50,836 nt of DNA from a virus, in the IMG/VR virus record IMGVR_UViG_3300042563_001342, positions 1 to 50,836 of that record; one strand, 5' to 3'. Shown piece by piece: positions 1 to 50,836 of this stretch. The notes below the pieces were generated by a model that worked only from the letters and a program-made list of their open reading frames with translations, ran no database searches and was not told where the DNA came from. Numbering within the stretch: the stretch's first letter is position 1; the number at the start of each line of letters is the position of its first letter. The translations under genes and the position numbers were made by a program.

Positions 1-76
1 TATTACCTCCAAAAAATTTTGAAGTATCAACTGATAACTCTTCTGTTAAAGATTTAATTTGTTCTAATGTTTCCAT
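1..76 (-). CDS. partial small protein, possible histone H1/Hc1-like
   Basis: Only the first 25 codons lie in the window; the gene starts at an ATG (position 76, minus strand) and runs off the left edge. The visible N-terminus starts METLEQIKSLTEEL and ends in FFGGN. From memory, short Hc1-like histone proteins of Bacteroidetes and their large phages begin with a similar helix that leads into a Lys/Arg-rich GNKAAGTRARKA segment; that diagnostic part is outside the window, so the identification is a guess. The gene is real in the sense of an open frame with a start, and it lies downstream of an unknown gene on the same strand. Confidence 0.35.
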   Translation of the reverse strand, partial: METLEQIKSLTEELSVDTSKFFGGN

Positions 77-158
77 TTCAAATTGTGTTAATTAATTTAT
101 TTTTAATACTTATAAAGTAATTTTTTTAATCATATAGTAAAGACTATAAAGGATTTTT

Positions 159-626
159 TTATTTTTTAAGATTTTTATCTAATGTTTTATAAATGGTTAA
201 AATCATATCTAAATCTGACTTTGTGAAAGATTTTTTCATATTAAATAAATCAGTAAAAAAACTACTTATTGAATTTTTTATTTTATCTTCTATTTGATTA
301 TAAAATATTTCATCAAAAAATGATTGGAAATAATCAAAATGGTCTCCTTTTTTGTTAAAAATTATATTTTCTTTTTGAAAGTTATTAACAATTTTTATCC
401 AGCACCACTCAAAGTGTTTTGTGTTATCATCATTCGTTAACTTGATTTTAGTTTCCGTAGACACATTATCTTGACCCAAGTAGGTCTCGTGTATTAAAAT
501 ATAAAGGGTATGACAAAAATCAGAATATAACTCCAATTTTTCAGGGATTATATTATTCATTTTAAACCATATATCTATATCTTCCGGTTTTAAAGGTTTT
601 GTTATGTAGTTAAAAAAATTCTCCAT
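159..626 (-). CDS. hypothetical protein, 155 aa
   Basis: A soluble 155-residue protein rich in Asp, Asn, Lys and Phe with no signal peptide, membrane segment or motif I recognise. Helical segments predominate, with a Trp/Cys pair (EWCWIKIV) in the middle. Its ATG lies inside the 3' arm of the hairpin at 619-645, and the T-run after that hairpin encodes its first Phe residues. Expression may therefore be low or controlled by that hairpin if transcription reads through from the gene upstream. Function unknown. Confidence 0.7.
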   Translation of the reverse strand: MENFFNYITKPLKPEDIDIWFKMNNIIPEKLELYSDFCHTLYILIHETYLGQDNVSTETKIKLTNDDNTKHFEWCWIKIVNNFQKENIIFNKKGDHFDYFQSFFDEIFYNQIEDKIKNSISSFFTDLFNMKKSFTKSDLDMILTIYKTLDKNLKK

Positions 627-645
627 AGATGTTGTCTATGGAGAA
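611..645 (-). terminator. rho-independent terminator overlapping a start codon
   Basis: An 11-bp perfect inverted repeat (619-629 with 635-645) with a 5-base loop is followed on the minus strand by a run of seven T (611-618). It would end the transcript of the EF-hand protein gene at 674-1993. The ATG of the next gene (624-626) lies in the second arm. Confidence 0.8.
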
Positions 646-673
646 ATTATAATTGATTTTATTTATTTGTAAA

Positions 674-1993
674 TTATTGAGTTTTTTGATTATAACCTAT
701 TAAAGATTTCATTCTATTAAATTCTTCATTAATTTGTTTTGTTTTTTTAGAATCAGTTGATTCTAATTTAGTCATAATATCACTAGCCTTACTACCACCT
801 TCTTTATCATTAACAACGGGTTGTGGAGATTTATTATAAGCCATTCTTTTAAGTTTTGCTAACATATTATCTTTTCTAATTTTATTACGTTTTTTGTTAA
901 CATCAGATTCTCCGGTATTTGCCCAATCAGGGTTATTACCTGTTTTAGAAGAACCTTCAATGTTATTTGTTACCCATTCTTCATTTGGTTGGATTTCATC
1001 GTAATCTAAATTTTCTAAAGCCGCCGCTGTAAAGTTATCAACATAGTCTTCAACAGCATCTGATGGAACATACGCCATTTTATCCATTTTAGCTAATTCA
1101 CCATTACCTTTTGGGAAAAACTTTGGATTTGTATTATATTCACCTTTAGAACCATCTTTTAAGTAATCTTTCATCTTTTGAGCAACAGCTTTAAGACTAT
1201 CTTCATTTTCTTTTCCGTCTTTTTTATGAATTTGTTCGTATTTGTTATAACCTGGTGTATTACCTATTATTTTTGAATTGGTTTTTTCCGCTGAGTCTTT
1301 AACATTTTTAGATTTTTGCTCTATTATAATTTTTTCAATTAAATTTACCATTTCACTTTCACTCATTCTAACAGAATTACTTTCTTCCATCCCATGTTTT
1401 GTAGAAATTTTATTCACTTTTTTAATGGCTTTGTCAGATTTTGAGTTTTTAAGTTTAACCCCTCTTCCAACTAAAACATCTTTACGAGTAACTTTACCAT
1501 CACCAGTTAAATCAGGAAATGTCTTACCTTCTTTAGTTTCACCTTTTCTTAACATCTTAAAATCTTCAGCATCAATTTTATTATTTTTATTTCTATCTAA
1601 TCTTCTTTGACGACCTTTTAAAGATTCATTCATTGAATCTCCACAAAATTGTTTTGTTCTGTCATCATCCGGACCAAAGTTATCCATATGATATTTACAA
1701 GATTCCTCATTCTCCACATTTGTTTCTGTTTCAATATCATCTTCTTCTTGAACGTAATCAAATTCGTCTTTATTATTAATGTCCTCAACGTCGTAAATTC
1801 CTTCATCCATCATTTTATTACCACATTCCACACATTCACCTTCGTACATGTTACCACCACACTCACAAACTTCAGAATTTTCTTTAATAGATGATTTAAT
1901 TTTAGATACTAAAGTTTCCGCCTTTTCACCTAAATTTTCTTTTAATACTTTAGAAATCATTTTTTCTAAATAAGTTATATTTAATTTTTTCAT
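674..1993 (-). CDS. virion-type acidic protein with zinc knuckle and paired EF-hand (dockerin-like) loops
   Basis: A 439-residue, highly charged, low-complexity protein. Residues 1-35 form an amphipathic helix. Cys43/Cys45 and Cys54/Cys57 form a likely zinc knuckle. Two calcium-loop motifs follow: residues 133-144 (DRNKNNKIDAED) and 161-172 (DLTGDGKVTRKD), both with acidic or polar residues at EF-hand positions 1, 3, 5, 9 and 12. The spacing resembles a dockerin pair. Around residue 208, VRMSESEMVNLIEKIIIEQ recalls the RLTExELxxLI motif frequent in structural proteins of large Bacteroidetes phages (recall, not searched). The C-terminus is an MKSLIGY motif after a helix. It has its own TATTTATA box 14 bases upstream and a terminator downstream, which suggests late expression and possibly a virion or scaffold role. 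No enzymatic motif is visible. Confidence 0.75.
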   Translation of the reverse strand: MKKLNITYLEKMISKVLKENLGEKAETLVSKIKSSIKENSEVCECGGNMYEGECVECGNKMMDEGIYDVEDINNKDEFDYVQEEDDIETETNVENEESCKYHMDNFGPDDDRTKQFCGDSMNESLKGRQRRLDRNKNNKIDAEDFKMLRKGETKEGKTFPDLTGDGKVTRKDVLVGRGVKLKNSKSDKAIKKVNKISTKHGMEESNSVRMSESEMVNLIEKIIIEQKSKNVKDSAEKTNSKIIGNTPGYNKYEQIHKKDGKENEDSLKAVAQKMKDYLKDGSKGEYNTNPKFFPKGNGELAKMDKMAYVPSDAVEDYVDNFTAAALENLDYDEIQPNEEWVTNNIEGSSKTGNNPDWANTGESDVNKKRNKIRKDNMLAKLKRMAYNKSPQPVVNDKEGGSKASDIMTKLESTDSKKTKQINEEFNRMKSLIGYNQKTQ

Positions 1994-2007
1994 TGTTGTT
2001 TTTTTAT

Positions 2008-2015
2008 TATAAATA
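2008..2015 (-). promoter_or_regulatory. TATTTATA late-type box
   Basis: An exact TATTTATA on the coding (minus) strand, 14 bases before the ATG at 1993. It matches the boxes found upstream of the plus-strand fibre genes. A promoter role is inferred from this recurrence. Confidence 0.55.
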
Positions 2016-2030
2016 TATTAGTTTTTTACT

Positions 2031-2891
2031 TTATTTGTTTGATTTTAATTTTTCATACTCATATGAAATTATTGACTTGATTACATTTTCACTAATATTA
2101 TGTCTTTCACTAATATTTTTGATTGCATTCTTAACTGTTTCATTCTCATATATTTTAAGAGCCTTAATATCTCCCTGATTACAATATGGGAACTTCTTAC
2201 ATTTTTTCTTAACTTGAACAAATTTACCACCCGGTATTTGTGGTTTAGATTTACCCATCCAATCTTTTTTACTTGTTGATTTTGCCCAAGCAGCAGTTGT
2301 TGAATATTGTCCTGAAGAGCCTGAACCCGTAGCTTCAGTCGCTTCAACTTTTTTTGTATCTTTATCTAATCGAGTACCTTTATTAAGTTGTTTTTTTAAT
2401 TCAGGAATCATGTCTTCAATATCTAAATATTTTTTTTCCTTATCCTTTTCTTTAACACCTTCTTTTACTGGAACACAATTTGGAACTGTCTTACCATTTT
2501 TCTTTTTCCCACCAATTTCTTTGTAACCTTTCCAACAATTTTCTTCCATTTCTTTTTTAGTTGTGGAAAATAATGGCGCTGAAAACCCACCTGCGGAACC
2601 TGAGCCAGTAGACTCATCAGTCTCACCATTTTCACCCATAATTGGTAATGACGACGTTAATTTACTCACAGGTTTTTTAAGTTTAGTTTTACTGACTAAT
2701 TTATCTGAAACCCCTTGTTTAATTGACTTTTTTATCATATCTGTTTTTTTGTTTTTTTCTTCACCTAACGAGTTTTTAAAATCATTCGCCGCCATCATTC
2801 CTTCAATACCTTGACTAAAAACACCTACATTACTCATTTCATCCTCCATTTTATTTTCTAAATCTGAAGCAATATTTTCTTTAGTTTTCAT
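2031..2891 (-). CDS. structural-type protein with DUF5872-like motif
   Basis: A 286-residue basic/acidic mixed protein. Residues 119-139 contain CWKGYK...GKTVPNCVP, the conserved core of the DUF5872-like motif seen in proteins of large phages and other large DNA viruses (family recalled, not searched). A Gly/Ser motif TGSGSxGxxS occurs twice, near residues 95-104 and 187-196, suggesting an internal duplication of a short binding or processing element. The C-terminal 50 residues form a predicted helical unit. No membrane segment or signal peptide. It lies between the spanin-like pair and the EF-hand protein on the same strand. A virion or prohead-associated role is likely, but the exact role is unknown. 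Confidence 0.7.
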   Translation of the reverse strand: MKTKENIASDLENKMEDEMSNVGVFSQGIEGMMAANDFKNSLGEEKNKKTDMIKKSIKQGVSDKLVSKTKLKKPVSKLTSSLPIMGENGETDESTGSGSAGGFSAPLFSTTKKEMEENCWKGYKEIGGKKKNGKTVPNCVPVKEGVKEKDKEKKYLDIEDMIPELKKQLNKGTRLDKDTKKVEATEATGSGSSGQYSTTAAWAKSTSKKDWMGKSKPQIPGGKFVQVKKKCKKFPYCNQGDIKALKIYENETVKNAIKNISERHNISENVIKSIISYEYEKLKSNK

Positions 2892-2898
2892 AATTAAA

Positions 2899-3303
2899 TT
2901 ATTTTAATAATAAGAGATACGTTGAAGTTATTATACCAACGTAAGCTCCAACTTTCCAAAAAAAATTTTTTGTTCTTTGTTCTTTAAGTTCCTTACGTAA
3001 ATTATCAGACAATTCATATGATGTTTTTAATTGCTCATCTTTTTTAACCATCATAAAATTATTATTTTTATCTTTATCTTCAAGTAAAAAAATATGACTA
3101 TCTTTTTCTTTTTCTCTTTCTTCAGTTTTAAATAATTTTTCTTGAGTTAATTTTAACTCAATTATACAACCATCACCTTTAATAATGTCTTTTATCACCA
3201 ATTTTGCAATTGGAGTGCTAATTCGTACCTTTGTTGTATCTGTCTGTGAAAAACTGCTCAAGCTCGTTAACAGTAAGAGTATCAACACTATTAATTTTTT
3301 CAT
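2899..3303 (-). CDS. secreted/anchored spanin-like protein (outer partner candidate)
   Basis: A 134-residue protein with a clear N-terminal signal peptide (residues 1-20, ending SLSSFSQ, no lipobox Cys), a charged coiled-coil-prone middle, and a hydrophobic C-terminal segment (about residues 117-132) that could be a membrane anchor. Its first 86 bases overlap, in another frame, the end of the gene at 3218-3577, whose product has an N-terminal membrane segment plus a long periplasmic coiled coil. This architecture recalls Rz/Rz1 spanins, which connect inner and outer membranes during lysis. The lipoprotein signal typical of Rz1 or u-spanins is missing, so this is either a variant spanin or an unrelated envelope protein. 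It lies two genes from the amidase. Confidence 0.65.
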   Translation of the reverse strand: MKKLIVLILLLLTSLSSFSQTDTTKVRISTPIAKLVIKDIIKGDGCIIELKLTQEKLFKTEEREKEKDSHIFLLEDKDKNNNFMMVKKDEQLKTSYELSDNLRKELKEQRTKNFFWKVGAYVGIITSTYLLLLK

Positions 3304-3577
3304 TTGTTTGTTTTTTAATTATGGTTATATTATTATCTATATGATGAATATCTTTGGATATATTAATGACATTTTTTTTTACAGAATCAATTTTAATGTT
3401 AATATTTTTATTAACCTCGTTGGTTGAATCAATCTCAGTTTGAAGAGATTCTATTTTTTCTTTATATGATTTAACATCCGTTTTAATACCATTAGATGTA
3501 AATATATTCCAACCCGCCAATACTATAACAATAATTAATAATATATTTTGTTTGTTATCTCCTATTATGTCTCTCAT
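3218..3577 (-). CDS. inner-membrane spanin-like protein (Rz-like)
   Basis: A 119-residue protein with one N-terminal membrane segment (about residues 10-27, ILLIIVIVLAGWNIF) followed by about 85 polar residues with heptad-like Ile/Val/Leu spacing typical of a periplasmic coiled coil. This is the architecture of an i-spanin. The start codon overlaps the stop of the upstream gene by one base (TAATG), which indicates translational coupling. The 3' end overlaps the signal-peptide gene at 2899-3303 in another frame. Its position directly after the endolysin block supports a lysis role; sequence alone cannot prove it. Confidence 0.65.
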   Translation of the reverse strand: MRDIIGDNKQNILLIIVIVLAGWNIFTSNGIKTDVKSYKEKIESLQTEIDSTNEVNKNINIKIDSVKKNVINISKDIHHIDNNITIIKKQTNEKINSVDTLTVNELEQFFTDRYNKGTN

Positions 3578-4179
3578 TATTCTTCAGTATTACTTGTTTG
3601 TTTTCTTGACGCTAAAACTTTAGACCATTTTGACTTAAATTTTTCATAAAAAACTTTTAATTTATTAATCATTTCTAAGAATTCATCGTCAGTTTTTAAC
3701 ATTTCACCATTAATATATACTCCGTTTTCTTCTCCAATAGTAAAAAAGAAATCTAAATCAAAATCAATTATTTTACCTGACCACTCAACATTATTCGGGT
3801 ACAAATTTAATTTATTGAAATCCACTAAATCAGAAACTTCTTCAACAAACTCATTCATTGTTTCTTGGAAAGCAATTTTCTCATCAGTAGTCAAATCTAA
3901 ATCACTATTTTCTTTACCATGTAAAACAATTATACCACCAACAACTCTATATCCTTGTGATTTATCTTCCGGACTATTGGTGTCGTCCTCAATTTTATCC
4001 TCAACGTCTTTAGCAACATTTAATTTTTTGGTAATATTATCATCTGTTAAATCTGTTTGTTCGTTAATAATACCGTGTTTTTGTCTAATACGATTAATAT
4101 CCTCATTAATTGTACTATTTGATAACATCTTTCTAGACGCTTCTACTAATCTTTTTATTTCATCATGTGAGTTGCTCAT
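3577..4179 (-). CDS. hypothetical virion-associated protein, 200 aa
   Basis: A 200-residue acidic soluble protein. The N-terminus (residues 5-40) is helical, with EIKRLVEASRKML and an IRQKHGI motif that I recall from structural proteins of large Bacteroidetes phages. The remainder is a compact domain with alternating hydrophobics (FDLDFFFTIGEENGVYING). No catalytic signature. It overlaps the end of the amidase gene by 17 bp and is coupled (TAATG) to the spanin-like gene, so it is co-expressed with the lysis genes. It could be a structural protein or a lysis regulator; function unknown. Confidence 0.65.
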   Translation of the reverse strand: MSNSHDEIKRLVEASRKMLSNSTINEDINRIRQKHGIINEQTDLTDDNITKKLNVAKDVEDKIEDDTNSPEDKSQGYRVVGGIIVLHGKENSDLDLTTDEKIAFQETMNEFVEEVSDLVDFNKLNLYPNNVEWSGKIIDFDLDFFFTIGEENGVYINGEMLKTDDEFLEMINKLKVFYEKFKSKWSKVLASRKQTSNTEE

Positions 4180-4762
4180 ATTCTATTTTTTTTAAAAATT
4201 CTTCAAAATTAAATGCCGGACTAACATCTGTATAATCAGTGTCAAAATTACTTTTACTAACTATTCCGTCATATTTTTCAATACCATTTATTTTTGTGTT
4301 GTGTCCAATAATTTGGGATTTAATATTCATTTCTTTTAATAACTTACTACATAATACCGAAGTTTTCTCAACTTGGACAGTAGTATATGGTTGCCAAAAA
4401 TAGTAGTCTCTCCATTTTTTTTCATACACGTCACCTTTATAAATATCACCAATCCAGTTAACGTAATGATTAGTTAGTGGTTCTTTTTCTAACCACCCTA
4501 AATTTTCCAAACAAACAATTATAGAATTTCTATTTATGTTTGGTGATATAAAATAATTTGAATGTTCATTATTACCTAATAATTGGAGTATTCTACCATC
4601 TCTAGTAATGATATAATTAGGTATTCTTTTAAATTTTCCATTAAATCTAAGTTTTAATGATTGCAAATAATCCCCAACATTCCTTGAAGAATGTGTGAGG
4701 ATTATTTGATTTTTTTTCTTTTGTTTTCCACTTGGTTTAAAACCGTTAATTATGTCTATCAT
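4163..4762 (-). CDS. N-acetylmuramoyl-L-alanine amidase (amidase_2 endolysin)
   Basis: A 199-residue protein with the fold signature of zinc amidases of the amidase_2/T7 lysozyme/PGRP family. The features are ILTHSSR with the first zinc-ligand His (His24), NYIITRDGRILQL (residues 49-61) typical of the strand-turn-strand after the ligand, VCLENLG (83-89), the second ligand in IIGHN (His154), and TDVSPAFNF (178-186), equivalent to the family's TDPGPAFDW with the metal-binding Asp179. These enzymes cut the amide bond between muramic acid and L-Ala in peptidoglycan. No signal peptide is visible, so the protein needs a holin to reach the wall. Adjacent membrane and spanin-like genes make this a lysis cassette. 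Confidence 0.88.
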   Translation of the reverse strand: MIDIINGFKPSGKQKKKNQIILTHSSRNVGDYLQSLKLRFNGKFKRIPNYIITRDGRILQLLGNNEHSNYFISPNINRNSIIVCLENLGWLEKEPLTNHYVNWIGDIYKGDVYEKKWRDYYFWQPYTTVQVEKTSVLCSKLLKEMNIKSQIIGHNTKINGIEKYDGIVSKSNFDTDYTDVSPAFNFEEFLKKIEYEQLT

Positions 4763-4780
4763 AACCTAATAATTTAAGTT

Positions 4781-5713
4781 TTATTTTACATAACTTAATC
4801 TATTTAGACGAGGTGGCTCGTGCGTGTCCATTCCAGGACTAATAAAATCATCATTTATAGGATTAGGAAAAAATATTTCATTACTAATAGGTTGTTCATC
4901 CTGAGACAAGTCAATTTCACCCGTATTTTCATCAAATAGATTCTCCCTAATATAAACAGGTCTCTCAACATCCACATATTCAATCACAGGAACCTCAACA
5001 ATTTTCTCAACCTCAACTTCTTTTATAACTTCAACTTCTTTTATAACCTCAACTTCTTTTATAACCTCAACTTCTTTTATAACTTCAACTTCTTTTATAA
5101 CCTCAACTTCTTTTATAACTTCAACTTCTTTTATAACCTCAACTTCTTTTATAACTTCAACTTCTTTTATAACCTCAACTTCAACTATTTTTTCAACTTC
5201 AATAGTTACTTCTTTAATAATCTCTTTTACCTCTTCAACACCTGATTTACCATCATCGTATTTAGTAAAGAAATGTAGAGATGTTAGTGAGATAACAGGA
5301 AGTAAACCACCTTCTAAGAAAGCCAACCATCGTTTCATAGCAATAACATCATTAGCTTTTGACCCCAACACTTCCCATACAGGTCCCGTTAATTCCATCC
5401 ACGACTTAAATAACTCCCCATTAGCATCAATTTGTTTATATGAGTAGAAAATATTACCAATCATTTGAATGAAAGTAATTAATCCAAACATAAACCAAAC
5501 TCCTCCCTTAATTTTGTTGGTGGCAGCAACCAAGGCGGTCATAGCACCTATCTCAATAGCCACTGATAAATAGATAGCCCAACTAATTGGATTGGCTAAG
5601 TTGTACCAAGATACAACATGTGATATTGATATTCCCGCAACCAAAATAATTGGTATTAAGAACATCGCTCTATTTGGGTGTTCCTTAATGGATGCCCATA
5701 ATGATTTAATCAT
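4781..5713 (-). CDS. four-pass membrane protein with VIKEVE tandem repeats
   Basis: A 310-residue protein. Four hydrophobic segments are visible at about residues 16-36, 43-64, 70-92 and 131-150. They are followed by a low-complexity tail in which the hexapeptide VIKEVE repeats nine times in tandem (about residues 180-234), and then an acidic, Pro-rich C-terminus. The repeats are encoded by an 18-bp DNA array (5015-5176). Its position next to the amidase makes a holin or lysis-associated role possible, but the large size and long charged tail are unusual for a holin. A related repeat occurs in the soluble protein at 13121-13750. The start overlaps the end of the upstream membrane gene by 8 bp. 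Function unknown. Confidence 0.7.
   Translation of the reverse strand: MIKSLWASIKEHPNRAMFLIPIILVAGISISHVVSWYNLANPISWAIYLSVAIEIGAMTALVAATNKIKGGVWFMFGLITFIQMIGNIFYSYKQIDANGELFKSWMELTGPVWEVLGSKANDVIAMKRWLAFLEGGLLPVISLTSLHFFTKYDDGKSGVEEVKEIIKEVTIEVEKIVEVEVIKEVEVIKEVEVIKEVEVIKEVEVIKEVEVIKEVEVIKEVEVIKEVEVIKEVEVEKIVEVPVIEYVDVERPVYIRENLFDENTGEIDLSQDEQPISNEIFFPNPINDDFISPGMDTHEPPRLNRLSYVK
5015..5176 (-). repeat. 18-bp tandem repeat array, nine copies
   Basis: Nine head-to-tail copies of an 18-bp unit encode VIKEVE. Copies differ almost only at one base (aactt or aacct on the plus strand). The two versions alternate over most of the array, which suggests expansion by a 36-bp double unit. Confidence 0.95.
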
Positions 5714-5978
5714 TAGATATTTTATTTATTTCTTGGTCAATTTGAGTTTGTCTATTCACATCTAATATTTTTCTATCAGAAGCTTGAATAGCTCTTTTCT
5801 CGGATTTAAGACCTTCAATCTTTATTTCCTTACGAAGTTTAACTGAAAGTGAATCAACACTATCATTAACGTCTTGGACTTTTGAGTTTGTACTACAAGT
5901 TTTGAAAAATGTTATTACCACTAGGAAAAACATTATTCTAATACCCCAAGTATCAATAAAATTTAAAATTGGTTTCAT
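5706..5978 (-). CDS. small membrane protein with coiled-coil tail
   Basis: A 90-residue protein with one hydrophobic segment at about residues 12-26 (GIRIMFFLVVITFF), followed by Cys28 and a polar helical tail rich in Lys, Asp and Gln. The architecture (short cytoplasmic N-terminus, one membrane pass, coiled-coil tail) resembles i-spanins or small lysis accessory proteins. It overlaps the four-pass membrane protein by 8 bp and is probably co-expressed with the lysis genes. No further motif is recognised. Confidence 0.65.
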   Translation of the reverse strand: MKPILNFIDTWGIRIMFFLVVITFFKTCSTNSKVQDVNDSVDSLSVKLRKEIKIEGLKSEKRAIQASDRKILDVNRQTQIDQEINKISND

Positions 5979-6000
5979 AATTTTTGTTTTAGTTTTATCA

Positions 6001-6039
6001 TAAAAGTAAAAAACCTTCTATCATAATAAATAGAAGGTT
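6001..6039 (-). terminator. rho-independent terminator after the sigma factor gene
   Basis: A 10-bp stem (6012-6021 with 6030-6039) with an 8-base loop. On the minus strand the stem is followed by a T-rich stretch (TTTTTT then ACTTTTA). It lies 10 bases after the sigma-factor stop codon. Confidence 0.75.
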
Positions 6040-6048
6040 ATAAAGTTT

Positions 6049-6849
6049 TTACATATATTCATATAATACTGAACTATCATTCCTTAATTTTCTCAAGGCT
6101 TTCTCTTTAATTTGTCTAACTCGTTCCTTTGTTAGATTAAAATCTCCACCAATATCTTCAAGAGTTCTTGGTGTTCCTGTTAAACCAAAATAATCCTCAA
6201 CAATTACTTTTTCACGTTCATCTAAAACATTTAACAATGTAATTAGTTTAGCTTTTAATTGGTCTTTACTATTAAAAACCTCATCAGGCATATCAGCACC
6301 CTCGTTTTTAATTATATCAATAAGAGTATCACCATCTTCATTAATGTTCATATCTAAATCAATCATCGATGGTAAGTTTTGAAACTTATCATCCAATTTA
6401 CCACCATTAGATTCAATTTCTTTTTTTGCTCTATGTAAATCTTGTACTACATTAACCGGTAAACGGATGGTTCTAGCATTGTCATTTAGTGATTGGAGGA
6501 TAGATTGTTTAACCCACCATACAGCATATGAAATAAATCTTAAGTTCTTAGTCCAATCAAAGTTATTAATCGCCTTCATTAACCCTAAATTTCCCTCAGC
6601 AATTAAATCAGGAAAATCTAACCCTTGATTTTGATACTGTTTTGCCACAGTAATAACAAAACGAAGATTACCCTCTAATAATTCCTTATTAATTTCATCA
6701 ATTTCTTGCTTGGTAAGAGTACCTGAAACAATTAGTTTTGATAACTCTCTCTCTCTTTCTACAGTCATTACTTTAATTTTCCGGATATCTTTTAGATATA
6801 ATTGGATTTCTTCCTGATTTATAGGAATTCCTGAATTTTTTTCTTTCAT
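6049..6849 (-). CDS. RNA polymerase sigma factor, sigma-70 family
   Basis: A 266-residue protein that aligns by eye with primary-type sigma factors. Region 1.2 is at about residues 13-42 (EEIQLYLKDIRKI). Region 2 is at about 55-128, with the core-binding and -10 elements DLIAEGNLGLMKA and FISYAVWWVKQSI. A short linker replaces much of region 3. Region 4 is at about 206-258 with the helix-turn-helix LEDIGGDFNLTKERVRQIKEKALRKL. It would redirect host RNA polymerase to phage promoters. The TATTTATA box recurring in this window is the obvious candidate target (inference). It is co-transcribed with the unknown gene at 6851-7426 from a host-type promoter, consistent with early or middle expression, and is followed by its own terminator. 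Confidence 0.93.
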   Translation of the reverse strand: MKEKNSGIPINQEEIQLYLKDIRKIKVMTVERERELSKLIVSGTLTKQEIDEINKELLEGNLRFVITVAKQYQNQGLDFPDLIAEGNLGLMKAINNFDWTKNLRFISYAVWWVKQSILQSLNDNARTIRLPVNVVQDLHRAKKEIESNGGKLDDKFQNLPSMIDLDMNINEDGDTLIDIIKNEGADMPDEVFNSKDQLKAKLITLLNVLDEREKVIVEDYFGLTGTPRTLEDIGGDFNLTKERVRQIKEKALRKLRNDSSVLYEYM

Positions 6850-6850
6850 A

Positions 6851-7426
6851 CTAATTTGAATATTTGTTAAGTTGTGATAATTCTTTTTCTGTCAGCGAAT
6901 TTAAACCTTTTTCTTTAATCTTTTCCAATAAATCGTCTAAAGATGGACTACGTTGTTTGTTTTTAATCTCATCAATATCACTCCATTCATCTTCATCATA
7001 ATCAAAGTCAAAGTCTTCAATGTTTAACATAAAACTTTCTTTGATTTGGTCTTGTATCATTTTTCGTACCTCAAACTCACTTTTATCTGAAAGTTTTGAT
7101 TTTTCTGACATAAAGTCACTAATACCATCATTAAAAAGATGTTCTGATATTTTTTTAGGTAAACCATATGACAAATTGTCAGATGTGTAAGGTAGTAAGA
7201 CATACATAATATCCCCTCCGTCTAAAATCATATCAACATAGTCTTTTACATCCTGATGGGAATCTAATGTTGAGATTGTGAACACAGATGATTCTGGTCC
7301 GAAATAAAAATTAAGATTTGGTGTGTCTGAAATAACACATAATTCTTCTGCGATTTGTTCTGTAAATTCTTTTGGGTTGTCATTCTTTGCGAAGACAAAT
7401 AAAATGTATTTGGTTAAACCATCCAT
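6851..7426 (-). CDS. hypothetical acidic protein upstream of the sigma factor
   Basis: A 191-residue acidic protein. The first ~100 residues look like a compact alpha/beta domain (YILFVFAK, FYFGPESSVFTIST, DIMYVLLPY). A very acidic stretch (DFDFDYDEDEWSDIDE, about 139-154) follows. The last 30 residues form a helical hairpin motif (LDDLLEKIKEKGLNSLTEKE) of the kind found at C-termini of several Bacteroidetes proteins. It is separated from the sigma gene by a single base and driven by the same promoter, so a role with the sigma factor, such as an anti-sigma or co-factor, is possible but unproven. Confidence 0.65.
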   Translation of the reverse strand: MDGLTKYILFVFAKNDNPKEFTEQIAEELCVISDTPNLNFYFGPESSVFTISTLDSHQDVKDYVDMILDGGDIMYVLLPYTSDNLSYGLPKKISEHLFNDGISDFMSEKSKLSDKSEFEVRKMIQDQIKESFMLNIEDFDFDYDEDEWSDIDEIKNKQRSPSLDDLLEKIKEKGLNSLTEKELSQLNKYSN

Positions 7427-7457
7427 ACTTTATACGTTTAAGTTATATATTATGTTA

Positions 7458-7488
7458 CAAAGATAGTGAAAAATAAAATAATTACCAA
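7458..7488 (-). promoter_or_regulatory. Bacteroidetes-type promoter for the sigma-factor operon
   Basis: On the minus strand TTG (7486-7488) is followed after 20 bases by TATCTTTG (7458-7465), which fits the Bacteroidetes -33/-7 consensus TTG...TAnnTTTG. The inferred start is about 25-30 bases before the ATG at 7426. Confidence 0.65.
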
Positions 7489-7501
7489 GTAGGTGAATAA
7501 T

Positions 7502-8338
7502 TTATTTATCTAAATCTATATTATTTAAAATAAATTCCAAACGTCTTTTTTCAATGTCGCAATATTCAATAGATATCTCCGACCCAATATAATTTCTTTC
7601 GGATAAAATACACATTTTAGAGGTTGTTCCACTACCCATAAATGGGTCATAAATGATATCACCCTCATTTGACCAAGATTCTAAATGTTTTTTTACTAAC
7701 TCTTCAGGGAATATTGCGGGATGTTCAAACGCCATTTTATCGTTAGTAGAATTTCCACCACCAACATAAAAATCCCATATATTATAGTCCGGTACTCTAT
7801 CTTTAACAAAATAATCATTTTCATTAAATTCACCATCTTTATTTCTTGAGAATTTCTTTTTTCTATAAGTTCTTTTATCATCACATTTATTACTTCTATC
7901 TCTTAACCCAATATTTGTTGTTGTTGGTTTACCTTTTGAGAAGACAAACATATATTCAAACATTTGCTGGTATCTAGCACCAGCATTTGGTGGTGGGTTT
8001 AATTTTCGGTATATCATCGTGTCGTGAATATTGAACCCAATTTCTTTAAAAAACAACGCCTGTCTAAATGAGGTACCAGTCTCTGACCCATTTTTAACGG
8101 CATCCGAAACAACCCAAACAACAATACCACCTTTTTGAGTAACCCTAAAAAGTTCTTTAGCTATATCCTCAAAAGGAAATGAGTACCCATTATACTCATC
8201 TTTATTTTTACCAACATTTTTATTGTAAGTCCTTAAATCATCGTAAGGTGGTGAAGTAATTGTTAATTTTATAAAATCGTCAGACATTTTTTTCATTGTG
8301 TCTAAACAACTTTCGTTATAGGTTTTATTTAATTCCAT
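7502..8338 (-). CDS. DNA adenine-N6 or cytosine-N4 methyltransferase, beta class
   Basis: A 278-residue protein. Motif IV TSPPYDD lies near the N-terminus (residues 28-34) and the SAM-binding motif I DPFMGSGTT near the C-terminus (about 231-239), so motif order IV...I marks the beta class. SPPY is most common in N4-cytosine enzymes but also occurs in N6-adenine enzymes, so the target base is open. The FEHPAIFPEELV segment before motif I is typical of the family. A variable middle region (about 140-190, Lys/Arg rich) would be the target recognition part. It overlaps the unknown gene at 8325-9023 by 14 bp, suggesting a functional pair. Likely role: protecting phage DNA from restriction or acting in a phage restriction-modification unit. 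Confidence 0.9.
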   Translation of the reverse strand: MELNKTYNESCLDTMKKMSDDFIKLTITSPPYDDLRTYNKNVGKNKDEYNGYSFPFEDIAKELFRVTQKGGIVVWVVSDAVKNGSETGTSFRQALFFKEIGFNIHDTMIYRKLNPPPNAGARYQQMFEYMFVFSKGKPTTTNIGLRDRSNKCDDKRTYRKKKFSRNKDGEFNENDYFVKDRVPDYNIWDFYVGGGNSTNDKMAFEHPAIFPEELVKKHLESWSNEGDIIYDPFMGSGTTSKMCILSERNYIGSEISIEYCDIEKRRLEFILNNIDLDK

Positions 8339-9023
8339 TATTTTTTATTAATTTTAAACTTTTATCATAAATTTCATCCCAATTTAAACATTCAGAGATT
8401 GCGTCGTAAGAATGTTTTTGGATTCTATCAGTTTTCTCTATTAACATAGCAAGTTCAACTATATCAATATCCAAACCTAGATAAGATAAATATTCATTAT
8501 TTGTATAGTATTTTATTTCAACATTATTTTTAATTTTAATTTTGCTTCCACAAGCATTAACCATACCAATACAGACATCCACAACATATTTTTTCCCACA
8601 CTTATTTGGATTTAAATTATCCGGCAATAAATTAAAAAATTCCTTATATGTTTCATTTAACAAACAATCAGACATACATTCTAATGTTTTAGATTCTGAT
8701 GATGAATTAAAACTTGCGTTATTACCTTTTTGTTGACATAAAGAAACTTCTATTATATCCTTAATTTCATTATAATTAACCGCCATTATATCAAGTTTCT
8801 TTAAATCTTGAGGTAATTTAATTAAAGTTCGTTTTTTTTGATTCTCAATTATTAAATCTTCTCGAATAATCGCTTTTATAGTATCTTTAGATGTCTTACC
8901 AAAATAACTTGAGTATTTTTCTTTTACCTCATCACGCAATTGTTCACCATTTAAATTTGATAATTCCATTGACATTAATATTTCTAATATAACACTCGGG
9001 TCGGCTCCTTTTTTTGTTGTCAT
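8325..9023 (-). CDS. hypothetical partner of the DNA methyltransferase
   Basis: I place the start at the ATG at 9023 (MTTKKGADPSVILEIL), giving 232 residues. An upstream in-frame ATG at 9104 would add 27 residues encoded across a strong terminator hairpin (9063-9086), which is unlikely. The first ~75 residues look like a winged-helix or specificity domain (LRDEVKEKYSSYFGKTSKDTI). The rest contains a block with several Cys and a helical C-terminus. The 14-bp overlap with the methyltransferase gene suggests an endonuclease, DNA-binding or control protein of a modification system. I see no PD-(D/E)XK, HNH or GIY-YIG motif, so function is unknown. Confidence 0.65.
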   Translation of the reverse strand: MTTKKGADPSVILEILMSMELSNLNGEQLRDEVKEKYSSYFGKTSKDTIKAIIREDLIIENQKKRTLIKLPQDLKKLDIMAVNYNEIKDIIEVSLCQQKGNNASFNSSSESKTLECMSDCLLNETYKEFFNLLPDNLNPNKCGKKYVVDVCIGMVNACGSKIKIKNNVEIKYYTNNEYLSYLGLDIDIVELAMLIEKTDRIQKHSYDAISECLNWDEIYDKSLKLIKNNGIK

Positions 9024-9043
9024 TTTATTAATTATTTTTTTTA

Positions 9044-9074
9044 AAAAGGTAGTTAAAAAAATAATACCTGTCAA
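9044..9074 (-). promoter_or_regulatory. possible weak promoter for the methyltransferase pair
   Basis: On the minus strand TTG (9072-9074, inside the terminator hairpin) is followed after 20 bases by TACCTTTT (9044-9051), one base off TAnnTTTG. The spacing is the same as at 7458-7488. It would allow transcription of the pair downstream of the terminator. Confidence 0.3.
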
Positions 9075-9086
9075 CTGACAGGTATT
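9052..9086 (-). terminator. strong rho-independent terminator after the SbcC-like gene
   Basis: A perfect 11-bp inverted repeat (9063-9073 with 9076-9086). On the minus strand it is followed by a run of seven T. It starts 4 bases after the SbcC-like stop codon. Confidence 0.88.
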
Positions 9087-9090
9087 GATT

Positions 9091-11460
9091 TTATTGGGAA
9101 ACATAACTTATATTTTCTTCTTTTCTAATTCTCACCACGTTATCCGCCCAATTTGTTACTAGTGGATTGTGTGTAATAACGAATATCTTCTCAAAGTATT
9201 CTTTAATCTTACTAAAGAACTCCGATACCATTTCCAAGTTGTCGTTGGATATCTTTCCAAAGACCTCATCAAACACTACAACGTTAGCTCTTGGTAATGA
9301 ACATATCTTACTCAACACGGCTCTTAACGCTAGTGAAGCAATTGACCTTTCATATCCGGAACCGGATGCCATCGGTTTCTCAACCTGAGTATTGTTATCA
9401 ATCATAAGGAAATCAACCTCATTCTTGTCGTTAATCTTAACTTCTAATCTGAAGTGACAACTATCTTCCAATAGTCTTTGAAGTTCACTATTGATAAGTG
9501 GCATCATCGTCTTCATTATAAGTTTGGTCACACCATTCTTACCGAAGATTTCCAAATAGATTTTGTAGATTCTTTCTCTTTCCGCCTCTTCCGCAATCTT
9601 TCTAATTGTTTCCAAGTTAGATGTTATCTTGGTAGTTAGATTTGTCATTGTAAACTTATTGTTTGAGATACTAGTTTCAATAGTTTTCTTCTCACCCTCA
9701 AGTTCATCAATTCTAATTCCCGCTTTAATTAACAATCCATCTGTCTTATTGTTTTCAATAATCTTATCCTGAACCTCAGAGTATCTTTCTAATTTGGTTT
9801 TTAACGCGTCAATCATCAATTGGAAACGTTCAACACTTAATTCATATTTCTCTTTGATAAGTTTGTTTTTCTCATACTCATCAAACTCTTTTTTAAGATT
9901 AACAAAACCTAACTCTTTGCTGGTTAAATCCTGCATTAACCCCTCTAATTCCCCTTTGTGCGTGATAAAACCGGCAAGCTCCCCAATTTTTGCGTTGGTA
10001 ATTGCAGCATTCATCAGTTCAATACCACAGTGTTCACATTTGATTCCACCATCAACCGAACTCTTAAGTTCTTCGATACTTTTAATCTTGGCGTTGTTCT
10101 CCGCTTGTTTGGTAATCAAATCCTTAATCTCCTGTTTCACCTCATCGTGTTTATCCTCGTGGTAAAATTCAGATGGTTCAACAACCTTAACACCATCTCT
10201 ATCTGAAATGGCTTTGGTCTTCTGTAGGTCCAACCCATTAATTTCCTCTTGGACTTTGTCCGGAGATACTAGTGTCAAATCTTTATCAATATTATGTTTA
10301 GAGTTTAACAACCCATCACGATACTCTTGTCCCTTAAGGATTCTTGCTTTAGCATCTTCCAACTGAGTGTCCAACGTAAGATTACTTTCCGTTAGGGTAT
10401 CAATCGTTTCCTGACTAGTTTGGTTATCCGTTTTAAGTTCTTCAGAGTTATAGATGTTAGATAACATTCCTTTGGAGAAGTCACTATAAATTTCTTTGGC
10501 AGCTTCCTCTTTACGTTTAAGAAAGTCTAACCCCATAAACCTTGAAAGAACTTGACCCCTCGCCGTAGGTTTAGCGTCAATTAGTTCTTCCAAGTTGGTG
10601 GCAGTTGTTAGGATGGTCATTAAGAAGTCCTCTTTGGTCCCGATTGACGTTTTAATAAACGCCTCGGTCTCTCTTCGTTGTTCTCCGGTGAAGTTTTGTA
10701 AACTACCATCAGACAATCTTTTATAAAAGTCCAACTCGGTCTTAACCGTCCATTCGTTTTTCTTTGATAACTTTCTTTCAATATTTCTCAATATGATATA
10801 CTCCTCACCATCGATTGTAATCTCACCTTTTACGGCAACTTTGTTTCTATCTGTAAACCTGTTGAATATCTCTTCCGCCTTTGATGTCTTGGTTGTCTCA
10901 TTAAAGAATAAGAACATAAGTAAATCTACTGTTAGAACTGTCTTACCCCCAAAGTTAGGCGGGTTTGATTCCACAACCGTAATCCCATCACACTTCTCAA
11001 AATCTATCTTCTGATTCTCACCATAGGATAAAAAATTTGAGAACTCAATGTTCTTGATGTACCATCTCTTAAACGGAGTGGCATCAGTTTGGTCCTGTAA
11101 CAATTTATTATCCACAATACTATTAAGTTGGTAGATATCATCGTAGTGTTCCATATTCCCTTTTGACTCCAAGAATGAACGAACTAATTCTAATTGATAG
11201 TTCTCATCCAAGATGTTAAAGGATATGTCTACGGTATGTGTGGTGTCCTCAGCAACCTTTGTCTTCGTGATTACGTTGACGTTGGTCGTGTTGTACTTCT
11301 TTTGAAAGTAATGACGAACACTCTTTATTTTTTCTTGTGTAAAGTTTTCGGCATAATCCTCCCATACAATCTGTAGGTAAGGATTATCAAAACTTGTGAT
11401 ATCTAAATCTTTTATCATTATTGTGTAATTAAATTGTGGTGGGGGATTGAATAAATCCAT
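9091..11460 (-). CDS. SbcC/Rad50/T4 gp46-like recombination ATPase
   Basis: I choose the ATG at 11460 (MDLFNPPPQF, 789 residues). The frame stays open further upstream only across the end of the neighbouring gene. ABC-ATPase parts are visible: Walker A-like SNPPNFGGKT (165-174, first Gly not conserved), a long coiled coil split by a zinc hook CEHC (475-478), signature motif SGSGYER, Walker B VVVFDE, and H-loop ITHN near the C-terminus. The family processes DNA ends with an SbcD/Mre11/gp47 nuclease, here encoded at 14494-15279 in the same operon, and supports recombination-dependent replication. The ATPase core starts only at about residue 130; the N-terminal ~130 residues are an extra domain absent from T4 gp46. 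Confidence 0.92.
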   Translation of the reverse strand: MDLFNPPPQFNYTIMIKDLDITSFDNPYLQIVWEDYAENFTQEKIKSVRHYFQKKYNTTNVNVITKTKVAEDTTHTVDISFNILDENYQLELVRSFLESKGNMEHYDDIYQLNSIVDNKLLQDQTDATPFKRWYIKNIEFSNFLSYGENQKIDFEKCDGITVVESNPPNFGGKTVLTVDLLMFLFFNETTKTSKAEEIFNRFTDRNKVAVKGEITIDGEEYIILRNIERKLSKKNEWTVKTELDFYKRLSDGSLQNFTGEQRRETEAFIKTSIGTKEDFLMTILTTATNLEELIDAKPTARGQVLSRFMGLDFLKRKEEAAKEIYSDFSKGMLSNIYNSEELKTDNQTSQETIDTLTESNLTLDTQLEDAKARILKGQEYRDGLLNSKHNIDKDLTLVSPDKVQEEINGLDLQKTKAISDRDGVKVVEPSEFYHEDKHDEVKQEIKDLITKQAENNAKIKSIEELKSSVDGGIKCEHCGIELMNAAITNAKIGELAGFITHKGELEGLMQDLTSKELGFVNLKKEFDEYEKNKLIKEKYELSVERFQLMIDALKTKLERYSEVQDKIIENNKTDGLLIKAGIRIDELEGEKKTIETSISNNKFTMTNLTTKITSNLETIRKIAEEAERERIYKIYLEIFGKNGVTKLIMKTMMPLINSELQRLLEDSCHFRLEVKINDKNEVDFLMIDNNTQVEKPMASGSGYERSIASLALRAVLSKICSLPRANVVVFDEVFGKISNDNLEMVSEFFSKIKEYFEKIFVITHNPLVTNWADNVVRIRKEENISYVSQ

Positions 11461-11465
11461 TTGTT

Positions 11466-11975
11466 TTAATTCAGTTCTTCTACTTCTTCTTGAATGACAT
11501 CTCCACCGTCTCTTCTGTCTTGAGCCTCCAATACAGTATCTAAGTTCCAACCATCATATGCGGTTAGTTTCTCACAACCTCTATCCATCCAATAGTATTC
11601 CGACATCCATTCATCCCATTTAGAATCAACTAACTTAATGAAGTTCTCGTCGTTACCTCTATCTCGGTATCGTTGGATGAATTCCTCTTTTCGTTTATCA
11701 TCCGGATAAACCAAGTAAAAGAAAAGACAATTGTCTAACAAAGCATCTCTAACTTCTTTATGTGATGAAACAAATATGTATTTGTATTTACCTATACAAT
11801 TTTTAATATGGGTAATGTAGTTCTGTGGAAACTCGGGGTTTCTAACCTTTTCACCATCTTTATTAACAACCCAACTGAAATTACTCGAATCTGAATCTAA
11901 TGTAGTTCCAGTATTGTTTTTATGGTAAGTCGTTTTACCGACACCAGGAAACGCTGATATTATCTTAGTTCTCAA
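11466..11975 (-). CDS. P-loop kinase-like ATP-binding protein
   Basis: A 169-residue protein with a Walker A motif at the N-terminus (FPGVGKTTY, residues 9-17), then DSDSSNFSW (28-36) where nucleotide/metabolite kinases place a substrate-binding Asp, and YIFVSSHKEVRDAL and LFFYLVYPD as further strands of the P-loop fold. A lid-like basic segment (KRKEEFIQRYRDRG) follows. This is a familiar phage 'AAA/adenylate-kinase-like' type. The substrate, nucleotide or otherwise, cannot be read from the sequence. It overlaps the end of the 87-aa gene by 11 bp and ends 5 bases before the SbcC-like start. Confidence 0.75.
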   Translation of the reverse strand: MRTKIISAFPGVGKTTYHKNNTGTTLDSDSSNFSWVVNKDGEKVRNPEFPQNYITHIKNCIGKYKYIFVSSHKEVRDALLDNCLFFYLVYPDDKRKEEFIQRYRDRGNDENFIKLVDSKWDEWMSEYYWMDRGCEKLTAYDGWNLDTVLEAQDRRDGGDVIQEEVEELN

Positions 11976-12228
11976 CTTCTACCTCAGGAGTTACAACCTC
12001 AGCTTCGGTCACATTAATTTCATTTGTTTCACCAATAACTTCAGTGTTCAAATCCATTGTTTCACCATTCTCATTTTGATATTGAGCTTTCAATGTCTCC
12101 ATTTGTTTTTCAAACATTTCTGTGTACTCCGCTTGAGCTTTCTTTCTTAATCCTTTAAGAGCGTTGTTTCTTGTTACAACTCTTGTTTTGTGAGCCTTTG
12201 CTCCACCACGTAATTTTGACTTTGGCAT
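11965..12228 (-). CDS. small basic/acidic phage protein, 87 aa
   Basis: The N-terminal 35 residues are strongly basic (MPKSKLRGGAKAHKTRV), the middle is a helix, and the last 30 residues are acidic and low in complexity (VTEAEVVTPEVEVEN). The charge split suggests nucleic-acid binding with a regulatory tail. I recall similar N-termini from small proteins in T4-like phage replication operons but know no function. It overlaps the P-loop gene by 11 bp. Confidence 0.7.
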   Translation of the reverse strand: MPKSKLRGGAKAHKTRVVTRNNALKGLRKKAQAEYTEMFEKQMETLKAQYQNENGETMDLNTEVIGETNEINVTEAEVVTPEVEVEN

Positions 12229-12240
12229 AATTGTTTTTAT

Positions 12241-12765
12241 TTAATTGTTATTTATTTCGTCATTCATTTGTTCTCGTATTTCTTCTAACGTTATTCCCGG
12301 CTCATTATCAATTCGTTCCTTAACCTCACTAGTCAGTCTATCAATAATGTCTTGACCTAAGTTCTTATCTCTATCAGATAATCCCATATGATTAGGACTC
12401 TCATCACCTTCATCATCATTACGATAATAATCCAACCAATCTGGTCTTTCTTGAACTTTAACACTCTCAACCTTTTCAATCATTTTTTGAACTTCCGTTT
12501 TAGAACCTATTAACATTTTAGACATCTGAACTTTTTTTTCAATATTTCTAAATCTATTGTAAAAATTTTGAGTTTTTGCCCCATGAAAGTTAATATCTGT
12601 ATTGTTTTCTTCTAAATAATTAATAATACTTATAATTTCATCGCTATCATCAGTAATACCCATATCATTTATTAACTGAAAAAAGTCGTCACACTTGATA
12701 ATCTTTCTCGTTTCTGTTTTATTTTGTAAAAACTTAATTACAAAATCACCTAACTTAGTTTCCAT
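12241..12765 (-). CDS. hypothetical protein, 174 aa
   Basis: A soluble, mainly helical acidic protein in the DNA-metabolism operon. The first ~75 residues look like a small helical domain (IKCDDFFQLINDMGI). The middle is Lys/Glu rich with a PDWLDYYRNDDEGDE stretch, and the C-terminus is a helix (GITLEEIREQMNDEI). No signature motif is recognised. It starts 3 bases after the membrane protein gene, so the two are translated from one message. Confidence 0.65.
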   Translation of the reverse strand: METKLGDFVIKFLQNKTETRKIIKCDDFFQLINDMGITDDSDEIISIINYLEENNTDINFHGAKTQNFYNRFRNIEKKVQMSKMLIGSKTEVQKMIEKVESVKVQERPDWLDYYRNDDEGDESPNHMGLSDRDKNLGQDIIDRLTSEVKERIDNEPGITLEEIREQMNDEINNN

Positions 12766-12768
12766 AAC

Positions 12769-13119
12769 TTAATTTTTTGATGGTCTATTTTCTTCAAACC
12801 ATTCAATTATCGCATTGATTGCCCATACCGCTCCGGATGATAGAATTCCATCAAAGAACCAACTAATCCATAATGGTGTTTCAAACAATACAAATGTTGG
12901 TGAGAACACAGTTAATGATAAAAACCAACCTCCGTGAAAACTAAAACACATCGGACAAGTTATTATACCCGATATAAAGTTAGCAATACCATTAAATGGT
13001 AATAATTTATTGTTTCCCCATTTTTGGAAGAAGTCTCTAAATCCCTGAAAGATTGACCCGTAGACCATAATGTTCATAAGCCCGTAGCTTAAGATGAACC
13101 AAGTTAAAATGTTAATCAT
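12769..13119 (-). CDS. multi-pass membrane protein with CPMC motif (DUF1360-like)
   Basis: A 116-residue protein with about three hydrophobic segments (residues 3-22, 63-82 and 85-105). A motif TCPMCFSFHGGW lies at the membrane border, resembling the Cys-x-x-Cys-containing DUF1360-type small membrane proteins found in phages and Firmicutes. It sits inside the DNA-metabolism operon, where a membrane protein is not obviously expected. It may anchor replication or act on the host envelope; function unknown. Confidence 0.65.
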   Translation of the reverse strand: MINILTWFILSYGLMNIMVYGSIFQGFRDFFQKWGNNKLLPFNGIANFISGIITCPMCFSFHGGWFLSLTVFSPTFVLFETPLWISWFFDGILSSGAVWAINAIIEWFEENRPSKN

Positions 13120-13120
13120 A

Positions 13121-13750
13121 TTACATCATATCGTTTAAGTTAGAACCTTTCATAAAGACAGCACCTTGACTAACTTTAATGGATTCCAATTGTTTATTTA
13201 TTTTTTCAAGGTCTTCAATCCTTGTGTTCTTTAAAGATAGTTCTTTTCTAAGTTTCTGTAAAGTTTCTTGGAGAAGTAATGTCTTATCATTTGATTTTTC
13301 TACTTCAACTATCTTTTCAACTTCTTTAATGACCTCAACTATTTTTTCAATAATTATCGGTTCCGGTTCGTCCCCAATTTTATCTATATTTGGGACAGGA
13401 ACATCTACTCTCACTTCTTTTATGACTTCTCTATCAACATATTTAATAACCTCTACTTCTTTGATAGTTTCAATCTGAATTTCCTTAATAACTTCTTTAA
13501 TCACCTCAATCTCTTTAATAACTTCAACAGGTACTTCTACCCGTATTTCACGGATTACCTCAATTTCTACCTGTTTTTCACCAACAATACCTGTTTTTCC
13601 CGAATCATCACCAAGTAGACCATATTTCTTTATGTTAAATCCTTCAGTATAACATTTGGTTATGAACTTATCCACGTCCTCAATATTGTTTAATTTACAA
13701 TATTCATTGACACTACTTAATTGACTACTTGTTAACTTGATTTGATGCAC
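13121..13750 (-). CDS. coiled-coil protein with VIKEVE-like repeats
   Basis: A 209-residue protein with a GTG start at 13750; no ATG lies near the N-terminus. The first 45 residues form a small domain (LTSSQLSSVNEYCKLNNI). A degenerate repeat follows from about residue 60 to 145, built from xVIKEVEV/xVPVxVIKEI hexamers, and then a Leu-heptad coiled coil (about 150-195). The repeat type is the same as in the membrane protein at 4781-5713, here without membrane segments and more diverged. The start overlaps the small frame at 13725-13829 by 26 bp. A structural or scaffolding role is possible; nothing enzymatic is seen. Confidence 0.7.
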   Translation of the reverse strand: MHQIKLTSSQLSSVNEYCKLNNIEDVDKFITKCYTEGFNIKKYGLLGDDSGKTGIVGEKQVEIEVIREIRVEVPVEVIKEIEVIKEVIKEIQIETIKEVEVIKYVDREVIKEVRVDVPVPNIDKIGDEPEPIIIEKIVEVIKEVEKIVEVEKSNDKTLLLQETLQKLRKELSLKNTRIEDLEKINKQLESIKVSQGAVFMKGSNLNDMM

Positions 13751-13829
13751 GTTCTTTGTCTTCTTGTTCTATTTTTTTAAGTAATTCTTCCCACTCCTCA
13801 TCGGAGAATTTGTCTCTAAGATTTCCCAT
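13725..13829 (-). CDS. small acidic protein, 34 aa
   Basis: A short frame, ATG at 13829 to TAG at 13725, translating to a charged helix that begins MGNLRDKFSDEEWEELLKKI. It fills the only gap in an otherwise gapless operon between the methyltransferase and the coiled-coil gene, and overlaps the GTG start of the latter by 26 bp. That packing suggests it is translated; it may also serve to couple translation to the weak GTG start. Function unknown. Confidence 0.5.
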   Translation of the reverse strand: MGNLRDKFSDEEWEELLKKIEQEDKERASNQVNK

Positions 13830-13830
13830 T

Positions 13831-14487
13831 TTATCGTTTAGTTATGATAATAATTGAATTCATAAAATTTATTGATTCAATATCAGTTCTTATTTTATAA
13901 TTTTTTAATTTAACTTGTTCAATTAATAAGTCATCTTTTCTAGCATAACTATAATGACTTTCAAGTAATTCCCCATTAAAGTTAACATCATCAATAATAT
14001 CTTTAAAGTATTCTATAGCAGTGCCTGATTTCCTAAATCCCCCCTCATATTCATCCCAATAAGAACAACAAGTGTCTTCAACAACATACAAACCATTTTT
14101 TTTAACACACGGAAATAAAATTTCAAATGATTTAATCATATGTGATTGATAGTGAGAACCATCATCAATTATTAAATCAAATTCACCATATTTTTCAATA
14201 ACATTATTTAAAAATTTCTCATCCTCTTGTGAACCAATTTCAATTTTAATATTTTCGGACTCATAAATTTTACAGTTTTCATCAATATCTATCCCAACAA
14301 TTAAAGAGTTTGGATAAAATTCGCTCCAAGTTTTTAAGGAAGCGTCATACAAAACACCTATTTCAAGTATTTTTAATTTATCATTTTGATTAAAATTAAA
14401 ATATTTTTCATATTTTACACAATAATCGTGTATTTCAGAACTTTTATCTGTACCATATTTAATGGCAATATCATTTAAATTATTCAT
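13831..14487 (-). CDS. class I SAM-dependent methyltransferase (TylF/MycE-like)
   Basis: A 218-residue protein that begins with the conserved KYGTDKSSEIHDYCVKYEKYF lead helix of the TylF/MycE and cephalosporin-hydroxylase-like methyltransferase group. Motif I is KILEIGVLYDASLKTW (about residues 38-53), followed by VGIDID (acidic end of strand 2) and DLIIDDGSHYQSHMIKSF (about 104-121) with the metal-binding Asp pair. Members methylate sugars or small molecules. The substrate here is unknown; phage examples may modify nucleotides, glycans or host molecules. It sits between the SbcD-like gene and small operon genes, which gives no direct clue. Confidence 0.78.
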   Translation of the reverse strand: MNNLNDIAIKYGTDKSSEIHDYCVKYEKYFNFNQNDKLKILEIGVLYDASLKTWSEFYPNSLIVGIDIDENCKIYESENIKIEIGSQEDEKFLNNVIEKYGEFDLIIDDGSHYQSHMIKSFEILFPCVKKNGLYVVEDTCCSYWDEYEGGFRKSGTAIEYFKDIIDDVNFNGELLESHYSYARKDDLLIEQVKLKNYKIRTDIESINFMNSIIIITKR

Positions 14488-14493
14488 ATTTTT

Positions 14494-15279
14494 TTATTTA
14501 CCACTATTAACCAATTTTTCAGTTCCGTTTATAATATCATCAAATGATTTCATCTTAAATGATAAGAAAGGTTTTGGATTATCCAAATCAACAAATGAAT
14601 ATTCATCTGATTCAAGATTATAGATTCCGAATCCATGCTTGGTTATTGTCTCACCATAGTTCTGTTGAATTGTTGAACCAACCATATACGCTTTCTTTCC
14701 ACCAGGTATGTTGAAGATTTGTCTTTTGTGAATATCACCACATAAAACCAAGTCACATCCATTAAACTTATCTGTTTCAAACCCGGTTTCAAACTTATAT
14801 CCGATATCAGTAGTTAATCCCTGAACTGGTCCGTGAAACAATCCAATCTTCAATCTACCCGTTTTTTCAATCTCAGGTGGAATGTTATGGTCAAGCAATG
14901 AATACACCACCCAATCAACATTATCGTCCTCGTATTCACCTCTGTTCTTCAAATAAACGATGTTGTCATTCTTTAATGAGTCAATAACCGGTGTAAGAGC
15001 GTCTAATCTTGATGAGTTCGATTCCAAAAAGTCGTGGTTTCCAATTATAACTATTGTTTTGGCAATTTGAGAACACTCCGTAAGAATCCAAGCCACGAAC
15101 TCAATAAGTTCGGGAGTCATTTGGTTTTTAGAATGAACTAGGTCTCCGGTGAATACAATCCTATCCGGAGCAATCTCTTTGAATTGTTCCAACATATCAT
15201 TCAAGATTCCTCGATATAAGTCGTGGTCTTTGAATAATCTTATATGTAAGTCACTAAAGTGAACTAATTTCTTTATCAT
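14494..15279 (-). CDS. SbcD/Mre11/T4 gp47-like nuclease
   Basis: A 261-residue calcineurin-type phosphoesterase. The conserved metal-binding motifs occur in order: SDLHIR (Asp10, His12), FTGDLVHSKN, IIGNHDF, LFHGPV and CGDIHKR. This is the nuclease partner of the SbcC/gp46-like ATPase at 9091-11460. Together they would trim double-strand ends for recombination-driven replication and repair. The length is short for SbcD (about 400 residues in E. coli) and nearer T4 gp47 (about 340), so the C-terminal capping part is reduced. It starts 1 base after the small membrane-protein gene. Confidence 0.92.
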   Translation of the reverse strand: MIKKLVHFSDLHIRLFKDHDLYRGILNDMLEQFKEIAPDRIVFTGDLVHSKNQMTPELIEFVAWILTECSQIAKTIVIIGNHDFLESNSSRLDALTPVIDSLKNDNIVYLKNRGEYEDDNVDWVVYSLLDHNIPPEIEKTGRLKIGLFHGPVQGLTTDIGYKFETGFETDKFNGCDLVLCGDIHKRQIFNIPGGKKAYMVGSTIQQNYGETITKHGFGIYNLESDEYSFVDLDNPKPFLSFKMKSFDDIINGTEKLVNSGK

Positions 15280-15280
15280 T

Positions 15281-15469
15281 TTATTTTTTAATTTTCCAAT
15301 TTAATAATACCCAACCCAAAATCAAAGTAGGTATTCCGACCCACCATATCCACTCTCTATGAAATGTTACCCCACCAGCCTTTTGTATAACATATGATAA
15401 TGTTGGTATTAACCATAAAGTCATAGACCCTAATGGTTGTGACGCAAATCCTCGTTTAACCAGTCTCAT
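15281..15469 (-). CDS. small two-pass membrane protein, 62 aa
   Basis: A 62-residue protein with two hydrophobic segments (about residues 13-29 and 40-57) joined by a short loop with REWIWW. Its start overlaps the stop of the zinc-ribbon gene by one base (TAATG), so it is translationally coupled. Function unknown; possibly a host-membrane modifier made with the replication proteins. Confidence 0.6.
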   Translation of the reverse strand: MRLVKRGFASQPLGSMTLWLIPTLSYVIQKAGGVTFHREWIWWVGIPTLILGWVLLNWKIKK

Positions 15470-15684
15470 TATTTATCAAATAATTTAAACTCCTCATTTA
15501 CGTGACCACAATCGTCACATCTATAAGTTGGGAACGGCACAATTGTGTCTTCCGAACTACCTGTTAACAATTTGTTAACTTTTTTTATCATCGTAACTTC
15601 TTTGAAGTAGATACTATCACACTCCTCACACACTAATGTAGGTTGTTTCTTTAAATCAATCTTTGGTTGTAATAAATCGTCCAT
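15469..15684 (-). CDS. zinc-ribbon protein, 71 aa
   Basis: A 71-residue protein with two Cys-x-x-Cys knuckles, CEECDS (about residues 19-24) and CDDCGH (about 56-61), about 33 residues apart: a classic zinc ribbon. A basic stretch (MIKKVNKLLTG) between them could contact nucleic acid. It sits between the PD-(D/E)XK nuclease and SbcD-like genes. It may be a DNA-binding accessory or a transcription factor; the exact role is unknown. Confidence 0.7.
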   Translation of the reverse strand: MDDLLQPKIDLKKQPTLVCEECDSIYFKEVTMIKKVNKLLTGSSEDTIVPFPTYRCDDCGHVNEEFKLFDK

Positions 15685-15712
15685 ATGTTTTTCTTTTAAA
15701 TTTAGTTTATTT

Positions 15713-16576
15713 TTACTTCTTAGTCAAATATTTTTTCACATCCATATCCAAGATAGTTTCTTGAACTCCCTTTGGAACACGGAATTCTTCATACTGACCA
15801 ATCTCTTTAACAAGGACAACCACACATCCATACAATTTAATGTTTTCGTATTTGGTTCCTTGTAACATTTTAATAAGAAGTTTTCCGTAAAATGGTAATT
15901 GAGTGAAGTAGTGACCCAACGCATTGTTTGGTAACTTATCAAATGGGTAATACATTTTTTTAGTGAAGAATGATTCCTCAAAGTTCTTTGGCTTATTTGA
16001 TTTCCAGTCCGTTATTACCAATCCGAATTCAGTTTGTTCCTTATTCATTATCAACCATACCTTATCCGGTTGTCCGGTGTAAGCTAGTTCAGGGTCACCC
16101 AACACAATCTCCGTATCCAATAATACGGCACCTCTCTCAACCATAAGGTTTAAGTAAGCGGTTCCTGCGGATATCATACTATCACCCTTTAAGATTTGTG
16201 TAAAGTCACACTCAAAGATTGGTTGTCTAACCTCTTTGTAATCCCCAAACATCTCAATAGTTTTCTTCTCCAACATATAGTGAACTCTACTTCCCATATT
16301 GGTTGAGTAATCCCCCGCCGCCTTCCACTCATCTAAGAGTTGTTGTTGAATCTCAAGGTCTCCTTTGGCTTTCTTTAATGATATACCTTCCGTATCAAAT
16401 TCCTCGTAAAAGTATTTCATTACCTTACTAACAGATGGATAATCACTCCGGATTACTCCGGTCTCATCTTTCATGTAATAAGTGTGGGTGTCCTCAACGA
16501 ATGTTAATTCAAGTTCCCCTCTTCGTTTATCTAATAACTCTCTAACCTCTTTTGCAACCTCATTTAAATCTACCAT
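15713..16576 (-). CDS. PD-(D/E)XK nuclease (Cas4/RecB-like exonuclease)
   Basis: A 287-residue protein with the RecB/Cas4-type active-site order: GSRVHYMLE with the motif I His (His99), Glu156 in DTEIVLGD, YTGQPDKVW with Asp171, ITDWKSNK with the Asp190/Lys192 pair, and YFTQLPFYG with the QxxxY-type motif (about 218-226). No Cys cluster for an iron-sulphur site is seen. Phage enzymes of this kind degrade DNA ends for recombination or host DNA breakdown. It begins directly after the primase gene (adjacent bases), so the two are coupled. Confidence 0.88.
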   Translation of the reverse strand: MVDLNEVAKEVRELLDKRRGELELTFVEDTHTYYMKDETGVIRSDYPSVSKVMKYFYEEFDTEGISLKKAKGDLEIQQQLLDEWKAAGDYSTNMGSRVHYMLEKKTIEMFGDYKEVRQPIFECDFTQILKGDSMISAGTAYLNLMVERGAVLLDTEIVLGDPELAYTGQPDKVWLIMNKEQTEFGLVITDWKSNKPKNFEESFFTKKMYYPFDKLPNNALGHYFTQLPFYGKLLIKMLQGTKYENIKLYGCVVVLVKEIGQYEEFRVPKGVQETILDMDVKKYLTKK

Positions 16577-17476
16577 CTATTTCATTGTATAAAAGTAATC
16601 ACTGATGTCACCTCTTAAATCGGCAACATCGGCATCACCCGTTAATTTTATTATTTTAACCTTACCATATAATTTACCCCCATTTAAGTTGTGGAATAAC
16701 TTAACTGCGTCTACCCACGCATCGGCGTCAAGACAAATGATTATGTTACCATTCGCTTTCTCGTATAATGTATTAAGTAATAACTCCGACATATGTTTTC
16801 CCAACATAGAAATACTGTTAGGTAGGAAGATAGCGTCAAACGCACCTTCACAAAGATGGATGTCATCATTCCAATTGATTGTGTTCTCAAAGAATATTAT
16901 CTCATCTTTTGATGCTTCAGGATTTTTATATTTGGCACGGCTATTTGGGTCCCAACTTCTGGCTATAAAATAGTTTAACTCTCCTTTATTATCATAAGAA
17001 GGAATTATTACCCTACCCGAGAACGCACCCTTATCACAGAATCCAATCCCATACTTTTCAATAATTTTATCAGTAATTCCACGTTGGGTTAAGTAATTAT
17101 ACGCTTGACGACGAACCGGATAAACTAAACTACTATCCTTGAATTTGGTAAATCCTTCAGGTAGTCTTAATTTAGTAACTCGTTTCTCTTTTGGTTTGTG
17201 ATTTTCAGGTTGAAGTAGGTTGTATATCTTTTTCTGTTTCTTGTTACCAAAATTGTCAATTAGTTTTCCAAGAGGTCCTTTGGTATTATTTTCATCACCA
17301 CAACTCCAACACTTATAGACGTGTTCAAAGTAATTCACTTCCATGTTTCCTTTGTGTTGGTCTTCATCGCATATAGGACAGTCAAAGGATATTTGACCCT
17401 TTGACTCATAGTGAAGTTTTTCATCCCCTAAGATATCGTGTAGTATTTCTAATAAAATTTCCGCATCATCTGACAT
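16577..17476 (-). CDS. DNA primase, DnaG-type (CHC2 zinc finger plus TOPRIM)
   Basis: A 299-residue primase. The zinc-binding module has CPIC (33-36) and CWSC (56-59), with His41 as an additional candidate ligand. A basic RNA-polymerase-core part follows (GRVIIP...YFIARSW). The TOPRIM acidic residues are in HLCEGAFDA (Glu210) and IICLDADAW (Asp250, Asp252). It makes RNA primers for lagging-strand synthesis, as T4 gp61 does. It lacks a helicase domain, so the helicase must be encoded elsewhere. It is the first gene of the leftward operon, and its promoter lies so close that the message may start at or within a few bases of the ATG. Confidence 0.92.
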   Translation of the reverse strand: MSDDAEILLEILHDILGDEKLHYESKGQISFDCPICDEDQHKGNMEVNYFEHVYKCWSCGDENNTKGPLGKLIDNFGNKKQKKIYNLLQPENHKPKEKRVTKLRLPEGFTKFKDSSLVYPVRRQAYNYLTQRGITDKIIEKYGIGFCDKGAFSGRVIIPSYDNKGELNYFIARSWDPNSRAKYKNPEASKDEIIFFENTINWNDDIHLCEGAFDAIFLPNSISMLGKHMSELLLNTLYEKANGNIIICLDADAWVDAVKLFHNLNGGKLYGKVKIIKLTGDADVADLRGDISDYFYTMK

Positions 17477-17481
17477 AGATG

Positions 17482-17513
17482 CAAATATACGAATAAAATT
17501 ATTATTATCAAAA
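17482..17513 (-). promoter_or_regulatory. Bacteroidetes-type promoter for the DNA-metabolism operon
   Basis: On the minus strand TTTTG (17509-17513), then 19 bases, then TATATTTG (17482-17489), a full match to TAnnTTTG with the usual spacing. The predicted start falls at about the primase ATG (17476). Confidence 0.7.
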
Positions 17514-17538
17514 CTTTATTAGTTTTTTAATCCCCCTA

Positions 17539-17546
17539 TATTTATT
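17539..17546 (+). promoter_or_regulatory. TATTTATT late-type box, one mismatch
   Basis: TATTTATT, 7 of 8 positions of TATTTATA, 16 bases before the first plus-strand gene (17563). It is back to back with the host-type promoter of the leftward operon. Confidence 0.5.
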
Positions 17547-17562
17547 GAGATAACATAACGAA

Positions 17563-17778
17563 ATGAGTACACAAATAACAATAAGTAATATTACCGGAGT
17601 ATCACCCTTCAAAGTTTATCTATGTGATAACCCAATTACTTTATCAATATACATAGACACAGTTTCAACCTTTCCTTATAATGTAATTATACCTCCTATT
17701 TGGAGTACATTAACATCATTTAATTTAAAAGTTATAGATAATAATAATTGTGAATCAATTTTAAATTTAACATTATAA
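17563..17778 (+). CDS. small single-domain fibre-associated protein
   Basis: A 71-residue beta-rich protein (ISNITGVSPFKVYLCDN..., ...NLKVIDNNNCESILNL). It aligns by eye with the 101-aa protein at 20523-20828 along the pattern ITG...PF/PY-x-x-Y-x-C-D, x-x-P-P, K-V-x-x-x-C-E. Both look like one Ig-like/SprB-like unit without further domains. It is the first gene of the rightward fibre island and is 1 base away from the 815-aa fibre gene. It could be a chaperone, a cap or a separate virion subunit. Confidence 0.65.
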   Translation: MSTQITISNITGVSPFKVYLCDNPITLSIYIDTVSTFPYNVIIPPIWSTLTSFNLKVIDNNNCESILNLTL

Positions 17779-17779
17779 T

Positions 17780-20227
17780 ATGCCTTGTAGTTCAACATAT
17801 TGCCTTTCAAACACTGGTTACCCAACATTTGATGATATATACTTTAGTGCCGGGACACATAACTCTCAACTATATTGGACAGGTCAAACAAATGGATTAT
17901 TCATTTATTATAACACAGGGTCAACTCAATGGTGTTTATCAACTGTTTTAGATGGGACTTGTCTTTTATCAGGTCAATCACCATGTTTTAATCCGTGTCC
18001 GGATTTAGATGATGTCTATTTTTCTAGTGGAGCGTGTCCAACACCCACACCCACACCAACATTAAATTGTGCAAATTTAAATTTCTCAGCAATATTTGAT
18101 TGTGATTTTGAAACCACTCCCACACCAACAATAACAAGTACAACAACATTAACACCAACACCCACACCAACACCCACAAACCCATGTAATGTAGTTATTA
18201 GTGCAACTATTCAAAGTGTAACACCTACACCAACACTCACCCCAACAATGACGCCAACACCATCGGCACAAATTGCACGTACTTGTACTTTTGAACAAGG
18301 CGTAACGTTTAACACAATTGACGATACTATTGTATGTCCTTATAGTTATCAATTCCAAAGTTGTTATAACGGTATGATGTATTATACTACAAATCAAATA
18401 GTTACGCCAGGAAATATTCCAATTGAGAAGTTTCATGTTTATCAAGCCAACGTTAATGGAACACTAATGTGTGTTGGATATATTGGTGTTAATCTTAATA
18501 CAATAGGTATTGACGATGTTTCATTATTATTAGGACCATACGGATTTTTAGATGATGGCGATTGTATTTTATGTTCAGAAGCTATTGTTCTAACACCAAC
18601 GCCTACTAGTACACCAACATCTACCCCAACATCTACTCCAACAACAACACCAACACCCACACAAACTTTAACCACAACACCTACTCAAACACCTACTCAA
18701 ACTTTAACACAAACATCAGGTGCAGTTCCTACTAGCACACCAACACAAACTTTAACTCAAACCCTAACACCAACTCAAACGTTAACACCTACATCATCAA
18801 CACCATCATTTAGTGAAACATTCACGATGATTGCTAGAAGTTTAAATAGTATAACAAAGGTTGACTCTCAAGGGTTTATAATAAACGCTTCATTACCATA
18901 TAGAGTGGTTTGGGGCGACGGTAATATTAGTAATTATCCTTCAGGAATAAGTTATATTATACACACATATTCAACCCCTTATACAGGAAATATATTAATC
19001 CAATCTTCTGATTTAACATCTATAATTTTGTTGGCACCATCACAGGTTGCCCCACAAATAACAACAAATAGTGTTAGATATTTAGAAATTGAAACGTCCC
19101 AATTAAATCTTTTAGATGGATTACAAATTTATGGGTCTTTCACAAACCAAGGCTTTTTTACATCAGGTAATATAAGTTTATTACCATCAACTTTAACTGA
19201 GTTTATTTCACAATACTCTAATTGTTCGGGAGATGTAGGAAATTTACCTATCGGTTTAAAAAAATTATATGTAGATTATTGGGGTAATAATCAAAATCAA
19301 TCAAATAATATATCAGGTGATGTTTCTAATTTACCAACAACATTAACAAATATAATTTTAGCCGGTAAAAACACTTTAAGTGGTAATATCTCTGTTTTCC
19401 CATCATTACTTTACAATATAACAATTTATGGTTTAAACACTATCACCGGTGATATATCATTAATGTCAACACCTAATTTATTAACAATAGATGTACAGGG
19501 TAATAACACAATATTTGGTGATTTAGGCGGATTATCAAATAGTGTTACAGATATAACTTTAAAAGGGACAAATTTAGTAACTGGTGATATATCTACATTA
19601 CCACCAAATTTAAAAACTATAATAGTTTTGGGAAGTAATACTCTGTATGGAGATATTGTAACATTAAACTACACAACATTAAAGACGTTAACTATTCTCG
19701 GAAGTAATAGTATTAGCGGTAATATTAGTTCATTAAATTTAAAAATTCAGGCGAATTTTGATTTACAAGGTATCAACACATTAACCGGTAATATTAATAG
19801 TTTAGGTAATTCTTTCGCATATTCATCAATAACTATTAAAGGCAATAATACCATTTATGGTAATATTCAAGACTTACCTTCTAATGCAAAAATAATTCAA
19901 ATATATGGTAATAACACAATATCAGGTGACCTATCATTAGTTCATCTAGATATTAATAAATTATACATATCCGGTAATAACACAATATCAACATTCTCAA
20001 ATAGTTCAAGAATTTTTACAAATTTATTAGAAGTTATAATAGTTGGTGGAAGCGGATTTAATAGTTCTAATGTTGATAAATTATTAACAAGTTACGCTAA
20101 TTCAAATTGGTACAACGGAAATAGCGAATTTTTACTAATTAAAGGTACGTCAACACCTAAATACACTAACATCACATCATACAATACCTTAAATATAACA
20201 AAAGGTGTCGCCATATCAATAACGTAA
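17780..20227 (+). CDS. modular tail fibre: TPT linkers, PKD-like and LRR-like domain
   Basis: An 815-residue protein. Residues 1-90 form a Cys-rich anchor-like domain (two PCxx...CxxxxDDxYFSxG units). Thr-Pro linkers (TPTPT type) occur near residues 90-165 and again at 270-345, with a globular Cys-containing part between. A PKD-like unit (VVWGDGN...HTYSTPYTG) follows at about 375-415. From about residue 460 to 790 there are about a dozen LRR-like repeats with the pattern LPxxLxxIxLxGxNTISGDIS. Repeat solenoids of this kind usually bind proteins or glycans, so this end is the likely receptor-binding part. No enzyme motif. It lies first in a row of adhesin genes with a late-type box upstream. 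Confidence 0.8.
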   Translation: MPCSSTYCLSNTGYPTFDDIYFSAGTHNSQLYWTGQTNGLFIYYNTGSTQWCLSTVLDGTCLLSGQSPCFNPCPDLDDVYFSSGACPTPTPTPTLNCANLNFSAIFDCDFETTPTPTITSTTTLTPTPTPTPTNPCNVVISATIQSVTPTPTLTPTMTPTPSAQIARTCTFEQGVTFNTIDDTIVCPYSYQFQSCYNGMMYYTTNQIVTPGNIPIEKFHVYQANVNGTLMCVGYIGVNLNTIGIDDVSLLLGPYGFLDDGDCILCSEAIVLTPTPTSTPTSTPTSTPTTTPTPTQTLTTTPTQTPTQTLTQTSGAVPTSTPTQTLTQTLTPTQTLTPTSSTPSFSETFTMIARSLNSITKVDSQGFIINASLPYRVVWGDGNISNYPSGISYIIHTYSTPYTGNILIQSSDLTSIILLAPSQVAPQITTNSVRYLEIETSQLNLLDGLQIYGSFTNQGFFTSGNISLLPSTLTEFISQYSNCSGDVGNLPIGLKKLYVDYWGNNQNQSNNISGDVSNLPTTLTNIILAGKNTLSGNISVFPSLLYNITIYGLNTITGDISLMSTPNLLTIDVQGNNTIFGDLGGLSNSVTDITLKGTNLVTGDISTLPPNLKTIIVLGSNTLYGDIVTLNYTTLKTLTILGSNSISGNISSLNLKIQANFDLQGINTLTGNINSLGNSFAYSSITIKGNNTIYGNIQDLPSNAKIIQIYGNNTISGDLSLVHLDINKLYISGNNTISTFSNSSRIFTNLLEVIIVGGSGFNSSNVDKLLTSYANSNWYNGNSEFLLIKGTSTPKYTNITSYNTLNITKGVAISIT
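18115..18267 (+). repeat. Thr-Pro linker coding repeats (first fibre)
   Basis: Two short arrays of the degenerate 6-bp unit acaccn (Thr-Pro), 18115-18182 and 18221-18267, in the 815-aa fibre gene. Confidence 0.8.
18591..18807 (+). repeat. Thr-Pro linker coding repeats (first fibre)
   Basis: About 215 bp of TPT/TQT/TST-encoding repeats, near-identical in stretches to those in the genes at 25892 and 34719. Confidence 0.85.
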
Positions 20228-20228
20228 A

Positions 20229-20519
20229 ATGGAAATAGAATATAATTTTTGTCTAAATATTAGTATTAATAACTTACAAATCCATTTTAATCCAAATGGA
20301 TTAGATAATAATGGATATAATCAATGGGTGTCTGATGATTACACATATTCAATTAATTGGGACACCTCATTAAGTAGATGGAAATTGAATGGTGGTAATC
20401 TATCTTATTCAGTTTATTCATCCTCATCTTACCCCCCACTTAACTCTTGGTATGTATTAGGCGCTAACGAAACTGTTTACGCTAATGAAGGTGTATGTAA
20501 CCCATTATATACTTTTTAA
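20229..20519 (+). CDS. short paralogue of the fibre N-domain, 96 aa
   Basis: A 96-residue protein beginning MEIEYNFCLNISINNLQIHF. It is nearly the same, in DNA and protein, as the first ~95 residues of the 343-aa protein at 29595-30626 (shared DDYTYSINWDTSLSRWKLNG and VCNPL). The short copy stops right after VCNPL, where the long copy continues into an SprB-like domain, so it is either a truncated copy or a stand-alone anchor subunit. It follows the 815-aa fibre stop by 1 base. Confidence 0.7.
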   Translation: MEIEYNFCLNISINNLQIHFNPNGLDNNGYNQWVSDDYTYSINWDTSLSRWKLNGGNLSYSVYSSSSYPPLNSWYVLGANETVYANEGVCNPLYTF

Positions 20520-20522
20520 CAT

Positions 20523-20828
20523 ATGACAGCAATTAACATACAGTCAATCACAGGTTCAAATTTCCCGTATACAATTTATGCGTGTGATGTTTATGGTAGT
20601 CAATGTATATTAATTGCAACAATTGTTACTTCAGTACCTCCGGATAATATTATTGCGTTACCACCACAATTTGATAGTGTTGCCGCAGTAGGTATTAAAG
20701 TTATATATGGTGATGGTTGTGAAAGATTTGAAGTGGTACTTTGTAATTTATTACCACCAGTTCCAAAACAATTTCAAGATTATGAATATTTTGAATTTAT
20801 GGATTTTGATATATACGATTTCCAATAA
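20523..20828 (+). CDS. small single-domain fibre-associated protein, 101 aa
   Basis: A 101-residue protein with the same pattern as the 71-aa product at 17563-17778 (INIQSITGSNFPYTIYACD..., VKVIYGDGCERFEVVLC), plus an acidic aromatic tail (DYEYFEFMDFDIYDF). Beta-rich, no signal peptide. It lies directly before the long IGGG fibre gene. A remnant of a third family member seems to precede the paralogue at 29595 (see 29566-29604). Function unknown, likely part of the fibre or adhesin assembly. Confidence 0.65.
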   Translation: MTAINIQSITGSNFPYTIYACDVYGSQCILIATIVTSVPPDNIIALPPQFDSVAAVGIKVIYGDGCERFEVVLCNLLPPVPKQFQDYEYFEFMDFDIYDFQ

Positions 20829-20833
20829 CGAAC

Positions 20834-20841
20834 TATTTATA
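20834..20841 (+). promoter_or_regulatory. TATTTATA late-type box
   Basis: An exact TATTTATA 18 bases before the ATG of the IGGG fibre gene (20860). Confidence 0.6.
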
Positions 20842-20859
20842 ATATAAAACAAAAAACCA

Positions 20860-23800
20860 ATGAGATTAACAGATAGAAGTTTTCCGCCCTACATATCACC
20901 AAACGCATTAGTTCACATTGTATTAACAGGTGATACAACAGATAGCCCCGAAGGTTCATCCTTTAAAGCCTCGATTGGTTCGTTATTCACTTCGTTAGAT
21001 AACGCAGTAATCATAACAGGTACAGGAATTAATTCATCGGTTAGAAAGTTAGTTAATAATGAGGCTTCAGGTGATTATTCAGCCGCTTTAGGAGGATTAT
21101 CAAACTCAGCAACAACAGACTATTCAACAATTGTTGGGGGTCAAAAAAACATAATTAGTGTCGGCACACATTCATTTATTGGTGGTGGACAATATAATAT
21201 TGCTTGTGGACAATTATCCACAATTGGCGGTGGTGGAGGGTCATATCCATTAGTTGCTAATAAAGCCTACGGTACGGGTTCAACAGTTGCAGGTGGGATG
21301 AGTAATCAATCGTTAGGTAATTATAGCACAATCGCAGGAGGTAATGGTAATTTGAGTTATTCAGGGTCATCAACAGTTGGTGGTGGAAGTAATAACTGTT
21401 CTTGTAATTGTTTTTCAACAATTGGAGGTGGTAATAGTAATACTGCTTCTGGTGGTTATTCAACAATTGGTGGTGGTAGATGTAACACTGCTTCTAGTTA
21501 TTTTTCAACAATTGGAGGTGGTAAAGGTAATACTGCTTCTATTGGTTATTCAACAATTGGTGGTGGTTTTTGTAATTTTGCTTCTGGTATTGGTTCGACA
21601 GTAGGTGGTGGTGGAGTGAATTATTATAATAGTGGTTTCTATGCAGCTAGTAATACTGCTTCTGGAGATTCTTCAACAATTGGCGGTGGTCTTTATAATT
21701 TTGCTTCTGGTTGTAGGTCAACAATTGGAGGAGGTTGTTGTAATACTGCTTCTTGTGATAGGTCAACAATTGGGGGTGGTTCATATAACACTGCTTCTGG
21801 TATTGGTTCGACAGTAGGTGGTGGGTCTTATAATTGTTCGATGGGAGAAATGTCATCGATTATTGGTGGTGGTTGTAATCTAACTTGTCAATATTATTCA
21901 ACAGTTGGTGGAGGTTGTTCTAACTGTGCAACAGTAAACTATTCAACAGTATCTGGTGGTCGAAAAAACGAATCATCAGGTCGTTATTCATTTATTGGTG
22001 GTGGTCGAGATAATATTGCTTATGGTTTTCAATCAACAATTGGTGGTGGTTATTGTAATATTGCTTCTGGTTTTCAATCAACAATTGGTGGTGGTAAATC
22101 AAATTCTGCTACTAATGTTAGTTCAACAATAGGTGGTGGTAAGGTAAATTTAAATAAATCTCAATCCGGTTTTATTGGTGGTGGTAATTTAAACATAACA
22201 TCTAATGCAACTATATTTGGCTCATATTGTGTTAATTCTAATTGTTTTGTTATTTATGGCGACCAAACATCATCATTTACTATTGGAGATAATTTTATTT
22301 CATCTAATTATAATAATACCACTTACGCAGGACAAATCACTAATGTTGTTTATTCTGGTTATTATACTTGTTTATATACAAACCAAACGTTTACTTATGG
22401 AAATAATCCAAGATTAGTAAATACAACTACCGCCCCTAATGGATGTAATTTTGCAACAATCGGTGGTGGTTTTGCAAATAAAAGTTTTGGTTGTTTTTCG
22501 TTTATCGGTGGTGGAAGATATGGTATTTCTTCTGGTAATTTTTCAACAATTGGTGGCGGTTCTGCTAACACTGCATCTGGTCTTGTATCAACAATTGCGG
22601 GAGGGTCAAATAATATTGCTTCTAATACTGGTTCTTTTGTTGGTGGTGGTTATAAAAATATTGCATCAGGATGTTTTTCATTTGTTGGTGGTGGTTATAA
22701 AAATATTGCATCAGGATGTTTTTCATTTGTTGGTGGTGGTCGTTGTAATACAACCTCTCGTCCTTATACAACAATTGCTGGAGGTAATTATAATTGTGTA
22801 TGCGGAAATAATTCTACAATAGGTGGTGGGACTAATAACTGTATCATTAGTAGTGTAATGAATCCAATAAAGTCAGTAATTGCAGGTGGTGATAATAATA
22901 AAATATGTCATTCATACGGATTTATTGGTGGAGGTAGACGTAATCAAATATCAGGAACAACTGGTACTGGTGAAGACGCCGTTATTGGTGGAGGTCTTGA
23001 AAATAAAACATATGGGGTTAGAGCATCAATTTTAGGAGGATGTGGAAACTGTGTAGGTTGTGGTTCTTATGGTAGTGGTATTGTAAGTGGTAATAATAAT
23101 AGAGTCTCCCAAGCGTTTGGGGTTATTGGTGGAGGAGCTGTTAATGTAATATGTAGTAATCATTCAACTATTGGTGGTGGAGCATTAAACTTTATAGGTA
23201 ACTCATCACAACAATTCTCATCATACGCAAATAATTGTTCAATTACGTTATTTGGTAATCAAACTTCATCATTTAATGTTAATGACCTTTTATTAACGTG
23301 GGATTTGAGTTGTTCAAGAAATGTTGTTATAACCGCATCAACTTATTCAGGTGGATACACTTATCTTGATGTAAGTGGAGCAACTGCCTCAGTAAGCTCA
23401 TTCACTCCATCAAGTCCAATCATTAGAAATTTCACAGATAGTTCAGGAGGAAATCCACAAAGTTTTATTGGTGGCGGATACGCAAATACCGTATCAGGAT
23501 ATACCTCAAGTATTGTTGGTGGTGGTCAAAATACTATAACAAATAACAAATCATTTATTGGTGGCGGACATTGCAATTTGGTAACAGGTAATTGTTCATT
23601 CATTGGTGGTGGATTAAATAACACTGTTTCTGGTACTCAATCAGTAATAGGTGGTGGTTCTAATAATACTATTACTAGTTCAACTGGATTTATAGGTGGT
23701 GGATTTAATAATTATATCTCAACAAGCGGTTCAACAATAGGTGGTGGTCAATTCAACTGTATTTGTTTATCAGGAAGGAATGGGTTTATAGGTGGAGGTA

Positions 23801-24639
23801 CAGGTAATACTGTGTCAGAATGTTTCTCATTTATCGGTGGCGGTAAATTAAACGCTATACCTATCACTTCTAGTTATTCTGTTATTGGCGGTGGTTGCAA
23901 TAATTGCGCATATGGTAGTTTCTCATTTATTGGTGGAGGTTCTAAAAATTATGCAGACTTTCAATCAGTAGTTGTTGGTGGTTTTTGTAATATTATTTAT
24001 GGGGGTAATTCATTTATTAGTAGTGGCTCTTTTAATACAATATGTAATGGTGGAAACTTGTCTGTTATTGGTGGTGGTTCAGGTAACAAAATATGTTATA
24101 ATGGTGTCTCATCTGTTATTGGGGGTGGTTGTAATAATACAATTGACAGCCGTTTGTCATCAATTGTTGGTGGAAATTGGGGATGTACTTCTCGTTTTGG
24201 TCAAAGGTCATTCTCACCAGGTACTTGGACTGGTACAACTACCTCAGGTGGTTCACAACAAATTGATTTAGTAGGTAGAAATAAAACAACAGGAGTAACC
24301 CCTGTTAATATATTCTTAAACGAGTCAGATGAACGTATAACTATAACTAACGGAACCGCAATGTTTGTTACGGTAAATATTGGAGGTATTAAATCAGATG
24401 GTTCTGGAGGAGCTCATTATATAAGAAAAGTCGCGATTGTTAATTCAGGTGGAATAACCTCTTTAATTGGTACTGTATCAACTATTGGTACTGATGTTGA
24501 AACTAACGGTTCTTATGATGTTTTAATTCAAGCGGATAACACCAATGATGCTTTAGAAATATTAGTAACTGGTGTTGCGGGTGAAACATTAAGATGGACT
24601 ATTCACGTTGAGGGTGTTGAAATTGTTTACGGAACATAG
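20860..24639 (+). CDS. giant tail fibre of YadA-head-like IGGG repeats
   Basis: A 1259-residue protein. The N-terminal ~60 residues form an anchor (PPYISPNALVHIVLTGDT) like those of other large-phage fibres. Then come several dozen units of about 15 residues, S-x-I-G-G-G-x-x-N-x-A-S-G-x-x, which match the trimeric beta-roll head repeats of YadA/Hep_Hag adhesins. Two longer inserts break the array at about residues 445-530 and 785-870; both contain FGxQTSSFxxxD and resemble each other. The C-terminal ~150 residues (IDLVGRNKTTGVTPVNIFLN...HVEGVEIVYG) look like a globular fibre tip. It would form a long rigid trimeric fibre. A 45-bp unit is exactly doubled at 22636-22725. A terminator overlaps its stop codon. 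Confidence 0.85.
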   Translation: MRLTDRSFPPYISPNALVHIVLTGDTTDSPEGSSFKASIGSLFTSLDNAVIITGTGINSSVRKLVNNEASGDYSAALGGLSNSATTDYSTIVGGQKNIISVGTHSFIGGGQYNIACGQLSTIGGGGGSYPLVANKAYGTGSTVAGGMSNQSLGNYSTIAGGNGNLSYSGSSTVGGGSNNCSCNCFSTIGGGNSNTASGGYSTIGGGRCNTASSYFSTIGGGKGNTASIGYSTIGGGFCNFASGIGSTVGGGGVNYYNSGFYAASNTASGDSSTIGGGLYNFASGCRSTIGGGCCNTASCDRSTIGGGSYNTASGIGSTVGGGSYNCSMGEMSSIIGGGCNLTCQYYSTVGGGCSNCATVNYSTVSGGRKNESSGRYSFIGGGRDNIAYGFQSTIGGGYCNIASGFQSTIGGGKSNSATNVSSTIGGGKVNLNKSQSGFIGGGNLNITSNATIFGSYCVNSNCFVIYGDQTSSFTIGDNFISSNYNNTTYAGQITNVVYSGYYTCLYTNQTFTYGNNPRLVNTTTAPNGCNFATIGGGFANKSFGCFSFIGGGRYGISSGNFSTIGGGSANTASGLVSTIAGGSNNIASNTGSFVGGGYKNIASGCFSFVGGGYKNIASGCFSFVGGGRCNTTSRPYTTIAGGNYNCVCGNNSTIGGGTNNCIISSVMNPIKSVIAGGDNNKICHSYGFIGGGRRNQISGTTGTGEDAVIGGGLENKTYGVRASILGGCGNCVGCGSYGSGIVSGNNNRVSQAFGVIGGGAVNVICSNHSTIGGGALNFIGNSSQQFSSYANNCSITLFGNQTSSFNVNDLLLTWDLSCSRNVVITASTYSGGYTYLDVSGATASVSSFTPSSPIIRNFTDSSGGNPQSFIGGGYANTVSGYTSSIVGGGQNTITNNKSFIGGGHCNLVTGNCSFIGGGLNNTVSGTQSVIGGGSNNTITSSTGFIGGGFNNYISTSGSTIGGGQFNCICLSGRNGFIGGGTGNTVSECFSFIGGGKLNAIPITSSYSVIGGGCNNCAYGSFSFIGGGSKNYADFQSVVVGGFCNIIYGGNSFISSGSFNTICNGGNLSVIGGGSGNKICYNGVSSVIGGGCNNTIDSRLSSIVGGNWGCTSRFGQRSFSPGTWTGTTTSGGSQQIDLVGRNKTTGVTPVNIFLNESDERITITNGTAMFVTVNIGGIKSDGSGGAHYIRKVAIVNSGGITSLIGTVSTIGTDVETNGSYDVLIQADNTNDALEILVTGVAGETLRWTIHVEGVEIVYGT
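22636..22725 (+). repeat. exact 45-bp tandem duplication in the IGGG fibre
   Basis: Two base-for-base identical 45-bp copies (22636-22680, 22681-22725) encode FVGGGYKNIASGCFS twice. Other units of the array have diverged, so this copy is recent. Confidence 0.95.
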
Positions 24640-24657
24640 GTCTATTCCGTTTTTTTA
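24629..24657 (+). terminator. rho-independent terminator after the IGGG fibre gene
   Basis: Stem ACGGA/TCCGT (24629-24633 with 24646-24650) continued by ATAG/CTAT (24636-24639 with 24642-24645), then a run of T to 24656. The fibre stop codon lies inside the stem. Confidence 0.75.
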
Positions 24658-24812
24658 CCCAAACCTTCATATATCCTTAAAAGTTTTAAAGATTCATTGT
24701 AGTTTTTTTCTAATCTATCTAATTCTTTTTCGTTGACACCCTTTTCACATGCGTCTTCATAAATTCTTTTAGATTCAGTAACCAAATTTGATATTGTTCT
24801 AATCAGTTTCAT
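24642..24812 (-). CDS. small helical protein, 56 aa, opposite strand
   Basis: A frame on the minus strand from an ATG at 24812 to TAG at 24642-24644. The 56-residue product starts MKLIRTISNLVTESKRIYED, is charged and helical, and has heptad-like Leu spacing. It is the only leftward gene in the rightward island. An exact TATTTATA box on its own strand lies 4 bases before the ATG, which strongly suggests it is expressed. Its last codons are antisense to the terminator of the fibre gene. Function unknown. Confidence 0.6.
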   Translation of the reverse strand: MKLIRTISNLVTESKRIYEDACEKGVNEKELDRLEKNYNESLKLLRIYEGLGKKTE

Positions 24813-24816
24813 ATTA

Positions 24817-24824
24817 TATAAATA
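24817..24824 (-). promoter_or_regulatory. TATTTATA late-type box for the 56-aa gene
   Basis: An exact TATTTATA on the minus strand, 4 bases before the ATG at 24812. It is divergent to the box at 24858-24865. Confidence 0.55.
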
Positions 24825-24857
24825 TCATCATCTTTACCATTTATTACATTAGATAGT

Positions 24858-24865
24858 TATTTATA
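24858..24865 (+). promoter_or_regulatory. TATTTATA late-type box
   Basis: An exact TATTTATA 25 bases before the ATG of the glycosyltransferase gene (24891). Confidence 0.55.
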
Positions 24866-24890
24866 TTTAATTAAAAACGTTTAATATAAT

Positions 24891-25871
24891 ATGATTTTTG
24901 TTACAGCACAACCTGATGTACCTTATTTCCATTGGCAAATAATGGTGTATATCCACAACTTTATTGAACACGGGGTATCACCTAATCAAATACATGTCCT
25001 ACTTGGAATTATAAGTGAAGATAATGAACCAACAAAAGAATCTTTAACCATAAAAGATTTAGGCGTTAACGTTCATTATTATATTGACAATAGACCTCAA
25101 AAACATTATATACCCACAGTAAAACCATTTTTAATTTCAAAATGGTTAAAAGATTTTCCTGAATATGGTAAATGTTTTTTTCTACACGACTCTGACATTA
25201 TATTCAGAAAATTACCAAATTTTGATAGTTTAATTAATGACAATATAACTTACTTATCTGATACGATAGGTTACATTGGTTATAACTATATAATGGATTG
25301 TTGTAATAGGTATGAAAGTGCACATCCTACATCCGGTAAAGGTCAATTATTAGAAGAAATGACTGATGTTGTTGGCGTTTCAGTTGAGTGTGTTGAATGT
25401 AATCAAGAAAATTCGGGTGGTGGTCAATACTTAATTAAAAATACAGATTGGTTATTATGGGAAAAAATTTATGCGGATTGTGTTCCATTGTATGACCAAA
25501 TGTTAGACTATCAAAAAAGATTCCCAATTAGTCCTGGTGAAATTCAATTTTGGACTGCCGAGATGTGGTCATTATTATGGAACTTATGGTTACACGGGAT
25601 TGAGACAAAAATAACATCTGAATTTGATTTTTCGTGGGCGACAGATTCAATAAAAATATACGAAGATAAACCTATTCTTCACATGGCAGGAGTAACAGAT
25701 AATCAAAAAAAAGATAAATTTTATAAAGGAGATTTTATTAATTCAAACCCATTAGATAAATTAAAAGAGAATATTAACTTTTTTGATTATGTTAGTTCAC
25801 AGAGTTCTACAAAAAAATATGTAGAAGTTATGACATCTTTGGTGAAAAAACAAATAAAGGATTATTTATAG
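24891..25871 (+). CDS. GT-A-like glycosyltransferase in the fibre cluster
   Basis: A 326-residue protein with features of GT-A nucleotide-sugar enzymes: an N-terminal MIFVTAQPDVPYFHWQ strand-loop, an alpha/beta core, and KCFFLHDSDIIF (94-105) with the metal-binding D-x-D (Asp100, Asp102) preceded by hydrophobics. ENSGGGQYLIKNTDWLLW (about 176-193) corresponds to the acceptor/donor loop region, and a late HMAG could be another metal-ligand site. No signal peptide or membrane segment. It is flanked by fibre genes and has its own late-type box, so likely substrates are virion proteins, notably the Thr-rich linkers, rather than host sugars or DNA. The family assignment is by motif only. Confidence 0.7.
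   Translation: MIFVTAQPDVPYFHWQIMVYIHNFIEHGVSPNQIHVLLGIISEDNEPTKESLTIKDLGVNVHYYIDNRPQKHYIPTVKPFLISKWLKDFPEYGKCFFLHDSDIIFRKLPNFDSLINDNITYLSDTIGYIGYNYIMDCCNRYESAHPTSGKGQLLEEMTDVVGVSVECVECNQENSGGGQYLIKNTDWLLWEKIYADCVPLYDQMLDYQKRFPISPGEIQFWTAEMWSLLWNLWLHGIETKITSEFDFSWATDSIKIYEDKPILHMAGVTDNQKKDKFYKGDFINSNPLDKLKENINFFDYVSSQSSTKKYVEVMTSLVKKQIKDYL
25863..25870 (+). promoter_or_regulatory. TATTTATA late-type box
   Basis: An exact TATTTATA 21 bases before the ATG at 25892. It overlaps the stop codon of the glycosyltransferase gene. Confidence 0.55.
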
Positions 25872-25891
25872 TATAACAGAAACAAATTATA

Positions 25892-27691
25892 ATGATATAT
25901 TATTTTCAAAAATGTTGCACCAAATTAAATCCATCCGATAATTTTTTCGGAGTAAATGACCTTATATTCACATCACCTAATGTAAATATTTTAGAGACTG
26001 TTTATTCAGTGGAAACACCGTCATTTAGTGGATGCGCATATTTAATACAAGGTCCAATCCCATCAGGGTCGTTAATTTATGATGGAAGTAAAACAACAAT
26101 AACATTATACTCGGATTGTCAAGATTGTTTGAATAACGCGTATAGTTGTTTTCCACCTCCTCCACCACAACCAGCAATTACTTATTTACAATCTAATGAA
26201 TGTGATGTGATTACATTATTTCCAATGACCGTTGAATGCGATGTCATTAATCCTTCAACAGCGGGTAGTCGTGATGGTAGAGCTTCAATATCTATTACCG
26301 GAGGAACACCTCCTTATACGGTAACTTGGGCAAATGGTAGCATATCTCCAGCAATTATGGATTTAGAATCTGGGTCATACCCTGCAAAAATTGAGGATTA
26401 TTATGGTGATTTTACCGCATATACCACATGTGTATTAACAGGACCAACACGTACGCCTACCCCAACTCCAACTTTAACACCAACACCAACACGTACGCCT
26501 ACCCCAACTCCAACAAATACGCAAACACCAACTAACACTCCAACAGACCCACCATTACTTACGCAAACACCAACATCAACTCCAACAAATACGCAAACAC
26601 CAACTAACACTCCAACAGACCCACCATTACTTACGCAAACACCAACATCAACTCCAACAAATACACAAACACCAACTAACACTCCAACAGACCCACCATT
26701 ACTTACGCAAACACCAACATCAACTCCAACAAATACACAAACACCAACTAACACTCCAACAGACCCACCATTACTTACGCAAACACCAACATCAACTCCA
26801 ACAAATACGCAAACACCAACATTAACATCTACGCCAACATTAACTCCAACTAATACACCTACATTAACTTCTACACCAACATCAACTCCAACAAATACAC
26901 CTACATTAACTTCTACACCAACATCAACTCCAACAAATACACCTATATCTTTTAATTTTAATGTGGGTTATACTTGTTCATTACCATCAAGTATTACTGT
27001 TGCATTAACTACTATAGTTGGGGGGACACCTCCTTACCAAGTGGGTACAACAACATTTCCGTCACAAGCATTGGCATTAGCGAACACTAGTTGGACAATT
27101 TCAGGTGGTATAGGTTATGGGGTTACCAACACATCAGATAATACTTATTGGTTGGTTGCACGAGATTCTGTTGGTAATATTTTGGCAAAATCAGTAACTA
27201 CGTTTTGTTATTCAACACCAACACCGACACCAACTCAAACTCTAACAACAACACCAACTCAAACACCAACATTAACACCAACACAAACACCAACAAATAC
27301 ACCAACAAGAACTCCTACACCAACAAGAACTCCTACACAAACGCCTACTATTACATCAACAAATACACAAACACCAACAAATACACAAACGCCTACTATT
27401 ACATCAACAAATACACCAACAAGAACTCCGACACCAACTCAAACTCTAACAACAACACCAACTCAAACTCCAACAAATACACCAACATTAACACCAACTA
27501 ATACACCTACATTAACTTCTACACCAACAAGAACACCTACACCTACACCAACATCTACATCATTAAGTTGTGAGTACCACATTGATGTATTTAAACCAAT
27601 TCCGGATTTATGTGATTATAGGATTGATGTAATGACAATAAATCCTCCACCTTTGTGTGATTATAGGATTGATGTAATGATAATAAACTAA
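25892..27691 (+). CDS. mucin-like adhesin with SprB-like units and TPT linkers
   Basis: A 599-residue protein. Residues 1-85 form a Cys-rich domain ([32 protein letters not shown]) that recurs in phage adhesins of this type. One SprB-like repeat follows ([18 protein letters not shown]..., about 130-180). Then about 165 residues are almost only Thr, Pro, Asn and Gln, including a 24-residue unit repeated four times. A second SprB-like part ([13 protein letters not shown]) comes next, another Thr-Pro linker of about 115 residues, and a C-terminus with the unit CxYxIDVx three times. The long unstructured Thr-rich parts look like O-glycosylation substrates, and the gene follows the glycosyltransferase directly. 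Confidence 0.8.
26443..26946 (+). repeat. long Thr-Pro coding array with four 72-bp tandem units
   Basis: About 500 bp of Thr-Pro coding repeats. Inside it, 26516-26803 holds four tandem 72-bp units, each encoding [20 protein letters not shown] plus STPT, differing only by rare single bases. Confidence 0.92.
27213..27562 (+). repeat. Thr-Pro coding array (second linker)
   Basis: About 350 bp of short repeats encoding TPTRTPTPT-, TQTPT- and TSTNT-type units, with internal longer direct repeats (for example around ACTATTACATCAACAAATAC). Confidence 0.85.
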
Positions 27692-27713
27692 AATTAAAAT
27701 TAAAATTTTTTAA

Positions 27714-27721
27714 TATTTATA
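27714..27721 (+). promoter_or_regulatory. TATTTATA late-type box
   Basis: An exact TATTTATA 16 bases before the ATG at 27738. Confidence 0.6.
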
Positions 27722-27737
27722 ATAAATAAATAAAATT

Positions 27738-29162
27738 ATGGACATAAGATTTATATTACAACCAAGATACTCGTCAAGCGTATACATAGCAGGACCTTTT
27801 AATCTATACGGATACACCAGTGGAAGCGCTACGCCAAATTTATTGGCAGGAAATGTTACTAAAGATGCTTTATTATTGGGAGTTACTGTAACAACCCAAT
27901 TAGATATAGTTAGCGGATATATCGAAAGTTTAGGGGATTGTAGTTCATTACCTCCGGAATTATACAGTTTAGAATTTTCTCCTGGTCCTATTATTATTGG
28001 AACTTTTCAGAGTTATAGTGATGTATCTTCTATTGGTATTGTAAAATTAAATAATTCAGGTGTTATTGACACAACTTTCAACACTGGACAAGGATTTGGT
28101 TTAAACGGTGGTGCTGCAGATAATGGGGGGCCCGTTGCAATATCCGAACAAACTAATGGACAAATAGTGGTTGGAGGACCATTCTCAAGTTTTGACGGTG
28201 TGGCTTGTCCTGGTCTTGTTAGATTAAATCCTGATGGTAGTAAGGATTATAGTTTTTCACCTCCTTCTTCTTTTTTGGGAATGACAATACTTGCCATTGC
28301 TTGTCTACCCAATGGTCAAATAGTGGTTGGTGGTAGTGATGCTAAAATTAATGCTGGTAATCCAAGCACAAGAGACCAAGCGATGTTATATCGATTAAAC
28401 TTTAATGGTTCTATAGATGAGTCATTCCAAGCGGCAGGTACTTTGGGAGGTGGAAGTATAAATGGTGTTATTAAGGTCATACAACCTCTTCCTGATAATA
28501 ATATATTAGTTGCGGGAGGGTTTATATCACCTGCGTTAGGAATAATGAAACTTGATATTAATGGTACTAGAGATACTGTATTTGCGGGTTCTTTACCCAC
28601 CACAATTCAAAATAGTTTAGGTCAAGTGGAATGTATGATATTGGATAATAGTCAAAATAATGTTTTTATTGGTGGAAGTTTTACCCGATGGGTAAATTCA
28701 GGTGTACCAATGCAAGGACCAATAAAAATTGACCTTAATGGTAATAGGGATAATAGTTTTGCACCATATGTAAATGGAACTGTTACTTCTATGGCTCAAG
28801 AAAGTACAGGTAGAATTGTTATTGGAGGAAGTTTTACTAGCGTTGGTTTTGGAGGTGCAGCAGTCACTAAAAACAATATTTTTCGAGTTTTAATTGGAGG
28901 AACCATAGACTCCTCTTTTGGCGGAACTGGGTTAATACTACAATCCCAAGCAACAACGGCATGGTTTCCTACCCCTAAACTTGCAATATTATCTGATGGA
29001 GATATTTTAGTTACGGGTAATATTACTAATAGTAATGGTACTGCGATAAATGCTGTCGCTAAAATAAGAACCAGTAACGGTCTTAATAATACAAGTTTCT
29101 CCTCGGGAGCACAAGCACCAGGTTTTACTAGTCCATATTATAATGGGTTGGTTATTGTATAA
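27738..29162 (+). CDS. delta-60 repeat beta-propeller protein
   Basis: A 474-residue protein. After an N-terminal ~80 residues (MDIRFILQPRYSSSVYIAGPF) come about six delta-60-type repeats, each with the pattern GxxKLNxxGxxDxxFxxG...A..Q.dGqIvvGGxF, for example LVRLNPDGSKDYSF, LYRLNFNGSIDESF and IKIDLNGNRDNSF with IVVGGPFSSF, ILVAGGFI and IVIGGSFTSV. This family forms beta-propellers in secreted bacterial proteins, frequently in Bacteroidetes and Myxococcota. In a phage virion such a propeller is a plausible receptor- or glycan-binding head. No signal peptide. It sits between the mucin-like adhesin and the anchor gene with its own late-type box. Confidence 0.82.
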   Translation: MDIRFILQPRYSSSVYIAGPFNLYGYTSGSATPNLLAGNVTKDALLLGVTVTTQLDIVSGYIESLGDCSSLPPELYSLEFSPGPIIIGTFQSYSDVSSIGIVKLNNSGVIDTTFNTGQGFGLNGGAADNGGPVAISEQTNGQIVVGGPFSSFDGVACPGLVRLNPDGSKDYSFSPPSSFLGMTILAIACLPNGQIVVGGSDAKINAGNPSTRDQAMLYRLNFNGSIDESFQAAGTLGGGSINGVIKVIQPLPDNNILVAGGFISPALGIMKLDINGTRDTVFAGSLPTTIQNSLGQVECMILDNSQNNVFIGGSFTRWVNSGVPMQGPIKIDLNGNRDNSFAPYVNGTVTSMAQESTGRIVIGGSFTSVGFGGAAVTKNNIFRVLIGGTIDSSFGGTGLILQSQATTAWFPTPKLAILSDGDILVTGNITNSNGTAINAVAKIRTSNGLNNTSFSSGAQAPGFTSPYYNGLVIV

Positions 29163-29191
29163 ATTAAAATAAAAGAGAAATAAAGAAAAAC

Positions 29192-29199
29192 TATTTATA
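29192..29199 (+). promoter_or_regulatory. TATTTATA late-type box
   Basis: An exact TATTTATA only 4 bases before the ATG at 29204. Confidence 0.55.
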
Positions 29200-29203
29200 G
29201 ATA

Positions 29204-29551
29204 ATGTCATACATAATTAAAAATACTGCGGGACTGATTAACACAAGATTAACTGATGTGGGTAGAAGATACCTATCTCAGGGTAATTTTGATATTGCTT
29301 ACTTTCAAGTTGGCGATAGTGAGGTAAATTATACCGCACTAAAAACCGCTTCACCTGCGTATAACCAAACAAATAATAACATTTTGATGCCAGCATTTAA
29401 TGCTCAAAATGATACGGCTTCTCCTCAAACAAACAAACAGAATATTAAATATCCTTATTATGTTCAAGGGAATGCTGGTGGTACTTATGGTATTCCATAT
29501 ATGGATAGTATTGTACAACCAACAAGTTACAATACTGTTTCACTTACATAA
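29204..29551 (+). CDS. baseplate-anchor domain protein, short paralogue
   Basis: A 115-residue protein that matches the first ~110 residues of the 942-aa protein at 30652: YIIKNTAGLINTRLTDVGRR against [20 protein letters not shown], then [10 protein letters not shown], NKQNxKYPYYV and TYGIPYM. The domain is the attachment module of a tail protein, here on its own, ending soon after TYGIPYMDS. It is either a stand-alone adaptor (perhaps forming mixed oligomers with the long version) or a truncated copy. Directly after it lies a remnant start codon region (29566-29604). Confidence 0.75.
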   Translation: MSYIIKNTAGLINTRLTDVGRRYLSQGNFDIAYFQVGDSEVNYTALKTASPAYNQTNNNILMPAFNAQNDTASPQTNKQNIKYPYYVQGNAGGTYGIPYMDSIVQPTSYNTVSLT

Positions 29552-29565
29552 AAAACACATAAACT

Positions 29566-29604
29566 ATGATATCAATTAACATCACAGATATAAAATGGAA
29601 ATAG
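29566..29604 (+). pseudogene. 12-codon remnant of a small fibre-associated gene
   Basis: ATG followed by 11 codons gives MISINITDIKWK and a stop. The first seven residues resemble the starts MTAINIQSITG (20523) and MSTQITISNITG (17563). The remnant runs into the start of the gene at 29595 in another frame. It looks like the scar of a recombination that removed most of such a gene. Confidence 0.45.
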
Positions 29605-30626
29605 AATACAATTTTTGTTTAAATTCAAGTATTAATAATTTACAAATTCATTTTAATCCAAATGGATTAGATGATTATGAATATAATCAATGGGTATCCG
29701 ATGATTACACCTATTCAATTAATTGGGACACATCATTAAGTAGATGGAAATTGAATGGTGGTAACTTATCATATTCTATGTATTCTTCATTACCATCTTC
29801 AGTACCCCCACTTAACTCTTGGTACATATTAGGAGCTAATGGAACTGTTTATGTTAATGAAGGTGTTTGTAATCCATTAGGTATTAATTCATTAACTTAT
29901 AGTGTTAATCAACCAATATGTTCATGTGATGGTAATTTAATGGTAAATGTTTCAGGTGGTTATCCACCGTATCAATATTCAATTGATAATGGTGTCACTT
30001 ATTTTAATTCACCAATCTTTAGTCAATTGTGTTCAGGTATCTACAGTATTAAAGTTGTTGATATAAGTGGAAACACTAATAGTAATAACGTGACATTAAA
30101 TGAACCTGCATCACCAACTGTTTATAGTGTAAAATTATCAACTACGAAAACAAATCCGGTTAATAATAATACAACGTTAACTAATCAATATACAACAACA
30201 GTTAGTGTATCACCTGAATTACCAAGTGGAACCGTAATTAATTTTAACATATCACACGATAACAAATTTTACTATTCCCCAAGTGGTATCACCGCAAGTT
30301 TAGTTACCAATAGTGTATTATCTAAAAATAATATTTCAACACCATTTACATCAAGTGGTTCAACAACATCGGACGCAAATTTTAACATAATTCAAGGATG
30401 TCAATCATATGTTAAATATTTAGATTTCTATACTGAAACTTGGGAATCATTAACATTTACAAATTCTGATTCAATTGTTATTAACACAACCACAACAATA
30501 AATAATAACGGACCATTAACACCTTGTACGTATACATTAAGTGAAGATTTATATAATATCTTCAATGCAACTATAAGTGGTTGTGGATGTTGTATTGTAG
30601 AAATTGTTAACGTTAATCAAAAATAA
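29595..30626 (+). CDS. SprB-like adhesin, long paralogue of the 96-aa protein
   Basis: A 343-residue protein. Residues 1-95 are the duplicated N-domain shared with 20229-20519. Next comes one SprB-like repeat (SYxVNQPxC-type start, VNVSGGYPPYQYSIDNG, SGIYSIKVVDISGN; about 100-165). A beta-rich Thr/Asn/Ser domain follows (about 170-310) and a Cys-rich end (ISGCGCCIVEIVN). No enzyme motif and no signal peptide. It is a probable fibre or adhesin subunit. It shares its N-domain but not its C-terminal part with the short copy, which argues that N-domains are reused as anchors. Confidence 0.72.
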   Translation: MEIEYNFCLNSSINNLQIHFNPNGLDDYEYNQWVSDDYTYSINWDTSLSRWKLNGGNLSYSMYSSLPSSVPPLNSWYILGANGTVYVNEGVCNPLGINSLTYSVNQPICSCDGNLMVNVSGGYPPYQYSIDNGVTYFNSPIFSQLCSGIYSIKVVDISGNTNSNNVTLNEPASPTVYSVKLSTTKTNPVNNNTTLTNQYTTTVSVSPELPSGTVINFNISHDNKFYYSPSGITASLVTNSVLSKNNISTPFTSSGSTTSDANFNIIQGCQSYVKYLDFYTETWESLTFTNSDSIVINTTTTINNNGPLTPCTYTLSEDLYNIFNATISGCGCCIVEIVNVNQK

Positions 30627-30639
30627 AAAAAAATAAGAA

Positions 30640-30647
30640 TATTTATA
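30640..30647 (+). promoter_or_regulatory. TATTTATA late-type box
   Basis: An exact TATTTATA only 4 bases before the ATG at 30652. Confidence 0.55.
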
Positions 30648-30651
30648 TCAC

Positions 30652-33480
30652 ATGGGATACATATTAAAAAATACACAAGGGTTACTTAGTACAAGACTAA
30701 CCGATACCGGAAGACAAAATCTATCAAAAGGTAGTTTTAACATCTCTTATTTTCAAGTAGGTGATAGTGAAGTGTCTTATAACTCTTTACCTGATTCGTA
30801 CAATCAATTTACCACACAAATTCTTGAACCTGCGTTTAACTCTCAAAATTCAACAGGTGCTCCTGAATCTAACAAACAAAATGTTAAATACCCATATTAT
30901 GTTGATGGAATAACCGGTAACACGTATGGAATTCCTTATATGGCATCAGTCCCTCAATCGGTTTATAATAGAGCCGCAATGAGAGGATTTTTTACAGGAG
31001 ATACAACCTCAACAACTATTACTTGGAGCGCATTAACAAATAGCCAGTATACCATTAATTCTAATTATCTTGTAGATATGTCTACATTAATAGGTAGTAG
31101 TGTTATTCAATTAGTATATTCAGGATGTAATTCAAATATTGTAAGATTACCATCTATTGGTGATTTTGTAACAATATACTACGATGGTCAAGGTGAATAT
31201 AATTGTTATTGTGAACCAGGTCCAACACCAACACCAACATCAACACCAACATCAACACCAACTTACGATGCGAATCCAACACCGACACCAACGCCTACAA
31301 TAACAAAGAGTGCTAACATATGTGACCAAGGTCCAACACCAACACCTTCATCTACTTGTTGTACTACTCCATTACCACCTACTCCGACACCACCTGATTG
31401 TGAAATGTCAATGAGCAGTTGTTATTCAATCTTAACTTATAAAATTGTAGATATTTGTAACGGTGATTACACATTAGATAGACCCACACCTGACTTTTCA
31501 AACTTTTCAAGTGGATGTTTTGCCAGAGTATTAGTGTATCCTCCAAACATGACAACATTATATGATAGTATCACACCTAACTCACATTGGAATCAAAATG
31601 TAATTAATTTTGAATCTTTATGTAGTACAGATGAATCTGATGTTAAAATTTGGAATATGAACATTCCCTGGTCTGAAGACCCTGCTGGTTTATATGATTC
31701 AACATATAAAGGTTATCCTTACTTTGGTTCAGCATCTTATATGGGTAGTAAAGAATACTTTGGGTATATGTCGGATAGTGGTCAAACAGATAATGGTGTT
31801 GTATATTACTATAATTCATTTGATGAAGCAGTAGTTGTTCAACCTAGTGAACAAAAAGCCATTGCTATTATACATTATACCAACCAATCAATTGATTTCT
31901 TCTATGGTGAGAAATTCGCATTTCAACCTTATGACTCTGCAAACCCTACAGACACAACAGGAGAAGCTCGTAACTTTAGATTACACTTGCCGTGGTTAAT
32001 GTGGCATAAAAACCCTGATTGTTGTAAAGGAGAAACATTTTGGGTTGACCCACCAGGTTTTGACGAATATTTATTATTCCAACCATATTATATTGAATCA
32101 ACCAAAAATAGTGATATGAATACTCCGGGTATTAGATATTATCAACTTTGGGACACCCACGCAAATAGTAACGGTTTACCAAATAGAGTTGGTAAAGTAT
32201 TCCCTGATTCACAAATTATTATTATTGATGATGAAGAGATTATTGCTGCAATGTCTTACAAGTCAAATCGTAACTGGACATTACCGGCACCTAAAGTTGG
32301 GTTAACAACACCAAACACTTGTGTTGTTGAAAATAATCAACCAGTTGTTAAAGGTATTTTAAGTGCTGAAACTGAATACATGTATGTCACTTACAGATTT
32401 AGTAACAGCGCCTTATTCACTAATTCACTACATTGTAACTATTACACTAAAATTCAAGGACCTAACATTGAATGTGGTTCAGTTGCATCACAAAATGTAT
32501 CTGTTAGATTTGGGGCTGAATTTCCTTGTTTAAATCAACCTTTTGTTCTTCCAACATTAACACCAACTGCGACGCCAACCGCAACTCCTACATCAACACC
32601 GACTAGTACATCTACGGAAACACCTACACCAACACCTACACCTACGGAAACACCAACATCGACTCCAACCTCAACTCCAACACCTACGGAAATACCACCA
32701 ACACCTACACCTACGGAAACACCAACTGCAACTCCAACAGCAACTCCAACACCAACACCTACGGAAATACCACCAACACCTACACCAACACCAACGGCAA
32801 CTGCAACACCAACGGCAACTGCAACACCAACTCCAACTGCGACTCCGACACCTACACCAACGGAAACACCAACTGCGACTCCGACACCAACACCAACGCC
32901 AACACCTACGGAAACACCAATACCAACTTGTCTATGTTATACATTATATTACACCCCACCAATATCAGGACCTGAGACAGTAACAAATTACCAATATACT
33001 GATTGTGATGGATTCAATCAAAATATAGGTGTATTTGATTTAGCTCCAATAGATGTTTGTGCTCAAGTAGACACTATCGAAAAAACCACTGGTGATGGTA
33101 ATGGTTATTTTGAACCATCACTTACGGATTGTTGTAGTAATACATCAGCTGTCACTATTCAGAATTATAATGTGGCGTCTTTGTCTGGTCCAAGTGTTGA
33201 TGATGTACAGGTGGATTCAAGTTCTATTTTTGTAGTATCAGGAGCATTTCCAGTATATGGACAACAAACCGCTAAAGGAAATTATGGAAGTGGAACAGCG
33301 TCTTCTACAATTGGTGTAACTACTTCAAATATATCAAGCGCACCAGTAAATCTTTTCTTAAATGGTATATTTTATACATGTATTATAACATCGGGATATG
33401 CAGCATTTACAGGAGTCGATTTATCAACAAATCCAAATATAAGAATAACATTGGGCATATCAGGTCAAGCATGTATATAA
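30652..33480 (+). CDS. large modular tail/baseplate adhesin, 942 aa
   Basis: The N-terminal ~110 residues are the anchor domain shared with 29204-29551 ([26 protein letters not shown]-type motif, also known from other large phages). Residues ~115-185 form a beta domain, then come two short TPT linkers. A large globular domain (about 245-630) follows with many Trp, Tyr and Cys ([47 protein letters not shown]) and no motif I can name. About 125 residues of Thr-Pro linker ([10 protein letters not shown]) come next and a C-terminal Cys-containing beta domain. The central domain, presented between anchor and linker, is a candidate receptor-binding or glycan-degrading unit; catalytic residues cannot be assigned. 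Confidence 0.78.
31221..31305 (+). repeat. short Thr-Pro coding array
   Basis: About 85 bp of acaccn-type repeats linking the anchor and central domains of the 942-aa adhesin. Confidence 0.75.
32551..32926 (+). repeat. long Thr-Pro/Thr-Glu coding array
   Basis: About 375 bp encoding TPTATPT, TETPT and TEIPPTPT units, with repeated longer blocks (the acggaaataccaccaacacc block occurs twice). Confidence 0.9.
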
Positions 33481-33495
33481 AATAAAATAAAATAA

Positions 33496-33503
33496 TACTT
33501 ATA
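33496..33503 (+). promoter_or_regulatory. TACTTATA late-type box, one mismatch
   Basis: TACTTATA (one base off TATTTATA), 4 bases before the ATG at 33508. Confidence 0.4.
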
Positions 33504-33507
33504 AAAT

Positions 33508-34080
33508 ATGGAATTTTCAACCACAACAACAACAACACTATGCCCTACATCATGTGATTTAATACCAGGATTTTATGCTGATACTTTACAAATTATTTGT
33601 CAAAAAGTTATTGGAACAGGAAGACCTGACCCATCAGCATGGAAAATCATTGATTTTACACCACAAATAAGTGCAACAACAATAAATGGTTATCTAACCG
33701 TAGATAGTTTAACAGGAACCACATTTACAATCACTGAAGAAAACTATGCCGCCGCTGACGATTATAATTTAAATGATTTCATTCCATTAGTAGATAAAAA
33801 TTCAACATCACCTTCATTAAATTTTGGTGATGAATATTATTTCTATGGTTCATTAGAAACTGATATCCAAGCAACCATTTATGAAATGAAATATAAAATA
33901 AATCTTGGTCAAGCAGAATTTCAATCAACCTCAAACCCAACTTGGACTAAAGGAACAAATTCGTATATTACAGAAATTGGTCTTTACGATTCGGATAAGA
34001 ATCTTATGATTATATCAAAACTACAATCACCTGTCTTAAGACAAGGTATTCAACAGTTTTTGGTTAAATTTGATTTCTAA
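33508..34080 (+). CDS. tail-collar/fibre-base type protein, 190 aa
   Basis: A 190-residue protein. After a short Thr-rich start (STTTTTTLCPTSC) there is a beta-rich body. The C-terminal part contains YITEIGLYDSDKNLMIISKL (about 150-169), which matches the EIGLYDxxGNL core of the N-terminal tail-collar-fibre domain (DUF3751 type) of phage tail proteins. Unlike in classical fibres the motif lies at the C-terminus. Probably a baseplate or fibre-attachment subunit. It lies 6 bases before the RuvC-like gene and after the 942-aa adhesin. Confidence 0.65.
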   Translation: MEFSTTTTTTLCPTSCDLIPGFYADTLQIICQKVIGTGRPDPSAWKIIDFTPQISATTINGYLTVDSLTGTTFTITEENYAAADDYNLNDFIPLVDKNSTSPSLNFGDEYYFYGSLETDIQATIYEMKYKINLGQAEFQSTSNPTWTKGTNSYITEIGLYDSDKNLMIISKLQSPVLRQGIQQFLVKFDF

Positions 34081-34086
34081 TAAAAT

Positions 34087-34686
34087 ATGAGAAAAACACT
34101 TAAAGAAAGCCCTAAAGTATTAGGTCTTGATGTTTCAACTAAAACTATTGGTTGGGCATTATTTGATATACAAAGTCGAGAATTACTCGAGTTGACACAT
34201 ATTTCACCAATACCAAAACCAAAAGAAGAAAATAAAATAAAAGAATTACTACTAAAAGGTGAAATATTTAAAACCAAACTTTTAGAATATAAAGGTATGG
34301 GTATTTCTAAAGTAATTATTGAGGAACCTCTATTAAACTCAAACAATGTTTATACTGTTCAAACCTTATTAAGATTTAATACTTTAATTACAAAAGAAAT
34401 ATACGACGTTTTAGGTGTAGTACCCGATTTCATATCAACATACAATTCTCGTAAGTTTGCCTTTCCGGATTTAACACAATTAAACGATAAAGGTAAATAC
34501 GTACTATTTGGAGGACTTCCTAAAGACATTGACAAGAAAATGATTATATGGGACCTAATTGCAAAAAAAGAACCTCAAATCACTTGGTTATACACAAGAA
34601 ACAATACTCTTAAAAAAGAAAATTTTGACCAAACAGACGCTTATTGTTGTGTCTTAGGTCATATGAGACAAGAAAAAATATGGTAA
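34087..34686 (+). CDS. RuvC-like Holliday-junction resolvase
   Basis: A 199-residue RNase H-fold protein. It carries the acidic active-site residues of the RuvC/YqgF-type resolvases: Asp15 in VLGLDVSTKTIGWAL, Glu in KVIIEEPLL (about residues 75-83), and the C-terminal Asp in NFDQTDAYCCVLGH. GxDxSTKxxGWA is typical of phage RuvC-like proteins. Its role would be cutting four-way junctions formed by the gp46/gp47-like recombination path and clearing branched DNA before packaging, the job T4 gp49 does with a different fold. It is the last gene of the rightward island and is followed by a bidirectional terminator. Confidence 0.88.
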   Translation: MRKTLKESPKVLGLDVSTKTIGWALFDIQSRELLELTHISPIPKPKEENKIKELLLKGEIFKTKLLEYKGMGISKVIIEEPLLNSNNVYTVQTLLRFNTLITKEIYDVLGVVPDFISTYNSRKFAFPDLTQLNDKGKYVLFGGLPKDIDKKMIIWDLIAKKEPQITWLYTRNNTLKKENFDQTDAYCCVLGHMRQEKIW

Positions 34687-34689
34687 GAT

Positions 34690-34717
34690 AAAAAACCCAC
34701 CTTTTGGTGGGTTTTTT
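34690..34717. terminator. bidirectional rho-independent terminator
   Basis: A perfect 12-bp inverted repeat AAAAAACCCACC/GGTGGGTTTTTT (34690-34701 with 34706-34717) with loop TTTT. It gives a GC-rich stem plus T-tail on both strands, between the convergent RuvC-like gene and the SprB-repeat gene. Confidence 0.92.
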
Positions 34718-34718
34718 A

Positions 34719-37700
34719 TTATGTACAAGAACCTGTATTTACTATAATTTCTAATGATGAGAGTGGTGACACATTCATATTTAAAAACACAAGAGATTGA
34801 AATTCATTTGATATTGATATTGGTAGGAGTTGCGAATCATAATACTCTCCATCAACAATTAATGAAACACAATGAGACGGTGATAAAGTAATTGGTAAAA
34901 ACACTATTGTTAGAGATTCGTTATTTAATCCATAATGAACACTATCAAAAGGAGTCTGATTCGTTATAGGAAATGGAGATGTATCAAAGAAATAAAATTC
35001 TGGTATTATATTTGTAATTTGGATATCGTCTTTATTAATACTAACAAGGAAATTGGTTGGCTTCTCTTCTATTAATACAGTTTTACATTGTTCACAAGAA
35101 TCAATAGTATCATTTTCAGATGAATAAATTGTATTACTAACAGTTGTGAAATAATTAGTGTTCCAAGTTTGAACATTTAATTCAGGAGGTAAGTTTGTTG
35201 GTTGTCCGTTATAAATTTTTATTAATTTCCAACACGTCACATCACCTCTAACGTCAGTAGAACTAAATCCGTCACTCAGTTCTAAACCAGGCAATACTAA
35301 TACAGGTTGCAATATATAGGATGTTTCTCCATCAAAATTTAAATCACATGATGAGTATAAATACCACAATGGGTCTGAACTAGGTGTTGGTGTCATAGTT
35401 GGCGTTGGAGTTTGAGTTGGTGTTAATGTTTGAGTTAATGTTGGTGTTAACGTAGGCGTTTGAGTCGGAGTTGGTGTTAATGTTTGAGTTAATGTTTGAG
35501 TAGGAGTTGGTGTCGGTGTTAATCCAGCTGTTGAGGTAAGAGTTTGTGTTGGAGTAGGCGTTGGTGTTTGAGTTGGTGTTGTTGTTAGAGTTTGAGTTGG
35601 TGTCGGTGTTGGTGTTGAGGTTGGTGTTATTCCACAGTATTGACATGAAATATTATAGTCAATAAGCATATCAACACTAACATCTGTCGCAACCAAATAT
35701 TGTTCTTCACATTTTGCAATTATTTGAATTCCGTTATTTAATGGGTCAATATTAACTTGAGCAACTTGGTCAAAACTTTCTAATAAAGCAACTAAAGCAT
35801 CAAAATATTCCTCATCCGTTGGGAAATCATTTAAAACGTAACTAATGTAAAACTCTGAAGTTTCTGTTACATCTCCAATAGTTGCAACTATATTAAAAAT
35901 AGCTTGATTAAGTAAACAATTTGTATATCCGGATGTTAAATCATAATATCCTTCACTCAACATTTGTTTAGGTCCTTTTTTAACTAACTCCCCAATGTTT
36001 TCAAATTCACTATCACAAATATTAAACGTTTGAAATGATGAGATTGAATCAAACCCGTCTATTGTTACCTCTCTATTTTTAACACATCCTTCACTATCTG
36101 TGATTTGTAAACTGTATGTTCCGGCACTTAAATTACTTAAATAATAACCTGTTTGACCATTTACATTATTACTCCATAGTAAGGTGAATGGTGGTGTCCC
36201 ATTCGTTATATATGCCGATACTGTACCATCATTACCATTATTAGCATCAGTACCCGATAACATAAAATCAACATTTTCTGAAGTATCAATTGAAAAATTA
36301 ATAATTTGTGCACAACCCGGAATAGCATCATCTATTTCCGCGACATACGCACCTGAAAATAAATTATTAAATGTTACCGCACTTGTCTCAATTTGTTGTA
36401 ATTGACTACCTATATTTACTGTATAAGGTGGCGTGCCACCTGAAATACTAATTTGTACAGAACCATTTTGTAAATCACAAGTTGTCCCTGTTGTACTAGC
36501 ACTTAAAGTAAAAGGTGATGTAGTTGATATTGTATATGGATTAGTATATACACAGGCACCATTATCAGATATTGTTAATGTATAATCATCTGGTGCCAAA
36601 TTAACAAATTGCCACACAGCTGAATTAGTAACCTGTGTTTGAGTATCATTATTTGAATTTACTAATGTATATGTATACGGAGATTGACCACCTAAAAGAG
36701 TTATTTTTATTTTTCCATTATTCCCACAATTTGCATTTATTGTATCAATAGTTACAATTGAAAATCCATTTGGTGTTAACACAGTTATTGACCCTGTGGC
36801 TGAACATAAAGCAGCATCAGTAACTTTTATAGAGAATAACCCTGCTCCTATATTTTGAAATGTTTGCGAAGAACTAAACGAAACATTTATTTGACCTGTA
36901 GATGCTGAGTAATAATATGGTCCTGTCCCACCTGAAACAGTCACCGTAACCTCACCATCAGACGAAAAACAAGATGGTGGGACACTAGTTAAAATACCCG
37001 CAATACCTAATGGAGGGACTAGCCCAACTGTCGCACTTTGAGATAATACGCAATTTGTACTATCGGTTATAGTAACACTATACGTTCCATTTGTTAATCC
37101 TGTAATAAAGTCAGTAGTTTCTCCATTTGACCATAAATAAGTAAACGGAGCATTACCCGTTAAACCTGTCACATATATCTTACCTGACTCAACACTATTA
37201 CACCCTGAATCTTCAACAACATAAAAACCCCAAGTAATTGTGGTTGATGGTTTTATAATAATAGTTTCTGATGTACCTGTACATCCTCCTCCATCATCAG
37301 CAACAACATAATAAATTCCAGGCGATAATACCGGTGGCATTATAAATGTATTATAACCCGTTGTAGCCGAGGTTATAAACCCTGTTAACGTATTATATAA
37401 ATAAAAATCGGCAGAACCATAGAAATTACTTGTTTGAGCCGTCAACGCTCCATTATTAAAATTACAGGTAGTATTTTGTTGACCTGTAATACTTACACAT
37501 GTACCACTAGAAATATTAACATTTACCGGTAAAATAGTTTGAGATGGAGAAACACACGAATCTAAAACATTAAACGTATACGTACCAGCAGATAATGTTG
37601 TCGCGGTATAACTTGTTACACCTACACCTAAAGATATTGTTCCAAGAGCAGGATTAATCCACTGAATACTATAATCCGGTGCAGTACCATAGATATCTAC

Positions 37701-37772
37701 ACTGAAAACTCCCGAGTTTGTATTTGAACAATCTCCCGTTATACTTAAATTTACACTTAAACTACAAGCCAT
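34719..37772 (-). CDS. SprB-repeat adhesin at the end of the baseplate operon
   Basis: A 1017-residue protein. Residues ~1-570 hold seven SprB-like repeats of about 80 residues, each with G-(G/T)-x-x-P-Y/F-x-Y/L-x-W-S-N-G and L-x-x-G-x-Y-x-x-x-I-x-D-x-x-x-C. Examples are [45 protein letters not shown] and [19 protein letters not shown] mixed alpha/beta domain follows (about 575-710), then about 80 residues of TPT/TQT linker (35381-35629) and a C-terminal beta domain of about 215 residues. SprB repeats build the gliding-motility adhesin of Flavobacteria; here they appear on a phage tail protein. Its start overlaps the stop of the upstream baseplate gene by one base (TAATG). Confidence 0.83.
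35381..35629 (-). repeat. Thr-Pro coding array on the minus strand
   Basis: About 250 bp of repeats encoding TPTPTQTLT-type units. Stretches resemble the plus-strand arrays at 18591-18807 and 27213-27562, giving inverted homology between the two blocks. Confidence 0.88.
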
Positions 37773-40700
37773 TAATTACATAAAATTTCAAAATTTATTC
37801 CAACATTCAATTTAAAATTGATTCCCGAATCATTTACAGAACAAATTGAACTATAAACCACAACATTAGTATCATTTAAAATATACTCAAATCCATAAAA
37901 ATCTAAACTATTTAATGCGGGTATTAATGCCGCATCCCATTGAGCCGTTGTTGGTGAACTCAAACCAGTGTTAGTATATCCTATACCTGTAAAAAATTCA
38001 TATTGAACAATCACAATATCATCTAAACTTAATACTACATACCAAGTACTTTTTAACGTATTTTGTACACAATCATTTAATTCATAACCTTGTGATGTTA
38101 AATAATTCCCTAACAAATAACCTAACACTGACTCAAATGATGTTAATAGAGGATTAGTTTGCCACGGATAGATAGAACATTGTACGGATTGAACATAACA
38201 ATCATAAGTATAAAGATTACTAACCATTGAACATGGGTTACAAGGTACAGGTATTAACTGACATCCTTCTTGTCTTCTCCAAACAAATTTTTGTCTATGG
38301 AATATTGAATTTTCGTATTTAACCCCTGTGTTCCAAATAGTACTCGCCGGAATCATTTGTTCCACAAGTCTTACCCAATAATCACCCATTCCATCTACAT
38401 ACTCAATCATGTTAGTATAGTTGAAACTACCATCCGGCACTCCAGCTAATTTCTGAGCATCCAAATATTTCCAATATATTGATTGTAGGGTCGGATAACC
38501 CATAGTTTTACCATCTGTTGAGAATTGTCTATTTCTAACATTAATCATGTTCTTCCAAAATGTTTGGGCAAACTCAAAGAATGTTTTACGTTTTGGTTGT
38601 GGATTTATTTCTGTCCAATCCACACCACCTCTCATCGGATAATTTGATATTGGATTTGGGTCACAATAAGTTGGTTGAACATAATTTAACCCCTCATTAG
38701 GAATCGGAAAATTATATTCTCTTGACATAACCCACACATCATAGGATAAACCTTGAGCCGGGTTTAAAAATAAATCGGTATTTTTGGCATTGAGTACTAA
38801 CGCATCGTTTGTTGTGTAATATCTTGCGTTATAACCACCATCTAAATTTGAACGTAACCCAACTTCTGTATCAACCCAACTTTTATTGTTATCAATAGTT
38901 TGTGTTAAGTTGTACCCTAAATTCATAAATGGAAACTGAGCAAACCTATCAAAATATTCCTGACCATAGGTATATGGCGCTAAAACTGTTTGATAGTTAG
39001 GGTTCGCCCCTGTAAACACACTGTTAGTATAACTGACTTCTTCCGGTGCTCTATGTTTTGGAGTCTGTTCAAACCATCCACTACCTTTTTCAAAAAAATA
39101 ATCGTCAGTGTTAACTGGAGCTTTAGGAAATCCAAAAGCGTCCATTGGATATTCATCTTTAGTTATGTTCACATCTTGTATTACAGTTGTTGTAGTAAAT
39201 CCAGTATAGGTATCTTGTCTAAACTTATATGTATTACCCGCCTCTAATGTCGGTAATTCCTGAACATAAGTTCCACCAGATATTTGCGCAAACTGATTAT
39301 TAAATTGTTGAACATTAATTCGTTGGTCGGCTAAATAAATATACTCGTTAAATTCAACTAAAGCATCGGGAGCACCAATTAAAGCCATTAAAGTCTCTAT
39401 TGATTTTCTAGTTCCCTTTGATTTAAACAAATAAGCCGAGTTTAATATTAAATTTCTATAATATTGATAGTTTAATTCATCCGGAGTTGTTGCATCTGAA
39501 ATACCAGGATATTGAGATTTATCTGTATTTGTTTGTCCAAAAACCGAACTTAAAAAGTCATCTGTAGACACAGGCGACATATTTGTTTGCCACCCTAATG
39601 TTTGTGATAAATTTTTAAGTAACTGAGATGGTATATCATCACCAGGATTATAATGAACAGAATTCATAAATGCTAACGCACTTATAAATTTATTAGTTTC
39701 ATCAAAACTTCTACCATAAATTTGTAAAACTTTTTCCATTTTTTGACCTAAAGTGTCAAATTCTTGGAATGCTCCCGTAACTAAAAATCTTGCAATAATA
39801 TTTGTTTTATAACCATCTAACGATATTCCAATGTCATTTAACTGAATTAGATAATTAGTGAAAGCGTTTGTTACAATATCTAAATTCCAAGACCCATTTA
39901 AAGGAAATGTAACAAATTCTTGTGAAGAAAAATAACTACCATCATCAGCATCTCTTGGAACATTAAAACTTGCTGTATATTTTGGGGTAACATTTCTATT
40001 TAATAAAAAACTCTCAACTTCATCTAAGTCTTCATTAAAAACTCTATTAACTTGATAATCATTTGGTCTAATAACTAAATCGTCAAACGTAAATGATTGA
40101 TTTGGAAAAGGGTCACCACTAACAGTCACATTTAAAGTTCCTGATGTAATTGAGGTTGTTGGTATAATTGCCGTCACATTATAACCAATACCTCCATAGT
40201 ATAAACTATAATAAGCATATTGAACGGTCATATCTCTAAGTGCCGACACTTGAATCTCTTTTAACGCAAGATTTCTAGTTGAATTAATCGTAAAATCAAT
40301 CGCAAATGGATTTCTTAATTTAGAAATATCTAAATCAAAACTTGTTATATTATCAATTTGGTTATAAGTTATATTTGTTGCCGTCTCACCTTTAACATAA
40401 TTCTCACCCATAATAGTCGCCTCAAGAGCCGCAGGGAATTTGGATATAATTGTTTCAACCGAAGTGGAAAGTCTTTTAACCAAAGAACCATATTGTGTGA
40501 AATTTGTTATTTGGCTTAAATCAAAATTAGGATAAACTTTAAAGTTATTTTCAAAAATTGCTCTTGATTGAATAGTACTTTCTAACCCTAATCCTTCTAA
40601 ACTAATTGGTTCCGAAAATGTTCCGGTATTAAAAGTTCTATTAGTCTTTTCATTAAAAGAGGTCGCAAATTCAAAATTACCCTGTGTTAAACCACCCCCC

Positions 40701-40789
40701 GTGACTAATTGAAAACCAACTAAATCATCAGAGAATGAACTTGCACCGGAAGCACCTTGTGGAGGACATGTAAATTTTTGTAACGCCAT
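37772..40789 (-). CDS. large baseplate protein with tail-protein-I-like segment
   Basis: A 1005-residue protein with a beta-rich N-terminal third. A helical middle part follows: [42 protein letters not shown], and [31 protein letters not shown] (about residues 450-480). The last recalls the 'long helix, KGT, helix' element of P2 gpI-type baseplate proteins. Trp/Tyr-rich stretches ([20 protein letters not shown]) and a Cys-rich segment ([13 protein letters not shown]) lie in the last third. It is therefore a probable baseplate wedge or tail-tip protein. Both ends overlap the neighbouring genes by one base (TAATG), so it belongs to a coupled baseplate operon. Confidence 0.75.
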
Positions 40790-41703
40790 TATTCAGTTAT
40801 GTTTGTAAAGTTTTTACTAAAATCAATATTATCACCTCTATTTTGTCTAACTTCGTATAACAATGTATTAAATTGGTCTCTAATTTCGTATAGATTATAT
40901 TGTTGGTAAATGTTATTATTTGTATCGTAAATCGTGTAAATACCATCATCCATAGATTTAGTTTGATTACCGTATAACGCAATTGCCAATGTTGAGAAAT
41001 CTTGGTCTGCAATCTCAATATCAAGTGTTATAGGATTGAAGAAAGTATTTGAGATTATAATATTTTGATTTGGCTGTCCAATATATGGTGTTGCATTTGG
41101 TTTGTTTGTCGGAGATGATGACGGAGAAACTGTACAAAAGATTATATTTGTATTATTATCCGTATATCTATATCTAATCGCCTTTTGTGATGTGTTTGTT
41201 AAATTTTGAACAACCGGTTCACAAAAGAATGATGACGTAATAATTCTAAAGAAATTAGGTATTTTTGTTCCATCAGAGTTCAAATATTCAATTCTAAAAC
41301 CAACTAAACCTTGATTAACAAATTTATTTCTAAATTGACTTGGGACATCGTTCAAATCAATAATAATACCTTTTACGTTAGGTAATGATGATAATACACC
41401 ACAATCCAAAATACTCGTTCTAATCTCCGCTGGTCTAATATATAAGGTGTAGATACCTAATTGGTTAAATTGTTCCGCAGGCAGTCTTAAATTATATAAT
41501 CCACCCAATATTTCAACATTAGGGTTAGGACTTGAACTTGTTTGTTGATTATTAAAATAAGGTCTTAATATTGATACCGCATCTAACTTTGTTAATACAA
41601 AATTATCTGTTTCATCTCTTGATGGTGTATAATTAAGAATGATGTCCACATCTTCGGGTGATACATCTGCGGGTCTTATTGTACCGTATGTTCCTGTTGC
41701 CAT
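40789..41703 (-). CDS. structural protein of the baseplate operon, 304 aa
   Basis: A 304-residue beta-rich soluble protein (GIYTLYIRPAEIRTSILDCGVL, GFRIEYLNSDGTKIPNFFRI) with a short Ser/Pro/Asn-rich linker near residue 195-205. The C-terminus (LYEIRDQFNTLLYEVRQNRG) is helical. No enzymatic motif. It is coupled by TAATG to the 1005-aa baseplate gene and follows the 407-aa gene by 9 bases. Its conserved place in the operon suggests a baseplate or tail-tip subunit. Confidence 0.68.
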   Translation of the reverse strand: MATGTYGTIRPADVSPEDVDIILNYTPSRDETDNFVLTKLDAVSILRPYFNNQQTSSSPNPNVEILGGLYNLRLPAEQFNQLGIYTLYIRPAEIRTSILDCGVLSSLPNVKGIIIDLNDVPSQFRNKFVNQGLVGFRIEYLNSDGTKIPNFFRIITSSFFCEPVVQNLTNTSQKAIRYRYTDNNTNIIFCTVSPSSSPTNKPNATPYIGQPNQNIIISNTFFNPITLDIEIADQDFSTLAIALYGNQTKSMDDGIYTIYDTNNNIYQQYNLYEIRDQFNTLLYEVRQNRGDNIDFSKNFTNITE

Positions 41704-41712
41704 ATTATTATT

Positions 41713-42936
41713 TTAATCTATTTTTATTATGTTAAAAAATTTGTAACCATATTTTTCAAGGTCACCTAAATTATCTACTTCACCTAATCTTTCCATTGAT
41801 TCTAACCCGGAAACTTTTCCTCTTTCTATAAATACATTGGATTGAACTTCTGGCTCATCAATTACATTTAATAATGCCTCATTTTTTACAATTGGTTCAC
41901 ATACCGTATCAATTGTTGTTACACCACTAACAACAAATAGAGTTGTACCATCACTATAATCATAATAATCAACACCATTTATTGTGTATCCGGTGTATAA
42001 TTGACTACCATTTGTACTTCCACCCCAATATGTACCTATAACACCTGTTGTACCCGTTATTTGAACCCCTATTTTATAATATCCATCAACTAAAGTAGAT
42101 TTTTTACCATAAACTCTTAAATCCGACACCGATGATTGAGTATAACCCGTTATTACTAATGGTACTGTTAGATAAGGATTAATACCACTTTGATATGTTT
42201 GACAACTAGAGTCCCCACTATAAATAAAATCATAACAAATTGGTGTTGCCGACCAACTACCACCCATTGGGGTAAAACAAGTTGTACCTTTTGGGTCTAA
42301 TATTGTCGCATTTGTAAATGGTACATGTACCGTTTTCTTTACTACATTGGAACCCCACGGACTCATACCTGACATACTAATTGTAAATCCACTCGGAGGA
42401 CTTGGTACATAAGTGTGTTGATAAAAATTAGGACTAGTAGAGGTTATTATTTGTTTTGGGGTACCGTCTCCCCAATCTATTTCATAATTTGAGAATGATA
42501 GATATTTTTTAAATTCAACATCCGAAGTATTATAAAAATTGTAAGTATATGCGTCAGTTGTATTAGCTGAGAACAAAAAGTTAGTCATTACTTCTTGTTG
42601 TAAAATCATCCCATCAAAAACTGAATAATATCCAACATCAACCGTATTTTCAGTTATCAATATCGGAATAGTTAATCCTGTTAATAATGATGTTCCTGGT
42701 TTGAGTGTTGCCTTTGAAATATTAGTAGTGTTTGTTCCACCTGTTAATATTTGAGTCATTGATGAATATACATAAGCAGACCCATCAATATATTTGGTTA
42801 CCTCTCTAGTATAAATGTCACAACAAAAAGGAATTATCTGTTGTTCAAGATATGGGTCTCCGATATAATTAACTTTAAAAACATCACCATTAATTACTTC
42901 CGGAGATATTCTTATACGATATGTGTTTGCACTCAT
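41713..42936 (-). CDS. structural protein with PKD-like unit, 407 aa
   Basis: A 407-residue beta-rich protein. The N-terminal part contains YRIRISPEVINGDVFKVNYIG. A PKD-like stretch (YEIDWGDGTPKQI...YQHTYVPSPP, about residues 150-180) lies in the middle. The C-terminus carries a conserved tail-protein motif, VFIERGKVSGLESMERLGEV followed by LEKYGYKFFNI (about 365-405), that I recall from structural proteins of other large Bacteroidetes phages. It is probably a baseplate or tail subunit that docks through this C-terminal motif. It is coupled by TAATG to the 266-aa gene. Confidence 0.7.
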   Translation of the reverse strand: MSANTYRIRISPEVINGDVFKVNYIGDPYLEQQIIPFCCDIYTREVTKYIDGSAYVYSSMTQILTGGTNTTNISKATLKPGTSLLTGLTIPILITENTVDVGYYSVFDGMILQQEVMTNFLFSANTTDAYTYNFYNTSDVEFKKYLSFSNYEIDWGDGTPKQIITSTSPNFYQHTYVPSPPSGFTISMSGMSPWGSNVVKKTVHVPFTNATILDPKGTTCFTPMGGSWSATPICYDFIYSGDSSCQTYQSGINPYLTVPLVITGYTQSSVSDLRVYGKKSTLVDGYYKIGVQITGTTGVIGTYWGGSTNGSQLYTGYTINGVDYYDYSDGTTLFVVSGVTTIDTVCEPIVKNEALLNVIDEPEVQSNVFIERGKVSGLESMERLGEVDNLGDLEKYGYKFFNIIKID

Positions 42937-43736
42937 TATGGATTAATATATTCATACCATTTTATGGAACTTGCCGTTCCTACTCTAACATTTAATTCAT
43001 CTAAAATCTCATACGTTTTATTAACGTAATCTAAATTTACTTTATAATAAAAATACTTTGAATCAAAATTAAAAACACTTGGAATTAATGAAGATGATTG
43101 TGGTACTTTCATCATTTTAACATAAACACCTAATCTTCCATCAAAAAATTTAGCACTCATATAAAAAGTTGTTAAATTATAAAACTTTACATTCTTTAAC
43201 CAATAAATGAAAAACCCTTCTTTATCCCCCACAAAATCTAATTTATACGATGGTTTTTTAATTAAAACATCCGGTATATATGGTGATAAGTTAACCAACT
43301 CAGTAAACCCCTGTTGAACAGGTATAATTATTGTAAAATAATTAGTTTGAGATTTACCATCCATTGTATCATAAAAATCTAATTTAAAAAACGATTTGGT
43401 AAAAGGTTTTTCAAAATAATAAATTTCAGTTTTAGTAAATCCTTCAGGTAAATAACTAGTCACCCAATCATTGTTAGTTGCCGTTGTTACATTTGTAGAA
43501 TTACCACTATAAAAATGAAAATCATATTTAACATCAGTTTTAGTATCACTACTATATGGTGCGTGAGAAAATCTTAATAACTCAAAATCTTCTGCAACAC
43601 CAATGACATCTTTGATGACATCCTCTTCATAAAGTTCAATACTATCTTCTTGCCCATACATATCCCATTTCATCTCAATTGGTAGAAGAATGTACTGTTC
43701 ATCATTTGGGATTACAAATCTAAATTTATTACTCAC
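42936..43736 (-). CDS. hypothetical structural protein, 266 aa
   Basis: A 266-residue, aromatic-rich beta protein (FHFYSGNST, EIYYFEKPFTKSFFKLDFYD, YFYYKVNLDYVNKTYEI). No signal peptide, membrane segment or catalytic motif. It overlaps the 600-aa gene by 8 bp and is coupled to the 407-aa gene by one base. Composition and position suggest a virion subunit, probably of the baseplate; nothing more specific can be said. Confidence 0.65.
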   Translation of the reverse strand: MSNKFRFVIPNDEQYILLPIEMKWDMYGQEDSIELYEEDVIKDVIGVAEDFELLRFSHAPYSSDTKTDVKYDFHFYSGNSTNVTTATNNDWVTSYLPEGFTKTEIYYFEKPFTKSFFKLDFYDTMDGKSQTNYFTIIIPVQQGFTELVNLSPYIPDVLIKKPSYKLDFVGDKEGFFIYWLKNVKFYNLTTFYMSAKFFDGRLGVYVKMMKVPQSSSLIPSVFNFDSKYFYYKVNLDYVNKTYEILDELNVRVGTASSIKWYEYINP

Positions 43737-45531
43737 AATCGTCTATTATTGGTTCTGCGGTTATGTTTTGTTCACTATAATTAGTTCCTTCTGGTATTAT
43801 TCTAAAAATAATTGTGTCATTTGGATAATGAACACCATTTAAAAATGGATAATTAACCCCAACATTATCTGAATCAATATAACCATAACTATATAAATCT
43901 TTCCATAAAAAAGAGTCTTTACTTGATGAGAAATAAGCATAGTTTGGAACATCTACAACATTTTTCTTATCACCCTCTTCAATATATGTTGAAAAAGCCC
44001 TTATACTTAATCCATGATGAGGTTGATAATAATATCCAAATGGATTACCCACCTGTGGATTTGATGTACCTATATCAAACACTTCAGGGTTGTACGTTAT
44101 TTTATGAAACAATGTTGAAATAACTCTTTCAGTTTGTTCAAAATTATTCCATTCACAATAATCACCATCTAATGTATCACCTTCTTTTAATGGTAAAACA
44201 TATGTAAAATTAATTTTTTGACCATTTAATTTTGTCCCCAATGGTGTTTGATAAGTACCTAAAGGAAAATTAGTGTCTGAATCTGAATTATTATCTCTCC
44301 ACCAAAAAGACGATAGTTTATCTGTGGGGTCTAAAGGTAAATTAAATTCATACCCTTTCTTTAAACCATAATCCCCTAACCCAGCACCTTTAGGTCTTCC
44401 TAAAGTTAATCCGAAATAACCTTTCCAAATAGTCGTAAAAAATAACTCAGTAATTGGTCGTTGTAAATTGTCTAATAATGGATTTATTTTAATATCTTTA
44501 CTAAAAGATAATGTGTAATTTTGCGAACCTTCCTTTATTGAAACTCTCGCAATTCTATTGGGTGTATAACCACTACTTTCATATTTTTTCTTAATACCAA
44601 AAATATTTTGGTCAAATCCTGCGTTAACTAAAACTGCGTCATCAACATTAGTTAAAATCTTATGTTTTCTAACATAATATGATGAGGTAGTATCATCAGG
44701 GTTATCAGAATTAACAACTCTTTTAAATGTACCTTCAACACCATCATCAAATGTTAATCCGGTAAAACCAACATTAAAAATATTAAATATATATAAATCA
44801 CTACCATCAAACCCATCACCTAATGAATATACCTCAAAAGTGTCAATATTATTATATGAAAAATTTAACTTAACCGATTCACCAGCAGTTAATCCATGTT
44901 TAACAGGACATCTAAAAGCAACAATATTTTGACCATTATTTTCATCATTTTCAATAATAAATGGTATACCATCAGACGCCACCCAATTTAAAGTTTCTGT
45001 TGTTTTTTTCTCAATAGCCGCTAATTTTTGGTTATAAACATTTTCAAAAGGATAACTTATAAAATGATTCCAATTATATGTTGAGGCACTTTTGCTCACA
45101 AAATTAACATGACTATAACCACTAATATTTGGAACGGTATAACCAATTTCATTGTAATCACTTCTAATAAAATCAAACTCATGATACTGAGGAAATCCTG
45201 TCCACGCAATATCTGGGTTAATAGGACAATTAGATTGTGCCGCCGCAACCTCATTAACATAATACAAATTATTTTCTAATGGAACATAATTTGTGAATCC
45301 AGTGTACGAATTATTAAATAACACGGAAAATTTACATGTAGGTCTAAAAATATCAGACTTTTGTCTTTCATCATTAAACACTTGTTCTAAATTTACATCA
45401 ATATTTCTATCAAACTCAACATTTTGTTGAGCAGTTTGAACTAATGGTACATTAAACATCAGATTAGTATCTGGTGCTGATTTATACCTTAATGAACCTA
45501 AAATTACTCTTGTATCTATTCTATTACCCAT
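43729..45531 (-). CDS. structural protein of the baseplate operon, 600 aa
   Basis: A 600-residue protein with many Phe, Tyr, Asn and Asp and a beta-rich pattern. Notable stretches are FRPTCKFSVLFNNSYTGFTN, VAFRCPVKHGLTAGESVKLN (about 200-225, resembling the HGLxxGxxVxL element of beta-sandwich tail proteins) and SFWWRDNNSDSDTNFPLG. No enzyme signature. It follows the giant protein gene by 2 bases and overlaps the next by 8 bp, so it is expressed as part of the tail operon. Probably a baseplate or tail component. Confidence 0.66.
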   Translation of the reverse strand: MGNRIDTRVILGSLRYKSAPDTNLMFNVPLVQTAQQNVEFDRNIDVNLEQVFNDERQKSDIFRPTCKFSVLFNNSYTGFTNYVPLENNLYYVNEVAAAQSNCPINPDIAWTGFPQYHEFDFIRSDYNEIGYTVPNISGYSHVNFVSKSASTYNWNHFISYPFENVYNQKLAAIEKKTTETLNWVASDGIPFIIENDENNGQNIVAFRCPVKHGLTAGESVKLNFSYNNIDTFEVYSLGDGFDGSDLYIFNIFNVGFTGLTFDDGVEGTFKRVVNSDNPDDTTSSYYVRKHKILTNVDDAVLVNAGFDQNIFGIKKKYESSGYTPNRIARVSIKEGSQNYTLSFSKDIKINPLLDNLQRPITELFFTTIWKGYFGLTLGRPKGAGLGDYGLKKGYEFNLPLDPTDKLSSFWWRDNNSDSDTNFPLGTYQTPLGTKLNGQKINFTYVLPLKEGDTLDGDYCEWNNFEQTERVISTLFHKITYNPEVFDIGTSNPQVGNPFGYYYQPHHGLSIRAFSTYIEEGDKKNVVDVPNYAYFSSSKDSFLWKDLYSYGYIDSDNVGVNYPFLNGVHYPNDTIIFRIIPEGTNYSEQNITAEPIIDDCE

Positions 45532-45533
45532 AA

Positions 45534-48500
45534 TTAATTAACAAAGGTTGTTGTATCAATCCATTTAGTTGTAAACCTATCAAATGCAGACGCACCTTTC
45601 TTTAAACCAAAGTAAAAATGAAATGGAGCACCTACTGTTACCGAGTCTTCTTTCGGATTATTTCTCTCCCAATTTCCAATAAATTCATCTATTTGACCAC
45701 TAGCGTTAACTGCGTAGATGTATCCTTTATAATAATTAGTCTCAGATGAATTATTATCAGTACCTCTAAAATATCTTGATGTTGTTTCTATTCTATCCAT
45801 TGATTGATATTTTAACGAGAGAAAACTACCATCACCATTAATTGGGTCTGTATTCCAACCATTATCTTCTTTTCCAAATATCGACGGATTACTCGATAAT
45901 TCTTCAATTCTCCATTGATAAAAAGGAACTTGTTGACTAAACGCGTCAAAATAACTAAATCCACAAGGTGAGTTATCCGGAACAGTATCATCAACAATTG
46001 TTCTTTTCGGTGTAATAAAGTCTCTTGTTTGAGTATCCGAATTAAAGAAAATTCCAATAACCGCACTATCTGATGCAAACCCATTCCAATAAACAGGATT
46101 TTGTTGTGGTGGTGGATTATCCGGATAATTTAGCGATTCAAAAGGTGCAACCCCAAGTTCAGAATTAATTGAAATTAACTGAGCATAATCACCATCAACT
46201 TTATATTTTACACGACTAAAATATGCTGTAATATTAGACCCCACCAAAAATTGTAACATTTGGTCAATAAAACTTTTATTTATTAATCTACTAATAATCA
46301 ATAAATTTAATATTTCTGTCACATTACCATAAGTTGTTGTTGCCAATTTATTTGCAACATATCCATCATATGCGTCAGACATAACTAATTCTTGTAAATA
46401 AGCACTTCTTGGACCTAAATCAATTAAAGTTGTTGGTGTTAATAAATAATTAAAATTATCTCCTTGAGCATTACTAAAACTAGATGATGATGGTCTATTT
46501 TTACCAATAAAAATACCAGTAGAATCTTTATATGGACTACATCTATAATAAAAATTATTAGTTGGGTGTAGCACCAATGTGTCTGTACAAAATTCACTAT
46601 TAGCAACATTTGGTTGGTTTCCAAATGGGCTACCATACGTAACGTCATTATGGAAGGAATACGCGTATAAAGTACCATTTATCCAATTATTCGCAAATAT
46701 ATGTGACCAAACATTTCTACACGCACCAAGATTAATACTACTTCTAGATATCCATTCAGTTAATAAACCAAAATCTCGAAGTAATGAAACAAAAACTGTT
46801 GTTACAACAATATAACAACCCCCTTGAAAGATTGTCTTTCCATTATATTCTTCACATCCGCCGTGATTTATTGTTATATTACCGTTACTATCATCACCAT
46901 AACACTCTAATGGCACAGAACCACTACAAGTAAATGAATTAATTACACTATTTGTGAAATTTTGAGTATCCCCCGTTAAATCTTGAGATGCTCCACCACC
47001 ACCTGTAGACGCCGCACTAACAGTTGTATCAATACCCACTAAACCTTCATCAGGAATATCATACATCATAAAAGATGAATTATGTTGCAACGAAAATCCA
47101 TTACAACAAGTTTGTTCAACAGTAGTTGAGGTCGGTAATCTATCCGACCTCATAACCATTTTTCTATTAGTAGTAGGTGTTGAAGTTAAAATATAATTTA
47201 AAGTATTACCCGTTGTATTATATATTGGTGCAAAATAATTACCATCCCAAGACCAACTGTAATTATTTGGATTAATATCTGGATTAGAAATTAATCTCAT
47301 ATATGCTAAAGACCCTCCTTCAACAATTTCACCAATATAATACCCTCTATTTTTTGTTGTATCAGAACCATTACCATTACTAACCGGAGCATAAGTAGTA
47401 CAACTAAATACCCCACCAAAACCATAATTACTGGTTTGTGACAAACTCCATTCACTTGTAAAATCATTTTGAGCAATAACTTTTAAACCATACACACTGT
47501 TTGCTTGAGCCCCATCAGAAACTGGTAATGGGAATTCAAAACCCACCTCAGGACCAGGACAACTTGGTCGATAAGTTAAAGCGTTGTTATCTAATCTAGA
47601 ATAATAACTAAATAACGGAGAGGTGAATGATGAAAATGAAGTGGTGTCTGCGGTAAAATCAAACGTATCAAAATATAATTTTTCACCTGAATATGAATCT
47701 GTTGCTAAATTATTTGGTATGTTATTTTTATCGTGACTAACATTTTTGAATTTTCCTTGAATAGGATAGTTCATTTTGTAATTACCCTCAATAATTAATG
47801 AGGGGTCGCTACCTAAATTTTTACCAAATAAAATATTTAAATCGTATCTAATTTTCACTCTCGGTACATTAGGGTCAACACCTCTATTTAAGATTAAAAC
47901 ACATTGTTGGTCAGGGTCTTTCAGATAATTTATTGGTTTTTTTAATATTGGAAAATCTTGACTACCATCTTTAGTGTAATCTCCACCCCAACAACCTGCT
48001 GGTAGTTCACTACCACCTGCCCATCTTTGAAGAAACATATCATTATGTAGAAATCTTTCATTAAGAGAATTAGGTATTGTTGTCCCACATTGTCCACTAA
48101 ATTCAGAATAAGTCATACCTGTTATAACTTGGAAATATTCTAAATCCATCGGGAATTTATAATAATTATTATAACCATTTGTTGTACCAGTAAATTCCGT
48201 TGAACCCGTTAACATAACATTATATGTAACCCCTGAAGGAGAACCCGCCGGATTAGGGTTAGCATAAGAGAAAGAAACTTGTGTCATTCCTGTAGATGTA
48301 AATCCTGTAATCGCTTGATTACCATAAGAATTTGTTACACCACTAAATAAATTAATATCTTTGGTTAATGTAGGGTTTTGAAATGAAATCATTTGACCAA
48401 CTTTCAAACTATTTAAACTATTTTTATCACATAAAATGACTATAGTATTATCATAATGGAATTTAGTTAAAGGACTATTATTTGCCGGGTCAAATGTTAC

Positions 48501-50828
48501 TTTTATTCTATTAACACCACCACCCGGATTTGAACCAGGACTTCCATCAAAATACTTCGCCTTTGTGTTAAACAAATTCATTCTTTCCGCCAAAGTTAAA
48601 TTAGACGAAAATATATAATCATTTTCTTGATTACCATTAAGCTCATAAACAATTTCCTGTACTTTTGGAATCCCAACACTATTATCACTATCACCAGCGG
48701 GTATTTTACCTGAATAAATTGATGTAACAGCATTTTTTATTGATGAATCCACCGAATTACCCGGAATTTTATATAAAGGACTACTAACCCCCAACAAAAC
48801 TAAAGATGACGATAATGCGTTATCCGGTGCAGGGTCAAGATATATATATGGGCAAGGTAACTCCTCTGTAGAATCTCCTGAAATATCTGAAACGGAAGTG
48901 CTCGCTTCTTCACTCACACTACCTTCAGTACCAGGTGTTTGACCAACAGAACAATCACATAAATCACAATCCGGATAAGTTAACATAGGTAATGAAATAC
49001 CTTTTAAATCCATCTTCCATAATTCCTTCAATATAATAACAAAAGCCGCAATAAGCAATATATAAAGAATAATTTGTAGTAAGTACCCAACAATTAAACC
49101 TAAAGCATATGGTACAGTCCCCACAACTAAAACCGCCGTATTGACCACCTGTACCGTATAATAAAGTATTAACGCCGGTATTATTAATATTCTAAGCAAC
49201 ATTATTGTAAAATATAATAAATGGGCGGTAATCAATAATAAAAAAAGCACCGGTCTAAATACCATCATTAGAAATGAATATAAAATATAAATGATATCAA
49301 ATCTCATATTAGAATCATTTGTTGGAAATTTGTTATTTTCACTATTACAACTATCATCCAAAATATTTTTAATCCCAATAAATCTATCAGGTGTAATACC
49401 TTTTCTAAATTTATCAACTAACTGAGATACTGTATAAACTTTATTATATTGCATTACATAAAATTTATCGTCACAATCAATTGCTTCTTGAATCATTTGT
49501 CTACCAATGTTTGCACCACTACTTGTAGACGTACCTGTATATCCATAATCCGCCCAATCTAAACTAAAAGCATATGATTTCATAGCCAAATCATACGGTG
49601 AATTCAATGTTCTATTAGAAGAACTCAATGGGTCTGAACCACTAGTAGTCCACCCATGTTCTCTAACATTTGGTACAATAAAATAACCTCTCTTTATTTG
49701 TTCTGATAATGATGGAGACTGGTCCCATTTTACTTTAAAACGACATTTGGCTCTCGTTGGAATACCTTTTTTAGGGTCATTTGATAAGACTTGTTCCCCA
49801 AACTCATTTGTAATGTAATAATCCAAATTCATTGGTATATCAACTAACCACGTACCATTTGAATCAATTACTTTACCCCCCTCATCTAAATCAAAAGATT
49901 CCAATATTGGTCTACCATATTCATCTTGGAATATTGTTTGACGTATACCTAAAATTTCACCAGGACCCGTAGTTAAACTACATAAATAACCCGCATTACC
50001 TCTAACTTGACACGTTCGTTTTAAAGCATCCTCATCAGTTGTAGAAACTATGGAACCCATAAAAATAGCTGTAGGGTTAATATCAATCCCCGCTTCCGAC
50101 GATAAGTCAAAATCTGTTCTTGTAATCCCTAAATTACATATTTGTGGTTGACCCCATAAAGGTTCAACTTCAACAGTTCTATTAATAGTTATAATTTGAG
50201 GTAAACTTCTTAAATTGGTTGATGATTTAAATGAAACTCCCGCAACTTGAGATGGTGTAGCAATACCCATTCTTATTAAATCTTGTGGTGATAATGAAAA
50301 TTCTCCAATATCCGATAAGTCAATATCAACAACAATTGTTTGACTACCGGTTGGTAATCCAAATATCATATAATCCCCACTTGTATTAGTTACTGTGGAA
50401 AATTTATAGTATTTATCGTAAACTTGGATTAATGTTGGGTCAACTAAAACATCTTTTCTAGTGAAGAAGGTTCCAGTTGGTATATGACCACTGTGGGATT
50501 GAGTATATGGTAATAAATTATAACGGTATCCGTCATCATTAAGGTCAGAAAGTGATTTATAAGGGTATAATTCGGAAATTACGGGGTCTAATTCATCAGT
50601 ACTATCTAATGGAACAAATATTGAAACTTTAGCGTTTGGAATACCAAAACCATTATTAACACTAACTCTACCGACAAGAACTCCATAATCCGAGCATTGT
50701 CTAGTATATATTTGACTTTGTAATATTTTTAGAGATAATATTTCTAAATACTCAAATTCTTGGTCTATCAAGACATTAAGTGATTTATCAACACCAGGCT
50801 CAGTTCTTATTCTAAATGAATTGGACAT
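45534..50828 (-). CDS. giant virion-type protein with internal membrane segments, 1764 aa
   Basis: A 1764-residue protein that starts 9 bases inside the right edge. The N-terminus has a carboxypeptidase-regulatory/CNA_B-like unit (VLVGRVSVNNGFGIPNAKVSIFV and YYKFSTVTNTSGDYMIFGLP, about residues 48-165), the type used as stalk or domain spacers. Residues ~508-602 contain about four closely packed hydrophobic segments (FLMMVFRPVLFLLLITAHLL onwards), followed at once by a Cys-rich CDLCDCSVGQ motif. The last ~1100 residues are beta-rich and Ser/Thr/Asn-rich with no named motif. Membrane segments in the middle of a tail protein are unusual and suggest insertion into a host membrane during DNA entry. 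It is probably the first gene of the baseplate operon in this window. Confidence 0.75.
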   Translation of the reverse strand: MSNSFRIRTEPGVDKSLNVLIDQEFEYLEILSLKILQSQIYTRQCSDYGVLVGRVSVNNGFGIPNAKVSIFVPLDSTDELDPVISELYPYKSLSDLNDDGYRYNLLPYTQSHSGHIPTGTFFTRKDVLVDPTLIQVYDKYYKFSTVTNTSGDYMIFGLPTGSQTIVVDIDLSDIGEFSLSPQDLIRMGIATPSQVAGVSFKSSTNLRSLPQIITINRTVEVEPLWGQPQICNLGITRTDFDLSSEAGIDINPTAIFMGSIVSTTDEDALKRTCQVRGNAGYLCSLTTGPGEILGIRQTIFQDEYGRPILESFDLDEGGKVIDSNGTWLVDIPMNLDYYITNEFGEQVLSNDPKKGIPTRAKCRFKVKWDQSPSLSEQIKRGYFIVPNVREHGWTTSGSDPLSSSNRTLNSPYDLAMKSYAFSLDWADYGYTGTSTSSGANIGRQMIQEAIDCDDKFYVMQYNKVYTVSQLVDKFRKGITPDRFIGIKNILDDSCNSENNKFPTNDSNMRFDIIYILYSFLMMVFRPVLFLLLITAHLLYFTIMLLRILIIPALILYYTVQVVNTAVLVVGTVPYALGLIVGYLLQIILYILLIAAFVIILKELWKMDLKGISLPMLTYPDCDLCDCSVGQTPGTEGSVSEEASTSVSDISGDSTEELPCPYIYLDPAPDNALSSSLVLLGVSSPLYKIPGNSVDSSIKNAVTSIYSGKIPAGDSDNSVGIPKVQEIVYELNGNQENDYIFSSNLTLAERMNLFNTKAKYFDGSPGSNPGGGVNRIKVTFDPANNSPLTKFHYDNTIVILCDKNSLNSLKVGQMISFQNPTLTKDINLFSGVTNSYGNQAITGFTSTGMTQVSFSYANPNPAGSPSGVTYNVMLTGSTEFTGTTNGYNNYYKFPMDLEYFQVITGMTYSEFSGQCGTTIPNSLNERFLHNDMFLQRWAGGSELPAGCWGGDYTKDGSQDFPILKKPINYLKDPDQQCVLILNRGVDPNVPRVKIRYDLNILFGKNLGSDPSLIIEGNYKMNYPIQGKFKNVSHDKNNIPNNLATDSYSGEKLYFDTFDFTADTTSFSSFTSPLFSYYSRLDNNALTYRPSCPGPEVGFEFPLPVSDGAQANSVYGLKVIAQNDFTSEWSLSQTSNYGFGGVFSCTTYAPVSNGNGSDTTKNRGYYIGEIVEGGSLAYMRLISNPDINPNNYSWSWDGNYFAPIYNTTGNTLNYILTSTPTTNRKMVMRSDRLPTSTTVEQTCCNGFSLQHNSSFMMYDIPDEGLVGIDTTVSAASTGGGGASQDLTGDTQNFTNSVINSFTCSGSVPLECYGDDSNGNITINHGGCEEYNGKTIFQGGCYIVVTTVFVSLLRDFGLLTEWISRSSINLGACRNVWSHIFANNWINGTLYAYSFHNDVTYGSPFGNQPNVANSEFCTDTLVLHPTNNFYYRCSPYKDSTGIFIGKNRPSSSSFSNAQGDNFNYLLTPTTLIDLGPRSAYLQELVMSDAYDGYVANKLATTTYGNVTEILNLLIISRLINKSFIDQMLQFLVGSNITAYFSRVKYKVDGDYAQLISINSELGVAPFESLNYPDNPPPQQNPVYWNGFASDSAVIGIFFNSDTQTRDFITPKRTIVDDTVPDNSPCGFSYFDAFSQQVPFYQWRIEELSSNPSIFGKEDNGWNTDPINGDGSFLSLKYQSMDRIETTSRYFRGTDNNSSETNYYKGYIYAVNASGQIDEFIGNWERNNPKEDSVTVGAPFHFYFGLKKGASAFDRFTTKWIDTTTFVN

Positions 50829-50836
50829 AATAATCT

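Follow-up and report, generated by a model that had tools for sequence, protein, structure and literature searches.

A conserved membrane-type hydrophobic block in a baseplate-operon protein of uncultured jumbo phages with block-free tape measure proteins

The window analysed here is the whole 50,836-nt stretch of viral DNA (positions 1 to 50,836 of IMG/VR record IMGVR_UViG_3300042563_001342). A re-check of its open reading frames (ORFs) placed a minus-strand ORF encoding a 1764-aa product at 45534-50828. This gene, its parts and its operon neighbours are as follows.

45534..50828, minus strand: 1764-aa baseplate-operon protein with a membrane block (ORF, family, synteny)
49308..50828, minus strand: N-terminal part, residues 1-507, the best-conserved part (65% identity), with a weak carboxypeptidase-regulatory-like (beta-sandwich) match
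49011..49307, minus strand: hydrophobic block, residues 508-606 (hydropathy, AlphaFold2)
49149..49301, minus strand: conserved hydrophobic core, residues 510-560, with near-invariant H536 (relatives' alignment)
48951..48968, minus strand: invariant C-x2-C-x-C, residues 621-626 (relatives' alignment)
45537..48911, minus strand: C-terminal part, residues 640-1764, predicted to be beta-rich, with conserved C1301, C1309, C1325, C1338, C1370 and C1414
43729..45531, minus strand: 600-aa operon neighbour, kept in 4/4 jumbo records compared, no family match
41713..42936, minus strand: 407-aa operon neighbour, kept in 4/4 jumbo records compared
40789..41703, minus strand: 304-aa operon neighbour, kept in 4/4 jumbo records compared (synteny)
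37772..40789, minus strand: 1005-aa protein with a gp7/gpI-like motif (23 letters), likely wedge partner of gp6 (motif by eye, synteny)
34719..37772, minus strand: 1017-aa SprB-repeat protein closing the operon, likely adhesion

A sequence-only reading of this DNA had described residues ~508-602 of the 1764-aa protein as almost continuously hydrophobic and followed by a Cys-rich CDLCDC motif, and both observations were confirmed. The mean Kyte-Doolittle hydropathy of residues 510-604 is 1.93, vs. a maximum of 1.13 (mean 0.55, SD 0.14) for the best 95-residue window in 2000 shuffles of the protein. The only charges within residues 512-600 are R525 and R546, plus H536, and CDLCDC lies at residues 621-626. 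These shuffles, together with conservation of the block in the protein family, rule out chance or a frame artefact as its source. Hydropathy thresholds served as a stand-in for a dedicated topology predictor; KD50 and KD19 denote Kyte-Doolittle hydropathy over 50 and 19 residues. AlphaFold2 drew the block as two long helices (509-570 and 576-605; pLDDT mostly 67-87); prediction outside it was poor, and the models as a whole were weak (mean pLDDT 44.7 and 52.2 for monomers modelled from alignments of 31 and 29 sequences). A simplified insertion-energy scan, indicative only, was favourable at 527-545 (0.1) and 582-600 (-2.5).

Searches of the 1764-aa protein against PHROGs gave no match. Its similarity to PF13620 (carboxypeptidase-regulatory-like) scored 16.7-18.6 bits, below the gathering cut-off of 32.3, with 16 of 31 members matching at E≤0.01 (best E 1.6e-4). 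Nothing convincing was obtained among PDB sequences; a sperm channel subunit matched at E 0.011, with the alignment covering the hydrophobic stretch. Foldseek comparison of the AlphaFold2 models returned nothing significant in PDB or BFVD, an absence that says little because the models are poor.

Relatives were collected from IMG/VR, where a pattern-plus-tblastn scan with a single sequence as query yielded 114, and at least 579 were obtained when an alignment of residues 1-760 was used. Searching 50,697 annotated phage records with each of three different members detected none, and a single pattern scan across 84,980 prokaryote genomes was also negative. All 102 distinct relatives of sufficient length have a hydrophobic 50-residue window (KD50 1.30-3.09, median 2.28) followed within 250 residues by C-x2-C-x-C. 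The cysteines of this motif and Y618 are invariant or nearly so, and the motif is part of ~15 near-invariant cysteines spread along the protein, which include C45, C231, C273, C283, C452, C494 and the six C-terminal ones listed above. For the 46 relatives less than 60% identical to the window protein, identity is 65% over residues 1-500, 27% over 510-560 and 15% over 561-606. In these sequences the hydropathy of 510-560 is 1.08-2.59 (mean 2.01); residues 561-606, polar in many, average 0.45 and in some fall below zero. As this second segment is so often polar and block length ranges from 46 to 102 residues (median 69, with 1-6 charges), the conserved module corresponds to ~2-3 helices, not four. 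The earlier count of about four helices is thus fair for the 1764-aa protein itself, for which AlphaFold2 draws two long ones, but family-wide only ~510-560 is always hydrophobic.

Lipid-facing segments usually maintain their hydrophobicity while their sequence drifts. An alternative is that the block forms a buried helical core of the baseplate, for instance an inter-subunit bundle, and never contacts lipid. Such a core would fit the long continuous helices drawn by AlphaFold2, and a 19-residue stretch with KD19 2.07 does occur in the baseplate protein T4 gp7. The KD50 of T4 gp7 is, however, only 0.54, far weaker than the family range, and packed cores usually conserve sequence, whereas here the sequence drifts at constant hydrophobicity. 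The polar residues of the core columns (~10%, confined to nine columns) also argue against burial; H536, within the core, is retained in nearly all relatives. We consider a buried core unlikely.

As the window stops 8 bases upstream of the 1764-aa gene, and its contig, a fragment, contains neither gp6 nor a tape measure protein (TMP) gene, the upstream context was read from relatives. One of them, a 318-kb record (L014), encodes a protein 93% identical to the 1764-aa protein. The common order in four jumbo records (L014 and records of 322, 272, and 215 kb) is gp25 (GPW_gp25, above cut-off), gp6 (Baseplate_J) and the 1764-aa homologue, followed by genes of ~600, 400, 304, and 1005 codons and the SprB-repeat gene. 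Farther on lie ribonucleotide reductase and helicase genes and those for 2300-aa and 1671-aa proteins, then the putative tape measure, a hub-like protein, the tube and a 1108-aa sheath; the phages of this group are contractile-tailed. The gp7/gpI-like motif, read by eye against proteins of Microcystis phage Mel-JY01 and Flavobacterium phage immuto, is in the separate 1005-aa gene, which rules out the 1764-aa protein as gp7 and makes it an addition between gp6 and gp7/gpI. The order gp25, gp6, gp7/gpI-like, as expected of a virion baseplate, is conserved, and the gene, initially assigned to a tail operon, belongs more exactly to a baseplate operon, as its relatives show.

Several other features were observed around this operon. 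The start of the 407-aa neighbour (41713-42936, minus strand), MSANTYRIRISPEV, resembles that of the 1764-aa protein, MSNSFRIRTEPGVD; the likeness was seen in G001 too, was not caught in G002-G004, and possibly reflects a shared docking motif. An alpha/beta-hydrolase-like 304-aa protein (L014:9012-9926, plus strand), with homologues in G003 and G004, is encoded between gp6 and the membrane-block gene in some members and is missing in others such as G002; it has a hydrophobic stretch at its N-terminus (KD50 1.58 in G001). A 190-aa protein (window 33508-34080, plus strand) has matches in a number of different large tail proteins from Mel-JY01, immuto and the uncultured phage LR756508, behaving as would a shared fibre-terminal domain encoded on its own. 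A DUF5122 beta-propeller protein and SprB-repeat proteins (window 27738-29162 and 29595-30626, plus strand; 34719-37772, minus strand), convergent with or closing the tail operon, are likely adhesion parts.

The gene's position also bears on a second alternative, in which the block would tether the protein to the infected cell's inner membrane, making it an assembly platform for the baseplate or tail or giving it another non-virion role, with no part in penetration. A newly made multi-helix hydrophobic block is normally recognised and inserted into the cytoplasmic membrane. Producer-cell membrane proteins tied to contractile systems do exist, CisA being an example (PMC12237407). Yet this is a gene of a late baseplate operon, located between gp6 and the gp7/gpI-like one, the protein lacks an N-terminal signal, and ~500 residues of soluble domain come before the block. 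As an inner-membrane platform would, in addition, leave the block-free TMPs described below unexplained, we give it little weight.

Among named records, gp6 had a match only in immuto, Mel-JY01 and LR756508. Their TMPs contain hydrophobic blocks with KD50 of 1.78, 1.74, and 1.60, respectively; the immuto TMP is annotated, and for Mel-JY01 and LR756508 we took as TMP the long protein after the sheath/tube region. At the TMP position of the 318-kb record is a 631-aa protein with a maximum KD19 of 0.95, encoded beside a tube homologue (E 1e-40) and a hub-like homologue (E 1e-16). It aligns to residues ~331-623 of the Mel-JY01 protein (blastp 8e-7; hhalign P 3e-5, probability 73%). A TMP profile search of the 190-kb Mel-JY01 genome gave the TMP gene as its single match, at a weak E of 0.012, and an hmmsearch of the named relatives' tail proteins with the group TMP profile found no TMP. 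Its position and the weak alignment to a named TMP suggest that the 631-aa protein is the tape measure. A 637-aa G001 protein (29791-31704, plus strand; KD50 1.14) with a weak PHROG tape-measure match (E 2e-4) was set aside as a rival TMP, being distant from the tube gene.

TMPs placed in seven records have KD19 of 0.84-1.35. An IMG/VR scan gave at least 557 relatives of the group TMPs, and the block was absent from all 49 distinct near-complete sequences (502-668 aa) among the best 80 (KD19 0.75-1.48, none >1.6; KD50 0.21-0.59). Nine uncultured TMPs of Mel-JY01 type (1200-1321 aa, some nearly identical) reach KD50 of 1.26-2.25, and no block was found in any of 45 proteins >1000 aa from Mel-type baseplate loci (n=47). 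Twelve ORFs of 346-412 aa near gp6 in Mel-type loci (L321, L326, L350 and others) contain a hydrophobic stretch with KD50 of 1.35-1.47. The 1764-aa family is the sole large tail-module protein with such a block in four genomes, and the top two hydropathy values among 82 proteins of ≥500 aa in two whole jumbo genomes belong to it. Only the 322-kb record encodes an unrelated 1329-aa protein (G002:C1:184670-188659, minus strand) with a block of its own (KD50 1.48).

With a hydrophobic multi-helix block the 1764-aa protein shares one trait with TMPs, a likeness in kind and not evidence of descent. Its gene follows gp25-gp6 rather than the tail tube and hub-like genes, where the separate ~630-aa protein is encoded; apart from its blank PHROG search, the family profile found no homologue anywhere in the immuto, Mel-JY01, LR756508 or T4 genomes. 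Given the separate TMP, the 1764-aa protein was ruled out as the tape measure. Block composition differs as well (Leu 24% and Ile 16% in the 1764-aa family vs. Ala ~20% and Gly ~15% in the relatives' TMP blocks), which would make the change a functional replacement and not a homologous domain that moved. Of two sets of related tails, one thus has the hydrophobic module in its TMP and the second has it in a baseplate-operon protein, so the part that opens the membrane may sit in a different tail component. That this tail-module protein has a genuine membrane-type segment, as proposed from the sequence alone, is well supported by its presence in 102 of 102 distinct relatives, by hydrophobicity kept despite drift and by the lack of one in the TMPs of the same phages.

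Phages of this group have genomes of up to 322 kb, and their predicted hosts are freshwater Bacteroidota. The SprB repeats of the window, a known feature of gliding adhesins in Bacteroidota, fit such a host. Genes for bS21 and for Hsp70 were each found in four of six jumbo records; in the L014 record, bS21 and Hsp70 (DnaK) are encoded at G001:C1:44411-44560 and 112763-114541. The context checked in G001 places bS21 (44411-44560, plus strand) in the TerL-portal region, adjoining the portal gene (45333-47189, minus strand) on the opposite strand, an arrangement described for bS21 phages of freshwater Bacteroidetes (PMC9723584). The group may overlap these phages and the moraphages, in whose genomes no TMP was identified (PMC12619734).

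Taken as the best available function, ejection or insertion into the cell envelope as a DNA channel would operate as follows. The hydrophobic core (2-3 helices per chain, more in some lineages) would be shielded in the assembled baseplate, become exposed on tail contraction and insert in a host membrane, most likely the inner one, where several chains would jointly line or seal an opening for DNA passage. The C-x2-C-x-C behind the block could act as a metal- or disulfide-held anchor. We infer virion location, exposure on contraction, the oligomeric channel, the role of the cysteines and the substitution for the TMP module. That the 1764-aa protein is a baseplate component carrying the membrane-inserting module that the nearest named relatives have in their TMP is a reading to which we give about an even chance. 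We hold more tentatively, as somewhat less probable, that a very abundant uncultured jumbo lineage swapped TMP-borne for baseplate-borne insertion, with a ring of baseplate proteins, not an ejected TMP, opening the inner membrane; the direction of this change, from TMP to baseplate protein, is our assumption. Insertion from the baseplate offers no account of why the block does not enter the producer's membrane while virions are being built. A further point against it is that the hydrophobic blocks of the TP901-1 TMP may serve chaperone binding instead of membrane insertion (PMC5099701).

The block could also insert in the outer membrane on landing and fix the baseplate there, with no channel through the inner membrane. 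T5 pb3 and the TMP pb2 have been proposed to anchor there (PMC10038345). Baseplate proteins do reach the outer membrane first; an anchor in it would by itself leave the missing TMP block unexplained. As insertion in the outer membrane mostly uses beta structure, we regard such an anchor as very unlikely.

What is new here is a block in a baseplate-operon protein combined with a block-free TMP, as against a block in the TMP of the nearest named relatives. DNA passage across the inner membrane by contractile phages is poorly resolved; debate centres on the hydrophobic helices of TMPs, whose role is disputed between membrane insertion and chaperone binding. The clean split between a TMP without and a baseplate-operon protein with the block lets these two roles be separated. 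The group also yields a recognisable TMP (~630 aa, without a hydrophobic segment) and, in the 1764-aa protein, a marker for jumbo phages that occur commonly in metagenomes but are missing from culture collections.

Among known systems, bS21 phages of freshwater Bacteroidetes and moraphages resemble the group in being jumbo, contractile and of similar size; no mention of the 1764-aa protein or a membrane block was found in the papers describing them (PMC9723584, PMC12619734). Like T4 gp7, the 1764-aa protein is a large baseplate protein encoded beside gp6. T4 gp7 has its one hydrophobic stretch near the C terminus, and its GenBank note predicts a membrane domain; a single stretch of this kind in a baseplate protein is therefore not decisive. 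Unlike in T4 gp7, the block is mid-protein and far longer, another gene carries the gp7/gpI-like motif, and the family profile has no match in T4. CisA and membrane-anchored contractile injection systems (tCIS) likewise tie a membrane component to a contractile baseplate, but CisA, a bitopic protein in its own right, works in the producer cell and does not belong to the particle (PMC12237407).

The closest likeness in kind, a long multi-helix block in a phage-tail protein, is with TMPs that have TM regions (TP901-1, diffocin CD1366, T5 pb2, immuto, Mel-JY01 and LR756508). For T5 pb2, helices that enter the host membrane and form the DNA channel have been proposed (PMC10038345), and for diffocin CD1366 a channel of fifteen helices from a trimer (PMC10996793); the first hydrophobic region of the TP901-1 TMP is essential, its authors favouring chaperone recruitment over membrane insertion (PMC5099701). 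The TMPs of T4 and T5 are stated to have little or no TM region, as TMPs of phages with Gram-negative hosts can (PMC10996793), while T4 gp29 has one strong 19-residue stretch by the measure used here (KD19 2.20, KD50 1.04). The presence of a TM region in TMPs is thus graded, and its lack in the present group need not imply transfer. The 1764-aa protein differs from all these TMPs in being encoded after gp6 and not after the tube gene, in being predicted as beta-rich and not coiled-coil, and in occurring alongside a separate, block-free TMP.
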